64,000 bases of DNA from Owenia fusiformis (Eukaryota; Annelida; Polychaeta; Sabellida; Oweniidae), in assembly GCA_903813345.2 (NCBI GenBank), contig CAIIXF020000011.1:10450842-10514841 (forward strand). The letters are read 5' to 3'. The notes under the pieces were generated by a model. The model made no database searches, was not told where the DNA came from, and worked only from the letters and a program-made list of their open reading frames with translations. The position numbers were made by a program, and so were the translations under genes. This document shows, piece by piece, positions 1 through 64,000 of the stretch (within the stretch, counting starts at the first letter, position 1; each line of letters starts with the position of its first letter).

Positions 1-240
1 TCTTTAATGAACAAGGCCTTGCAACCAAATCATAAATTACGACGGCTCTGAAAATGGAACATTGTGTCCCTAAGCATCAGCATATAACATAAGAGCCAAA
101 TCCATCCACTGGTATTTGAGTTATCAAAGATTACCTATCAAAGATTACCTGAGTATTTGAGTAATCAAAAAATGGTGAACATTTTGAATTGAGCCGCCAT
201 ATTGATAAGGAAGCAATATGACTGAGTAGTTTAAGATATT
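1..240. repeat. Dispersed repeat family A, copy 1
   Basis: Carries the family phrases GGTATTTGAGTTATCAAAGA, CATCAGCATATAA and a GCCGCCATATTG box. The family consists of ~130-150 bp modules alternating 'GGCCATTTTGAAATTCAG', 'GAGCTCCTTTGTCCCTAG' and 'AACCAAATCCATCCACTGG', seen at nine or so places in this window. Origin unknown; no ORF or clear termini. Confidence 0.7.
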
Positions 241-413
241 CGATTACATATAATATACAATTTTATATATTAATTCTCTGCTTTATCTTCATGAATAACA
301 CTTTACAAATTTTGTGAAACTGAATTGATCTATTTTTGGTAGGATCATCTTTTCCTACTCGATTCCTCTCGATTTTGGCTAATCACATTTCGCCTAGGAA
401 GTTAGATACTCAC

Positions 414-496
414 TTGAGAGATCCTATAATAAATCCAAGATCCTCTTCGTTCAGATACTGACTTGGATTACTAAAGGTATTTGCAAGCTGCTGCAG
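414..496 (-). CDS. ATM: ATM coding exon 18 (last in window)
   Basis: Acceptor TTTGTTTCAG, donor CTCAA|GTGAGT, starts in phase 0 and leaves 2 nt. It encodes LQQLANTFSNPSQYL and EEDLGFIIGSL, matching the vertebrate block around [20 protein letters not shown]. The next exon is not in the remaining 400 bases, which are repeat, so the gene continues to the left of the window. Confidence 0.85.
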
Positions 497-3400
497 CTGA
501 AACAAATGGTCATACACATATGGAAATAAACAATTGCTTTTTAAATCTGTATTGAAGGTTATAAATTTGAATTTTCCAAAGAATTCTGTATGTTTAGATG
601 CTGTATTAGTATTGCATAATCACTTGAAAAGATGAACAAGTGCATTTGGAATGCCAAATACACACGTTTCAAGATTTTTAAAATTGAATTTTAAATTGCT
701 ATATTTTCAGCCTTTCTGTGTAACATGGTCACTTTAAACAGCTGCATCTAAGTTGGTAAGCATTATATTCCATTCAGTATGAGTTACTGAATGAACAAAC
801 TCCCTCTGTTGGAAAAATACCAAAAACATCCCTATATATATGCAAGCGATATATTGTACATGTATTCCAAGGATTGTATTATTACTTTCTAGAGTCCTAG
901 AAATTCTTGCTCCCCAAGAATAGCACTTTCTTTAAAAATAGATTTGTTAATGGAACTCTGTTTTGAAGAGACATCATAAAGAGAGTACAATACAGTACCA
1001 ATTGTAAATCAAATGACTTGGTGCAGTCCCAAGTCTCTCCAGGATCAAGTAGTTCAAGTAGTTTTTCTCTTATTGCTGAACACTCCAGAGGATAATCAAT
1101 GGAAGTAGGCTCACTAGAGAGGGTCCTATCGTAAGAACACCAGGCAGCAAGAATGTCCACACATTGTAATTTAATTCCCTGTAGTTCTGAAAGAAGGTCT
1201 GTGTCTAGTAGACATTGGACACCTGAAAGAACAGAGATAACTGTGATCATTATGGTACCATTATAACTATGATATTAGGCGTAATACAAGAACACAAATG
1301 TGAATAACAAGTCCCCACCAATGGGTGATCCCGTCAAATGGTTATCCTGAAAATGAGTAGACAAAACTTAGCGAACACAATTTTAGGACGGAAATCCAAA
1401 AAAGCCACCTGAAAATTTACCCAGAGTGCCAAAACATTAGTCAGTTCTAGATTTTCATACTAAGAACCACCCCTGAAAATTTGAAATTGATCTGTCAAAC
1501 AGTTAACCTGAAAACGCATAATAAGAGTTTATAGACAAGATTTTAGGACGGAAAATCCAAAATGGCTGCCTTTAGTTGACATCTATCCAGAATGCCAAAA
1601 AACTAATCATATTTAGATTTTCATACTAAGAATCATCCCTGAAAATTTGAAATTGATCTACCAAACGGTTCACCTGGAAACGCGTAGACAAGACTTAACA
1701 GACAAGGTTTTGGGGCGGAAAATCCAAAATGGCTGCCTTGACATTTATCCAGAATGCCAAAAAACTTATCAGATCTAGATTTTCATACTAAGAATCATAC
1801 CTGAAAATTTGAAATTGATCTATCAAACGGTTCACCTGAAAACGCGTAGACAAGACTTAACAGACAAGATTTTAGGACAGAAAAATCCAACATAGTCACC
1901 TTAAAATTTACCCAGAATGCCAAAAAATTAGTCACTTCTAGATTTTCATACTAAGAACCATCCCTGAAAATTTGAAATTGATCGGTCAAACAGTTAACCA
2001 GAAAATGGGTAAACAAGACTTTACAGACAAGACATTTATCCAGAATGCCAAAAAACTAATCAGATCTAGATTTTCACACTAAGAATCATCCCTGAAAATT
2101 TGAAATTGATCTACCAAACGGTGCACCTGACAACGCGTAGACAAGACTTAACAGACAAGATTTTAGGACAGAAAAATCCAAATTGGTCACCTTAAAATTT
2201 ACCCAGAATACCAAAAAATTAGCCACTTCTAGATTTTCATACTAAGAACCATCCCTGAAAATTTGAAATTGATCAGTTAAACAGTTAACCAGAAAATGCG
2301 TAAACAAGACTTTACAGACAAGGTTTTAGGGTGGAAAATCCAAGAATGCCAAAAAACTAATAAGTACTAGATTTTCATACTTAAAGAATCATCCCTGAAA
2401 ATTTGAAATTCATCTACCAAACGGTTCAGCTAAAAACGCGTAGACCTAAAATATTTTTCACATGCTGTCCGACAGTCAAAAAATCAAATTTTAGAGAAAG
2501 TTCAAATCTCTCAATAAAATCATTTGGTCTACTTACTCATATTTACATGACTTATTTTTTGAAGTCAAATGTGTGCATATTCGCCTAGTCAGTAGGCAGA
2601 TTCTCGAAATTGGATCCAAATACAGTAAGAAACTCGGCCATTTTCTTGAGAAAAGTTTCTTCTCACCCTCTGTTCAAGTGACGTCAGAGTTCCAAGAATC
2701 TTCCAGAATTCCATGAATTCCATGAATGAACTATAGTTTATTTTTTGAAGGGGTGATAGATATCCAAAATTATGAATAAACAGATTCAAATGTGATAATC
2801 CAGTTTACAAACTAATCTAAATATATGTAATTTCACAAAATGTAATAAATGTTATTGACAATCTCAAGTATGATCGTCAAGTTTACAAAATATAATGACT
2901 TGTCATGTCATGAGATTTTTTGAATCATCCACCATTTTGAAATTTAGAGGATTAATCAGAAGAAAATGTAATTGGACACGATTCTGCTCAGCTCTCTGAC
3001 GAAAGGAAGGAGGTGTTGATAACTCATAGACCAAATTTATTATATATGGCTGAAAAACTCAGGAATTCAGGTGAATGAGAAAATAAATGGATTTTTCGAC
3101 CGTCGGACAGCATGTGAAAAATATTATAGACAAGACTTAATAGACACGATTTTAGAAATGAAAAAATCCAAAATGGCTGCCTGGGCATTTACCCAGAATG
3201 CCAAAAAACTAATCAGCTCAAGATTCTAATACTAAGAATCATCCCTGAAAATTTGAAATTGATCTACCAAATGGATCACCTGAAAACATGTAGACCTAGA
3301 CAAGACTTAATAGACAAGATTTTAGAATGGAAAGCCAAAATAGCCACCTTAAAATTTACCCAGAATGCCAAAAAATTAGTCAGTTCTAGATTTTCATACT

Positions 3401-6400
3401 AAGAACCACCCCTGAAAATTCAATATTGATTCGTCAAACAGTAAACCAGAAAACGCATAAACAAGACTTTACAGACAAGATTCTAGGATGAAAGATCCAA
3501 AATGGCTGCCTTGACATTTATCCAGAATGCCAAAAAACTATTCAGATGTAGATTTTCATTCTAAGAATCATCCCTGAAAATTTGAAATTGATGGTACACC
3601 TTAAAACGCATAAACAAGACTTTACATGCAAGATTTTAACACAGATTTTCCAAAATAGCTACCTTTTACTTCTCCCAATGTGATAGTTAAATATTATTAA
3701 TGGTATCCACAAGTATGTGTTTCTTTTCCTCTACAACAAACACTGACCCTTTCTAGGTACGCTTACATGTATCTTCTCAATGAACTGAAAGTAAAGGAGA
3801 AATGCCTGAAATAAAAGCAAAGGCTTAAACATAAATCTTACCAGAGCTTTGTGGTGTCTCTTCATCCTGTGAGGCTTTATCTGCACTATTGAGACTCTCA
3901 AACTCATTAACCTCATCTACCCCTGTCTCCATCATGTCTTCATCAGAGTCCAGACTGAGATCTGTATTTCTTGATATGCCCCTCCTTGGCACCTCCTCTC
4001 TACCTTGAGTCTTGTTTGCACTCTGCATAAAATGAAAATACAATATATACTCTAAGTGGTGTCTCATTTTGTGAAAATGCCATTAGACAAGCTCACATGA
4101 ACACATATGTACTTGAACTAGAATAACAGTGACTCTAAAAAGTAGGAAATTCCACTGAACAAAATATATTTTAGCACAAAAATAGACAGGCAGCTGTCCG
4201 GGGGTTCACTGTATACAAAATTTGGTGGGAGTCCTAGGCAGAACCCTCAGATATCAATATGTTCCCATACCAATCTGTCAAATTTCAATGGATTCCCATA
4301 CAAACCAATAATGCCCAAAACCAAATGACCAAATATAAGACCAATGCCATACCAAATGTCCAAATATAGGACCAATACCACACCAAATATCCAGATATAT
4401 GACCAAGCTTATTAATGGGATGCCCTGGGCAGATCTTTGAGGAAAATGATCTAAAACGACCTCAAATAAAGGACATGTGTAACAACTAGACCAATGCCAT
4501 ACCATAAGTGAGAGGTAACATATTTTCCATGACCATTCTCATACCAGAAAGTGGAAAAATCCGACCATTGCCAAAACTCAAAAGTCATGATTTGGGAGGC
4601 ATTCTCATACCAGATCCTAAAACTTGGGTCCATTGCCATACCAAATGTAAAAAAAAGGTACCCCATGTGAGCCGAGGATCCCAGTCAAGATTAATATACA
4701 GTGAACCCCCGGGGGCAGCTGTGTTGTCTCCTTTTGTAAACTAGATTAGAAAAACAGTAACTCTATACAAAGTACCAAATTACACCACACAAAACTTATT
4801 TTGATAAATAATGTCAATCTTGAAAATTTCTTCTAAAAACAGAGCTCCTTTGTACCCAAGGTATCAGCATGTAAACTTTGAATCAAAACCATCCACTGGT
4901 ATTTGAGTTATCGAAGATTTTTTTTATGAAAAACAGTGGCCATTTTAAAATTCAGCTGCAATTTCTTCTAAGTAAAACTGAGCTCCTTTGTCCCTAGGTA
5001 GCAGCATATAAAACAAGCAAATCCGTCACCTGGTATTTGGGTTATCAAAGATTACATGTTTTAACAACAAATCTTGCCCATTTTGCTAAATAGTGGCCAT
5101 CTTGAACATTTTTTCTTATGCAGAGCTGCCTTATCTCTAAGCATCAGCATTTAAAATTTGAACCAAATCCATCTACATATTTGATTTATCAAAGATACGA
5201 AAAATGGTGGCCATTTTGAAATTCAGTCATCATCTACAAAATTCCTTCGAGCAGAGCTTGTTTGTCCCTTGGGATGTAGATCAAAAATAGTTCCCATTTG
5301 GGCATCTTGAAAATCTCGTGAGCAATACCGTTGTTCCCTAGACATCTGCATATAAAATTATTACTAAATCCATCCACTGATATTTGGGTTATCAACGATT
5401 TTTTCAAAAAATGGTGGCCATTTTGAAATTCTGTGGCCATCTTGAAAACATCTTTTTGAGCAAAGCACATTTGCCTCTAGGCATCAGCATATAAAAGGAT
5501 CCGTACCCATTAGTGTATCTATAAGAAAATTATTGAAAAGGGTAAAATGGAATTCCAGAATTATTTTTATGCAAATTGAATCTTGAATAAGTATATTTTC
5601 AACAAATCACAAAATAGTGTGGAAAATATGGTAAAAAGGTGTTTTTAACACTGATTCTTAACCCACGTCATGTTGACTCTTTGAGTGAGTAATTTTGACA
5701 TATCTTCACAAAAGCTTGATCAAAATCTTGAGTTTTGTAGATAGACTTAATTTCACGTGTTGCCCTTTTTGTCCCACCTTAATGATGTAATGCATTCAAC
5801 CTTTGGGTTGAATGTGTTTTCAATATGTTGCCCTTTGTGTCCTACCTTAACGATATTCTGATATATCAATTGATGAAGACTTACATACCCCTAAAATGAT
5901 ATTTAGAACGATGCATATAGTCAAATTTAAATGCACTGAATGACCTTAGTTTTAATCCATATGACCTAATTTCATTTTTGATGTGTCCATAATTGTTAAA
6001 AGTAACTATTTCCATATAATTTTCAATGAACCAAACCCATCAACTAGTATTACAAAAAATGGTTGTCATTTTTAATTGAACGGCAATATTGAAAATTTCA
6101 TTCTCAAACAGAGGCAAGCCAATAAGATTTGTATCAAATCCTAATTGATTAGTATTTGAGTTATCACCCAGACACACAAATGGACGTATCAACAGAAGGA
6201 TGGACAACTTCTCTATATCCCCTAAAACTTCAGTTGGTGGGATAACAGAATTACAAAAAATGGTTGTCATTTTTAATTGAGCGGCCATATTGAAAATTCC
6301 ATTTTCAAACAGAGGTAAGCCAATAAGATTTGTATCAAATCCTAATTGATTAGTATTTGAGTTATCACCCAGACACACAAATGGACGAATGAACAGATGG

Positions 6401-9400
6401 ATGGACAACTTCTCTATACATGTATATTCAACTTGAATATCGTAATTTATTTATCATTAACTATCATTTCTTGTACTTGAAAAAACACTCACCATACCTT
6501 AAAACTATTAAAACCATGCCTGTTTCAACATTTTCTGCCAAAACTATTTGTCATTTTAAAAACTGTTTCTCTATTGATTAGCTTCAATGTGATTGCAATT
6601 TGTTTGGAAATCTTTCATTCGTAAGTGGTTATTTGCTTGCAAATTGACTTTAATGTAATGTAATGTTTGAGATAGATGTCGCATCATACATATTGCTAGT
6701 TTTTGAAATAGCCGTCAGAGGCGGGGCATAGTGAACAAAATTTTTGGTTGGTGACACACGTAGATAATTTTTAGCAATTTTTTAAAGATTTTAAATTCAA
6801 TGTCTGAAACGGAACAAGGGGCAGTAGCCCGGAAATGTAGCAAATGTAATAACCCTATTAGGGTACATGAAGGACCATACGGGCCGAAATGTAACGTTCT
6901 CAAAGCGGAATATTCTGAATATGATGATGACGTGGCGTCTGTGGATAACAAAATGGATGACGAAGCGCCACGCCCAGAATCCTGGATGGGAGCTACATGT
7001 ATCATGCAGTTAAGCACGCAAATATCGTCATTGGCTTTAACAACAGCATCTTTACAAAAAGGTCAGGAAGATCTTACAAGAGCCATCTCAAAAATTGAGG
7101 CCACGTTCAATTCTAGCGACATTCATCGACCAAAACCAACACAATCGTCAAATCAATCTACACCCGCTGAAAGTTTACAAACCCAAGCTTCATACAATGG
7201 TAGTCCAGTTGGCGTATCTCAAAAGGTTGTGAAAAATATTATATCTGGTGAGTACACCAACATGGTTGATTTATTACCCGTGAACTTATACAATCAGTCG
7301 ATAGATATTATACAAAACGGCAACCAAATACTGTGTTCAGACAACGGAGAACTGAAAATTCGTAAAAAACAAACAATCATATATCAATTAGTTCATGGCA
7401 TGGCTTTCTGCTTGGAATGTTTATGAACAGATAGTTATGGAACATTCTCCGGGGGATTATACAGACCTTAGGAACTACAGATCTCACATCCAAGACTGTG
7501 ATAAAAAATTCGTGTGGTCAGCTGTATACACTTACGACGTGAAATTTCGAATGAAATTGGGATCCACTAAATCCCATAAATTTGAATGTATTGATACGTT
7601 TCTGTATACAACCAATCTTGATGCATCTGCAGTTAAACATACTAACAGATCGTCGTGCTACAGATGTAAGGGAGATCTCCTTGTAGCCGATTGTACATTT
7701 CCCGAGACCAACAAGATGGAAGCGAATCAGACTTCGGAGAAAGCTGCGGGCAAATCGGGAGAAATCTGTCATAAGTTCCAAAACGGTGAATGTAACTTTG
7801 GAGCACGCTGTTTCCGAAAGCATGTATGCAAAAACTGCAAAATTACGCAGTTGCCATTCCCCAAATGTGACTGTGGAAAGTCAAATGGAAATAAATCCAT
7901 ATAATCCCCTAAACCTTAACTGCCTAAAGTTATCTTTAAAATCACACCCAGATCAGGAACTAGTTCAACGGATCTTACACGACACCGAATTTGGAGTTAA
8001 TTTAGGTTACTATGGGCCCAGGGCACCAAGGATTCATCCAAATTGGAAATCTACTAAAGTACACGGTGAAGCCGTGGAGGCCAGTATATTAAAGGATGTG
8101 CGTGACGATGCGTGATGATGTGTGTGTGACGTAAATCTGGTCCTTTTATTTCGAAACCTCTCGCAAACTTCGTCGGATCACCGATGGGCGCCTATATCAA
8201 GAAGCGCTCGGAACCTGTTAAGTACAGAATAATTCACGATTTATCTTGGCCACCGGGCGAATCCATTAACGAATACATATCCAAAGATGAATACTCGTGT
8301 TCATACATTTCAGTAGACGACGCCATATCATTAGTTAAACGTAATGGACGTAATAGTTTGATGACGAAAATCGACCTTCAAGATGCGTTTAAACATATAC
8401 CTGTGAGAAAGGAAGATTGGGAATTGTTAGGAACAACATGGGACATGTTAAATGATGACACCGACAAACAAATAACCGTTTATTTCGTAGATACGGTGAT
8501 CCCATTCGGATCTCGAAGTTCGCCAAAAATCTTTTCTGACTAAGCGGATATTCTGCAGTTTATCATGTTGCGCAATGGAGCTTCAAATTGTATTCACTAT
8601 CTTGACGATTACTTCACGTGCGGTCCTGCTGAAACAAATATTTGTCTTGATAATATGAACGTAATGCTAAGTACGTGTGATAAAGTAGGGTTCAAATGCA
8701 ATGCTAAGAAAACCATCCGACCCACTACATGTTTAGAGTTCTTAGGGATGGAAATAGATTCGGCAGATATGGAAATACGTATATCCGAAGAACGACTTCA
8801 CGATATTTTCACGGAGTTAAAAAGATGGAGGAATAGGTCTAGTGCATCTAAAAGAGAGGTCTTATCCCTCGTGGGAAAGCTTAACTTCATATGTCGGGTA
8901 GTTCAATCGGGGAGAACCTTCTTGCGGCGCATGATAGACTTGTCATGCTCTGTAAAATATCTGCACTACAGAATCAAACTGAATTCATGTTTCAGATCAG
9001 ACATCGAATGGTGGTTACAGTATTTGCCAACTTGGAATGGAAAATCACAATCTACGAGGACCATTGGTCCGCGAGAGAGAAACTGGAATTGTTTACAGAT
9101 GCTTCCAATACAAAATATGGCGCATATTACAATGGACAGTGGATCAAGGGGAACTTCAGCCAGTCGGAGATGCAACGAGCGATAGCATGGAAAGAACTCT
9201 ACGCGATCGTTGTTGCAATCGCAACGTGGGGCGCACAATTAACTCAAAAACGAATAACGCTGCGTTGCGATAACATGGCTATAGTGCACGTAATCAATAA
9301 GGGGACGAGCAGAGACAAACATATAATGGCCCTCGTGCGAGCACTATTTTTCTATTGCGCAATTAACCAATGCGAGTGTAGATGCGAACATGTTCCAGGT

Positions 9401-12400
9401 TGTTCCAATTCAATTTCCGATTCACTTAGTCGGAACCAAATGGACAGGTTTTACAGTTTAGTGAATCCATCAGCAGCTGTTCAGTGTGAGCCTGCCACAT
9501 TGCGGCTATTTTATTAAGAGCATTTGTATTAATCATTAGAACTGTAAATGAAAGTGATGAAGCCTACCGTGGATATAATTGTATATATGTTTCATTGATT
9601 CATTGAAGTTATTTGTATTTTTTAAAATGTGATTTACGAGGTAACCTTACAAGTAGAAGTGATGATAATAATTAAACAGTATATATGCCGCAACTATGTA
9701 TTTATTGAAAACCATCAATCTATTATCATAATGTGTACATATTTTCTTTATTTTAATAGGTTCTTTGGAAGAATTGACCATTAAGTCAGAAATACTGGTT
9801 AGGAAGGGTTTACGTCCAAACACAGTTAAGACATACTCGTCAAGCCAAAAAGCGTTTATGGAATTTTGCAATAAGTTTGGTTTAAATTACCTCCCAACTG
9901 AAGATGAAACACTACTACTTTTTGTTACGTTTTGCTACGAAAAAGGTTTACGACATGGTACAATTCTTAACTACTTATACGCTGTGCGTTCCCTTCACAT
10001 AGAACATGGTTTTGACCTGAACATTAATCACTCTTTTAGAATCAAACGTGCATTAAAGGCAGTATTGATGGAACAGGATAATACCAATCAAAAATCAGCT
10101 ATAACAGCAGATATTTTATGTAAAGTGGTACAAGCTCACAATTTTGTCAACGTGGATCAATTAATGTTCTGCTCAGCCATGTCGATAGCATTCTTCGGTT
10201 TACTTCGTTGCTCAGAACTTCTGAATCTCAAAAACAGTGATGTTACAATAATAAAGGCAGAAGCCAAAGTTGACAAACATATGATAGTTAAACTGAGTAT
10301 CTCAAAAACTGATTCAATAGGTAAAGGTTCAGATGTAGTGATAGGATGTACACAAAAACAGCTTTGCGCAGTTTGTTTGACAGAAAAATACTTAGAACAT
10401 AGAAGTGATAAAAATGAATCTTTGTTTGTGCTCACTAATGGGTGTTCATTAAACAGATCTTGTTTCATAGATCACGTGAAAATATCCATGGCTATGTTAG
10501 GGTATGACTCGAGTAAGTACTCGGGCCATTCGTTTAGAATTGGCGGAGCAACTTCAGGTGGCAACGTTGGTCTGAAAGACTGGGAGATAAAACCCATGGG
10601 GAGGTGGTCTAGCCAATGTTATCAACGTTATGTGCGTACATCAGTCGACTACTTGAGCAAGTTATCAGCTAAATTAACTGAATGTTGATATTAAAGGGTA
10701 TAATATTATTGAGATGTGATAGTAAGTAAGTAAGTAATTGTTGGGCGATCTTTGGGCGGTTTTTATAAAAGTGTTTATGTTCTTGTATATAATAAAGCAT
10801 CCGCTTATTTTAAGCCCAACACATTTCTTACTGTTTCAATATTTGTTATTATTTTGATATGCAATAACATTAATGGTTATTTGCTGGCAAATTGACTTTA
10901 ATGTAATGTAATGTTTGAGATAGATGTCGCATTATACATATTGCTAGTTTTTGAAATAGCCGTCAGAGGCGGGGCATAGTGAACAAAATTTTTCCACGCC
11001 CACCCACCCTGTACATGTACTTCATTAATTCATTCGACATATATTGTACAAACGTTTAAAAGGCGGTTTTTATAAAAGTGTTTATGTTCTTGTTATTTTA
11101 CGTTTACATAGTATAATAAAGCATCCGCTCATTTTAAGCCCAACACATTTCTTACTGTTTCAATATTTGTTATTATTTTGATATGCAATAACATTAATAC
11201 ATTTCGCAGACTTTCAGTGAGGAAACTTGTGACCATGTGTGGTTACATTATTAACATACATGTATTAATATAAACAAAGAAAAAAATGGCTGATGGTCAA
11301 TACATGAGAGTACGGATTTTCTGGTTTAATAATGGCACTTGAAATAAAGAATGGGCTGGGTTTGGCAAATGCATGACAAATACGCAAATTGTGGGACAGT
11401 TGGACTGCCTGTGGTTTGCTTCTACTTACAGCAAGGTGAACTGTGGAGATGAGCTGATCTAGAAGTCTATGAGGCGTGAGGCTGCGACAGAGTTCCATTA
11501 CAGCAGCAAGTCTACCAGTGCATGAACCAGTCAGAGCATTCTCTCCCCCTCTCCCTGCCAGCTCAGTTGTTCTAGGGTCCACTATTCTCCAGTCATACAT
11601 GAGACGTATTATGGGAAGTGTTGTCTTCAATGTGCTTACTGCATCACTACAGTCTACTTCCTCGCAGAGTAGCTTACTGGCTTTCTTCAAGAGACCCTAG
11701 AATCAAAGTATCATCTTTACACAGTACAAAACACATATAATGCAACTCATTTGTCACATACCGAATCATGATGTACATGATCAAAAAATTCTGAGTCCTA
11801 CAGATTTCTGTATGTTGACAAAATCAACTGATGTGAAGTCAAAACTATGATGAGGCTTTTAGATGTAGGACACAAGCATGTACAACATTTTGTATTTAAA
11901 AATGCCCTAACACGCTTCAAATTCAATCTCATTTTCAAATTTTCTTGGGGTAAACTAACCCGAAACCCCCTCAAAAATTCGCTCGCTAGTGGCATATGCT
12001 CAAAAAGTACCCACGCTACGCCACTGCCATTGATTTGATTTGATTTAAGTCAAACGTACGAGAAAAATATAATATGGTAGCTATAACCATATATATACTT
12101 TCCATATTTAGCAAAACAGGGAAAAATGTTTTAATATAGTCAATATTGATCACTTGAAAATTTAGTGCTGAATTCCAGTAGGCTGCCATCTTTTAGTATT
12201 TCACTCAGGAAGTGATGTCATCGACTCTCAACTTTGCATATAACATTATAAGGAGCTATTAAGAATTACAAAAACCAGCTGTGCATTCTTTTTCAATTTT
12301 GTCTATGATTTAATCCTTCTATAAGTCTCTTCTATTATTCTAAGCTGACAAACTCTGAAAATAATTGTGGAACAGTGAAGACCTTGTTGACGAGGCCGAG

Positions 12401-15400
12401 AAAAGATGGTGATATGCAGTTCAGTACCCAATAGTTCAAGTATGCACTCACCTTCACATAGTAGAAGAGCTCAGTTGCCATAGTTTCTTCACATGTGTGT
12501 GTACCCTCTAGGATTAACAGACCACATAGCTTTACACAGAGTGTGCAATGTTGCAGCAAGGCTTTAATGTGGGTCAAGTCTCTACCTTGGTGTGTGTGCA
12601 GTACCTGATTAATCAGTCAAATATATATATCAAGCAATGTTATATGCCAGACTTGTTTCTAATGGTCTTAAATGAAACACTTAGTGTCACACCAGTTAGT
12701 GGTCTTGTGTTCCTGGGGGATGCAAAGCTGAGTATTAATTTTACACAAAGTTGTATCAATTGGAATCCTCTGGCCAAGGTTGCATGGTTGCATTTGCAAA
12801 CTTGTATTGGCTTCAAAATGAATGTGCTGAAAGAATGGGTATGGTAACATCAGCAATAGCAGCATGATACTGTTGAAGGGAAAATACAGACACTTACATG
12901 TACATGTAGCTACTGACAAAGGACATTTACCTTGCTGTGTTTTACTAGGACTTCTTGAACCCTTTGGTATACCTTTCCCAGAATGCCATTAGCCTTGACT
13001 GATATCGGAGGCTCCTTTGTCTTGTTACCTGCACAGACAATATAGATGAGCAAGGTCTTCAAGAAACACTATCAATCAAATTGAAAGTATCAATGAAATA
13101 ACTCTTTTGAAAAAATCGATCAAATTCTTAGCATTCTTTGAAATACAGGGTGTCCGGAAAGTAAAGATACAAATGCTCTAATTTCATTAGATTTACCTGT
13201 TGTGAGATGAAATTGCTACAGATTGTAGAATGACATTGTAACAATTCATCCTGCAACTGTCATGACAAATTGTTTCAAAATAAAAAAGTTATGGTTGTTA
13301 TGGTAACAAGAGTCGCAGGTATGTGGAGCAGCGTCACAATTATGTTTTATAATTCTTTTCTCCTGTTCATATCATCTTGACGCTCCGTCGTCTGTTGCTA
13401 TTATACATCAAATTATGTACCACAACAGCAAAGGGATTAGTACTGTAACATTATTTAATCATTTGACATTACTACTGTTATCCAGTATTATGTATTTTCC
13501 ACCTTTATCTAAACATTCTTAGTGCATTTTGACCGGAGATTCAAAGACCTGACAATACCTTTGTTGTCAGTCTCGAAGATTGCTGATAACATTAGCTTCC
13601 AGCCGAGTCTCATTTTTATGTTGAACTTCTCACAAATATTGCTTTAACATATTCATTAATGTAGAAGTCCAACGGGACATTATCAGGGAAATATGGGCCA
13701 TTGTACAAAAAGGTTAATGTCAAGACATTCAATTGTAAGATTTGTTTTCTTTGGTTTGTGCATTGGAGCATTGACTGTGGAGGGGCACTATTGACTTTCC
13801 TATTAATCCAGGGACCCTTTTCTAAGCACTTATATACCCTTTTTCTTTGATTACACTTGTGACATTACATAGTTCTGATATGTATCAATGATATCGTTAT
13901 ACTAAAGAGAATACTATGGCAGCAAGAATGCAATATTGAACAAAACAAAAAACTGATAAGAAATACAATAATAAACACTATTTCAAATGGTTATATTTTA
14001 GCAATTTATCACAATTTAGCGATATCCTGGAACTGCTCCGCATACCCCTCACCACCGTAACCATGACAACCGTAACTTTAACACATTTAGACTATATGTT
14101 ATAAAAGTTGGTAGATGTATTGTAATGTAGTTCCTCTACAATCTGTAGCGATTTCATTACAAAAAAACTAAATCTCTTAAAATTAGAGTATTTGTATCTT
14201 TACTTTCCGGACACCCTGTAAAACAATATAAAGGATTGAATTTCTTACTGCTGGACATAGGAGTGTTAAACATGGCCCTTGAGTATGCAATGGTGATGTT
14301 TAGGTAACTATCCTGGCAGTGTTTAGGGTTGGTAACAAAGAGATGACTGGGAGGATTCTGCAATATGAGTGACGCAATGGCATTGGCAGTCAGCCCTATA
14401 GTTTGTGGATCCATGCAAGTAATAACTCCTCCTCCTTCTTGATATTCCTCTCTTTTGGGAAGTAACCAATCAACAAGCTGGCACCTCAATGGATAGCTCC
14501 CTCTAGTGGGCGTTGTCATGGCACTAAACATATTACATGGTTGGTTATTTTCAGGAAGAGAGTGGTGTTGAATGATATTGATGAGTACTATTTTCGCAGT
14601 AGGGTAGTCTAATAAGGAAGCTGATGAGAAGAGGGCCCAGATGTCTTTGCCTATGGTGACAAGGTTCTCTAACAACATAGCATCAAGTAATTGGAAACCA
14701 GCTTCTGCATTGTGTTGTAGACTCACAGACCTGCAATAAAGAATATTATACCTATCAAGTAAGTAAAAAATAAAAATCAGGATATTTTTTCTAAAAAGCA
14801 AGAAAATGGGGGTTGTTTGAAAAAGAAATCATGGGTTGTTTGAAAAATTGTACAGGTAGTTCTTTTTCTGGAAAATCAGGGGAAATCAGGTTTGCATAAA
14901 CTGGATGATTAACCATTTTTATATAATTTTTGATCTTGGATGACAATTTCAAACATTAAGGCTATCATAAATGTTTATCTTTCATTATATACTGGTGGTA
15001 TGATAAAAATGCAAAACATTGACAATCACACATTCACTTTACCTTATAGTTGAAGTCCATACTATTTGCCAATATGCATGGCACATTTCTACTGTGAGCT
15101 GTGACCTCTCTTGGCTTTTGCTAACTTGGCATAGGGCCTTTAGAGCCCTCATTACCCACAGGGAAACATCAGTCCTACAAGGTAAGTCTTTACATTTTAA
15201 TGTCATGTTTTGTGAATTAATTGGTTTTGTATTGCTTTTTAGCTGTATGTTAGCTTTTATTTGATTACCAAGTGTTACTCCTATTTGTTTTGTGAAGAAG
15301 TATTTATTTATTCATTTATTTATTTATTATTTATTTATTTAAAGGATGTACTATCAATGACTTAGAAAACAATGAAAATGACTTTTTTAAAGAATATCAT

Positions 15401-18400
15401 CAATTAGATTCATTTTCATCGATTAAATGCAATAAATACCATTTCACTATCTAATCAAAAATGAAAGAGCTCTATTAACAAAAGTGAAAGTATTTGGCTG
15501 TTGTTAGGAACTCCCCAAAACAAATGTCACAATGAATGTCTTCATACCATCCAAATCCAATGCATACTGATGGATATAGTCCTGAGTAAGGACATTAGTG
15601 GTTACCGTTAGTGATTTGGTTTTCTGAGAAAAAGTCATTTTCTCCTTCCCTACCCCATTGGAGCGCCATCTGGCGTTTGGGATGTGAATCGGGACTAAAT
15701 ATTTATAAGGTAGGTCCTAATTTATCTGAAAACATGTCAGAGTTCAGTGGGAAATCTCATTTTAAGCTGGCGGCGGAGTGATTTTGACCTTGGTGATTTT
15801 ACCAGAATTCTCTGAGAAATCTGACGATAGAGGGGGTTAGTGTCTTCAAGGTTATTTATTTCAAAATTTCGGTGGACAACCCATGGTAAGACTGTTATAG
15901 CAGGCTAGGCGAGTCTCTCCCGAACACTGTGGTATGTTGCACTAGGCTTGGATACTAATCGTTAAAGAGATACAGGGTAAAATGTTATAATGGCCCCCGG
16001 GGTGATTAAATGTCTGTATGTTTGTATGATTTAACGTACAAAGTGTATTATATTATGTATGAATAAGTATCAGAATAATAAATGATATTTATATTATTCA
16101 AAATATTTTATTGCAAAATTTTATAAATGTTACTTCTTTGAATTAACATTCTTTAAACTGATATATGTTATCAAGATTACGTTTTTACGAAAAATCATGG
16201 CTATGTTGAATTGAGTGGCCATGTTTAAGGCATTTAAAGCCTATAAAAGTTTAATCAAAGCAGTCAACTGGTATTGTTATAAAGTCAAAGATATTTGGAA
16301 TAATTTCAATTTGACAGACAAACAAATTTTAGGTCTTCAAACATGCTCAAATTATAAAGATGTTCTAATAGCAAGGAAAATTATCCAACTTTTCAACTAC
16401 AACAACTATTTTGGTAATATAAAAAGTGAGTTTCATAAACAAAAGATATTAAATTTGAAGACACTTTAAAAAAAAAAAAAAACTGGTATTGGAGTTAATG
16501 CCCAGACACAGGAATGGACAGATGGATGGATGGTTGGATGGATGGACAGATAGTAAGACAAGTGGGTGATAACAATAGCTCACAATGTGAGCTAATAATA
16601 CTAAATATTGTACCAACCGTTTACAGTCTGTTTGCAATGTGATGAGCATGGAGAGAGTTGACAGCTGGTTATTCTCTGAAACATTCTCTGGGTAATTCTG
16701 AAGTAAAGCACTTAGTAGTTGCAGTCTGCAATAGAAATCACATTGTAACTATCACTAAGGGGTGCATTTGTTCTGATAAAGGGTCATTGAAGGTCAAATC
16801 TCAAATCTAAAGTGAGATTTGGACTTCTGAGAACTTCGAAGTTGATTCTGAAAAAATTTGAAATCAGCCTTAACAGAACTTGATATTTGAAGTTGTAAAA
16901 ATTTGTAACAAGACTATTGCTCTCATTGGCACGTGTCTTAATTGTCTCAATAAGTGCCTCCGATTGGTACTTACCTGGGAGCCATCAACAGAAATTTTGT
17001 AAAATCCTTTGTTCTCCAACTGTAATGTCATTATATCCATTGTTACAACAATTGATTTACGAATTTGGACTTCATGAAATTTCTCTTAATGACCCCCTAG
17101 CTTAATTACCTGACTATTGCTCTCCTTGGCACCTGTCTTAATGATCCCAATGAGTATCTACCCTTTGTATTTACCTGGCTATCACCTGACTATCACTCTC
17201 CTTGGCACCTGTCTTAATGGTCCCAATGAGTATCTACCCTTGGTATTTACCTGGCTATCACCTGACTATCACTCTCCTTGGCACCTGTCTTAATGGTCCC
17301 AATGAGTATCTACCCTTGGTACTTACCTGGCTATCACCTGACTATCACTCTCCTTGGCACCTGTCTTAATGGTCCCAATGAGTATCTACCCTTGGTACTT
17401 ACCTGGCTATCACCTGACTATCAGTCTCCTTGGCACCTGTCTTAATGGTCCCAATGAGTATCTACTCTTGGTACTTACCTGGCTATCACCTGACTATCGC
17501 TCTCCTTGGCACCTGTCTTAATGATCCCAATGAGTATCTACCCTTTGTATTTACCTGGCTATCACCTGGCTATCACCTGACTATCACTCTCCTTGGCACC
17601 TGTCTTAATGGTCCCAATGAGTATCTACCCTTGGTATTTACCTGGCTATCACCTGACTATCACTCTCCTTGGTACCTGTCTTAATGGTCCCAATGAGTAT
17701 CTACCCTTGGTACTTACCTGGCTATCACCTGACTATCACTCTCCTTGGCACCTGTCTTAATGGTCCCAATGAGTATCTACCCTTGGTATTTACCTGGCTA
17801 TCACCTGACTATCACTCTCCTTGGCACCTGTCTTAATGGTCCCAATGAGTATCTACCCTTGGTACTTACCTGGCTATCACCTGACTATCACTCTCCTTGG
17901 CACCTGTCTTAATGGTCTCAATGAGTATCTACCCCTGGTATTTACCTGGCTATCACCTGACTATCACTCTCCTTGGCACCTGTCTTAATGGTCCCAATGA
18001 GTATCTACCCTTGGTACTTACCTGGCTATCACCTGACTATCACTCTCCTTGGCACCTGTCTTAATGGTCCCAATGAGTATCTACCCTTGGTACTTACCTG
18101 GCTATCACCTGACTATCACTCTCCTTGGCACCTGTCTTAATGGTCCCAATGAGTATCTACCCTTGGTATTTACCTGGCTATCACCTGACTATCACTCTCC
18201 TTGGCACCTGTCTTAATGGTCCCAATGAGTATCTTCCCTTGGTACTTACCTGGCTATCACCTGACTATTGCTCTCCTTGGCACCTGTCTTAATGGTCCCA
18301 ATGAGTATCTACCCTTGGTACTTACCTGGCTATCACCTGACTATCACTCTCCCTGGCACCTGTCTTAATGGTCCCAATGAGTATCTACGCTTGGTACTTA

Positions 18401-21400
18401 CCTGGCTATCACCTGACTATCACTCTCCTTGGCACCTGTCTTAATGGTCCCAATGAGTATCTACTCTTGGTTATTACCTGGCTATCACCTGACTATCGCT
18501 CTCCTTGGCACCTGTCTTAATGGTCCCAATGAGTATCTACCCTTGGTACTTACCTGGCTATCACCTGACTATCACTCTCCTTGGCACCTGTCTTAATGGT
18601 CCTAATGAGTATCTACCCTTGGTACTTACCTGGCTATCACCTGACTATCACTCTCCTTGGCACCTGTCTTAATGGTCCCAATGAGTATCTACCCTTGGTA
18701 CTTACCTGGCTATCACCTGACTATCACTCTCCTTGGCACCTGTCTTAATGGACCCAGGAGTATCTACCCTTGGTACTTACCTGGCTATCACCTGACTATC
18801 ACTCTCCTTGGCACCTGTCTTTAATGGTCCCAATGAGTATCTACCCTTGGTACTTACCTGGCTATCACCTGACTATTGCTCTCCTTGGCACCTGTCTTAA
18901 TGGTCCCAATGAGTATCTACCTTTGGTATTTACCTGGCTATCACCTGACTATCACTCTCAATGGCACCTGTCTTAATGGTCCCAATGAGTATCTACCCTT
19001 GGTACTTACCTGGCTATCACCTGACTATCACTCTCCTTGGCACCTGTCTTAATGGTCCCAATGAGTACCTACCCTTGGTACTTACCTGGCTATCACCTGA
19101 CTATCACTCTCCTTGGCACCTGTCCTAATGGTCCCAATGAGTATCTACCCTTGGTACTTACCTGGCTATCACCTGACTATCACACTCCTTGGCACCTGTC
19201 TTAATGGTCCCAATGAGTATCTACCCTTGGTATTAACCTGGCTATCACCTGACTAACACTTTCCTTGGCACCTGTCTTAATGGTCCCAATGAGTATCTTC
19301 CCTTGGTACTTACCTGGCTATCACTTGACTATCACTCTCCTTGGCACCTGTCCTAATGGTCCCAATGAGTATCTACTCTTGGTACTTACCTGGCTATCAC
19401 CTGACTATCACTCTCCCTGGCACCTGTCTAATGGTCCCAATGAGTATCTACCCTTGGTACTTACCTGGCTATCACCTGACTATCACTCTCCTTGGCACCT
19501 GTCTTAATGGTCCTAATGAGTATCTACTCTTGGTACTTACCTGGCTATCACCTGACTATTGCTCTCCTTGGCACCTGTCTTAATGGTCCCAATGAGTATC
19601 CACCCTTGGTACTTACCTGGCTATCACCTGACTATCACTCTCCTTGGCACCTGTCTTAATGGTCCCAATGAGTATCTTCCCTTGGTACTTACCTGGCTAT
19701 CACCTGACTATTGCTCTCCTTGGCACCTGTCTTAATGGTCCCAATGAGTATCTACCCTTGGTACTTACCTGGCTATCACCTGACTATCACTCTCCCTGGC
19801 ACCTGTCTTAATGGTCCCAATGAGTATCTATGCTTGGTACTTACCTGGCTATCACCTGACTATCACTCTCCTTGGCACCTGTCTTAATGGTCCCAATGAG
19901 TATCTACTCTTGGTTATTACCTGGCTATCACCTGACTATCGCTCTCCTTGGCACCTGTCTTAATGGTCCCAATGAGTATCTAACCTTGGTACTTACCTGG
20001 CTATCACCTGACTATCACTCTCCTTGGCACCTGTCTTAATGGTCCTAATGAGTATCTACCCTTGGTACTTACCTGGCTATCACCTGACTATCACTCTCCT
20101 TGGCACCTGTCTTAATGGTCCTAATGAGTATCTACCCTTGGTACTTACCTGGCTATCACCTGACTATCACTCTCCTTGGCACCTGTCTTAATGGTCCCAA
20201 TGAGTATCTACCCTTGGTACTTACCTGGCTATCACCTGACTATCACTCTCCTTGGCACCTGTCTTAATGGACCCAGGAGTATCTACCCTTATTACTTACC
20301 TGGCTATCACCTGACTATCACTCTCCTTGGCACCTGTCTTTAATGGTCCCAATGAGTATCTACCCTTGGTACTTACCTGGCTATCACCTGACTATTGCTC
20401 TCCTTGGCACCTGTCTTAATGGTCCCAATGAGTATCTACCCTTGGTACTTACCTGGCTATCACCTGACTATTGCTCTCAATGGCACCTGTCTTAATGGTC
20501 CCAATGAGTATCTACCTTTGGTATTTACCTGGCTATCACCTGACTATCACTCTCCTTGGCACCTGTCTTAATGGTCCCAATGAGTATCTACCCTTGGTAC
20601 TAACCTGGCTATCACCTGACTATCACTCTCCTTGGCACCTGTCCTAATGGTCCCAATGAGTATCTACCCTTGGTACTTACCTGGCTATCACCTGACTATC
20701 ACACTCCTTGGCACCTGTCTTAATGGTCCCAATGAGTATCTACCCTTGGTATTAACCTGGCTATCACCTGACTAACACTTTCCTTGGCACCTGTCTTAAT
20801 GGTCCCAATGAGTATCTTCCCTTGGTACTTACCTGGCTATCACCTGACTATCACTCTCCTTGGCACCTGTCCTAATGGTCCCAATGAGTATCTACTCTTG
20901 GTACTTACCTGGCTATCACCTGACTATCACTCTCCCTGGCACCTGTCTAATGGTCCCAATGAGTATCTACCCTTGGTACTTACCTGGCTATCACCTGACT
21001 ATCACTCTCCTTGGCACCTGTCTTAATGGTCCCAATGAGTATCTTCTCTTGGTACTTACCTGGCTATCACCTGACTATTGCTCTCCTTGGCACCTGTCTT
21101 AATGGTCCCAATGAGTATCTACCCTTGGTACTTACCTGGCTATCACCTGACTATCACTCTCCTTGGCACCTGTCTTAATGGTCCCAATGAGTATCTACCC
21201 TTGGTACTTACCTGGCTATCACCTGACTATCACTCTCCTTGGCACCTGTCTTAATGGTCCCAACGAGTATCTACCCTTGGTATTTACCTGGCTATCACCT
21301 GACTATCACTCTCCTTGGCACCTGTCTTAATGGTCCCAATGAGTATCTACCCTTGGTACTTACCTGGCTATCACCTGACTATCACTCTCCTTGGCACCTG

Positions 21401-24400
21401 TCTTAATGGTCCCAATGAGTATCTACCCTTGGTATTTACCTGGCTATCACCTGACTATCACTCTCCTTGGCACCTGTCTTAATGGTCCCAATGAGTATCT
21501 ACCCTTGGTATTTACCTGGCTATCACCTGACTATCACTCTCCTTGGCACCTGTCTTAATGGTCCCAATGAGTATCTACCCTTGGTACTTACCTGGCTATC
21601 ACCTGACTATCACTCTCCTTGGCACCTGTCTTAATGGTCCCAATGAGTATCTACCCTTGGTACTTACCTGGCTATCACCTGACTATCACTCTCCTTGGCA
21701 CCTGTCTTAATGGTCCAAATGAGTATCTACCCTTGGTATTTACCTGGCTATCACCTGACTATCACTCTCCTTGGCACCTGTCTTAATGGTCCCAATGAGT
21801 ATCTACCCTTGGTATTTACCTGGCTATCACCTGACTATCACTCTCCTTGGCACCTGTCTTAATGGTCCCAATGAGTATCTACCCTTGGTACTTACCTGGC
21901 TATCACCTGACTATCACTCTCCTTGGCACCTGTCTTAATGGTCCCAATGAGTATCTACCCTTGATACTAACCTGGCTATCACCTGACTATCACTCTCCCT
22001 GGCACCTGTCTTAATGGTCCCAATGAGTATCTACCCTTGGTACTTACCTGGCTATCACCTGACTATCACTCTCCCTGGCACCTGTCTTAATGGTCCCAAT
22101 GAGTATCTACCCTTGGTATTTACCTGGCTATCACCTGACTATCACTCTCCCTGGCACCTGTCTTAATGGTCCCAACGAGTATCTACCCTTGGTATTTACC
22201 TGGCTATCACCTGACTATCACTCTCCTTGGCACCTGTCTTAATGGTCCCAATGAGTATCTACCCTTGGTACTTACCTGGCTATCACCTGACTATCACTCT
22301 CCCTGGCACCTGTCTTAATGGTCCCAATGAGTATCTACCCTTGGTACTTACCTGGCTATCACCTGACTATCACTCTCCCTGGCACCTGTCTTAATGGTCC
22401 CAATGAGTATCTACCCTTGATACTAACCTGGCTATCACCTGACTATCACTCTCCCTGGCACCTGTCTTAATGGTCCCAATGAGTATCTACCCTTGATACT
22501 AACCTGGTTATCACCTGACTATCACTTTCCTTGGCACCTGTCTTAATGGACCCAGGAGTATCTACCCTTGGTACTTACCTGGCTATCACCTGACTATCAC
22601 TCTCCTTGGCACCTGTCTTAATGGTCCCAATGAGTATCTACCCTTGGTACTTACCTGGCTATCACCTGACTATCACTCTCCTTGGCACCTGTCTTAATGG
22701 TCCCAATGAGTATCTACCCTTGATACTAACCTGGCTATCACCTGACTATCACTCTCCCTGGCACCTGTCTTAATGGTCCCAATGAGTATCTACCCTTGAT
22801 ACTAACCTGGCTATCACCTGACTATCACTCTCCCTGGCACCTGTCTTAATGGTCCCAATGAGTATCTACCCTTGATACTAACCTGGTTATCACCTGACTA
22901 TCACTTTCCTTGGCACCTGTCTTAATGGACCCAGGAGTATCTACCCTTGGTACTTACCTGGCTATCACCTGACTATCACTCTCCTTGGCACCTGTCTTAA
23001 TGGTCCCAATGAGTATCTACCCTTGGTACTTACCTGGCTATCACCTGACTATCACTCTCCTTGGCACCTGTCTTAATGGTCCCAATGAGTATCTACCCTT
23101 GATACTAACCTGGCTATCACCTGACTATCACTCTCCCTGGCACCTGTCTTAATGGTCCCAATGAGTATCTACCCTTGGTATTTACCTGGCTATCACCTGA
23201 CTATCACTCTCCTTGGCACCTGTCTTAATGGTCCCAATGAGTATCTACCCTTGGTATTTACCTGGCTATCACCTGACTATCACTCTCCCTGGCACCTGTC
23301 TTAATGGTCCCAATGAGTATCTACCCTTGATACTAACCTGGCTATCACCTGACTATCACTCTCCCTGGCACCTGTCTTAATGGTCCCAATGAGTATCTAC
23401 CCTTGGTACTTACCTGGCTATCACCTGACTATCACTCTCCTTGGCACCTGTCTTAATGGTCCCAATGAGTATCTACCCTTGGTACTTACCTGGCTATCAC
23501 CTGACTATCACTCTCCCTGGCACCTATCTTAATGGTCCCAATGAGTATCTACCCTTGATACTAACCTGGCTATCACCTGACTATCACTCTCCCTGGCACC
23601 TGTCTTAATGGTCCCAATGAGTATCTACCCTTGGTACTTACCTGGCTATCACCTGACTATCACTCTCCTTGGCACCTGTCTTAATGGTCCCAATGAGTAT
23701 CTACCCTTGATACTAACCTGGCTATCACCTGACTATCACTTTCCTTGGCACCTGTCTTAATGGTCCCAATGAGTATCTACCCTTGGTACTTACCTGGCTA
23801 TCACCTGACTATCACTCTCCCTGGCACCTGTCTTAATGGTCCCAATGAGTATCTACCCTTGGTACTTACCTGGCTATCACCTGACTATCACTCTCCCTGG
23901 CACCTGTCTTAATGGTCCCAATGAGTATCTACCCTTGGTACTTACCTGGCTATCACCTGACTATCACTCTCCCTGGCACCTGTCTTAATGGTCCCAATGA
24001 GTATCTATGCTTGGTACTTACCTGGCTATCACCTGACTATCACTCTCCTTGGCACCTGTCTTAATGGTCCCAATGAGTATCTACTCTTGGTTATTACCTG
24101 GCTATCACCTGACTATCGCTCTCCTTGGCACCTGTCTTAATGGTCCCAATGAGTATCTAACCTTGGTACTTACCTGGCTATCACCTGACTATCACTCTCC
24201 TTGGCACCTGTCTTAATGGTCCTAATGAGTATCTACCCTTGGTACTTACCTGGCTATCACCTGACTATCACTCTCCTTGGCACCTGTCTTAATGGTCCTA
24301 ATGAGTATCTACCCTTGGTACTTACCTGGCTATCACCTGACTATCACTCTCCTTGGCACCTGTCTTAATGGTCCCAATGAGTATCTACCCTTGGTACTTA

Positions 24401-27400
24401 CCTGGCTATCACCTGACTATCACTCTCCTTGGCACCTGTCTTAATGGACCCAGGAGTATCTACCCTTATTACTTACCTGGCTATCACCTGACTATCACTC
24501 TCCTTGGCACCTGTCTTTAATGGTCCCAATGAGTATCTACCCTTGGTACTTACCTGGCTATCACCTGACTATTGCTCTCCTTGGCACCTGTCTTAATGGT
24601 CCCAATGAGTATCTACCCTTGGTACTTACCTGGCTATCACCTGACTATTGCTCTCAATGGCACCTGTCTTAATGGTCCCAATGAGTATCTACCTTTGGTA
24701 TTTACCTGGCTATCACCTGACTATCACTCTCCTTGGCACCTGTCTTAATGGTCCCAATGAGTATCTACCCTTGGTACTAACCTGGCTATCACCTGACTAT
24801 CACTCTCCTTGGCACCTGTCCTAATGGTCCCAATGAGTATCTACCCTTGGTACTTACCTGGCTATCACCTGACTATCACACTCCTTGGCACCTGTCTTAA
24901 TGGTCCCAATGAGTATCTACCCTTGGTATTAACCTGGCTATCACCTGACTAACACTTTCCTTGGCACCTGTCTTAATGGTCCCAATGAGTATCTTCCCTT
25001 GGTACTTACCTGGCTATCACCTGACTATCACTCTCCTTGGCACCTGTCCTAATGGTCCCAATGAGTATCTACTCTTGGTACTTACCTGGCTATCACCTGA
25101 CTATCACTCTCCCTGGCACCTGTCTAATGGTCCCAATGAGTATCTACCCTTGGTACTTACCTGGCTATCACCTGACTATCACTCTCCTTGGCACCTGTCT
25201 TAATGGTCCCAATGAGTATCTTCTCTTGGTACTTACCTGGCTATCACCTGACTATTGCTCTCCTTGGCACCTGTCTTAATGGTCCCAATGAGTATCTACC
25301 CTTGGTACTTACCTGGCTATCACCTGACTATCACTCTCCTTGGCACCTGTCTTAATGGTCCCAATGAGTATCTACCCTTGGTACTTACCTGGCTATCACC
25401 TGACTATCACTCTCCTTGGCACCTGTCTTAATGGTCCCAACGAGTATCTACCCTTGGTATTTACCTGGCTATCACCTGACTATCACTCTCCTTGGCACCT
25501 GTCTTAATGGTCCCAATGAGTATCTACCCTTGGTACTTACCTGGCTATCACCTGACTATCACTCTCCTTGGCACCTGTCTTAATGGTCCCAATGAGTATC
25601 TACCCTTGGTATTTACCTGGCTATCACCTGACTATCACTCTCCTTGGCACCTGTCTTAATGGTCCCAATGAGTATCTACCCTTGGTATTTACCTGGCTAT
25701 CACCTGACTATCACTCTCCTTGGCACCTGTCTTAATGGTCCCAATGAGTATCTACCCTTGGTACTTACCTGGCTATCACCTGACTATCACTCTCCTTGGC
25801 ACCTGTCTTAATGGTCCCAATGAGTATCTACCCTTGGTACTTACCTGGCTATCACCTGACTATCACTCTCCTTGGCACCTGTCTTAATGGTCCAAATGAG
25901 TATCTACCCTTGGTATTTACCTGGCTATCACCTGACTATCACTCTCCTTGGCACCTGTCTTAATGGTCCCAATGAGTATCTACCCTTGGTATTTACCTGG
26001 CTATCACCTGACTATCACTCTCCTTGGCACCTGTCTTAATGGTCCCAATGAGTATCTACCCTTGGTACTTACCTGGCTATCACCTGACTATCACTCTCCT
26101 TGGCACCTGTCTTAATGGTCCCAATGAGTATCTACCCTTGATACTAACCTGGCTATCACCTGACTATCACTCTCCCTGGCACCTGTCTTAATGGTCCCAA
26201 TGAGTATCTACCCTTGGTACTTACCTGGCTATCACCTGACTATCACTCTCCCTGGCACCTGTCTTAATGGTCCCAATGAGTATCTACCCTTGGTATTTAC
26301 CTGGCTATCACCTGACTATCACTCTCCCTGGCACCTGTCTTAATGGTCCCAACGAGTATCTACCCTTGGTATTTACCTGGCTATCACCTGACTATCACTC
26401 TCCTTGGCACCTGTCTTAATGGTCCCAATGAGTATCTACCCTTGGTACTTACCTGGCTATCACCTGACTATCACTCTCCCTGGCACCTGTCTTAATGGTC
26501 CCAATGAGTATCTACCCTTGGTACTTACCTGGCTATCACCTGACTATCACTCTCCCTGGCACCTGTCTTAATGGTCCCAATGAGTATCTACCCTTGATAC
26601 TAACCTGGCTATCACCTGACTATCACTCTCCCTGGCACCTGTCTTAATGGTCCCAATGAGTATCTACCCTTGATACTAACCTGGTTATCACCTGACTATC
26701 ACTTTCCTTGGCACCTGTCTTAATGGACCCAGGAGTATCTACCCTTGGTACTTACCTGGCTATCACCTGACTATCACTCTCCTTGGCACCTGTCTTAATG
26801 GTCCCAATGAGTATCTACCCTTGGTACTTACCTGGCTATCACCTGACTATCACTCTCCTTGGCACCTGTCTTAATGGTCCCAATGAGTATCTACCCTTGA
26901 TACTAACCTGGCTATCACCTGACTATCACTCTCCCTGGCACCTGTCTTAATGGTCCCAATGAGTATCTACCCTTGGTATTTACCTGGCTATCACCTGACT
27001 ATCACTCTCCTTGGCACCTGTCTTAATGGTCCCAATGAGTATCTACCCTTGGTATTTACCTGGCTATCACCTGACTATCACTCTCCCTGGCACCTGTCTT
27101 AATGGTCCCAATGAGTATCTACCCTTGATACTAACCTGGCTATCACCTGACTATCACTCTCCCTGGCACCTGTCTTAATGGTCCCAATGAGTATCTACCC
27201 TTGGTACTTACCTGGCTATCACCTGACTATCACTCTCCTTGGCACCTGTCTTAATGGTCCCAATGAGTATCTACCCTTGGTACTTACCTGGCTATCACCT
27301 GACTATCACTCTCCCTGGCACCTATCTTAATGGTCCCAATGAGTATCTACCCTTGATACTAACCTGGCTATCACCTGACTATCACTCTCCCTGGCACCTG

Positions 27401-30400
27401 TCTTAATGGTCCCAATGAGTATCTACCCTTGGTACTTACCTGGCTATCACCTGACTATCACTCTCCTTGGCACCTGTCTTAATGGTCCCAATGAGTATCT
27501 ACCCTTGATACTAACCTGGCTATCACCTGACTATCACTTTCCTTGGCACCTGTCTTAATGGTCCCAATGAGTATCTACCCTTGGTACTTACCTGGCTATC
27601 ACCTGACTATCACTCTCCCTGGCACCTGTCTTAATGGTCCCAATGAGTATCTACCCTTGGTACTTACCTGGCTATCACCTGACTATCACTCTCCCTGGCA
27701 CCTGTCTTAATGGTCCCAATGAGTATCTACCCTTGGTACTTACCTGGCTATCACCTGACTATCACTCTCCCTGGCACCTGTCTTAATGGTCCCAATGAGT
27801 ATCTACCCTTGGTACTTACCTGGCTATCACCTGACTATCACTCTCCCTGGCACCTGTCTTAATGGTCCCAACGAGTATCTACCCTTGGTATTTACCTGGC
27901 TATCACCTGACTATCACTCTCCCTGGCACCTGTCTTAATGGTCCCAATGAGTATCTTCCCTTGGTACTTACCTGGCTATCACCTGACTATCGCTCTCCTT
28001 GGCACCTGTCTTAATGATCCCAATGAGTATCTACCCTTGATACTAACCTGGCTATCACCTGACTATCACTCTCCTTGGCACCTGTCTTAATGGTCCCAAT
28101 GAGTATCTACCCTTGGTACTTACCTGGCTATCACCTGACTATCACTCTCCTTGGCACCTGTCTTAATGGTCCCAATGAGTATCTACCCTTGGTATTTACC
28201 TGGCTATCACCTGACTATCACTCTCCTTGGCACCTGTCCTAATGGTCCCAATGAGTATCTACTCTTGGTACTTACCTGGCTATCACCTGACTATCACTTT
28301 CCTTGGAGCCTGTCTTAATGGTCCCAATGAGTATCTTCCCTTGGTACTTACCTGGCTATCACCTGACTATCACTCTCCTTGGCACCTGTCTTAATGGTCC
28401 CAATGAGTATCTACCCTTGGTACTTACCTGGCTATCACCTGACTATCACTCTCCTTGGCACCTGTCTTAATGGTCCCAATGAGTATCTACCTTTGGTATT
28501 TACCTGGCTATCACCTGACTATCACTCTCCTTGGCACCTGTCTTAATGGTCCCAATGAGTATCTACCCTTGGTACTTACCTGGCTATCACCTGACTATCA
28601 CTCTCCTTGGCACCTGTCTTAATGGTCCCAATGAGTATCTACCCTTGATACTAACCTGGCTATCACCTGACTATCACTTTCCTTGGCACCTGTCTTAATG
28701 GTCCCAATGAGTATCTTCCCTTGGTACTTACCTGGCTATCACCTGACTATCACTCTCCTTGGCACCTGTCCTAATGGTCCCAATGAGTATCTACTCTTGG
28801 TACTTACCTGGCTATCACCTGACTATCACTCTCCCTGGCACCTGTCTTAATGGTCCCAATGAGTATCTACCCTTGGTACTTACCTGGCTATCACCTGACT
28901 ATCACTCTCCCTGGCACCTGTCTTAATGGTCCCAATGAGTATCTACCCTTGGTACTTACCTGGCTATCACCTGACTATCACTCTCCCTGGCACCTGTCTT
29001 AATGGTCCCAACGAGTATCTACCCTTGGTATTTACCTGGCTATCACCTGACTATCACTCTCCCTGGCACCTGTCTTAATGGTCCCAATGAGTATCTACCC
29101 TTGATACTAACCTGGCTATCACCTGACTATCACTTTCCTTGGCACCTGTCTTAATGGTCCCAATGAGTATCTTCCCTTGGTACTTACCTGGCTATCACCT
29201 GACTATCACTCTCCTTGGCACCTGTCCTAATGGTCCCAATGAGTATCTACTCTTGGTACTTACCTGGCTATCACCTGACTATCACTTTCCTTGGCACCTG
29301 TCTTAATGGTCCCAATGAGTATCTTCCCTTGGTACTTACCTGGCTATCACCTGACTATCACTCTCCTTGGCACCTGTCTTAATGGTCCCAATGAGTATCT
29401 ACCCTTGGTACTTACCTGGCTATCACCTGACTATCACTCTCCTTGGCACCTGTCTTAATGGTCCCAATGAGTATCTACCTTTGGTATTTACCTGGCTATC
29501 ACCTGACTATCACTCTCCCTGGCACCTGTCTTAATGGTCCCAATGAGTATCTACCCTTGATACTAACCTGGCTATCACCTGACTATCACTTTCCTTGGCA
29601 CCTGTCTTAATGGACCCAGGAGTATCTACCCTTGGTACTTACCTGGCTATCACCTGACTATCACTCTCCTTGGCACCTGTCTTAATGGTCCCAATGAGTA
29701 TCTACTCTTGGTACTTACCTGGCTATCACCTGACTATCACTCTCCCTGGCACCTGTCTTAATGGTCCCAATGAGTATCTACCCTTGGTACTTACCTGGCT
29801 ATCACCTGACTATCACTCTCCTTGGCACCTGTCTTAATGGTCCCAATGAGTATCTACTCTTGGTACTTACCTGGCTATCACCTGACTATTGCTCTCCTTG
29901 GCACCTGTCTTAATGGTCCCAATGAGTATCTACCCTTGGTACTTACCTGGCTATCACCTGACTATCAATCTCCTTGGCACCTGTCTTAATGGTCCCAATG
30001 AGTATCTACCCTTGGTATTTACCTGGCTATCACCTGACTATCACTCTCCTTGGCACCTGTCTTAATGGTCCCAATGAGTATCTACCCTTGGTACTTACCT
30101 GGCTATCACCTGACTATCACTCTCCTTGGCACCTGTCTTAATGGTCCCAATGAGTATCTACCCTTGGTATTTACCTGGCTATCACCTGACTATCACTCTC
30201 CTTGGCACCTGTCTTAATGGTCCCAATGAGTATCTACCCTTTGTATTTACCTGGCTATCACCTGACTATCACTCTCCTTGGCACCTGTCTTAATGGTCCC
30301 AATGAGTATCTACCCTTGGTACTTACCTGGCTATCACCTGACTATCACTCTCCTTGGCACCTGTCTTAATGGTCCCAATGAGTATCTACCCTTGGTATTT

Positions 30401-33400
30401 ACCTGGCTATCACCTGACTATCACTCTCCTTGGCACCTGTCTTAATGGTCCCAATGAGTATCTACCCTTGGTACTTACCTGGCTATCACCTGACTATCAC
30501 TCTCCTTGGCACCTGTCTTAATGGTCCCAATGAGTATCTACCCTTGGTACTTACCTGGCTATCACCTGACTATCACTCTCCTTTGCACCTGTCTTAATGG
30601 TCCCAATGAGTATCTACCCTTGGTATTTACCTGGCTATCACCTGACTATCACTCTCCTTGGCACCTGTCTTAATGGTCCCAATGAGTATCTACCCTTGGT
30701 ACTTACCTGGCTATCACCTGACTATCACTCTCCTTGGCACCTGTCTTAATGGTCCCAATGAGTATCTACCCTTGGTATTTACCTGGCTATCACCTGACTA
30801 TCACTCTCCTTGGCACCTGTCTTAATGGTCCCAATGAGTATCTACCCTTGGTACTTACCTGGCTATCACCTGACTATCACTCTCCTTGGCACCTGTCTTA
30901 ATGGTCCCAATGAGTATCTACCCTTGGTATTTACCTGGCTATTACCTGACTATCACTCTCCTTGGCACCTGTCTTAATGGTCCCAATGAGTATCTAACCT
31001 TGGTACTTACCTGGCTATCACCTGACTATTGCTCTCCCTAGCGTCTGTCTCAATGGTTTCCCTCAGGGCTTCCCACCCAGAGTCCAACCTTCTCTTCTTG
31101 GCAGCACCCCCAACCTGGGTCTCCAGGAAGGATGTCTGGGTTACATCAATACTAGTCACATCCTCAAGGAAAATCTGTCAACACAAAAACACATTAACAT
31201 TGACTTAAAATTACTCTTAACATCACATTTGTTCCCCTTCTTCAAAATAAAGTTTAGAAGCTTAAAGGGAATGCAAAGTTTCATGTTCTTATTTACACGC
31301 TGACTACTTATAACCATCATCTATCACTTCAGCTAACTGATATGACATATTGTGTTTGAACTAACATATAATTCAAGTTAAAAGTATATATATATATATA
31401 TATATAACAAAATTTAAATAAAAGCACAAGATGACTTCATTTTGTTGCAACTAGTTTCTTCAAATCCTCAGGCAACTGACAGAAAATTGCAGGATGACGT
31501 AATTATAATTATTATAATTAATGTCGTCATAAAATATATACCTGTGCAGGTATAATTCTAATTTATGTATGACGTCATTAATTTTACATAAGAAACCAAT
31601 GTTTCATTTTGTTGACTGACAACGAGAGAGGGATTTTTTATTTAATTTAGGTTTAAATATATTAATAAAATGTTCCTCGTATTTCAGTCTAGGTTTAAAT
31701 ATATTAATAAAATGTTCCTCGTATTTCAGTCTAAGTGTTAAATATATATATGTGGACCTTATTTACAAAAGGTGGAGTGGAGTATAGTACCAAGTGTGGT
31801 CAATAGAGGGAACATTAATCTGTCCCCGGGAGGATTTTCCCCGGGAATGTTACTATAGGTGAGTAGTTTAATCAACAAACGGCATCCTTTTCAATCCCAT
31901 CATGCATATCTTTCTTCAAATATGTACGTTTTCTGATTGGTGAATTTCTACTTGGGAAAGCACCTAATTAGTTTTGACATACAGCTCAATTCATTATCAA
32001 AGAGATTGTGATCGAGCTAATTTGTGCGTCCCGCGGTTAGCTAACAGCAATCAAAATTATATGTACACCCCAGCAATAGTTTGGCGATTGATAAATGAGA
32101 AATACGTTTTTATATATGAAGTGACTATAGGATTGATAAACCTGGTAACACGAAACTACATCATATCCCATTGTCTTTGTGTACAGACATATAAAACAGT
32201 TTTATATGTCTTTATTGTAACCTCAGGATTGTATGTGACATTTGTAAAGTGAAAATCAAAATACAATCATTCAATTTGTCACTAGCGGTAATTTAGAAGA
32301 TGTACAATGTATTATGATTGGTATCAAACCCAGGGGCTCCAAGGGGGAAAAATGAAACATTTATTCAAAGTTGATGAGGTCCCCATAGAGGTCTCGCAAA
32401 GCAATGTAATATTTGACATTTATCATTTAGAAATAACATAGTGTTACTACTTGGTGTTACTACAGCTGTACCATCGATTCTGCGAATAAGGTACGAATGA
32501 AATTGTGGTCCAATTGTTTTAAGGGATCGAGTCCCTCTGAGCAATGTTACACTCCCGGGGTTACAATTCACATTCAATTTTCAACATTTGCAAAAGCAAA
32601 AGGGGAACGCCGCATTTGCAAAAGTATTGATATTATCATTTTTCTCATGCGTCGGACAAGAATATAGTCTGGTTCCAGTGAAGATAACCCACTGACGCGG
32701 GCGGTCCTGATAAAATCAAGAGGGGCAAACCGATGAAAGACCGACAATTACAAATGAACGGGTATTTTGAAAAAAGTACTGGCGAATGGACACCTTTTCT
32801 ATAATTTATTTTAACATTTGTTTTTAAAAGGATACATTATTTTCCAATATCATACATCCCTCTATATGTTTGGTAGCCTCAACTCCAAAACGGGTTCCTT
32901 TATTTTCTGCACCTACGAACTGTCCCAATATTTTCGAAGAAGATACCAATTTTGTGTTCAATAAAGTTAAATTCAATTTTCTATTTATTAACTTATATTT
33001 TTGTTAGAACTTCGGATGGATGCATATTCTGTACTTTACATGATTTGTTGCAATTTCCTACTTATTGTAAATGGCAAAACTTAGAAAAGTGAGGAATTGG
33101 ACATCTGCAGCCCTAGAAATATTTTTTTCTCTTTACAATTCAAACATGAAAGGCGTTACCACGTAGCCCAATAGAAGGGGCTAAAGGTTGCTTTTGCGCA
33201 GGCGAATGTGCTTCTGAAATTAAACACTTTCTATTTTAAACAGGTGTCCTGAATGTCATACGTTAAGCTACATATGATAATTTTGTACCAAGGAACATAA
33301 TCTAGTCGGGATTTAAAAACGCCTCTGGTTTGGATTTTTGGTTTAAATGAAGCTGTAATTTATTCATTTAGTCACTCGCTTTTTAACCTTGGCGGAATAA

Positions 33401-36400
33401 CACAGGCAGCCAGGATTAAATCAAATGACATAAAGAAACGATCGCACGTAATCAGATCTCATCATTTTTAGTTCAAATTAATAAAGTGGGGCATTGTACA
33501 ATTAAGGACAGATTTCGAAGCATGTCTTTCATGGGATTAGTTGTGAGTGCTCGGCAGTGTTCGCCATGTGTGGTAAAAACCCCCCTTAAAATGAAGGATA
33601 ACGTTTTCTGCATCGGGTCCGTCACAAAGCTCGAACATTCTTAACGATATGTTATTCGAGAATACAATGTACCATCAGAGTTTGTGAATTGTTGATAGAA
33701 ATTTGTGTTTACAGAGAAACATCTCTCAAGCAGATATTCCAAGACGCAATTTCGCAAGAATCTGAAAATATCTCCAAAGTGCAAGAAAATAATGCAGTGA
33801 ATGCATCAGTTAAAAACATTAAAAATAGTTTTCATAGCATACCGTTAATCGAGTGATTGAGTGATCATAACTAATATATTTCAGAAAATAAACATATTAA
33901 CGAACAAATAGTTCAGACGACCTTACTTTAATGAAGTAGACGGAACTTCAAAAAGGGTTAGAATCTGTACTTCTATATCGTTCCTCATTGTTGGTGGTCC
34001 AGGATATGTTCAGCAGAAACCTTATGCTGATCGGGAAGGGGGGGAGTATATTTCGGGTGGTCAACGATTGTGTTGTGTGGTTGCCCGGTTGATTGTTGTC
34101 TCTATTTAGAGAAGCTTAATTGGATATACTGATATCACAGTTTCATAGATTGTGTTTTGATTGTTTGATTTAATCGAGTATAATTAATTGAGTATTTGGT
34201 TAAGTCTAGTTGTGTTTATCTTGTTGGCTGTATTGTGTTGGTTTATAATTGGGTTGTGCTCGATTGTGTTGTAGCAGTTTGACATCGCAGTCGGAATTGT
34301 GGTTCTTTGTCTGGTTGAATCTGGTTGTTATGTGTTTTGGCGCATTGGGTTACGTAAGTTTTATAATGGGTATTACACCCCAGGCATATTTGTCGCACGG
34401 CGGCCGCAAGTCGACCGCAGATCAATTAAATCGGTGAATTTCTGCGGCGAGCGTAGAAAAACTACAGGCCACAGGGAAGGCGTAGAAATTTTAGCTCGGA
34501 GTTGGGTCTTTTTCAAAAGTTCGTCACTCAAAAGTTCAAATATTACATGCTCGATATCTCAACATTTTGAGAAGTATAGCCAAAAACGATTATTTTATTC
34601 AACTCAGTAGAGGTCAAAAAGATACTGAGGATAATATCAGGTGAAAATGTTAAAATTTGTTGAAGTTATTCACTTTTTTGGGCTTCGTGTCCAGCTGTTT
34701 TTGCAGTTTTTTAAGCAATTTTGGGGGGTACATCAGAGATACATCCCCTGGATCTTTCTTTCTGGAAATGAGGCGGAAAAATGTGTTGCCACAAGTCTAC
34801 AGAGGTTACCTATGTGAATCATTTCGTTTTCAGATAATAAATCTACCATACTCGAAAAATAAGACAATGTCAATTTAGAACTAACGTGCGTGATGCATGG
34901 TGTCAAACACCATCACGCACGTTATTCATGAGCTCCAGGCTGATTATTTTTACAAAAAGGCAGATGAGTGTTTTTTCGAAAGGAGGATACACCGAGCTCT
35001 CATTGTGTTCAATGCTATATGAAGTATATATGGAAAATAATTTTTATGCTCAGTTGCGTGCATTATCGTTTTTCGTGTCAAACTCGTCACGCACGTTAGA
35101 AAGCCTATTTTCATACAAAATACGCGATCACATGTGTAAATGAAATTGTATTTTATTTACACATTTACGCGATGTTATAGATCCAGTGGTAAGTTTCAAC
35201 TCTGAAGCGGCAATATGGTCTTTATAAGTTGCTCGAAGATTGGTGTCAAACTTCGTTACGCACGTAAATCCGCCATACTCTCGCATTAACGAATTACTTA
35301 AATTTCTCGCTGATATAAAACGATTTTCACACACACCTAAATGTAAGAAAGGGAACATTCATCTGGAATCAGCAAATATTGTGGTTGTTTTCGTCATTAA
35401 TCTGTTTTTTGACACCATAGCTTAATTTATATGTGATAAAAGTGTTCGTGTCAAGCAATTACGCACGTTATAAAAGATGTACATCTTGTCCTTATGTTAA
35501 TGGTTATGTCAATAGTCTTGTCAGGAGTGCCAAGCACTGATTTTTATTGCTTTGTCTAATCTCAGTTTCACAGTTCAGAAAATTTCGTCAATTATTGTAT
35601 GCAGAAAATAGAATAGAACCAATAAAATTCTAACGTGCGTGACGTTTGACACCAATGGACAAAGTGATTGAGCCTTGGTTCAGATGGACTCAATTCTTCT
35701 CGACTTCACTGAAAACAAATTCTTTATGCATGGTTATTTGAATTATAAATGATCTTTGATCGACTATTTAGACTATTTATTCCATAAATGATATTGCATT
35801 GATAGAAATTGCTACAGTTTCGTTCCACATAGACCATTCGCAATTTAGATTCGTCCCGGCTGAGGCCATTTTGGCTAGCAGAAGACGTAAGTATTTCGTA
35901 TAATTCGACGTATTTTCCCCATAACTTGTATTGCTTTCAACATATATTCAGTTCCAGTTACAAGATATGTTGGTCTCATGAAGTCCATTAGCATTTTACT
36001 ATTGTTATTCATACCTGTAGCCAGCTTTTTGTAAGGGGGGGCTCGAACCCCCCCCCCCCCCCCCCCCGCAACCCCCCCCCCCCCCCCAAAAAAAAAAAAT
36101 TCCCCATGCTAAACCAAGCCCCTTTGTATTGTAAAAGACAGTGGCGGATCCGGAAGCTAACAAGGGGGGCCCACACTTCAAGTCATGAAAAAATATCCGC
36201 ACTTGCGAGGAAAAACTTCTTAGGGCCCTAAAACCAAAATTTGTGCCAAAATTCTGAAAATTTATGGCCAGCTTTTTGAAAATTTGGCATAACATTGAAA
36301 AAATAAGGCCCAAAAAGGTCAAGTAAGGCCCAAAAGGCCCACTAAAGAGGCCCTACAATATGGGCCAACATTATTTTCTTGGCCCATCCTATGAAATACA

Positions 36401-39400
36401 GTACTTGATGTCCCATATTTGACCCCTTAAAAGATGAATTCACGCTAGATAATTGGGTCAAAATGTATTTTCCTCACTAAACACCACTTTTGCAATTGGT
36501 TTGTCTCAATTATAAGGCTCGAAGCAATCAACAAAATGAAGTCATTTAAAAAATTACTTCAAAACCATTTTTATTTATTTTTTATTATGTACCCCCTCCC
36601 CGCCTGATAGGGGTGGGGGTCAGAGACTAAAAAATCCACGAAGACCACCCCGGATCACTTGCCACGAAATCATTTTCCACTCAGATCAAGTGTTTCTACA
36701 ACTGTGCCAAGTTTGTTGCTTTCCTGGAAAGATGAACTATAAAGGGTTCATTTCTGGACATCTGACTGCGCTATATTATATTGGTCGGGTAGCAGGTTGT
36801 GCCAATTCCGGTGAGGTATTTGACTGTGTCCATCTGTGTGACTAGTGTTATCTCAAGTTGGATGAGGATTTGTTGTGTATATTGGTATGTTAGAGGTTGT
36901 ATATTGTTGGTTGTGCCTAATTGTGTTGTGTCAGTTAGTTTGACAGTCGGTTTTCTTTAAGTGTTTTTGTCTTGTATTGGTTCCGTGTCCCATTGCGTCA
37001 TGCTAATTTTATAATGGATTGTGTTCTGTTGTTGTCATGCAGCGCTGGTTGGGTAGCAGGTTGTGCCAAGTCGGATGAGGTATCTGGTTGTGTCTGATTT
37101 TGTTATTTAGTTGGCGTTGTTTACAGTTAAAGAAGGCTTTTATCGCACCTAAAAAGGTATGATATTGCCGTCAGCTTAACGGGAGGACGGCGTGCGGTTG
37201 AGGTCTCATGCACTTTCTTGTTATCACGATTCCAGGAAAATCATGAGACAGATTTACTTTAAATTTCACACATATTACATGGTAAGAAGTTCTTGAGCTG
37301 ATTAACCTTTCGGCGGCCATCTTGCATTCTGGTTGTCAACTTGGAAGTTTTTAGATATACAGTCAATGGTGTATATTTTTATGTTAAGTCAATACACACT
37401 TAGTGCAATCTTAATATTCTCAAAAGAAAATTCTACCTATAACAAAATTGTTTACGTATTTTGTAGCATAATGGAGTCACTGCATTTATGAACACTATCT
37501 AAGCCTATCTGAGTTATGACTCATAAAATTAAATATTCTACAAATTATACTTTTCACTGAATTAGTTAGTGTAAACCTAGAAATCGTTTATTTTGAAAGT
37601 GATTAAATAAAATTAATAAATGACCCTCTTTGGGATGAAAAAGGTTAATGCCTATTATTGCATTACCAAAAATTCGAATGGAGGTGGGATTTTAAAAGCT
37701 TAGACTACCGACGAATTGGAACCTGAGAGCAAACGAGGCCATTTATTTGACACTAGTTCGCAATACCATGGGCTTTCAACTAGTGAAAGCCCATGGCAAT
37801 AATAATAGCCGCAGATTGAGATGCGTTCAAAATTACGTACTTCAAAAAACGTACTGCGAAACAAAAATTATCGAAATACCGTATTCGTAAACGTAATGAA
37901 ATATACGAATACGGGTACGTTTCAGCTAACCCAAGAGGTGGGGAACCCCAAAGGCTTAGACGATACCAGACATAATTACGTATTTTGCTTGCCACCTTCC
38001 TATGACATTGTTTAAATTCTCCAGAAATGAACATTGGCCTAATATTATTCGAATCATATAAAAATTCTGAGGCTGCCATTTTTGTAGATTTTGACCATCA
38101 GAAACAAATTTACATTATAATTAAGCGTATGTCATCTTTAAACTCTGAGATTATTCCCGGGGGTTTCACTCCAATATCCCCCTATTTGGTTAACCTGTTG
38201 TGCGAAACCTCTTCATTATATCTATGATTCTGTTCCCAGAATTGACCATTTATCCAGTTCGCGAAACTGCGTTTAGTAGATTCGTTCATAATAACTAACT
38301 AACTAAGAAAGACTAGTTTTAATGAACGCATGTCCTTTAAATGACAAAGATTCCAAAGCTATTTAGAAATTCCTCTAACCCTTAGTAGATTTGTTCGGAT
38401 TTGGCGGCGTTTTAAATATCGCGGTTATGACCAGGTTACTCAGATGAACTAAGAATGACCAGTTTTGATGAAGGCAGATAGTCTGGATGTAGAGCCAGTA
38501 GAGGTGGAAATGCTTATTATATGAACTTTTTTTGCATTTTCTGTTTAAACATGATATCCATATTCAGAAACTGTCGGATGCCCATCGGGCATCCTTGAGG
38601 AATTTTTTTGGCGGCCATTTTGAATTTTCACACGTTTTATGTATTTTAGCCAGCATATTAGAACAGAAAACTAGCATACAAATAAACATATCTTGCTGTT
38701 TTTTCTATAATGGAGTTTTAATATGATGTATACCAATATGTTAGGTTCCAGAAATGTTTCTTGACAAAAATAAAAAAAAATTCAAGATGGCCGCCAACCT
38801 TACAATTTATGAAATGTCTCATTCTGTGATAATATCAAATGGATATTAGTGTTTCCTACAAAATTATCAATAAATAATACTAAATACATCTGATTATGAT
38901 CTCTTTCTCACATATAAAATATCTGAAATGAGTAAAAAGTAACCTACATAATAATAATGATGTTCCACAAGGGTCATTTCTTGGTGCTATATATATCTTG
39001 AATTTATGAATTCTCTTCTTTTACTAAGATTTCATCAAGGATTTCCCGCAATAAATCCTCATCAGTTTCTTCCAATTCCTGTTCAGTTACTGTCTTTGTA
39101 TGTTGGTTATTGCATTCATTCCCCTTGCAAACACAGAACAATGTACATGATAAAGATGCCTTCGAGCATGAACATCGCCCAGTTCTACATACCTTGCCCT
39201 CCGATGCACATGTGCACTTAGTGAGCTTGAGAATTCCTTCAGGGGCACAGGGTGTATCCTTGGGCATTGTTGTTGGGACAAGTGAGCCCGTGCTATTAAT
39301 TTCCCAACCATAATCTGTTGGAAGGATAAGTGGGGGGTCAGGCATATCAGCATTTTTCCATATAGCTACTTGGAAATGAGCTCGCTTCACATGCTGGGAA

Positions 39401-42400
39401 AATGCTTCTGTTGTTGGTGGGAGGGATTTTAGCTTTGGTGCATTTGTAATATGTTTTGCAGCATTTTATTTGCCCATACACCATATCTCACATCAGACAT
39501 TTTGTCTGTGACTTTAGGTGTAATTCCATAACATCTAAATACAAATTCTGTTCAAGTTTTCTCAACTTCAGTCATGTCTGCATTGACATCTCCCAAGTTA
39601 GTGAGTGAGTATCTATTTAACACCTTCAGGACTGTTAGCTTGCCAATGTCTCTCTGGCAGTGATACAACATCTTGCGTGCATGGAATTGGCAAGCTAACA
39701 GTCCTGAAGGTGTTAAATATATACTCACTCACAAACTTGGGAGATGTCAATGCAGACATGACTGAAGTTGAGAAAACTTCAACAGAATTTGTTTCTAGAT
39801 GTTATGGAATTACAAGTCACAGACAAAATGTCTGATGTGAGATATGCTGTATGAGCAAAGAAAAATGCTGCAAAACACATTACAAATGCAACAAAGCTAA
39901 AATCCCTCCCACCAACAACAGAAGCATTTTTCCAGCATGTGAAGCGAGCTCATTTCCAAGTAGCTATATGGAAAAATGCTGATATGCCTGACCCCCCACT
40001 TATCCTTCCAACAGATTATGGTTGGGAAATTAACAGCACAGGCTCAATTGTCCCAACAACAATGCCCAAGGATACACCCTGTGCCCCTGAAGGGATTCTC
40101 CAGCTCATTAAGTGCACATGTGCATCAGAGGGCAATGTATGTAGAACTGGGCAATGTTATTGCTCCAAGGCATCTTTATCATGTACATTGTTCTGTGTTT
40201 GCAAGGGGAATGAATGCAAAAACCAACATACAAAGACAGTAACTGAACAGGAATTGGAAGAAACTGATGAGGATTTATTGAGGGAAATCCTTGATGAAAT
40301 CTTAGTAAAAGAAGAGAATTCATAAATTCAAGATATATATAGCACCAAGAAATGACCCTTGTGGAACATCATTATTATTATGTAGGTTACTTTTTACTCA
40401 TTTCAGATATTTTATATGTGAGAAAGAGATCATAATCAGATGTATTTAGTATTATTTATTGATAATTTTGTAGGAAACACTAATATACATTTGATATTAT
40501 CACAGAATGAGACATTTCATAAATTGTAAGGTTGGCGGCCATCTTGAATTTTTTTTTATTTTTGTCAAGAAACATTTCTGGAACCTAACATATTGGTATA
40601 CATCATATTAAAACTCTATTATAGAAAAACAGCAAGATTTGTGTATGTGTATGCTAGTTTTCTGTTCTAATATGCTGGCTAAAATACATAAAACGTGTGA
40701 AAATTCAAAATGGCCGCCAAAAAAATTCCTCAAGGGTGCCCGTTGGGCATCCGACAGTTTCTGAATATGGATATCATGTTTAAACAGAAAATGCAAAAAA
40801 AGTTCATATAATAAGCATTTCCACCTTCACTTAAAATATGGCACTTCACATCCGGACTATTTGCTATATTGGAACTTTTAATAAATCTTGGCAGGTTATT
40901 ATTTAATGTCAATTTATAGAGTTCTATATACATTACACTTAGTTTTTTTAGTTTCTAAACGTATCATTCAACTATGCCATAAAGGAGATTGAAGATCCGT
41001 CTAAATGTATATTTCCTAAATGTATTTTCATTGCATGTTTTACTGATCTTTAAACTGCTTTTGAATATTTTTAACTTAATGAAAATATATACGGTAACAA
41101 AATTAATTAAATACACGCTGTGTTTTGAACTTTTTTTTGTAAAATTGTCCTTCCCTGCCGTGGGAAGCCACGCCTTCTCCATCCCCACCTCCGGGACGCT
41201 AAGCAAACTGTATACGTCATTCTCATAAAGTTTAATTGATTTATCTTTCTAGAGTATTGGATTCCGTATTATTTGATTTCGGTGTAATAATGGGTTTTCG
41301 AGTATTGGGGTTCAAACAAGGGCAGCAATACTTCATATTATATTATGTTGAGGACGGGGGTTCGTCCAGATGAAACACACAATGGAAGATCATACCGCCG
41401 TATTCTGCATATGTGCTTGAATTCTGCTCCAAGTCAAATAAACGAATGCGTTCATAGCGTACTAATTGTACTTATATACTGTATACGTAAATCATGAAAT
41501 TAACGGGCATATCAGGAGTTCTACGATTGTTCACCGTATTTAGCTATACGCCTATTTTTGTTATCATCCCACTGGCGGATCCAGATCCATCTTGCGCCCC
41601 CCCCCTTTTTTGTAGGAGCCCAAAAATCGTTTTGCTCGAAAGTTACATATGGCCTCAAAAATGATTCTCTTTGGGCATGATTTGGCATTTTAGGCCAAAT
41701 TTTCAAAAATGGGGTTTAAATTTTCATCTGGATCCGCCAGTGTTGTCAAAGTTGTTAAATTCAAAAAGGCCAAATAATTGCGATATTGAATGTGCAACTT
41801 ATCACAGTACACCTCTCCCGACGAGTGACACGTGTTGTTAAAAACTATCCAATCCTACACATAGAACGCATGCATAATACAAAAAAATGCTGGGATCGAA
41901 ATTGTATCGTAGTGTAAGCCAATTTACTGACTGAATTACTCAGTTGGAGTAACAATTCCCGGGGAAACTTTCCCGGGAACAGATAACTATTCCCTCTATT
42001 GACTAAACTAGGTACTATAGTTCACTCCACCTTTTGAAAATAACTAACTCATATATATATATTTATATATATATATATTTGCCGCAGAAATTAACTGATT
42101 TCAGGAAAATACGGTTGATGTGTGGTCACCAGAGCACATGTGACTAAAGCTTTAAAATTCCAATATTTTGGGCAAAAAACAAAAGTGTGCTTTGAGGCCT
42201 AGTAGGTCATGCATGTATGTAGTTTAGTAGGTTGTTCTTATGAGACCGTGTGTGTATTGGTATATACCTAGATACCTAAATAATGATTATTATAGTCATT
42301 TAAAAATATATTTGGTCATATCTGTTTTATAAATAAAAAACAAAACCCTTACAAAGAATAGGTCTGGAATCTAAGGCAGGACAAATAAGTCCTGGGGACG

Positions 42401-45400
42401 GTCCTGTCCCCAGGGTCCTGTCCAATAGAGGAGTTTCTAAATGATTTTGAAATCTCGCTAATTCTCGTTTTTTCATGAGATTTTAAGAGATTTGCACATT
42501 TTACCTCCAATGACTTACTTTTCTTTCTTTTTAATAGCATATTTGAATTCAGTGATATGTTTCCTACAATAATAGCTTTGATTTACACATTTATGTCATT
42601 CAAATCATTCTCCATGATATTTTAAAAAACTTGGAAGATGAACAAAGGTGACATCTATTATGTCAGCTTTATTCAGCTTTATTTAGCTATTTAGAAACTA
42701 CAGGTATACTATTTATTTGCCATTCGGTTCAACCATTTAAAGTAATTTAAAATCTAACTTAAAATCTTTCTTCGAATACTTGTATTCAAAGATAAACATC
42801 AACGCAAAGAATATTAAAACACAAATCGGACACATATTTTTTTCGATGAGATAGCCAGAACTACCATGTACTTGTACACATGTTACTTTAATATGACTAG
42901 CCAATTAAATTATTACTCAGATTGCATTCTTTTATTATGTTTTATTGAAATAGTTTGAATTTGCATGATGGAATTAGCATGTGTTCACATTTAACGCTAG
43001 ACCAAATTAAAGTTAAATGTCACGAATACCCAATTATTCAGTAAATAAATGTAACTTGCTTTCCATATAAACAATCTAGTATAGGTAAAAAAAATCATAA
43101 AAAATTCTGAGATTTTGATATTGATTTGAAATCGTTCATTATTATTATGTGTTCAGCTCAGTTTTATTCCGTTACAAAATGTAACAGTCTATGAACGAAT
43201 ATAAATATGGTATTGGTAAATATGTATTACATATATTAGTCCATTTCAAATGATTGTTTCGTTTTGGAATGGCAACAACTCAGCATTTTAATTTTGGTTC
43301 AAAAGTTGTGCCACAAAACTTTTAAAATGCTGAGGCATCAATCTGGCATCGATGTCTTAACAATGTCGTAAGGAACCCCACGGTTGAAATAGCAGCTCCG
43401 TGGTCCAGTTCATATGCAAAACCTGGGGCTTAATAACAACTGAGGGAATAATGATAGAAAAAAACTAAATTGAATTGAAATATGTATCTTAATTCTAACT
43501 TTTAATCAATTTTAGGTGACAAAACTTGGCATTCCCTTTAATGGTGAAGGATGACTATTTCTAAAACCTATCTGGCAAGTAGGATCCAACACAAATGCTT
43601 TGTTTGAAGTATGGGACCTTTTTTAAAGATCCAAAGGTCTATTTATTTGACAGAAGAATGAAGGTAACTTTAAAGATAAGTGAAACACTAATAATGTTAT
43701 AACAAGTGTGTCAAGACAAACTAAAGCAGTAGATGGGGCCAATACCTGGTTGCATATGTCTACAGCTAGCTCCATAATATTCTCTTTCATAGTTGAGAAC
43801 TCACGACTGGCACCCCCAGAGAACTTGCTTCTACTACCAAACTCCTCAAACTCTTGTACTAGAAGAAAGTATGAGCTCCGCATCTGGCTCTAGAATCATA
43901 TATTAATCAATAAATGTACAGCAATATGGTTATAAACCTTCAACATCCAGTGCCCAATGGTAGAATATTGACCATTTAGACAAATGTTTTTAGCATACAT
44001 GTGAACTAATAATATATCATCATTTATATATAAAATATATAAAGATGAGGTTCAGGATATTGGGATTATCCCGAGGGCAATATAATATATCTGCCCCAGG
44101 GCCGTAGGTCCCAAGGGTAGATATATTATATTGGCCAAGGGATAATCCAAATATCCTGAACCGACTATAGGATGATCTGTTTATCCCATACCAATCACAT
44201 TGTTCAACTGGCCACAGTTCAGAAACTTTGCAACCAACCGTGGAATTATCTTAAATTTTCATGTCCAGTTTTGTATTATTGTACGTACCCGGATTTTCCT
44301 GTTCAAATCTTTGATTATTAACCGGGAATACTGCTCCTTCCCTTCTTTAAAGCATCAAACAGATCGTGATTGTCGCGTTTTTCTCCATTGTCGTTTACAG
44401 TATGTGAAGGTTTCAAAAAAGAACCAATACGGGAACAGCTATTATGACGTAGCGGGCAGATATACTATATCTGCCCGCTCGGAGCAGGATGTAAAGCTAT
44501 ATCTGCCCGCTAATGAAAATATAGGTTTTTACAAACCAGCTTTATGTACCAGTAACACAACCAAGTATGGGATAAACTAGTTTATCCAATGGATACTAAA
44601 TTTATATGGGGATTTCAACACAAGATAATTTTGGTAAGTGCCACTAAAAAATTTAAAAAATGTATCCGATCCATAGGACGTGGAATTAACATGAATGTCT
44701 GTATTTCACTCTGCTAGCGCATTGTGAAATACAGCCCTTCTCGGGAAGAATACTTTCTGTATTTCACTCGAATCATTGAATAACTTACAATTATTTTTAA
44801 ATTATTTTGAAAAAAATTGTGGAATTCTTTTTTAAAACATTGAAAAAAAAATTGAGAAAAATATTTGAAAAAAAAATTAGAAAATTACATCAGAAATTTT
44901 TTTTAAAAAATTGAAAAAAATTGAAAAAGAATTTTGAAAATATTGTGATAACCCAATTGTCTGTTTGACAATATAGTTCCAAGGTTATGTGCTCAGTAGA
45001 AATAAGTTACATTTTTTTGTACATCATATTGTAAAAATAAGTTCACAGAAAATAAAATGAAAAAACTTAAAAAAGAATTAGAAAATGATTTTAAGTCAAA
45101 TTATTGTAAGTCCATACACAGAATGCGACCAAAGGATAATTATGATATCCTATGATTTTCTTGGCTATCATTTTTATCCACTCTTCACTGCGCTCACTCG
45201 TGGAGATTGGCGATATCCACTCATGGATAAAAATGGTATCCCTCAAAAATAATAGGATATCCTCTATTTATCACATATTCAGTAGTGTAACAGGTGTATA
45301 ACAGGTATATATGTGGGAATACAACTGATATCAGAGGTGAGCGGGTGATATTCATATTTCACACTGAGGTTAGGGGATATATACATGTTTATCCCACGAT

Positions 45401-48400
45401 TAATGTGTTATCTGTACAATAACAGCTATTGATTTTTCTGATATTATTGAAATCTGTGTGATCTTTTCCAGAAAACCATTTACCAAACTCATATGCGTGT
45501 GATATCGTTTATCTCACGCATATCCGTGTGATATCACATTTGCATTTCACGCCACAATATTGTTGGAAATTAGGTCAGATAATTTATTCTCTTTTGAGAA
45601 AATAGGTCCGTTAATTTATTCTCTTAAAGTTTCATTGGTGCATCGAATTACGATTGTGTATATAATTTGATTAGAAGGCTGCTAAATAACAAAATTAAAA
45701 ATGGTATTTATGACGAACTATATCGGGTACAGAAAGTAGTGCATATTACTGCGCAGTGAGTAAAGTACAAATCAAAATGGCCGGTGCAAATTCGTCTGTC
45801 CTGTGTAATACGTCCAAGTATGAGATAAAATTGATTATCAAACATGGCTTAGTTTATAAAACCTAATGAATTAAAATTCTAAAATGACTGTTGGTTCCAA
45901 ACTATGGGAGCATGATATCAGCATCATACATATTTGCAAGCAACATCCACATAGGGTGAGGGGTGCTTTCTTGTGGAAAGTTGCAACAGTGGCTCCTTCC
46001 ATTTGTAAACCCACTCATAATTCTGAAGGGCAAGACATTCATTCTTCAAGTTAAAATGCTAAATCAGCTTTACCCTCCACTTGTCCCAATCTCCAGCTAT
46101 GGCTCCAGTATCTTCTGTCCTAGCCCCAGCAGGGTGGTGCAGCACCATCTGCAGACGCAGGAACTCTATCAATTCCTGTTTCAGCATTGGGGAAGGATGC
46201 TCTTTCCATAGGTACAGCACTGAAACTCCTGCAGACATTTAAAGAATATCCTCCAAAAACAATGGCGTAGCCAGGAGTTGGTGACTGGGGGTTCTATTTT
46301 TATGTTATTCACAAATCCCCCCCCCCTTCATTAGGGTTCCTCAAATAATGCAATTTGTACAATTACATCCCCTCCAAAAGTTTGGCAATCCTGACTAACC
46401 CATTGGATTATGTATTAAAGCATCTTTAAGTTTGAATTCTTATTTGTAAAGAAATAGTTTGGGAGGGGAAATATAATTCATTTTCATACCTGATCATTAA
46501 AGCAGATATGAAATGGTATTTTTAACCTAAAGGAATAATTTGTTGATAAATGTATTTGGACATGTTTTCTCATCAGTAGTGTGAAAATCGTTTCACTCTA
46601 ACGATCGTTATGAGCTGCTTGATAAGCAATATTCGAATTGGTTGTGACGTTATTGGCCCCCACGTGATCCCTCACTGAGGGGTCATTCATCAAGCTATCG
46701 CAAGCACGTCGCAAGACTGCGATGTCGCAAGGGCCCTTTGTAGCGATTACGTCCTATTCATCAATCTCGTGCGACTGCGATCAGTAGAATTTTCTGCGAC
46801 GTCGCAATGAAATACTCCTAAAATGACCCAAATTTAAGCGACCGGTGGTACCCAGTCGCAGTGATTTTAGTTCTAGAAAAATGTCTTAAATTAATTGAAT
46901 TTCTTTATGAAATTATATAGAAATTCTAGAACGTATAGTACGATATTCGATCCATGATATATTAAAATTGCAGATCATATGCATTATGTTTAATATGTTT
47001 TTGATGCCATCAAAAACAGCTAGTTTTCGGTTTGTATTTTTAAGTACTTCACCATGCGACCGGTCGCAGTGATTGTGCGTTACACGTGGTTTGAACCCAC
47101 GTGGCTGTACCCACTCATATTGTCAATCTTGCATGACATGCTGGCAGTCACTGCGACCTCGCACGGTGGTCGCAGTGTCTGCGACGTCGCAGTGATTGCG
47201 ATAGCTTGGTGAATGACCCCTCTGGTCCCCACGTGGCCCATTTTGGTCCATTAGATCATGACGTCATAATGCCAAAATGTTTTGTTGTTTGCTTAGACAA
47301 CAATCCTATGGTTGCCATGATGTCGTGATTACCAAGGAACCAATAAACCCAAGCTATATTTTGTATATGACGTTACTAATCACGTGGGGGCCAATTTAAT
47401 TTATCAGTTAGTTTTATTTCGTTATCTATGACCGTTAGCAGTTACCTAACATTTATTTTATAATGGCTATCGCAAGAACTCTAAATTGGGCTTACAATTG
47501 GGAAAACTGCATTTTTGTAGCTGCAAGTTGAGAAAACCTATTTCAGTTGTCCTTTAAGTAGACAATTGAATTTGAATTTTATTTAATAAAAATGATACCT
47601 TTATTTACGTCAAGCAAAGTCTGAAAGATTAGGCTTCATCAAGAAACCTCTCCCATTGAAATAACACAGGACGTTAAAATGATTTTTAAAAATGACCTTG
47701 TAGCTTTATAACTTTAATGTTCACAAGTAAAATAAACAGGCAACGTGCAAAAATGTCAGACAACTTATAATTGATTTTCTGCATCAAAATATATTTCGGT
47801 GAATCTTTTACTGAATACATATCCTGAAATCTGATTTGCCCCGAATCCACCATTATTTCGTCTGATTTCTAGAAGACCCTGGAGCATGATTTGTTTCTAG
47901 GGAATATCAACTAATACGCACAATTTATTCTTTAACTTAAGCTACTTCATCTAGGACAAAATAAATCACCTCATGCAATGGCTTATCATTATTTTTCAGG
48001 AATTTTGTTGGAAGCCAGTTCGGATCAAATGCAAGGTTATTGAAATTGCCGCAAACACCCTATACTCCGAAAGATCGTTCTTCTACGATAACTTTTCACA
48101 ACGTTCACACGAAGGCTTTTTAAACTATCCGGGATAGTCATATTACTGATGAAAATATCTATTATTCAAATAAGTGGGTCTCAGTTATGCTTTGTTTTAA
48201 ACGTCCCCGGAGCTCAGTGGTAAGTCCTCCAGAGCAGATCAACTGCAACTGATAAAAAAAACGTTTTGGTAATCATATATAAATACAAGCGACTGTTCGA
48301 ATATAAAACATATTTTGTTAAAGCAGATATGAAATGGTATTTCTAAACCTAAAGGAATCAATATAATTTTTTGATAAATGTATTTGGACATGTTTTCTCA

Positions 48401-51400
48401 TCAGTAGTGTGAAAATTATTGCACTCTAACGATCGTTATAGCTGCTTAATAAGCAATATTCGAATTGGTTGTGACGTTATTGGCCCCCACGTGATCTCTC
48501 ACTGGTCCCGTCGTGGCCCGTTTTGGTCCATTAGATCATGATGTCATAATGCCAAAAATGTTTAGACAACAATCCTATGGTTGCCGCGACTGTGTGATTA
48601 CTAAGAAACCAATAAACCAAAGCTATATTTTGTATGACGTTACTAATCACGTGGGGGCCAATTTGATTGATCAGTTAGTTTTTATTTCGTTATCTATGAC
48701 CGTTAGCAGGTATCTAACATTTATCTTATAATGGCCATCGCAAGAACTCTACGTTGGGATTACAATGGAGAAAACTGCATTTTTGTAGCTACAAGTTGAG
48801 AAAAGCTATTTCAGTTGTCCTTTAAGTTCAGATGGCTTGATAACAAATTAGGCCTTCATTATTTGAAGATTAATACCATATGATTTTTCAATGTTTTTTA
48901 TTCCCCTTTAACATGAAAATGGAGAGCAAGTAAACTGGAACGATAACAATTTGAATTCTATACAATCTCTTAGATGAGTGGAGTGTATCTGAAAAAACAA
49001 AATCATTTTTTGCAATGATTGATTTTTCATTGGAAAAGTGATGGGTAAATAAATACTGAACAAATGAAAGAATGAATAATTTTGAACATATGCTTGTGTT
49101 TATAAATGATATACGCTTTAAAATAATTCATTTCACAACGTTTTTAATTATTTAACGCAATTGGTTTCGGGGACTTGCCAGCCCCAGGGACGTCCCAAGA
49201 AATATTTTAAATTTTAATTGAAATAAAACAAAACAGAGATGTAAGGGAACATGGGGCAAAACTGCCCTGTTGAGCAAAATGGCCCATCGAAATATCTTTT
49301 GAACTATAAAAAGATAGTTCTTCAAAAGTCACATAATCGAATTTTGAAATTTCCGCCACCTTTTCGACCGCCCATTTTTAACCTAGCAGCTTCTCGCTAT
49401 ACATAAGAGGTAATTCTACTTTTCACTCTCTTTTTTGCAAATTACTCCTCCCACGAGAATCTCTAAAAGATCCGGCAACAATACAATATCTTTTTGATTT
49501 AACATTTTACATAGGGTATGCATATTTATTCTTTATTTGTAAACATTCAAATATTGGGCAAATTAAAATGACGTCTATTTGAAAATTCACATGTTTTTGG
49601 GGCAAAACGGTCCACAAAGGTTATAACATACAAAAATCGTAATACAGAACAATTGATTTTCAAATATAACAATTCTAACATTTGGTTTGAACCTTACTTC
49701 CTTCCGACACATATCTAATGACTAGAATTATGGTAGGAGTTAAGAATACTTTATCTGTCAAAGGTTTGAACGTCTGAGAAAAGATGTGTGTGTTGACGAG
49801 TCCTGTAATTGATTAATTTTGGTTTTAAAACCCATGTTACAGAGGGTGGGCCGTTTTGCCCCACCCATGGGCCGTTTTGCCCCACTCTCGACATTATTTT
49901 TGGCAATTGAAAAATCACACAAGATAGTCTTAGGCAAATATAAAACACTCGAAAAATACATTTTTAGGGCCGTTTTGCCCCATGTTCCCTTACACATTTG
50001 AAAGAACATGTGTTTCATCAATATTACGACTATTCCAGATATTTATTCGTCAATGTTGTAAAAATCATTCGGAGTATGGGACGTCTGCATTGTTTTCAAT
50101 AACTTCCTATTGGATCAGAACTGGCTTAAAACAAAATTCCTACTAAGGACTGATTTAGCCATTGCCCAAGATGGGTTATTTTGTCCGAGAAAAAGCAGCT
50201 TTTAAGTTAATTGTGCGAAATTATTGATATTTCTAAATGTAAAATCTCATGCTCTGGGGTCTTCCCAAAATTAAATCTCACCCCGTGCCTAAGGTTGCCA
50301 AACGTTTTGAGGGAAGTGTATCTTCACTATGACATGTTTTTTATGTTCACCATAACAAATATCAATTCATTTACTGCTCATATAATTTATGTAGTTTTCA
50401 AATAGCACAGTAGTTTAATGTTCCTGGTTTTATGCATTTTTCCGCAAAATTATATTTTGGGAAATCCTGATCAGGGGTTCATTCGAACCCCCGCTGCCTA
50501 CGGCTATGAAAAAGATTATTCATGTCCAGATAAATGACCTTTATAATGAGAGCATGTTTGTACATTTTGATGCAAATTAAAGTCATTTGAGTTACATGGT
50601 GCGATATCCAAACCGCATGCATACTATGCACGCAATTTGAAACCCTGACAAACTGCGCGCATGAAAAGGTATTAACACAGATATGTTTTATCTCTTCACA
50701 CATGTGAAACAACGCAGTCTTTAATCATATATCATATCATGGGCTTTCAACTAGCTAATTGAAACCCCATGATCATATATATCCAATGCAAAATGCATGT
50801 TAACCCAAGATAAGAAATTTGATGACGAGAAATGGCTACATGTAAAACACTGTAAAATTGACAATGATATTGGTCCAATGGTATTTGAATTATTGCCAGG
50901 ACAGATGGATGGACAGATATACAGAAGGGCTGACGGACGGATGGAGGGACAGAGCCATTCACTAGCAGAGGCCCTATGCCAATACAGCATACACCTATTA
51001 AATTTGAACTAAATCCATCAATAGTTATTCAAGTTATTGGTCAGACACACCCACGAGCCAACAAATGATTGGACAACGGATGGCTTATGTAATGAGATAC
51101 TGGACTTTGTTAGATGGGACAATGCTTCATATATAGCCTCACATTGGGCAATCATAGAGCTTGCTAACTTGCGGAATGTTGGAAATAATGAAAGTGCACC
51201 TATGTTTTCTCCAAGATGACATAACTGTATCCTACTGTTGACAGCTACAGCTCTTGACATAGTGTTGACAGCCCTCATCATGTACTCTCTTAATGCCAGT
51301 GTCTTCTCTTGTCTACAAAAATACTTAACTTATCAGATATGTCAGCGTGCAGTTATGGTTCTTCCATTATAATCAATAAAGGTCCAGATTGATTAGTGAC

Positions 51401-54400
51401 TATCTTCATAACTACTAGTATATAATAACTAGAAAACAGCAAATCCACAGAGTAGAAAATCGCACCGAACGAAAAATGTTTTGATAATTAATAGTGGCCA
51501 TCTTAAAAATTTCAGCTCCCTTGTAACGAGGTATCAGCATAGAAATTTTGAACCAATTCCATCAAGTCATATTTGAGTTTTCAAAGATTACGTTTTTTTA
51601 CGAAAAAATGGCAGCCATTTTGATATTCAGATGACATCTTGGAAATTTCTTCTTGAGCAGTGCTCCTTTGTCCCTTGTAATCAGCATACAAAATTTGAGC
51701 CAAATCCTTCAGCTGGTATTTGGGTTATCAAAGATTACATTTGTAATGACAAATGGCGACCATTTTGATAAATAGCTGCCATCTTGAAAATTTCTTCCCA
51801 AGTAGAGTTATTGTATCTCTAGGCATCAGCATATAAAATTCTAACCAAATCCATCCACTGGTATTTGAGTTATCAAAGATTACATTTTTTAGGAAAAATG
51901 CCAGCCATTTTTTACGAAAGATGGCCGCCATTTTCAAAATCAGTGGCCTTCTTGAAAATATTTTCTTCAGCAAAGCTCCTTTGTCGTTAGGAATCAGCAT
52001 CCAAAATTTGAAACAAATCCGTCAACTTGTATTTGAGCTATCAAAGATTAAATTTTCTACAAAAAATGGTGGCCATTTTGAATTGAGCAGCCATATTGAA
52101 AATTCCTTCCCGAGTAGAGGTCCTACACCCATAAGGCATAAGCCTAAAAAATTTCAACTAAATCTGTCAATCAGTATTTGATTTATCGTCTGGACAGAGG
52201 GACAAACTGACAGATGGCTTTTCTTTATCCCTCACAAACTTTGTTCGGTGGGATAATAATACATATACTGTTGTAGCGAAAATAAATTACAGTTTTAGCA
52301 TTGATGAAACTAGCTCAAATGTGGTAATATCCTAGCCTTCATTCACTGCAATCCGTGCCTCTTTTACCTTAACTCATGCAGATCTTTAAATTCCTGCGAT
52401 AAAACTATTCTCGGTTTGGAGAACAAAGTTCATCACTCTAATTGAGCGTTACCCCTGCTTCTGACAAACTTGATTTTTCTTACATAATATAGATTTGAAT
52501 GTCTTCTTTTGAATTAAACTACATGTAATGGCAAAATGTTAATGTCCTTGCCTTCTTAGCACCTTAGCATGCATACAACTGTTACTGTATATTGTATATT
52601 GTCTTTCTTACAATAATTGTCTTTTCTTATGGGTACTGAATATATATAAAACAATCATACTTTATTTATTTCTATCATTCATTACATATAAAACAACTTT
52701 ACCAAGTGAAAAGGTTTAATAATTATATATATTTATTGATTTCGTTTCATAGTCCTAGTTCGCTATAGCGAGTTAGCGTGTCGCTATAACGATAAGTGAA
52801 TGTTCTTAACGGAAAATAAAAATTCTGAAAATTATTGGAATATGAGAAGGTAGGTCCGAAAGTCCGTTTCCGAAGGCAAAATCGGACGGTTCGGACAATA
52901 ATTCTGTTCCGTGCCAGCCCTACTAAAAACACATTAATTGCCAATTTCTATGGTAAAATGCGTGTAAATGTTATCATTTATGTTGTATTAAAGATTTGGA
53001 GTTGTTGATTCAATATTACAGACCAGACTAATTTCTCCAGGTTTTGGAGATCATGCCCCTGGAATTGTAGAATTGATTAAACATTGTCAGAGAGGTAGTG
53101 AAGGTACGCAACGAATGAAATGAATTTTGAGAATGCAAATGTGGAATGAAACTAACTGTATCAAAAGAATACACTGTAAATCTCCATCATCAATGGTAAC
53201 AACATGTTTAAATAAATAAGTCCATCCCTACTCTACCGTGCCTATAATGTACAAGTGCCCTCACTTAATGTTTTTGAAGACTTCTACAAAAAACTTGATG
53301 GCTCGTCTAGGACGTAGGTCACATTGCTGAGAAGCACCCTCTGTGAGATGGTAGAGAATGCGGGTGATCATCAACTTATCAAATCTTGGAGGGGGATCAC
53401 TGTAGGCAGCATAGAAAAACTTTGCAAGCTCTAAAAGTAAGAGAAATAGTCAGGTTGCCTCGTTCCCATTAACAGGTTTAATTAAATATTTAGAAGATAG
53501 CTTGGTGAGGTGTGGTTTTTTGGGCAACATAAAGGGGCAGTCAAGGAAATAATGGGTGTCTCTCATTTGAAGCTACTAGAGGAACAATTTGTAAAGAACT
53601 ATGAGGTTATAAGAAAAATATTGACAATTTAAAGAAGCTGAAACCAATTCAGAATCTAGGATATAATATAAAGGTGTCTCTTGTTTGAAGCAAACTTTTA
53701 AAGAACTATAAGCCAATTTTGCTTTCTTTGAAATGTTATTCATATGAAGATGCAAGCTCATATTTGATTGTATTCTGAGACCTAAATGGGCATGGTGATT
53801 GGTGGTTTGGATTACAGAATTATTCAAATTTATTCTGTTTAAGTGAAATTATCAAAAGTTTTGACTCAGCAGCATTAACATTTACTTTCAATCTTTCTGC
53901 CCATTGTTCTATTTGGTCTTGAGGATATTGCATTTTGATTGGACTAAGAATTTGAGTTGACCAGTATCATCTGCAAAAAGGTCTATATCAGTTTCTTTAT
54001 CTAATGTCATTGATGTGGGGACACCCCTTTCTATGTAGCGCCTATCAGAATGAATGCTATTTATGAAGACTGTTTTCTGTCAATATGATAGCTTTATACT
54101 TTTCTGACCCTCTTCCCTATTGTACATTTTTTTCTTACTTGGCCATTGTTCTCTGGTTATATCATTCCAATATTTCCGAACTGAGAGGATATCTCTCAAT
54201 AAGACAGAGCTGTAGTCTGCTCCATATAGTTCACGTTGGAAGTCATCACTGAAGCCCTTCAACAGGTGATCTACTATTGATGCACATTTCAGCCTAACCA
54301 CTCCTATAGTCAAAAAAACAAATGTGTGTGAACTGTAGAACACTTGGAAATGTGATTTTCAGCATTTGAAATAGCAAAATCACATATCTTAATAACATTA

Positions 54401-57400
54401 TTAAATAATTCATAACACAATTAAAACAATTTTAGAACTGGCGAACCATTTTGAAGCAAAACTTGTACTACCATATAATTAAAAAAATACTAGATAGCAG
54501 TAACTCCACAGACTAAATATCCCAGCAAACAAAACATGTTTTGAAAAATAGTTCCCCTCTTGAATATTTCATCTTTGCAACTCCATGAGGTATCAGCATA
54601 TCAAATTTGAACCAAATCCATCCACTGGTATTTGAGTTATCAAAGATTATCTTGAGTAGACCTCCTGAGCACCAGAATAGAAAATTTGAATCCATTCACT
54701 GGTGTTTGATTTATTAAAAAAAAAATTTTTCAACAAAACATGGTGGCCATTTTGAAATTCAGCTATTATCTTGAAAATTTTCTCTTGAGGGGGGTTCATT
54801 TGTCCCTGGGCATCAGCATATACAATTTGAACCAAATACATAATCTGATATTTGAGTTTTCAAAGATTAAGTATTTTTAAAAAAATGGCAGCCATTTTGA
54901 AATTTTAATGCTATCTTGAAATTTCTCTCTTAAGCAGAGCTTGTTTGTCCCTATGCATCAACATATAAAAGGTACAGTCTTATTGGGATCCCTTTAAGGA
55001 CTTAGAAAATTTCAAGAAAACGCAATTATAGATTTTTGAAACAAAAGAATCAAAATATTCTTGACTGATATGTGTATTTTCATTTTCTTGAAAAATATAG
55101 TGAATATTTTTGTAAAAAATATGATTTCTGGCCCATTTCTGTAACCACTCCCATCATGGCAGTTCATTTGTGAAATTTAGTGTTTTTTAGAAAATGTAGT
55201 AAATAAAGCCTTAAAAACAATTTTCAAGTAGTATTTAAGTGAATTATGCATAATGTAATCCCTACTGAAATGTATCTAGCAGATTTATGTGTGATGATGC
55301 ATGATATGTGGCATAAAAAGGGATTATAATCCAGACCCCCATTATTTACCCGTCTCAATTGAACATGAACCATGGTTCATTGAATGGACAAATTCACTGT
55401 GAGCTGTGTTCACCACTTTTGTTTTTAGCTGTACATATCCAATATTGAATTAGGCAACATTTTCAGTTGCAAAAAGTGGTGGAGAACATAGCTCATATAG
55501 TTTTTTGGACTTCTTTGGTATTTTTTCTAAATAATTTCTGCCACTTTTTTGGATACAATGCCACCTATCAATCAAAAAACGTAATTAATTTCATTAGGGG
55601 GAGGGGGTCAAACACTGATTTCATTAGGTGACGGACATCGATTTTCGTTTTCCTTTGGAATTTCAATTTTCAAGATTTTTGATTTTGTTACAAGGGGGAG
55701 GGGGGGGGTTAAGACCTAATGAAATTAATTACGTTTTTTGATGAATATCGATATTTTGACCCGACCCCTAAGAAACTGTACATTCAACTTTCAGCAACTG
55801 TACCTATTGATACCAATAGAAATTCAATAAATACTAATATGTTGTATGAAAGCTTTAGAATATTAATATCAAATGTATTACAATACAATATTTTGACAGT
55901 ATGTATTTTGACATAAAAATTTTCAAAGGCTGTTAAGATACCTTTTCCCCAAGGAAATCAATGTAAAGTCAGGTTTAACTCATGATTTGATTTTATTTAG
56001 GTATGTTTAAGGAAATTACTTGATCATAAGATTGGTTTTACCAACTTGACCTTTTTGCACCCAGTGACCTCATTGGCACATCATTTGACCTAATTTTGAA
56101 ATATTATTGTGAAGTACATTTGTGAGGATACTCTAAATGCAAAATAAGTTTGATTTGATGGGGACAGAAAAGGGGGTCTATTGGGACGGTTCCTTTGAAC
56201 CATATATCCATCTACTGGTATTTAAGCTACCAAAAATCATGTTTTTCATGAAAAATGGTGGCTATTTTGAAATTCAACAACCACCTCAAAGATTCTTTCT
56301 CAAACAGAGCTACTGTGTCCCTAGGCATCAGTATATAAAATTTGAACCAAATACATTCTTTGGTATTTGAGTTATTAATGATTACATTTTAAGGAAAAAT
56401 GGTGGCTACTTTGAAAGGAGTGGTATCGATATTATGGTGAACTTTTTGAACAGGCATTTCTCTTAAACCGGTCATCAAAACATTCTGAAAATTTTACACA
56501 TCGTCAATGTAATGGTCATCTTTTGGATGGTAACATTATAATTTGAAATATATTTATATACTTTTCTCCATATTGTTTTAAAAAAAATAATAAGACACTT
56601 CTTTTGTTCTTGGTATCATATCACTGCTACCCACCTAGTTACACAGACGTATCGTCAGTGTATCATGGCGGAACTACTTCCGGGACTAGGTTTTGGTAAG
56701 ATTTTTTTATTTCCCGATTTACACCTACTTATAAGTCACGTTGTGGATAATAATTTGGCTCGAAGTTAAGGAAGATAGTCTAGTTTGAGAATGTGTCGAT
56801 GGTTTTAGGTTTTATATGTTAACGAAGACACAATTCACGTATTTAGTCCCTCGCTTTTGTTACACTGACGAACGACCAATATCAGTGTAATATTGGCAAT
56901 ATTAATGCCGATCGTCAGTGTAACAAAAGTGAGGGACTAAATATGTGAAATGCGTCTTCGTTAACATACCAAACCTAAAACCATCGACACATTCTCAAAC
57001 TAGACTATCTCCCATAACTTCGAGCCAAATTATAATCCACATCGTGACTTATAAGTAGATGTAAATGGAGAAATAAAAATATCTTACCAAATTCAAATCC
57101 CGGAAGTAGTTCAGCCATGATACACTGACGATACGTCTGTGTAACTAGGTGGGTAGCAGTGCATATGTTCGGAATGAAATGAAACATCAATGCAAACCTC
57201 ATTGGAGCAAAACGACATAAACACGACGTGTTTAGGTCTCTCAATATTGTAATTGTACAAAGGAAATAATTTTCATCTATTTTGGGGGGTTTTGTTTTAA
57301 GTTTGTGCATACTTTTAGTAAAATCAACCAAAATTTCCTTTGTATAACTATATTTATTTCATTCTCAAGAATTGGTAGAAAGGAACAAAAACAATTGCAT

Positions 57401-60400
57401 TAAAAAACAAAAAATGTTAATAAAAACAGTTATATGTAAATAATTTTTGCATTAAATTGTTGCCAATTGGTCAACATTACATAAAGGACCGTGTTTTTTT
57501 ACAGAATGTTTTCAATAATTGGTTTAAGAATTACCATATCGATACCTATCCTTTTGCTGCCATCTTCAAAATTCTTTCTCGTACAGAGCTAAAATGTCTC
57601 TAGGCATCAGCGTATAAAATTTGAATCAAATCAGTTCACTGGTATTTGAGTTATCAGAGACTATGCTTTTTTACAAAAAATAATGGCCATTTTGAAATCC
57701 AGTAGATATCTTAAAATCCTATCTTGAGCAAAGCTCCTTTGTCCTTACTTGTAGGCATCAGCACACAAAATTTGAACCAAATTAGTATATTACAGGCCCG
57801 TAGCCAGGATTTGCCAAGGGGGGGTTCATTTTTCAAAGATTTCCAGGGGGGGTTCACATTTGACAATTTTAGCCCAAATATGGCTAAAATCACTTGAGAA
57901 GAACTCAAAATGGTGAAAAATTGCATGATTTTGAAAGAATTTTTGGCCAGGGGGGGTTCGTCCGAACCCTGCGAACCCCCCCCCCCCCCTGGCTACGGGC
58001 CTGTGAGTTATCAAAGGTGACATTTTTTTACAAAATAATGGCCATTTTTAAATAAAATTCCTTCTCAAGCAGAGGTCCTACACTCATAAAGAATAAGCCT
58101 ACAAAATTTGAATTAAATCTGTTGACTGGTATTTATGTTGTCACCACGAGACACGAATGGACAAACAAACAAAAGGACAGCTTTTCTATATCCCAACTTT
58201 GTTTGGTGGAACAATAAAGAAAACAGGCAAAAGCAATAATCTACAGATTTTCAATACGAAGAATACAGGCAAAAGCAATAGACTCCAGATTTTCAATAAG
58301 AACAATACAGGCAAAAGCAATAGACTCCAGTACACTACATGTACAGTTTTTCAATCTAGAGTCTAATTATGATAATAAAGAAAAGAAGCAATAAGCATTA
58401 ACATGACAAAATGTCACCACCCAATATTATAAGCTCTATCTTAAGTCAGATTTGAATTTCTGAGAACTTGTATTTTGAAAAATAAATTTGACGCAAGTTG
58501 AAAAAAGACCTTTTTGACCTTGAGAAGGTCATTGAAGGTCAAATAAATACCTTTTTTGACCCTTAGAAGATCACTAAAGGAGAAATCTCAAATCTAAAGT
58601 CAGATTTGAACTTTTGAGAACTTGTAGATAATTTTTAAAAAAAATGGTCAATTTGTAGCAAGTTGAAAAAAGACCTTTTTGACCTTGAGAAGGTCATTGA
58701 AGGTCAAATAGTTTTTTGACCTTGAGAATGTCATTAAAGGTCAAATCTATAGTCAGATTTGAACTTTTGAGAACTTCTAGTTCATTTTGAAAAAAGAAAT
58801 TGGCCAATTTGAAGCAAGTTGAAAAAAGACCTTTTTGACATTTAAAAGGACAATGAAGGTTAAATCTCAAATCAAAAGTCAGATTTGAACTTCTGATAAC
58901 TTGTACATGATTTTGAAAAAAAAGTTGGTCAATTTGTAGCAAGTTAAAAAAATACAATTTTTAAACTTGAAAATGTCACTGTAGGTCAAATCTTAAATAT
59001 AAAGTCAGATTTGAACTTCTGAAAACTTGTAGATGATTTTGAAAAAACTGAAGCCAGCCTAACCAGTACTTTTTGAGTTATTGGAAGTTTTAAGAATTTG
59101 TTACAGATGCCAACCGCCACCCATCTATTGCTGATCGCCAACCACCAACCACCGTCCCAAAAAACGGAGACCATTATCAATATGTCACCACTTTTTGGTG
59201 GTGACATAAAAACAATACACTCCAGATAATATAAATATATCTTACCTTTGTTAGCAAGTTTAACAACAAGTTTGAAGAGGGTCATTATAGCAAGTCGTTT
59301 TGCATTCCTGGTTTCTTCTGTTTTTGCTTTGCTATTCTGTATTGTATTTGCCTCTTGTAGCACCAGCCATTTAACACACTATAAAAGCAAAGTAGTGCAG
59401 TATTGTCTTAAGAAACACTTGCTACATTGGATATAAGTCAAAGACCTGCAAATTTAAAATAGTAAAAATTGGAGTAGATCTTTTTCTAATTGCTGTACTT
59501 TTGCAGAAATTTTATTTAATCTGGTTTTTTAGAAATTTTTAAAAAAGTAGCAAACCTTCCTTATCACATTTCATTCACCCAAACCATGGTTCTCACCGTA
59601 CACATCAATATTGATTTTTTGGTGTACTCATGCATCAAGTTCCCAGTACTACGTAATAATAAATACCAATACAATTCTATCAGCTATGTGGTTTGCAATG
59701 TGGGAACTTGATGTACGAGTGGAGAAATATGTTAGGGAGAGAAGAACTGGTGATTCACAACTATAGAATCAAAATTTACATTGTGAGAACTGAGGTTTGG
59801 TTGGAAGGAACGTGGTCAGCGAGGTCGAAACTGATGATCCCATGAGTGGAACTCTAGGACACCTGAGCATGCCCAAAACCTAATCAGATCTTGGCACTAC
59901 ATGTAATTATCCCATGGTTACACAAACAAAAAGGATTTTACCATTTGACGTCAGGATGGCTGACAGGAAGTAGGTATCAAGTCAAAATAGTTTTTACCGG
60001 ATCTGCATGTACTTGTAAGTTATCCAAGAAAATTTGTGGGTGATATCACTAGCAGTTTTGGAGAAAACTGTCGGACATACAGACAGAAGTACAGACACAG
60101 ACAGACGAATGCACCTAAATGTACATGTACGTGGTGGTGCACTATGTGGTGGGGACATAAAAACAGTTATTTCCAGAAACTGTTTTACTGTATTTCAATT
60201 TGAGAGTGGTAACTTGACCCATGTCTTGAGACATCACCCATTATAAACATGCATCAAGTCATGCAATCTTTGGGAAATGGTGAGCAGTCTCATTCGGAGG
60301 ACCTGGGAGACATTCAGAACTACAACCTCTGCATCTTCTGGTGTTACCTTTTGTACCTACCTTGAATAGGTTGTCCCAGCTAAATAGACCTGCATCTCTC

Positions 60401-60911
60401 TTACTTTTACACTTGTTTTCATGGTTACGATTCAAACCTCTGATAACCTCTGGACGATGGAGTATCTGGCTAAGTTTTTCAATAGCTTTCTAAACAAACA
60501 TAAAAATGAAATTGTGTTATGCTACAAATGAGACTGTTCATCAAGATGTTAAACAGGCTTGAAATAGCAAAATATGCTTTTTTATCTGCACGACCATAAA
60601 ATTTTTTCAAAGAAGCAAACATAATACAAGTAAACAACTTGAGTAAAAATAAATGCCTGATTATTGATCAAAACAGATACATGTAAATCACCAAATCACA
60701 ATGATATCCTCGGGGTTTTCTAAATATGGTGTTAGGGTTAAGACATACCCCAAAAGCATAAGACTCAGATTTTCAATCTGGAGTCTAATAATCTATACAA
60801 TAAATTAGCCAATGGGATGATAACTATCAATTGTACCTTCCTGTCAGTTAACCTCTCCAAGGTTGATGGTGTACAGCAGGCTTGAACCTCAAACAGGTCA
60901 GCATCTGACAT
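414..60911 (-). CDS. ATM: ATM serine/threonine kinase, 5' part of gene (18 coding exons, 3' end outside window)
   Basis: ATM is the nuclear PI3K-like kinase that senses double-strand breaks through MRN and phosphorylates checkpoint and repair proteins. Eighteen exons with AG/GT borders join in phase to 3,044 nt, 1,014 codons plus 2 nt. Translation aligns by eye with the N-terminal third of vertebrate ATM without rearrangement. Landmarks are a TAN-like motif (R-x2-D-R-x3-I) across exons 1-2, ELYGADYSSVLLRDILSVRK in exon 4, LHHPAGARTED in exon 7, MKENIMELAVDICNQ in exon 8, AAKKRRLDSGWE in exon 9 and SAIREKLLELLD in exon 17. The segment is alpha-helical HEAT solenoid; the FAT, kinase and FATC domains must lie left of position 414. 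The first 1,014 codons span 60.5 kb because the introns are loaded with repeats. Exon joins are inferred from splice consensus, phase and homology, not transcripts. Identity is very secure; a few borders (exons 14 and 17) rest on weak splice sites. Confidence 0.95.
927..1222 (-). CDS. ATM: ATM coding exon 17
   Basis: Acceptor CTGTTCTTTCAG; the first two bases complete a glycine codon begun in exon 16. It encodes the helical stretch with DILAAWCSYDRTLSS, SAIREKLLELLDPGE and QLVLYCTLFMMSLQNRVPLT. The open frame runs on to a stop near 899, but homology (VPLTNLFLKK followed by exon 18 LQQLANTF, as in vertebrate YPLPMEDVLELLKPL) puts the donor at AAA|GTGCTA. That is a poor donor match, so the border rests mainly on alignment and phase 0. 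Confidence 0.88.
1310..3660. repeat. ~165-bp tandem repeat family B
   Basis: About ten diverged units each contain CCTGAAAATTTGAAATTGAT, then ACAAGACTTAACAGACAAG, AATCCAAAATGGCTGCC and AGATTTTCATACTAAGAA. Spacing of the last phrase (near 1457, 1621, 1787, 1948, 2239, 3397, 3555) gives ~165 bp with some shortened units. The array lies in the ATM intron between exons 16 and 17 and is interrupted by the MITE at 2449-3126. Confidence 0.85.
2449..3126. mobile_element. TA-flanked MITE inserted in the family B array
   Basis: 678-bp element with ~28-bp terminal inverted repeats, core ATTTTTCACATGCTGTCCGA at the left and its complement at the right. TA flanks both sides, and other array units show the uninterrupted sequence CCTAGACAAG. 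This fits a Tc1/mariner-type or other TA-targeting non-autonomous transposon. No coding capacity seen. Confidence 0.75.
3842..4022 (-). CDS. ATM: ATM coding exon 16 (acidic linker)
   Basis: Acceptor TTTTATGCAG, donor CTCTG|GTAAGAT, 181 nt, ends in phase 1. It encodes a serine- and acid-rich segment (DLSLDSDEDMMETGVDEVNE) that matches in place the acidic linker of vertebrate ATM (the [20 protein letters not shown] region). Low-complexity acidic composition suggests a disordered loop between HEAT blocks. Confidence 0.88.
4198..4714. mobile_element. MITE with GGGGGTTCACTGTATA ends and 8-9 bp target duplication
   Basis: Ends read CCGGGGGTTCACTGTATA and its complement, flanked on both sides by (G)GCAGCTGT. 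An 8-9 bp duplication fits hAT, P or Merlin types. The interior is a degenerate minisatellite of 'CCATACCAAATGTCCAAATA'-like units. Both strands show short frames but nothing coding. Confidence 0.75.
4790..5510. repeat. Dispersed repeat family A, copy 2 (about five modules)
   Basis: Successive modules of the 'GGCCATTTTGAAATTCAG / CATCAGCATATAAAA / CCATCCACTGGTATTTG' type lie head to tail. Modules differ by 15-25% by eye, so this is an old copy. Confidence 0.75.
5511..6019. other. Intron, nothing recognised
   Basis: AT-rich intronic sequence between two family A copies. Two imperfect echoes of 'GTTGCCCTTTTTGTCCCACC' near 5759 and 5826 are the only internal repetition seen. Confidence 0.5.
6020..6420. 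repeat. Dispersed repeat family A, copy 3 with internal tandem duplication
   Basis: A ~200-bp module from 'ACAAAAAATGGTTGTCATTT' to 'CAGACACACAAATGGACG' occurs twice in tandem (about 6050-6200 and 6250-6400) with few differences. This gives the family's 3' signature: a short GATGGACA-type tail. Confidence 0.75.
6627..6745 (+). repeat. Split direct repeat A1 of the Ngaro/PAT element
   Basis: Runs from GGTTATTTGC to AACAAAATTTTT and is nearly identical to 10875-10993. It forms the left end of the element. Confidence 0.9.
6800..7900 (+). mobile_element. Gag-like region of the Ngaro/PAT element
   Basis: The start has a small CxxC pair (CSKCNNPIRVHEGPYGPKC), a serine/glutamine-rich linker follows, and the 3' part carries a CCCH-like zinc finger (CHKFQNGECNFGARCFRKH) next to further CxxC pairs. 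Zinc knuckles or fingers downstream of an uncharacterised N-terminal part are usual in DIRS/Ngaro ORF1. Fossil, broken. Confidence 0.7.
7930..9516 (+). mobile_element. Reverse transcriptase-RNase H region of the Ngaro/PAT element
   Basis: RT hallmarks are KIDLQDAFKHIPV, an IPFGSRSSPKIF block and the active-site box CIHYLDDYF. RNase H hallmarks are LFTDASNTKYGAY, LRCDNMAIVHVIN and a distal SDSLSR. The RT-then-RNase H order and FGSRSSP-type B motif are those of DIRS-order elements. Fossil, with a small number of breaks. Confidence 0.85.
9765..10688 (+). mobile_element. Tyrosine recombinase of the Ngaro/PAT element (frame looks whole)
   Basis: A ~307-codon open frame with the order of a tyrosine recombinase: an N-terminal SAM-like arm-binding half (RKGLRPNTVKTYSSSQKAF), the first catalytic arginine in GLLRCSELLNLK, the H-x-x-R box GHSFRIGGATSGG, and MGRWSSQCYQRYVR with the candidate nucleophilic tyrosine. 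It would cut and rejoin circular cDNA into target DNA without a target duplication. Its length matches other DIRS/Ngaro recombinases. Confidence 0.88.
10755..10874 (+). repeat. Split direct repeat B1
   Basis: From GGCGGTTTTTATAAAAG to GCAATAACATTAAT, abutting A2 directly; repeated at 11062-11198. Confidence 0.88.
10875..10993 (+). repeat. Split direct repeat A2
   Basis: Second copy of the left-end repeat, between B1 and B2, as expected for PAT/Ngaro split direct repeats. Confidence 0.9.
11062..11198 (+). repeat. Split direct repeat B2 (right end)
   Basis: Repeats B1 with a ~18-bp extra stretch near TTTTACGTTTACATAG; marks the right end of the element. Confidence 0.88.
11430..11696 (-). CDS. 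ATM: ATM coding exon 15
   Basis: Acceptor TTGATTCTAG, donor CTTGCT|GTAAGT, 267 nt, phase 0 to phase 0. It encodes LLKKASKLLCEE, TTLPIIRLMYDWRIVDPR and a glycine-rich loop (ELAGRGGENALTGSCTGR) before the helix MELCRSLTPHRLLDQLI. It matches the vertebrate block from LFQKAKSLMQ to the LTSKLMNDIADI region. The retrotransposon at 6.6-11.2 kb sits in the intron just downstream of this exon. Confidence 0.88.
11697..12451. other. Intron between ATM exons 14 and 15, nothing recognised
   Basis: AT-rich intron. A short stretch at 11940-12020 carries 'CCCACGCTACGCCACTGCC', which resembles the end of a dispersed element, but no partner terminus was found. Confidence 0.5.
12452..12604 (-). CDS. ATM: ATM coding exon 14
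   Basis: Donor TATGTGAAG|GTGAGT is strong. The acceptor TGATTAATCAG has a poor pyrimidine tract but is the only nearby AG that keeps phase 0 with no stop. It encodes HIKALLQHCTLCVKLCGLLI and THTCEETMATELFYYVK, matching vertebrate [23 protein letters not shown]. Confidence 0.8.
12931..13028 (-). CDS. ATM: ATM coding exon 13
   Basis: Acceptor ATTGTCTGTGCAG, donor CAGCAAG|GTAAAT, 98 nt; the first two bases complete a codon split with exon 12. It encodes NKTKEPPISVKANGILGKVY and QRVQEVLVKHSK, matching vertebrate [20 protein letters not shown]. Confidence 0.85.
13146..14218. mobile_element. Mariner-type element, degenerate or non-autonomous
   Basis: 1,073 bp with terminal inverted repeats CAGGGTGTCCGGAAAGTAAA and complement (about 35 bp, very similar), flanked by TA on both sides. 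The termini are typical of Tc1/mariner elements. The interior contains no intact transposase frame; degenerate fragments may persist. It lies in the intron between ATM exons 12 and 13, with its right end 31 bp from the end of exon 12. Confidence 0.88.
14249..14730 (-). CDS. ATM: ATM coding exon 12
   Basis: Acceptor TTTATTGCAG, donor TCCAGCA|GTAAGA. At 482 nt it is the longest exon here. It encodes SVSLQHNAEAGFQLLDAMLL, DIWALFSSASLL, RCQLVDWLLPKREE and TANAIASLILQNPPSH, corresponding in order to vertebrate [20 protein letters not shown], the FWKLFTGSACRPS region, KESIMKWLLF and LVLEKILVSLTMKN. A mariner-type element begins 31 bp past the exon end. Confidence 0.9.
15043..15174 (-). CDS. ATM: ATM coding exon 11
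   Basis: Acceptor CTTACCTTGTAG, donor ATAAG|GTAAAG, 132 nt. It encodes TDVSLWVMRALKALCQV and MCHAYWQIVWTSTI, which match vertebrate RTPYVLRCLTEVALCQ and LLKLWNKIWCITF. The split arginine codon shared with exon 10 confirms the phase. Confidence 0.88.
15301..15343. repeat. (ATTT)n simple repeat
   Basis: Near-perfect tetranucleotide run of TATT/ATTT units in the intron between exons 10 and 11. Confidence 0.9.
15344..16169. other. Intron between ATM exons 10 and 11, nothing recognised
   Basis: No coding homology, termini or tandem structure seen. Slightly more GC-rich around 15640-15960 (for example GGAGCGCCATCTGGCG), possibly an old insertion of unknown type. Confidence 0.45.
16170..16580. repeat. 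Dispersed repeat family A, copy 4
   Basis: Begins with TTATCAAGATTACGTTTTTA, includes an A-run near 16470 and ends with a GGATGGATGGATGGACAG microsatellite-like tail at 16514-16552, the family's 3' signature. Confidence 0.65.
16618..16725 (-). CDS. ATM: ATM coding exon 10
   Basis: Acceptor TTTCTATTGCAG, donor AACG|GTTGGT, 108 nt. It encodes LQLLSALLQNYPENV and LSTLSMLITLQTDCK, matching vertebrate WLQIATQLISKYPASL and LSPLLMILSQLLPQ. It is the exon on the far side of the satellite-filled intron. Confidence 0.9.
16770..16905. repeat. Single diverged unit of the GGTCATTGAAGGTCAAAT repeat
   Basis: Matches the tandem family at 58440-59060 (TCAAATCTAAAGT, GAGATTTGGACTTCTGAGAA). Confidence 0.6.
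16912..16990. repeat. Outlying diverged monomer of the 76-bp satellite
   Basis: GACTATTGCTCTCATTGGCA through TTGGTACTTACCTGGGAGCC is one recognisable but diverged satellite monomer, ~120 bp away from the main array on the exon 10 side. It could be an early copy isolated by decay. Confidence 0.75.
18300..19740. repeat. Satellite higher-order block, ~1.44 kb, repeated at 19740-21200
   Basis: Marker variants recur in the same order: GTATCTACGC at 18381 with its match GTATCTATGC at 19824, CTCTTGGTTATTACC near 18454 and 19898, and GGACCCAGGAG near 18750 and 20270. The offset is 1,443 bp, becoming 1,519 bp after one extra unit. Confidence 0.75.
19740..23916. repeat. Satellite higher-order block copy 1 (~4.18 kb)
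   Basis: Rare unit variants recur 4,177 bp later (GTATCTATGC at 19824 and 24001; AACCTGGTTATC at 22501 and 26678). This copy contains an extra 379-bp, five-unit block (22501 to 22880), after which the offset to copy 2 becomes 3,798 bp (CACCTATCTT at 23521 and 27319). Confidence 0.8.
23917..27714. repeat. Satellite higher-order block copy 2 (~3.80 kb)
   Basis: Tandem partner of 19740-23916, with the same unusual monomers in the same order and essentially no differences seen by eye, implying a recent multi-kilobase duplication. Block borders are approximate. Confidence 0.8.
31011..31174 (-). CDS. ATM: ATM coding exon 9 (source of the 76-bp satellite)
   Basis: Acceptor GTGTTGACAG, donor GCCAG|GTAAGTACC, 164 nt, starts in phase 0 and leaves 2 nt. 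It encodes IFLEDVTSIDVTQTSFLE, then GAAKKRRLDSGWEALRETI and ESNSQVIAR. AKKRRLDSGWE matches vertebrate CKRKKIELGWEVIKDHLQ, a basic cluster in the HEAT spiral. The last ~50 nt of this exon plus the first 26 nt of the intron match the satellite monomer that begins immediately after the donor. Confidence 0.93.
31384..31407. repeat. (TA)n simple repeat
   Basis: About twelve TA dinucleotides in the intron upstream of ATM exon 9. Confidence 0.9.
31649..31732. repeat. Perfect 42-bp tandem duplication
   Basis: The 42-bp unit starting AGGTTTAAATATATTAATAA and ending GTATTTCAGTCT occurs twice without change, just outside the left inverted repeat of the 31.7-42.1 kb region. Confidence 0.9.
31744..31885 (+). 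repeat. Left ~140-bp inverted repeat of a 10.3-kb region
   Basis: Contains AAAAGGTGGAGTG, TATAGTACC, GTCAATAGAGGGAA and TTTCCCCGGGAA in order; the same order occurs inverted at 41916-42057, at roughly 75-80% identity by eye. It could be the end of a large transposon or one of two independent copies of a small element. Confidence 0.65.
31886..34189. other. Intron interior, no gene recognised
   Basis: Short open frames near 31974-32252 and 32365-32577 show no recognisable domain, no codon pattern and no splice-framed exon. No tandem repeats seen. Confidence 0.4.
34190..34385. repeat. GT-rich diverged repeat, copy 1
   Basis: TTGGGTTGTGCTCGATTGTG, GTTTGACATCGCAGTCGG and ACGTAAGTTTTATAATGGGT align in order with 36880-37040, with many differences. 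Function unknown. Confidence 0.55.
34884..35656. other. Cluster of a GTGTCAAAC...CGTCACGCACGTTA motif
   Basis: The compound motif GTGTCAAAC followed by 0-3 bases and (C)RTYACGCACGTWA occurs at about 34900, 35079, 35242 and 35448 on plus and at 35633-35653 on minus. The first copy faces an inverted half-site, making AACGTGCGTGATG / CATCACGCACGTT, a perfect 13-bp dyad at 34884-34923. Flanking sequences are unrelated, so these look like conserved sites rather than tandem duplicates. Binding protein unknown. Confidence 0.7.
35126..35173. other. AT-rich hairpin
   Basis: TGTGTAAAT and ATTTACACA form inverted arms, with CGCG outside each. It lies between two copies of the ACGCACGT motif. Confidence 0.6.
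36048..36099. repeat. Poly-C / poly-C / poly-A run
   Basis: Twenty C, GCAA, sixteen C, then twelve A. On the ATM sense strand this is T12 followed by two long G-runs, able in principle to form G-quadruplexes. It adjoins GTAGCCAG and GTGGCGGATCC element-end sequences at 36017 and 36141. Confidence 0.85.
36787..37108. repeat. Direct repeat GGGTAGCAGGTTGTGCCA (two copies)
   Basis: A ~50-bp phrase, GGGTAGCAGGTTGTGCCA followed by TGAGGTAT, occurs near 36787 and 37054; between them lies the second copy of the GT-rich repeat (36880-37040). Confidence 0.65.
37766..37796. other. Perfect 13-bp hairpin (CCATGGGCTTTCA arms)
   Basis: CCATGGGCTTTCA, ACTAG loop, TGAAAGCCCATGG. A very similar, slightly decayed hairpin is at 50736-50773, so this is probably the end or core of a small foldback element. 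Confidence 0.75.
39004..39645 (-). pseudogene. CXC-domain protein fragment, left arm of palindrome
   Basis: Inverted copy of the right-arm fragment: KRAHFQVAIWKNADMPDPPL, then TKCTCASEGKVCRTGRCSCS and SCTLFCVCKGNECNN, then an acidic tail. The coding match ends at the palindrome centre, at the glycine-lysine of HGIGK, so it was copied rather than independently inserted. It is a broken fragment with no initiation region. Confidence 0.75.
39649..40325 (+). pseudogene. CXC-domain (tesmin/TSO1-like) protein fragment, right arm of palindrome
   Basis: C-terminal piece of a large protein family I recall as multi-copy in many invertebrate genomes: CLSGSDTTSCVHGIGKL (the family's GCDTTSxFxGxGK-like box), PPTTEAF, KRAHFQVAIWKNADMPDPPL, ILPTDYGWEI, and the cysteine cluster IKCTCASEGNVCRTGQC / CSKASLSCTLFCVCKGNEC resembling a CXC zinc-binding domain. 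The last part is open for 128 codons, the piece as a whole is broken, and nothing upstream of the box is present. Whether the parent is a host gene or part of a mobile element is not known to me. Confidence 0.65.
41571..41741. mobile_element. 171-bp foldback MITE (ACTGGCGGATCCAGAT ends)
   Basis: Starts ACTGGCGGATCCAGATC and ends ATCTGGATCCGCCAGT. A single related end, GTGGCGGATCCGGA, is at 36141. No coding capacity. Confidence 0.85.
41916..42057 (-). repeat. Right ~140-bp inverted repeat of the 10.3-kb region
   Basis: Inverted, diverged counterpart of 31744-31885, including the ACTATAGTTCACTCCACCTT edge and an (AT)n tract outside it (42052-42080). Confidence 0.65.
42081..43620. other. Intron between exons 8 and 9, nothing recognised
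   Basis: AT-rich sequence with one small perfect hairpin (CTGGGGAC / GTCCCCAG near 42391-42412). No element ends, repeats or coding similarity seen. Confidence 0.45.
43746..43889 (-). CDS. ATM: ATM coding exon 8
   Basis: Acceptor ATATGATTCTAG, donor AACCAG|GTATTG, 144 nt, phase 0 throughout. It encodes MRSSYFLLVQEFEEFGSRSK and MKENIMELAVDICNQ, matching vertebrate RSILYNLYDLLVNE, HIGSRGKYSSGF and VKENLIELMADICHQ. Starting at AGC gives exactly the vertebrate spacing between KW and GSR. Confidence 0.92.
44049..44162. repeat. 114-bp imperfect palindrome
   Basis: GGTTCAGGATATTGGGATTA pairs with the complementary end TAATCCAAATATCCTGAACC, and GATATATTATATTGGCC pairs with the GGCAATATAATATATC arm. 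Sequence themes (GGGCAGATATA) are shared with the adjacent element at 44170-44587. Confidence 0.8.
44170..44587. mobile_element. 418-bp foldback MITE with internal perfect hairpin
   Basis: Ends carry GTTTATCCCATAC in inverted orientation over ~40 diverged bp. Inside, AGCGGGCAGATATA-C-TATATCTGCCCGCT (44453-44481) is a perfect 14-bp-arm palindrome with a 1-nt centre, followed by another CTATATCTGCCCGCT. The open frame across it is incidental. Confidence 0.65.
44790..44945. repeat. A/T-rich low-complexity run (GAAAAAAATT units)
   Basis: Repeated GAAAAAAATT/TGAAAAAAA words without fixed period. Confidence 0.8.
45144..45261. mobile_element. 118-bp foldback element
   Basis: GATATCCTAT-ATTTT-GG-TA-CATTTTTATCC arms face each other (GATATCCTATGATTTTCTTG left; complement of GATATCCTATTATTTTTGAG right). 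Confidence 0.7.
46074..46228 (-). CDS. ATM: ATM coding exon 7
   Basis: Acceptor AATGTCTGCAG, donor TGGAGG|GTAAAG, 155 nt. It encodes VSVLYLWKEHPSPMLKQELI, EFLRLQMVLHHPAGARTED and GDWDKWR, matching vertebrate [40 protein letters not shown] and STKWR. On the plus strand this region shows only a shadow frame. Confidence 0.93.
46255..46340. repeat. Partial end of the GTAGCCAGG...GGGGGTTC element
   Basis: GCGTAGCCAGGAGTTGG then GGGGGTTC and a C-run, resembling one end of the complete copy at 57792-58004. Confidence 0.55.
46497..47557. mobile_element. TTAA-flanked MITE copy A (carries a nested MITE)
   Basis: Begins TTAAAGCAGATATGAAATGG and ends TTTCAGTTGTCCTTTAA, giving ~20-bp imperfect terminal inverted repeats with TTAA at both ends, as in piggyBac- or Kolobok-type targets. 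A second inverted pair, ATTGGCCCCCACGTGAT / ATCACGTGGGGGCCAAT, lies inside. It is ~514 bp without the nested insertion and ~90% like copy B by eye. Confidence 0.8.
46678..47221. mobile_element. PIF/Harbinger-like MITE nested in copy A
   Basis: 544 bp with AGGGGTCATTCATCAAG and CTTGGTGAATGACCCCT ends and a 3-bp duplication CTG (46675-46677 and 47222-47224). Copy B keeps the empty site CACTGGTCC at 48501-48509. The 3-bp duplication and GGGGTCATTCA-type end fit PIF/Harbinger. The interior is dense in GCGACGTCGCA/TGCGACC inverted words. Confidence 0.88.
47558..48317. other. Intron between exons 6 and 7, nothing recognised
   Basis: No coding similarity or repeats seen. GGAGCTCAGTGGTAAG at 48211 looks like a tRNA A-box but no B-box or foldable tRNA follows. 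Confidence 0.45.
48318..48825. mobile_element. TTAA-flanked MITE copy B (empty-site allele)
   Basis: 508 bp, same termini and interior as copy A without the nested element. Flanked by TTAA at each end. Confidence 0.8.
48826..49239. other. Intron, nothing recognised
   Basis: AT-rich sequence between two MITEs with no structure seen. Confidence 0.45.
49240..49994. mobile_element. ~755-bp MITE with TGTAAGGGAACATGGGGCAA ends
   Basis: Terminal inverted repeats TGTAAGGGAACATGGGGCAA and complement, over 22 bp perfect. The core word GGGGCAAAACGGCCC recurs inside in both orientations (near 49600, 49850, 49869, 49966), so the end motif is iterated subterminally, as expected for transposase binding sites. 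Confidence 0.82.
50736..50773. other. Hairpin related to 37766-37796
   Basis: ATCATGGGCTTTCAACTAG then CTAATTGAAACCCCATGAT; the same GGGCTTTCAACTAG word as the perfect hairpin at 37766. Confidence 0.65.
50880..51140. repeat. Family A 3' end copies
   Basis: Two tails with GGACAGATGGATGGACAGA and GGACGGATGGAGGGACAG, then 'AAATCCATCAATAGTTATTC' and a GATGGGACAATG end. The copy reaches to within 60 bp of ATM exon 6. Confidence 0.65.
51200..51312 (-). CDS. ATM: ATM coding exon 6
   Basis: Acceptor ATTTTTGTAG, donor AACATAG|GTGCAC, 113 nt, ends in phase 1. It encodes QEKTLALREYMMRAVNTMSR and AVAVNSRIQLCHLGENI, matching vertebrate ARQEKSSSGLNHILAALT and LAVNFRIRVCELGDEI. The open frame runs past this donor into a dispersed repeat, but joining to exon 7 at ATAG restores the vertebrate sequence order exactly. 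Confidence 0.92.
51440..52265. repeat. Dispersed repeat family A, copy with five modules
   Basis: Five ~140-bp modules in tandem (GGCCATCTTGAAAATTTC, TCAGCATACAAAATTTG, CTGGTATTTGGGTTATCAAA), ending in ACAGATGGC...GGTGGGATAATAATA, the best-preserved 3' end of the family in this window. Confidence 0.8.
52266..53264. other. Intron between exons 5 and 6, nothing firm recognised
   Basis: AT-rich. A stretch at 52753-52790 repeats CGCTATAGCGAG / CGCTATAACG. ACGCAACGAATGAAATGAAT at 53109 recurs at 63898, so a dispersed repeat edge may be present. Confidence 0.45.
53265..53430 (-). CDS. ATM: ATM coding exon 5
   Basis: Acceptor TTACTTTTAG, donor CATTAA|GTGAGG, 166 nt. It encodes LAKFFYAAYSDPPPRFDKL, MITRILYHLTEGASQQCDLR and RRAIKFFVEVFKNI, matching vertebrate [20 protein letters not shown] and VARIIHAVTKGCCSQTDGL. 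Confidence 0.92.
53480..54030 (-). pseudogene. LINE (non-LTR retrotransposon) reverse transcriptase remnant
   Basis: Minus-strand fragments retain the RT active-site context DIDLFADDTGQL (FADD box) near 53960-53985, then the downstream helix HLGLRIQSNMSLHLHMNNI and KKAKLAYSSLK, which is the HLGV...W..HI...KA pattern of LINE RTs. A short stretch near 53520-53550 resembles the C-terminal HYFLDCPLY box. Several stops and frame changes interrupt it, so it is long dead. It sits between ATM exons 4 and 5 in the same orientation as the gene. Confidence 0.72.
54139..54303 (-). CDS. ATM: ATM coding exon 4 (YGAD...DILSVRKYW block)
   Basis: Acceptor TTTGACTATAG, donor TGGCCAA|GTAAGA, 165 nt. It encodes VVRLKCASIVDHLLKGF followed by ELYGADYSSVLLRDILSVRK and YWNDITREQWP. 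This is the most recognisable stretch of the ATM N-terminus (vertebrate [20 protein letters not shown]) and was the anchor for identifying the gene. Confidence 0.95.
54490..54990. repeat. Dispersed repeat family A, three to four modules
   Basis: GGTATCAGCATATCAAATTT, CATCCACTGGTATTTGAG, GGTGGCCATTTTGAAATTCA in order. Confidence 0.75.
54991..55570. other. Intron, nothing recognised
   Basis: AT-rich intron between exons 3 and 4 without recognisable structure. Confidence 0.45.
55571..55742. mobile_element. 172-bp foldback MITE with perfect 28-bp ends
   Basis: Starts ATCAAAAAACGTAATTAATT and continues TCATTAGG; the right end is the exact complement. G-rich tracts (GGGGGAGGGGG) border both inner edges. 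No target duplication evident. Confidence 0.85.
56190..56420. repeat. Dispersed repeat family A, two modules
   Basis: CATCTACTGGTATTTAAGCT, GGTGGCTATTTTGAAATTCA, CATCAGTATATAAAATTTGA. Confidence 0.7.
56617..57167. repeat. 551-bp palindrome, each arm with an exon-like start
   Basis: Arms run from CATATCACTGCTACCCACCT inward and from the complementary CATATG end at 57167, ~250 bp each and ~93-95% similar by eye, around a short centre near 56870-56925. Each arm, read inward, has ATGGCGGAACTACTTCCGGG (left) or ATGGCTGAACTACTTCCGGG (right) leading into TTTG|GTAAGAT, a good splice donor, giving MAELLPG(L/F)(G/E)FG. Either a foldback transposon or an inverted duplication of a gene 5' end. Confidence 0.85.
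57550..58200. repeat. Dispersed repeat family A, split by a MITE
   Basis: Modules CATCAGCGTATAAAATTTGA, GGCCATTTTGAAATCCAG, then the insertion at 57792-58004, then GAGTTATCAAAGG and the family tail GAATGGACAAACAAAC...CCCAACTTTGTTTGGTGG. Confidence 0.78.
57792..58004. mobile_element. 213-bp foldback MITE (ACAGGCCCGTAGCCAGG ends)
   Basis: ACAGGCCCGTAGCCAGG and CCTGGCTACGGGCCTGT are exact inverted ends; the interior has repeated GGGGGGTTC words and a C-run. It splits a family A module between GTAT and GAGTTATC. Partial copies of its end occur at 36017, 46263 and 50490. Confidence 0.88.
58208..58333. repeat. ~46-bp tandem repeat, three copies
   Basis: AATACAGGCAAAAGCAATAG plus CTCCAGATTTTCAATAAGAA, three near-identical copies; a single relative is at 60750-60785. 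Confidence 0.8.
58440..59060. repeat. ~140-bp tandem repeat, about five units
   Basis: Each unit has AGTCAGATTTGAACTTCTGA, GAACTTGTAGATGATTTTGA, AGCAAGTTGAAAAAAGACCT and TTTGACCTTGAGAAGGTCAT in order. It sits just downstream of ATM exon 3. Confidence 0.85.
59183..59210. other. Perfect short hairpin TGTCACCAC / GTGGTGACA
   Basis: TGTCACCAC, TTTTTG loop, GTGGTGACA, 36 bp from the ATM exon 3 donor; the word GGTGGTGACATAAAAACA has a relative near 60150. Confidence 0.6.
59246..59378 (-). CDS. ATM: ATM coding exon 3
   Basis: Acceptor GCTTTTATAG, donor AACAAAG|GTAAGA, 133 nt, ends in phase 1. It encodes CVKWLVLQEANTIQNSKAK and RNAKRLAIMTLFKLVVKLAN, matching the vertebrate KYIQKETE to VKYFIKCAN interval. 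The 5' border is less certain than the 3' border. Confidence 0.85.
59624..59722. other. ~100-bp hairpin with ATCAAGTTCCCA arms
   Basis: ACTCATGCATCAAGTTCCCA faces TGGGAACTTGATGTACGAGT across ~60 bp. Confidence 0.6.
59725..60240. other. Intron between exons 2 and 3, nothing firm recognised
   Basis: One short tail of CAGACAGAAGTACAGACACA type near 60080 resembles family A ends. Otherwise unremarkable. Confidence 0.45.
60361..60489 (-). CDS. ATM: ATM coding exon 2
   Basis: Acceptor ATGTTTGTTTAG, donor TTCAAG|GTAGGT, 129 nt, phase 0. It encodes KAIEKLSQILHRPEVIRGLN and RDAGLFSWDNLFK, matching vertebrate [20 protein letters not shown] and YLNWDAVFRF. The final part of the TAN motif falls in its first codons. 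Confidence 0.9.
60837..60911 (-). CDS. ATM: ATM coding exon 1 with start codon
   Basis: Encodes the 25-residue N-terminus (MSDADLFEVQACCTPSTLER plus LTDRK), donor AGGAAG|GTACAA, phase 0. The CC and DR-K spacing matches vertebrate [24 protein letters not shown]. The ATG at 60911 was chosen by this match. The frame is open for a short way upstream, so the 5' UTR and any upstream exon cannot be delimited; no promoter motif was recognised. Confidence 0.85.
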
Positions 60912-60969
60912 CTTTACACAGGCAAGATTCACTGCATTGATCAGCAACGTACATGTATAGCCACTTTGA

Positions 60970-61606
60970 ATTTCAGGCTTCCCTAGACTAAAGTATTAGG
61001 AAATGTCATTTTTAGAACAAAACTTGATTGAACTACAGAAATCCGAATTATCTCTCAATTACTATGAACCCCTGTGTCCTGAAGCTTTGCATATGACATG
61101 GGGGGAGAGGGGAATCCCAAGAACTATAATCTGAACTGCATGACTACTAAATTACTCAGATGGGAGTAGGTAGCTACCAATTTCACCACCAGGTGGCTGA
61201 TTCAGGGGAAATAACATGGCAGGGTATTACAAAATTCCCTTAAACTTGAATAATCATCAGTTTTACAGGTTCACTTTTCATATTACCCTTATGTATCTGA
61301 TAGTTATACAAAATGTCCAGTAGAAGAAAATATTATCTGGAAGTTTCATTTTTTCAAGAGAAAATTTACAACTAAATTGCCAAATGAATAGGAACAGGGC
61401 ATGGCAAAATATGTTAGGTCATCTAGTATTTTTTTTGAACTGATACCCTTCTAAGATATGAGATCTATTAAAAAAGGTGCATCGTCACCAACGTGCAAAA
61501 GTCAATGTTTTTGCTATAAATCAGGCAACAATGGTCTACACGACCTGTAATAAATAGGTATAAGGGAAGTTGTTATCACAATACTTATGACATTGCTCAC
61601 TTTATA
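60970..61606. other. ATM upstream region, nothing recognised
   Basis: The 5' UTR and promoter should lie here or further right. No TATA box, CpG-rich stretch or upstream exon was recognised with confidence, and no divergent partner gene is visible. Confidence 0.4.
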
Positions 61607-61944
61607 AACTAAGTTTCCATGCATTATACAAAAAATAATTGACATAAATTAATTTGGGATGGAGGGGGGATCGGATGGAGGGGGGAATAACATGTATATA
61701 AGACATGATAAGACATGCTAATTGAATTTATTCCTATGACTCCAAATTTTCCCATTTTTCATTCTCCAGAGATATAATATCCAGTTTCTTACTGGGGTAC
61801 TGAGTTTAGTTTTTTCAGATACACGAGATCTTGTGAATTTGTTCCATTGTAAAGATATATAAATCCCCCCCCTCCATCTGATCCCCCCTCCATCCCAAAT
61901 TAATTTATTTCGATTATTTTTTGTATTACTCATGGAAACTAACT
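61607..61944. mobile_element. ~338-bp foldback element with ~85-bp arms
   Basis: AGTTTCCATG, ATACAAAAAATAAT, AAATTAATTTGGGATGGAGG and GGGGATC-GATGGAGGGGGG occur in order on the left and inverted on the right, at ~90% by eye. Confidence 0.82.
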
Positions 61945-62469
61945 TTAAAAAGATATACAGGTAGCTTATTTTCTGAAGCTTTTCATGTGAAACAGCCTGT
62001 TTTCTGAAGCTTTTAATATGATATAAATGTAGCCTGTTTTCTGAATGTTTTCGTATGATAGACCCTGTTTTCTGAAGCATTTCATACAATAGCAAAATTT
62101 TCCTGATTTCTGAATACATATAGCTCTCAGATTTTTATCTTTTTGAAAAAGTTATGCACCAAAAAGACCTAAAACATGTAAAAGTACAATGTATTACGAA
62201 ACATGTAAGATCAGTACAGACTTAAAAGTTTTGAACTTTTATTTTGCAATTTCCCAAGGCATTCCCACATTAATATGCACAGTTTATTTCAATTAGGTTA
62301 TATGTCAATGAATCCCAATGAACACTATATTCATGAATCTGTATATGGCAAAATGTACCATTTACTCTACCCTTGATTAAATTGACACATATCAAAAGAC
62401 ACACATGTGAGACATATCAGAATTCCCACTAATTTAAGCATTTGGGTGACTTTAAGGTGTTCATATCTA

Positions 62470-63860
62470 GATGAATCAGCACAATATTGACAATTGCTAT
62501 AATTGTGATGCATGTCCGAATATAAAACAAAATCACACAATCACTCTGAATGGTCCATTATAGCTGAATCAGCACAATAGTGACGATTGTCACAATTGTG
62601 ATGCATGTCTAAATATATAACACAATCACTCTGAATGGTCCATTACAACTGAATCAGCACAATAGTGACGATTGTCACAATTGTAATGCGTGTCTAGATA
62701 TAAAACAAAATCACAAAATCACTCTGAATGATCATTATAGCTGAATCAGCACAATAGTGACGATTGTCACAATTGTGATGATGTCTAAAATATAAAACAC
62801 AATCACACAATCACTCTGAATGGTTCATTATAGCTGAATCAGCACAATAGTGATGATTGTCACAATTGTGATGCATGTCTAAATATAAAAAAATCACACG
62901 ATCACTCTGAATGGTTCATTATAGCTGAATCAGCACAATAGTGACGATTGTCACAATTGTGATGCATGTCTAGATATAAAACAAAATCACACAATCACTC
63001 TGAATGGTTCATTTTAGCTGAATCAGCACAATAGTGACGATTGTCACAATTGTGATGCATGTCTAAATATAAAACAAAATCACACAATCACTCTGAATGG
63101 TTCATTATAGCTGAATCAGCGAAATAGTGACGATTGTCACAATTGTAATGGGTGTCTAGATATAAAACAAAATCACACAATCACTCTGAATGGTCCATTA
63201 TAGCTGAATCAGCACAAAAGTGACGATTGTCACAATTGTGATGCATGTCTAAATATAAAAAAATCACACAATCACTCTGAATTGTCCATTATAGCTGAAT
63301 CAACACAAAAGTGACGATTGTCACAATTGTGGTGCATGTCTATATATAAAAGTAAATCACACAATCACTCTGAATTGTTCATTATAGCTGAATCAGCAAA
63401 ATAGTGACGATTGTCACAATTGTGGTGCATGTCTAAATATAAAACAAAATCACACAATCACTCTGAATGGTCCATTACAGCTGAATCAGCACAATAGTGA
63501 CGATTGTCACAATTGTAATGCGTGTCTAGATATAAAACAAAATCACACAATCACTCTGAATGATCATTATAGCTGAATCGGCACAATAGTGACGATTGTC
63601 ACAATTGTGATGCATGTCTAAATATAAAACACAATCACTCTGAATGGTCCATTACAGCTGAATCAGCACAATAGTGACGATTGTCACAATTGTAATGCGT
63701 GTCTAGATATAGTAAAACAAAATCACACAATCACTCTGAATGGTTCATTATAGCTGAATCAGCGCAATAGTGACGATTGTCAAAATTGTGATGCATGTCT
63801 GAATTTAAAACACAATCACTCTATGAATGGTTCATTATTGCTGAATCAGCACAATGTTAC
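62470..63860. repeat. 93-bp tandem array with a palindromic core, ~16 copies
   Basis: Unit GCTGAATCAGCACAATAGTG, ACGATTGTCACAATTGTGAT, GCATGTCTAAATATAAAACA, AAATCACACAATCACTCTGA, ATGGTCCATTATA; period 93 bp, with some units 83-97 bp. Each unit carries the 12-bp palindrome TCACAATTGTGA beside an overlapping GTGAC-GATT-GTCAC dyad. It lies 1.6-3.0 kb upstream of the ATM start codon. Confidence 0.92.
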
Positions 63861-64000
63861 GTCTATATTTGGAAGAATCACACTTTGAATCATCATGACG
63901 CAACGAACGAAATGAATTTTGAGAATGCCTCGAGAGTTTAATCGATCATCGTAGAACACATCAGATCACGGAAGTCCACAGTGAGAGATGATTATCTTTC
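63861..64000. other. Right edge, nothing recognised
   Basis: Includes ACGCAACGAACGAAATGAAT, shared with 53109, so a dispersed repeat edge may begin here. Confidence 0.4.

Follow-up and report, generated by a model that had tools for sequence, protein, structure and literature searches.

A 76-bp tandem array in an ATM intron of Owenia fusiformis and its likely origin from the adjoining splice junction

The window analyzed here, a stretch of 64,000 nt of Owenia fusiformis DNA, contains a long tandem array that directly adjoins a coding exon of a gene described as ATM. The locus raises the question of whether the repeat unit derives from the exon–intron junction beside it, which of the two partners is older, and whether the array serves the gene or is tolerated by it.

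ATM exon 9, intron 9, and the extent of the array

In agreement with the gene identity first proposed, the gene on the minus strand is ATM: a join of eight open reading frame (ORF) pieces matched human ATM with an E-value of 2.8e-54. This join lacks exon 8, which was not located, and its exon 9–10 junction was made by hand. The joined pieces alone are decisive for this identity, since single ORFs are weak. Specifically, the ORF at 51021–51329 searched singly matched ATM at an E-value of 0.6, the ORF at 14160–14828 had no ATM match at E-values up to 1 and no Pfam family at 0.001, and exon 9 searched alone gave no ATM match, its sole match being an unrelated bacterial protein (E-value of 8.1). 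The numbers of exons 9 and 10 presumably follow human ATM numbering.

Exon 9 (31011..31174, minus strand; 164 nt) follows the acceptor TTTTTGTGTTGACAG, is read in the frame IFLEDV...SQVIA-AG, and terminates two bases into a codon at the donor CAG/GTAAGT (31005..31013, minus strand), the real 5′ splice site as read directly from the sequence. Intron 9 spans 31010..16726 (14,285 bp), and the start of exon 10 (16640..16725, minus strand) lies behind the acceptor TTTCTATTGCAG. Splicing of exon 9 to position 16725 keeps the frame (VIAR-LQLLSALLQNYPEN, aligned with VPW-LQIATQLISKYPAS of human ATM), and the human ATM alignment spans the exon 9–10 junction with no gap at the junction. Human ATM has an intron at the same place and in the same phase, which argues for an old intron. 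No RNA gene was found in the window by Rfam at the gathering score.

The array proper (17105..31010, minus strand) comprises 182 complete 76-bp units and one partial unit, with its first 28 nt belonging to unit 0, and occupies 13,906 bp (97.3%) of intron 9 in sense orientation. As claimed in the preliminary description, it begins at the real donor without a gap, at 31010 and adjoining the exon 9 end; of the span given there (17105–31174), the end at 17105 was right, while 31174 marks where exon 9 begins. TRF reported a period-76 array at 17108–31057 (183.5 copies, 96% matches), and wrap-around alignment produced 184 rows, in which row 0 is the exon-9 unit, rows 1 to 182 are complete, and the partial row 183 runs to 17105. 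The complete units have a mean identity to the consensus of 97.8% and fall into 54 distinct forms; being head-to-tail and homogeneous, they constitute a tandem array of the satellite/minisatellite type. On both sides the array passes into non-array ATM sequence. Its two edges show less variation than the middle, unlike the usual picture of decayed edges, which is a point against the explanation favored below.

Beyond the array, a 126-bp spacer (16979..17104, minus strand), which matched only itself in the window at an E-value of 0.01, leads to a degraded outlying monomer copy (16912..16978, minus strand; blastn, 82.1% over 67 nt, 55/67 identical, E-value of 2.9e-14) that begins with the donor CAG/GTAAGT (counted at 16974). 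The 3′ end of the intron (16727..16911, minus strand) is largely a dispersed repeat (~16910–16777) that also occurs at 58.4–59.1 kb, with blastn matches between 58438 and 59105, the longer ones at 79–87%. Short arrays near genes are common among satellite families, and the array could accordingly be one locus of a wider family spread also to other chromosomes. However, the degraded copy is the only strong monomer match outside the array and exon 9, and no second array locus was found in the 64-kb window; we consider a wider family improbable. Strict usage reserves the term satellite DNA for repeats of high genomic abundance, with multiple loci or blocks of great length; the window shows one array at a single locus. 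An exact 22-mer of the monomer had 0 matches in viral and prokaryote collections, a result of little weight for a eukaryote repeat.

Relationship between the monomer and the exon 9/intron 9 junction

Unit 0, the presumed seed of the array (30983..31057, minus strand), comprises 47 nt from the end of exon 9 joined to the 28 nt that open intron 9, so that the unit straddles the exon–intron boundary and carries the donor. Relative to the array consensus, 40 of its 47 exonic positions (85.1%) and 27 of its 28 intronic positions are identical, as expected from the earlier claim that the monomer equals the exon 9 end plus the intron start; no clear source can be assigned to the 76th base of the monomer, the G located at the seam. 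The make-up proposed earlier was thus correct, with the lengths revised from ~50 to ~47 nt on the exonic side and from 26 to 28 nt on the intronic side. The peptide reading was recovered as well (exon 9 ends ETIETDARESNSQVIA-AG and the monomer in that frame gives TIKTGAKESDSQVIA-AG). Using the exonic 164 nt only, exon 9 scored 59 against the monomer, better than chance, the best of 2000 dinucleotide shuffles reaching 30. Exon 9 also had 184 non-self matches in the window at an E-value of 0.01, compared with 0 for the other 10 of 11 presumed exon segments, whose ends are approximate (8 of the 11 come from the ATM join and 3 were assigned by eye only). At the level of sequence, derivation of the monomer from the exon 9/intron 9 junction of ATM is supported.

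The direction from exon to array is supported by the exon-9 end having a place in the ATM alignment and reading in frame into exon 10, as had been claimed for the exon as seed, and the exon is regarded as the older partner because protein homology crosses the exon 9–10 junction without a gap. Conversely, a pre-existing satellite might have landed beside ATM, with the exon-9 end recruited from it. Near-identity between the intronic part of unit 0 and the array (27/28), together with poor conservation of the 16 exon codons involved relative to human ATM, would suit such a history; against it, the human alignment accommodates the exon-9 end with a gap of just 2 residues, exon 10 is read on in frame, and, apart from the array, the window has one other strong match only, at 16978..16912. 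We give this reverse direction hardly any credence. Poor conservation of the 16 monomer-covered codons is also, in its own right, an awkward point for the main explanation.

Traces of the founder may persist within the array. Exon-like bases at both site 27 and site 28 are retained by 11 of the complete units, by the partial unit at the array end, and by the degraded copy, which is the pattern that a founding exon followed by a later spread of TG should leave. A point against the main explanation is that variant states are somewhat scarcer in the exon-like than in the intron-like parts (22/45 on 48/76 sites, p = 0.062). Two further ideas were rejected: coding constraint on the units, as variant states in the exon-like part are spread evenly across codon positions 1, 2, and 3 (6, 8, and 7, respectively), and homogenization halting at the exon edge, as 7/47 versus 1/28 differences are not significant (Fisher p = 0.245).

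Block duplications and decoy donors within the array

Two exact pairs of blocks lie within the array on the minus strand, one of 3,078 bp (26975–23898 and 22798–19721; lag of 4,177 bp, or 55 units) and one of 1,279 bp (27805–26527 and 24007–22729; lag of 3,798 bp, or 50 units). Accordingly, consecutive units agree perfectly over a run of 40 at lag 55 (3,040 aligned positions without a difference) and of 16 at lag 50 (1,216 without a difference), and lag 5 shows an exact 5-unit run, while a block pair at lag 20 looks older (30 differences in 1,368 positions). The exact runs at lags 55, 50, and 5 are what unequal exchange leaves, although the longer two could also be mimicked by an assembly error. 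The 3,078-bp internal repeat means either a recent block duplication or such an error, so the present array length may be very young or partly a product of assembly. With this exact internal duplicate and no clear sign of function, the earlier statement that the array is "kept" in the gene was not borne out. An error in all or part of the size, i.e., a block of ~50 units written twice or two haplotypes placed end to end, would account for the zero differences over 40 units at lag 55 and 16 at lag 50. However, the existence of the array is independent of the exact blocks, its 182 units include 54 distinct forms, the lag-20 pair is older-looking (30/1,368), and both edges are fixed in non-array ATM sequence, which leaves an assembly error unlikely, though worth keeping in mind.

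Intron 9 contains 180 decoy donors matching CAG/GTWART, and use of any one of them would lead to an identical immediate stop (180/180). By direct string count, the donors comprise 113 GTAAGT, 40 GTAAAT, 23 GTTAGT, and 3 GTTAAT. Among the 76 monomer sites, 41 are invariant, and the chance that all five CAG/GT bases fall among them is 0.041; this core is intact in 182/182 aligned complete units. Donor positions +3 and +5, in comparison, are among the three most variable sites (26/182 and 45/182 changed, respectively). Under near-neutral decay, useless sites might be expected to be spoiled sometimes, yet no aligned complete unit has lost CAG/GT.

One alternative is that the array is tolerated but selected against: the lowering of mis-splicing by +5 G>A and +3 A>T would favor the spread of these variants and slowly weaken the decoys. 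The variability of +5 and +3 and the donor counts given above point in this direction, as does the chance of 0.006 that at least two of the top three variable sites fall in +3 to +6, in a test picked after seeing the data. On the other hand, no aligned unit has lost GT, although this site is the easiest to destroy, and frequencies in the array are set by block duplication rather than by independent mutations; we find this reading quite improbable. Alternatively, the ~180 donors might act as binding sites for U1 snRNP or as competitors of the real donor, tuning ATM output in a copy-number-dependent manner via the shared VIAR-stop product. Retention of CAG/GT throughout, 180 usable-looking donors sharing one common stop, and the sense orientation directly behind the real donor are consistent with this function, but the variability of +3 and +5 indicates that the full donor is not conserved, and folding does not clearly separate the real donor (0.0021 versus a median of 0.0012). 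A functional array is, in our judgment, very unlikely. A more specific form, in which a copy-number-variable bank of ~180 decoys would act as an adjustable brake on ATM, with array length setting VIAR-stop frequency and unequal exchange tuning the dose, is more speculative still and highly improbable.

The folding values above are probabilities that 9 nt are unpaired, and 136 of 179 decoys lie below the real donor; hiding of the decoys by RNA structure was rejected, as the real donor is just mildly more open. A two-unit 150-nt RNA was more stable than plain shuffles (z = −2.64, 2/200 as good; single unit, z = 0.28), and folded as DNA the two units gave z = −2.05 (7/200 as good) on the minus strand and z = 1.28 on the plus strand. 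Against shuffled monomers made tandem, however, this stability was not unusual (35/400 for two units and 12/150 for four), nor was the self-duplex (224/1000 as good). AGs in the array have at most 11/20 pyrimidines upstream, compared with 11 for the exon-10 acceptor and 13 for the exon-9 acceptor; an argument from missing acceptors is weak, since array AGs equal the exon-10 acceptor, if below that of exon 9.

Proposed origin and known systems

The account that we favor, with considerable confidence, is a local ATM duplication that grew into an array without a selected function, for which the splicing mechanism is inferred. A tandem duplication inside ATM would have formed its unit from the terminal ~47 nt of exon 9 and the initial ~28 nt of intron 9. 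Growth by unequal exchange or replication slippage, in single units and in blocks of up to ~50 units, may then have continued until 97% of intron 9 was filled. Exon 9, which has its own upstream acceptor, would use the first donor met, whereas the repeats would be donors without a clear preceding acceptor. If exon 9's own donor is preferred, the array would be tolerated and ATM still made. Decoy use would extend exon 9 in 76-nt steps and end the protein immediately, at VIAR-stop; some failed transcripts, at a low level, are therefore to be expected. The array is most likely near-neutral repeat DNA, and we infer that it has no selected function; correct splicing of ATM is assumed in this account, and the gene could be impaired.

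At this locus a tandem repeat still adjoins its seed; the exon provides a protein-anchored record of the ancestral state, and founder, early variants, and later homogenization are all readable. It also offers a natural test of splice-site choice, with one real donor facing ~180 near-perfect copies before the acceptor of the next exon, and with loss of the gene expected to have consequences. Correct splicing of ATM would mean that the sequence and number of donors count for less than position and exon definition.

Among the literature matches listed, from a search covering few subscription papers, neither an array in ATM nor a large satellite arising from an exon–intron junction appeared; donor-carrying minisatellites and AGGT tandem duplications are already known, but none of this size and place was among those matches. 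The human transcript with repeated splice donors, which we take to be 6-16/G1P3/IFI6, likewise has, judging by the title of the report, a tandem repeat supplying several donors in one transcript. Its case is said to be defined by a boundary-crossing unit with a donor, reportedly short and in few copies, compared with a 76-bp unit, 182 copies, and 14 kb in ATM. As for satellite-type DNA within introns, the satellites of Drosophila kl-3 and kl-5 are not known to derive from a splice junction of their own gene. Like the ATM array, they lie within genes: kl-3 and kl-5 have gigantic introns containing satellite DNA and are expressed (PMC6508621), those introns being megabase-sized, unlike ATM intron 9. 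Tandem duplication of a gene segment with AGGT or across an exon–intron boundary, retained in the gene, is described for ATP2A1, a potato RdRp gene, and a fission yeast 24-bp AGGT segment in several copies (PMC4974935). The ATM array likewise tandemly duplicates a boundary-crossing segment within a gene, as in these Rogers intron-gain cases, with a copy number far above the two to four duplicates described for them. Intron gain of that kind would produce a new intron in the duplicated segment that relatives lack; here, by contrast, an intron that is presumably old, judging from the human gene, seems to have been filled from the donor side. Finally, satellites seeded by rDNA spacer or transposons also grew from a non-satellite seed, whereas the seed here is the exon–intron junction of a protein-coding gene, to which the array is still attached.

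Exon 9 and the make-up of the array

A protein homology search matched joined minus-strand ORF pieces to human ATM chains at E 2.8e-54, the query being eight pieces joined manually in order (397 aa; exon 8 absent). The match covered human residues 114-326 and, in a second stretch that includes both exon 9 and exon 10 (domain i-Evalue 7.9e-12), residues 355-531. Individual ORFs matched ATM weakly or not at all, so the ATM identity depends on the join, the order of the pieces and the alignment matches, as exemplified by one 20-residue segment paired with a 20-residue human segment. Exon 9, which we number by what we take to be the human ATM scheme, spans 31174..31011 on the (−) strand (164 nt; acceptor TTTTTGTGTTGACAG, donor CAG|GTAAGT) and ends two bases into a codon. 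Its borders and those of intron 9 were read from the DNA sequence. Exon 10 starts at 16725, preceded by TTTCTATTGCAG, and joining exon 9 to this position yields the reading IFLEDV...SQVIAR-LQLLSALLQNYPEN, which aligned to human VPW-LQIATQLISKYPAS, the junction itself being gap-free. Human intron 9 presumably has the same place and phase. Intron 9 is 14,285 bp long, of which the array of 76-bp tandem repeats occupies 13,906 bp (97.3%).

TRF reported a 76-bp period with 183.5 copies (17108-31057), and wrap-around alignment resolved an exon-9 unit (exon 9 end plus first 28 nt of intron 9), 182 complete units and a partial unit ending at 17105. Mean identity of the 182 units to the consensus was 97.8%, with 39 exact units and 54 distinct forms. 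The preliminary description, which had derived the monomer from the exon 9 end plus the intron start, was borne out: 40/47 exonic and 27/28 intronic bases of the exon-9 unit equal the consensus, and the exonic 164 nt aligned to the monomer better than chance (score 59; top score among 2000 shuffles, 30). No clear source could be assigned to one G where adjacent units meet. Of 11 putative exons searched with roughly placed ends (8 taken from the ATM join, 3 picked by eye), exon 9 had 184 further matches in the window, while the other 10 had none there at E 0.01. A degraded copy of the monomer (16978..16912, (−) strand; 55/67 identical) lies 126 bp past the array and is followed, at the 3′ end of intron 9, by a dispersed repeat (16777-16910) also present in a cluster at 58438-59105 (58.4-59.1 kb). 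An imperfect 11-bp direct repeat at the exon 9 end (31009-31030, (−) strand; AATAGTCAGGT/GATAGCCAGGT) is a possible slippage seed; a unit of the array near 17553-17587 has acquired an additional 11-bp copy.

Decoy donors and signs of selection

The exon-like part of every aligned unit ends in CAG|GT (182/182). By string search, intron 9 contains 180 decoy donors of the form CAG|GTWART (179 in the array and 1 in the degraded copy), and 113 array donors are full CAG|GTAAGT; the aligned rows count 114, one unit with an 11-bp insertion being read otherwise. If spliced to exon 10, 180/180 decoys are predicted to end the protein at one and the same SQVIAR-stop, which clearly demands that the real donor be chosen almost always, or else that ATM from this allele be largely lost. 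We favour the former, with preference for the real donor probably arising through exon definition by the acceptor 164 nt upstream. A crude pyrimidine measure does not help this argument much, with at most 11 pyrimidines per 20 nt upstream of array AGs, 13 at the exon 9 acceptor and 11 at the exon 10 acceptor. The real donor stood out little in RNA folding, being more accessible than 136/179 decoys, and RNA structure was not significant against shuffled monomers made tandem. Finally, intron 9 may hold a cryptic exon, although this could easily be due to chance: the 45 nt between ATTACAG and CAG|GTAAGT (16975-17019, (−) strand; SWRTKDFTKFLLMAP) contain no stop and would preserve the reading frame when inserted between exons 9 and 10.

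Evidence for selection on the array units is weak and mixed. Full donors are not conserved in the array, with +5 altered in 45/182 units and +3 in 26/182. With 41/76 sites invariant, an unchanged CAG|GT core would arise by chance with a probability of 0.041; exon-like parts hold 22/45 variant states on 48/76 sites (p 0.062), and variant states are even by codon position (6/8/7).

Direction and history of the array

The exon 9 end falls inside the ATM alignment, where the sole gap is 2 residues, and continues in frame into exon 10, which makes an origin of this exon end from the array unlikely; its residues are poorly conserved relative to human ATM. The exon-9 unit differs from the consensus at eight sites (monomer positions). 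Across the 182 units, the exon base occurs in none at sites 7, 14 and 18, in 1 at site 15, and in 43, 16, 11 and 2 at sites 20, 27, 28 and 61, respectively. Of these eight sites, the degraded copy agrees with the exon at 27 and 28 and with the array at 7, 14, 15, 18, 20 and 61. In the simplest order, early units had already changed at the first group of sites while retaining CA at 27/28, and TG spread afterwards.

Exact runs at lags of 55, 50 and 5 units, which are 40, 16 and 5 units long, respectively, show block duplication without any later change, so these events are either very recent or an assembly error. A lag-20 block pair, with 30 differences over 1,368 positions, looks older. Mismatches per unit were 0.79 nearest exon 9 (units 1-14), 1.07 farthest from it (169-182) and 1.77-1.83 in the middle; this lower edge variation runs against the usual expectation of decayed edges.

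Other features and known systems

A retrotransposon-like run (6764-10685, (+) strand), presumably within the ATM gene, contains a reverse transcriptase match (RVT_1, 8130-8540, E 5.4e-08; weaker match at 8544-9182) followed by a tyrosine-recombinase-like ORF (9732-10685; Phage_integrase, E 1.9e-05, not reaching the curated cut-off), an order that we take to fit DIRS/Ngaro elements. Two nearly identical Cys-rich ORFs, at 39007-39465 (−) and 39855-40322 (+), are opposed with 389 bp between them (144 residues identical, 9 different, 3 gapped) and look like an inverted pair or mobile element; a Pfam search with the first gave no match. TRF also found a second tandem array at 62620-63855 (93-bp unit, 13.5 copies), with overlapping period-277 and period-370 readings, as well as tandem repeats of 128-291 bp that occur in at least two places (1334-2445 and 3126-3592) and, judged by eye, have a core in common.

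Among the papers listed by literature searches, there was no array of comparable size seeded by an exon-intron junction. An interferon-induced transcript is reported to have numerous splice donors provided by a repeat, satellite DNA occurs inside Drosophila introns (PMC6508621), and any sequence may give rise to satellites, the named examples including rDNA spacer and transposons (PMC5615363). For new introns, an accepted route is tandem duplication of AGGT or of boundary-crossing segments, with a fission yeast example of such duplication reaching several copies (PMC4974935).
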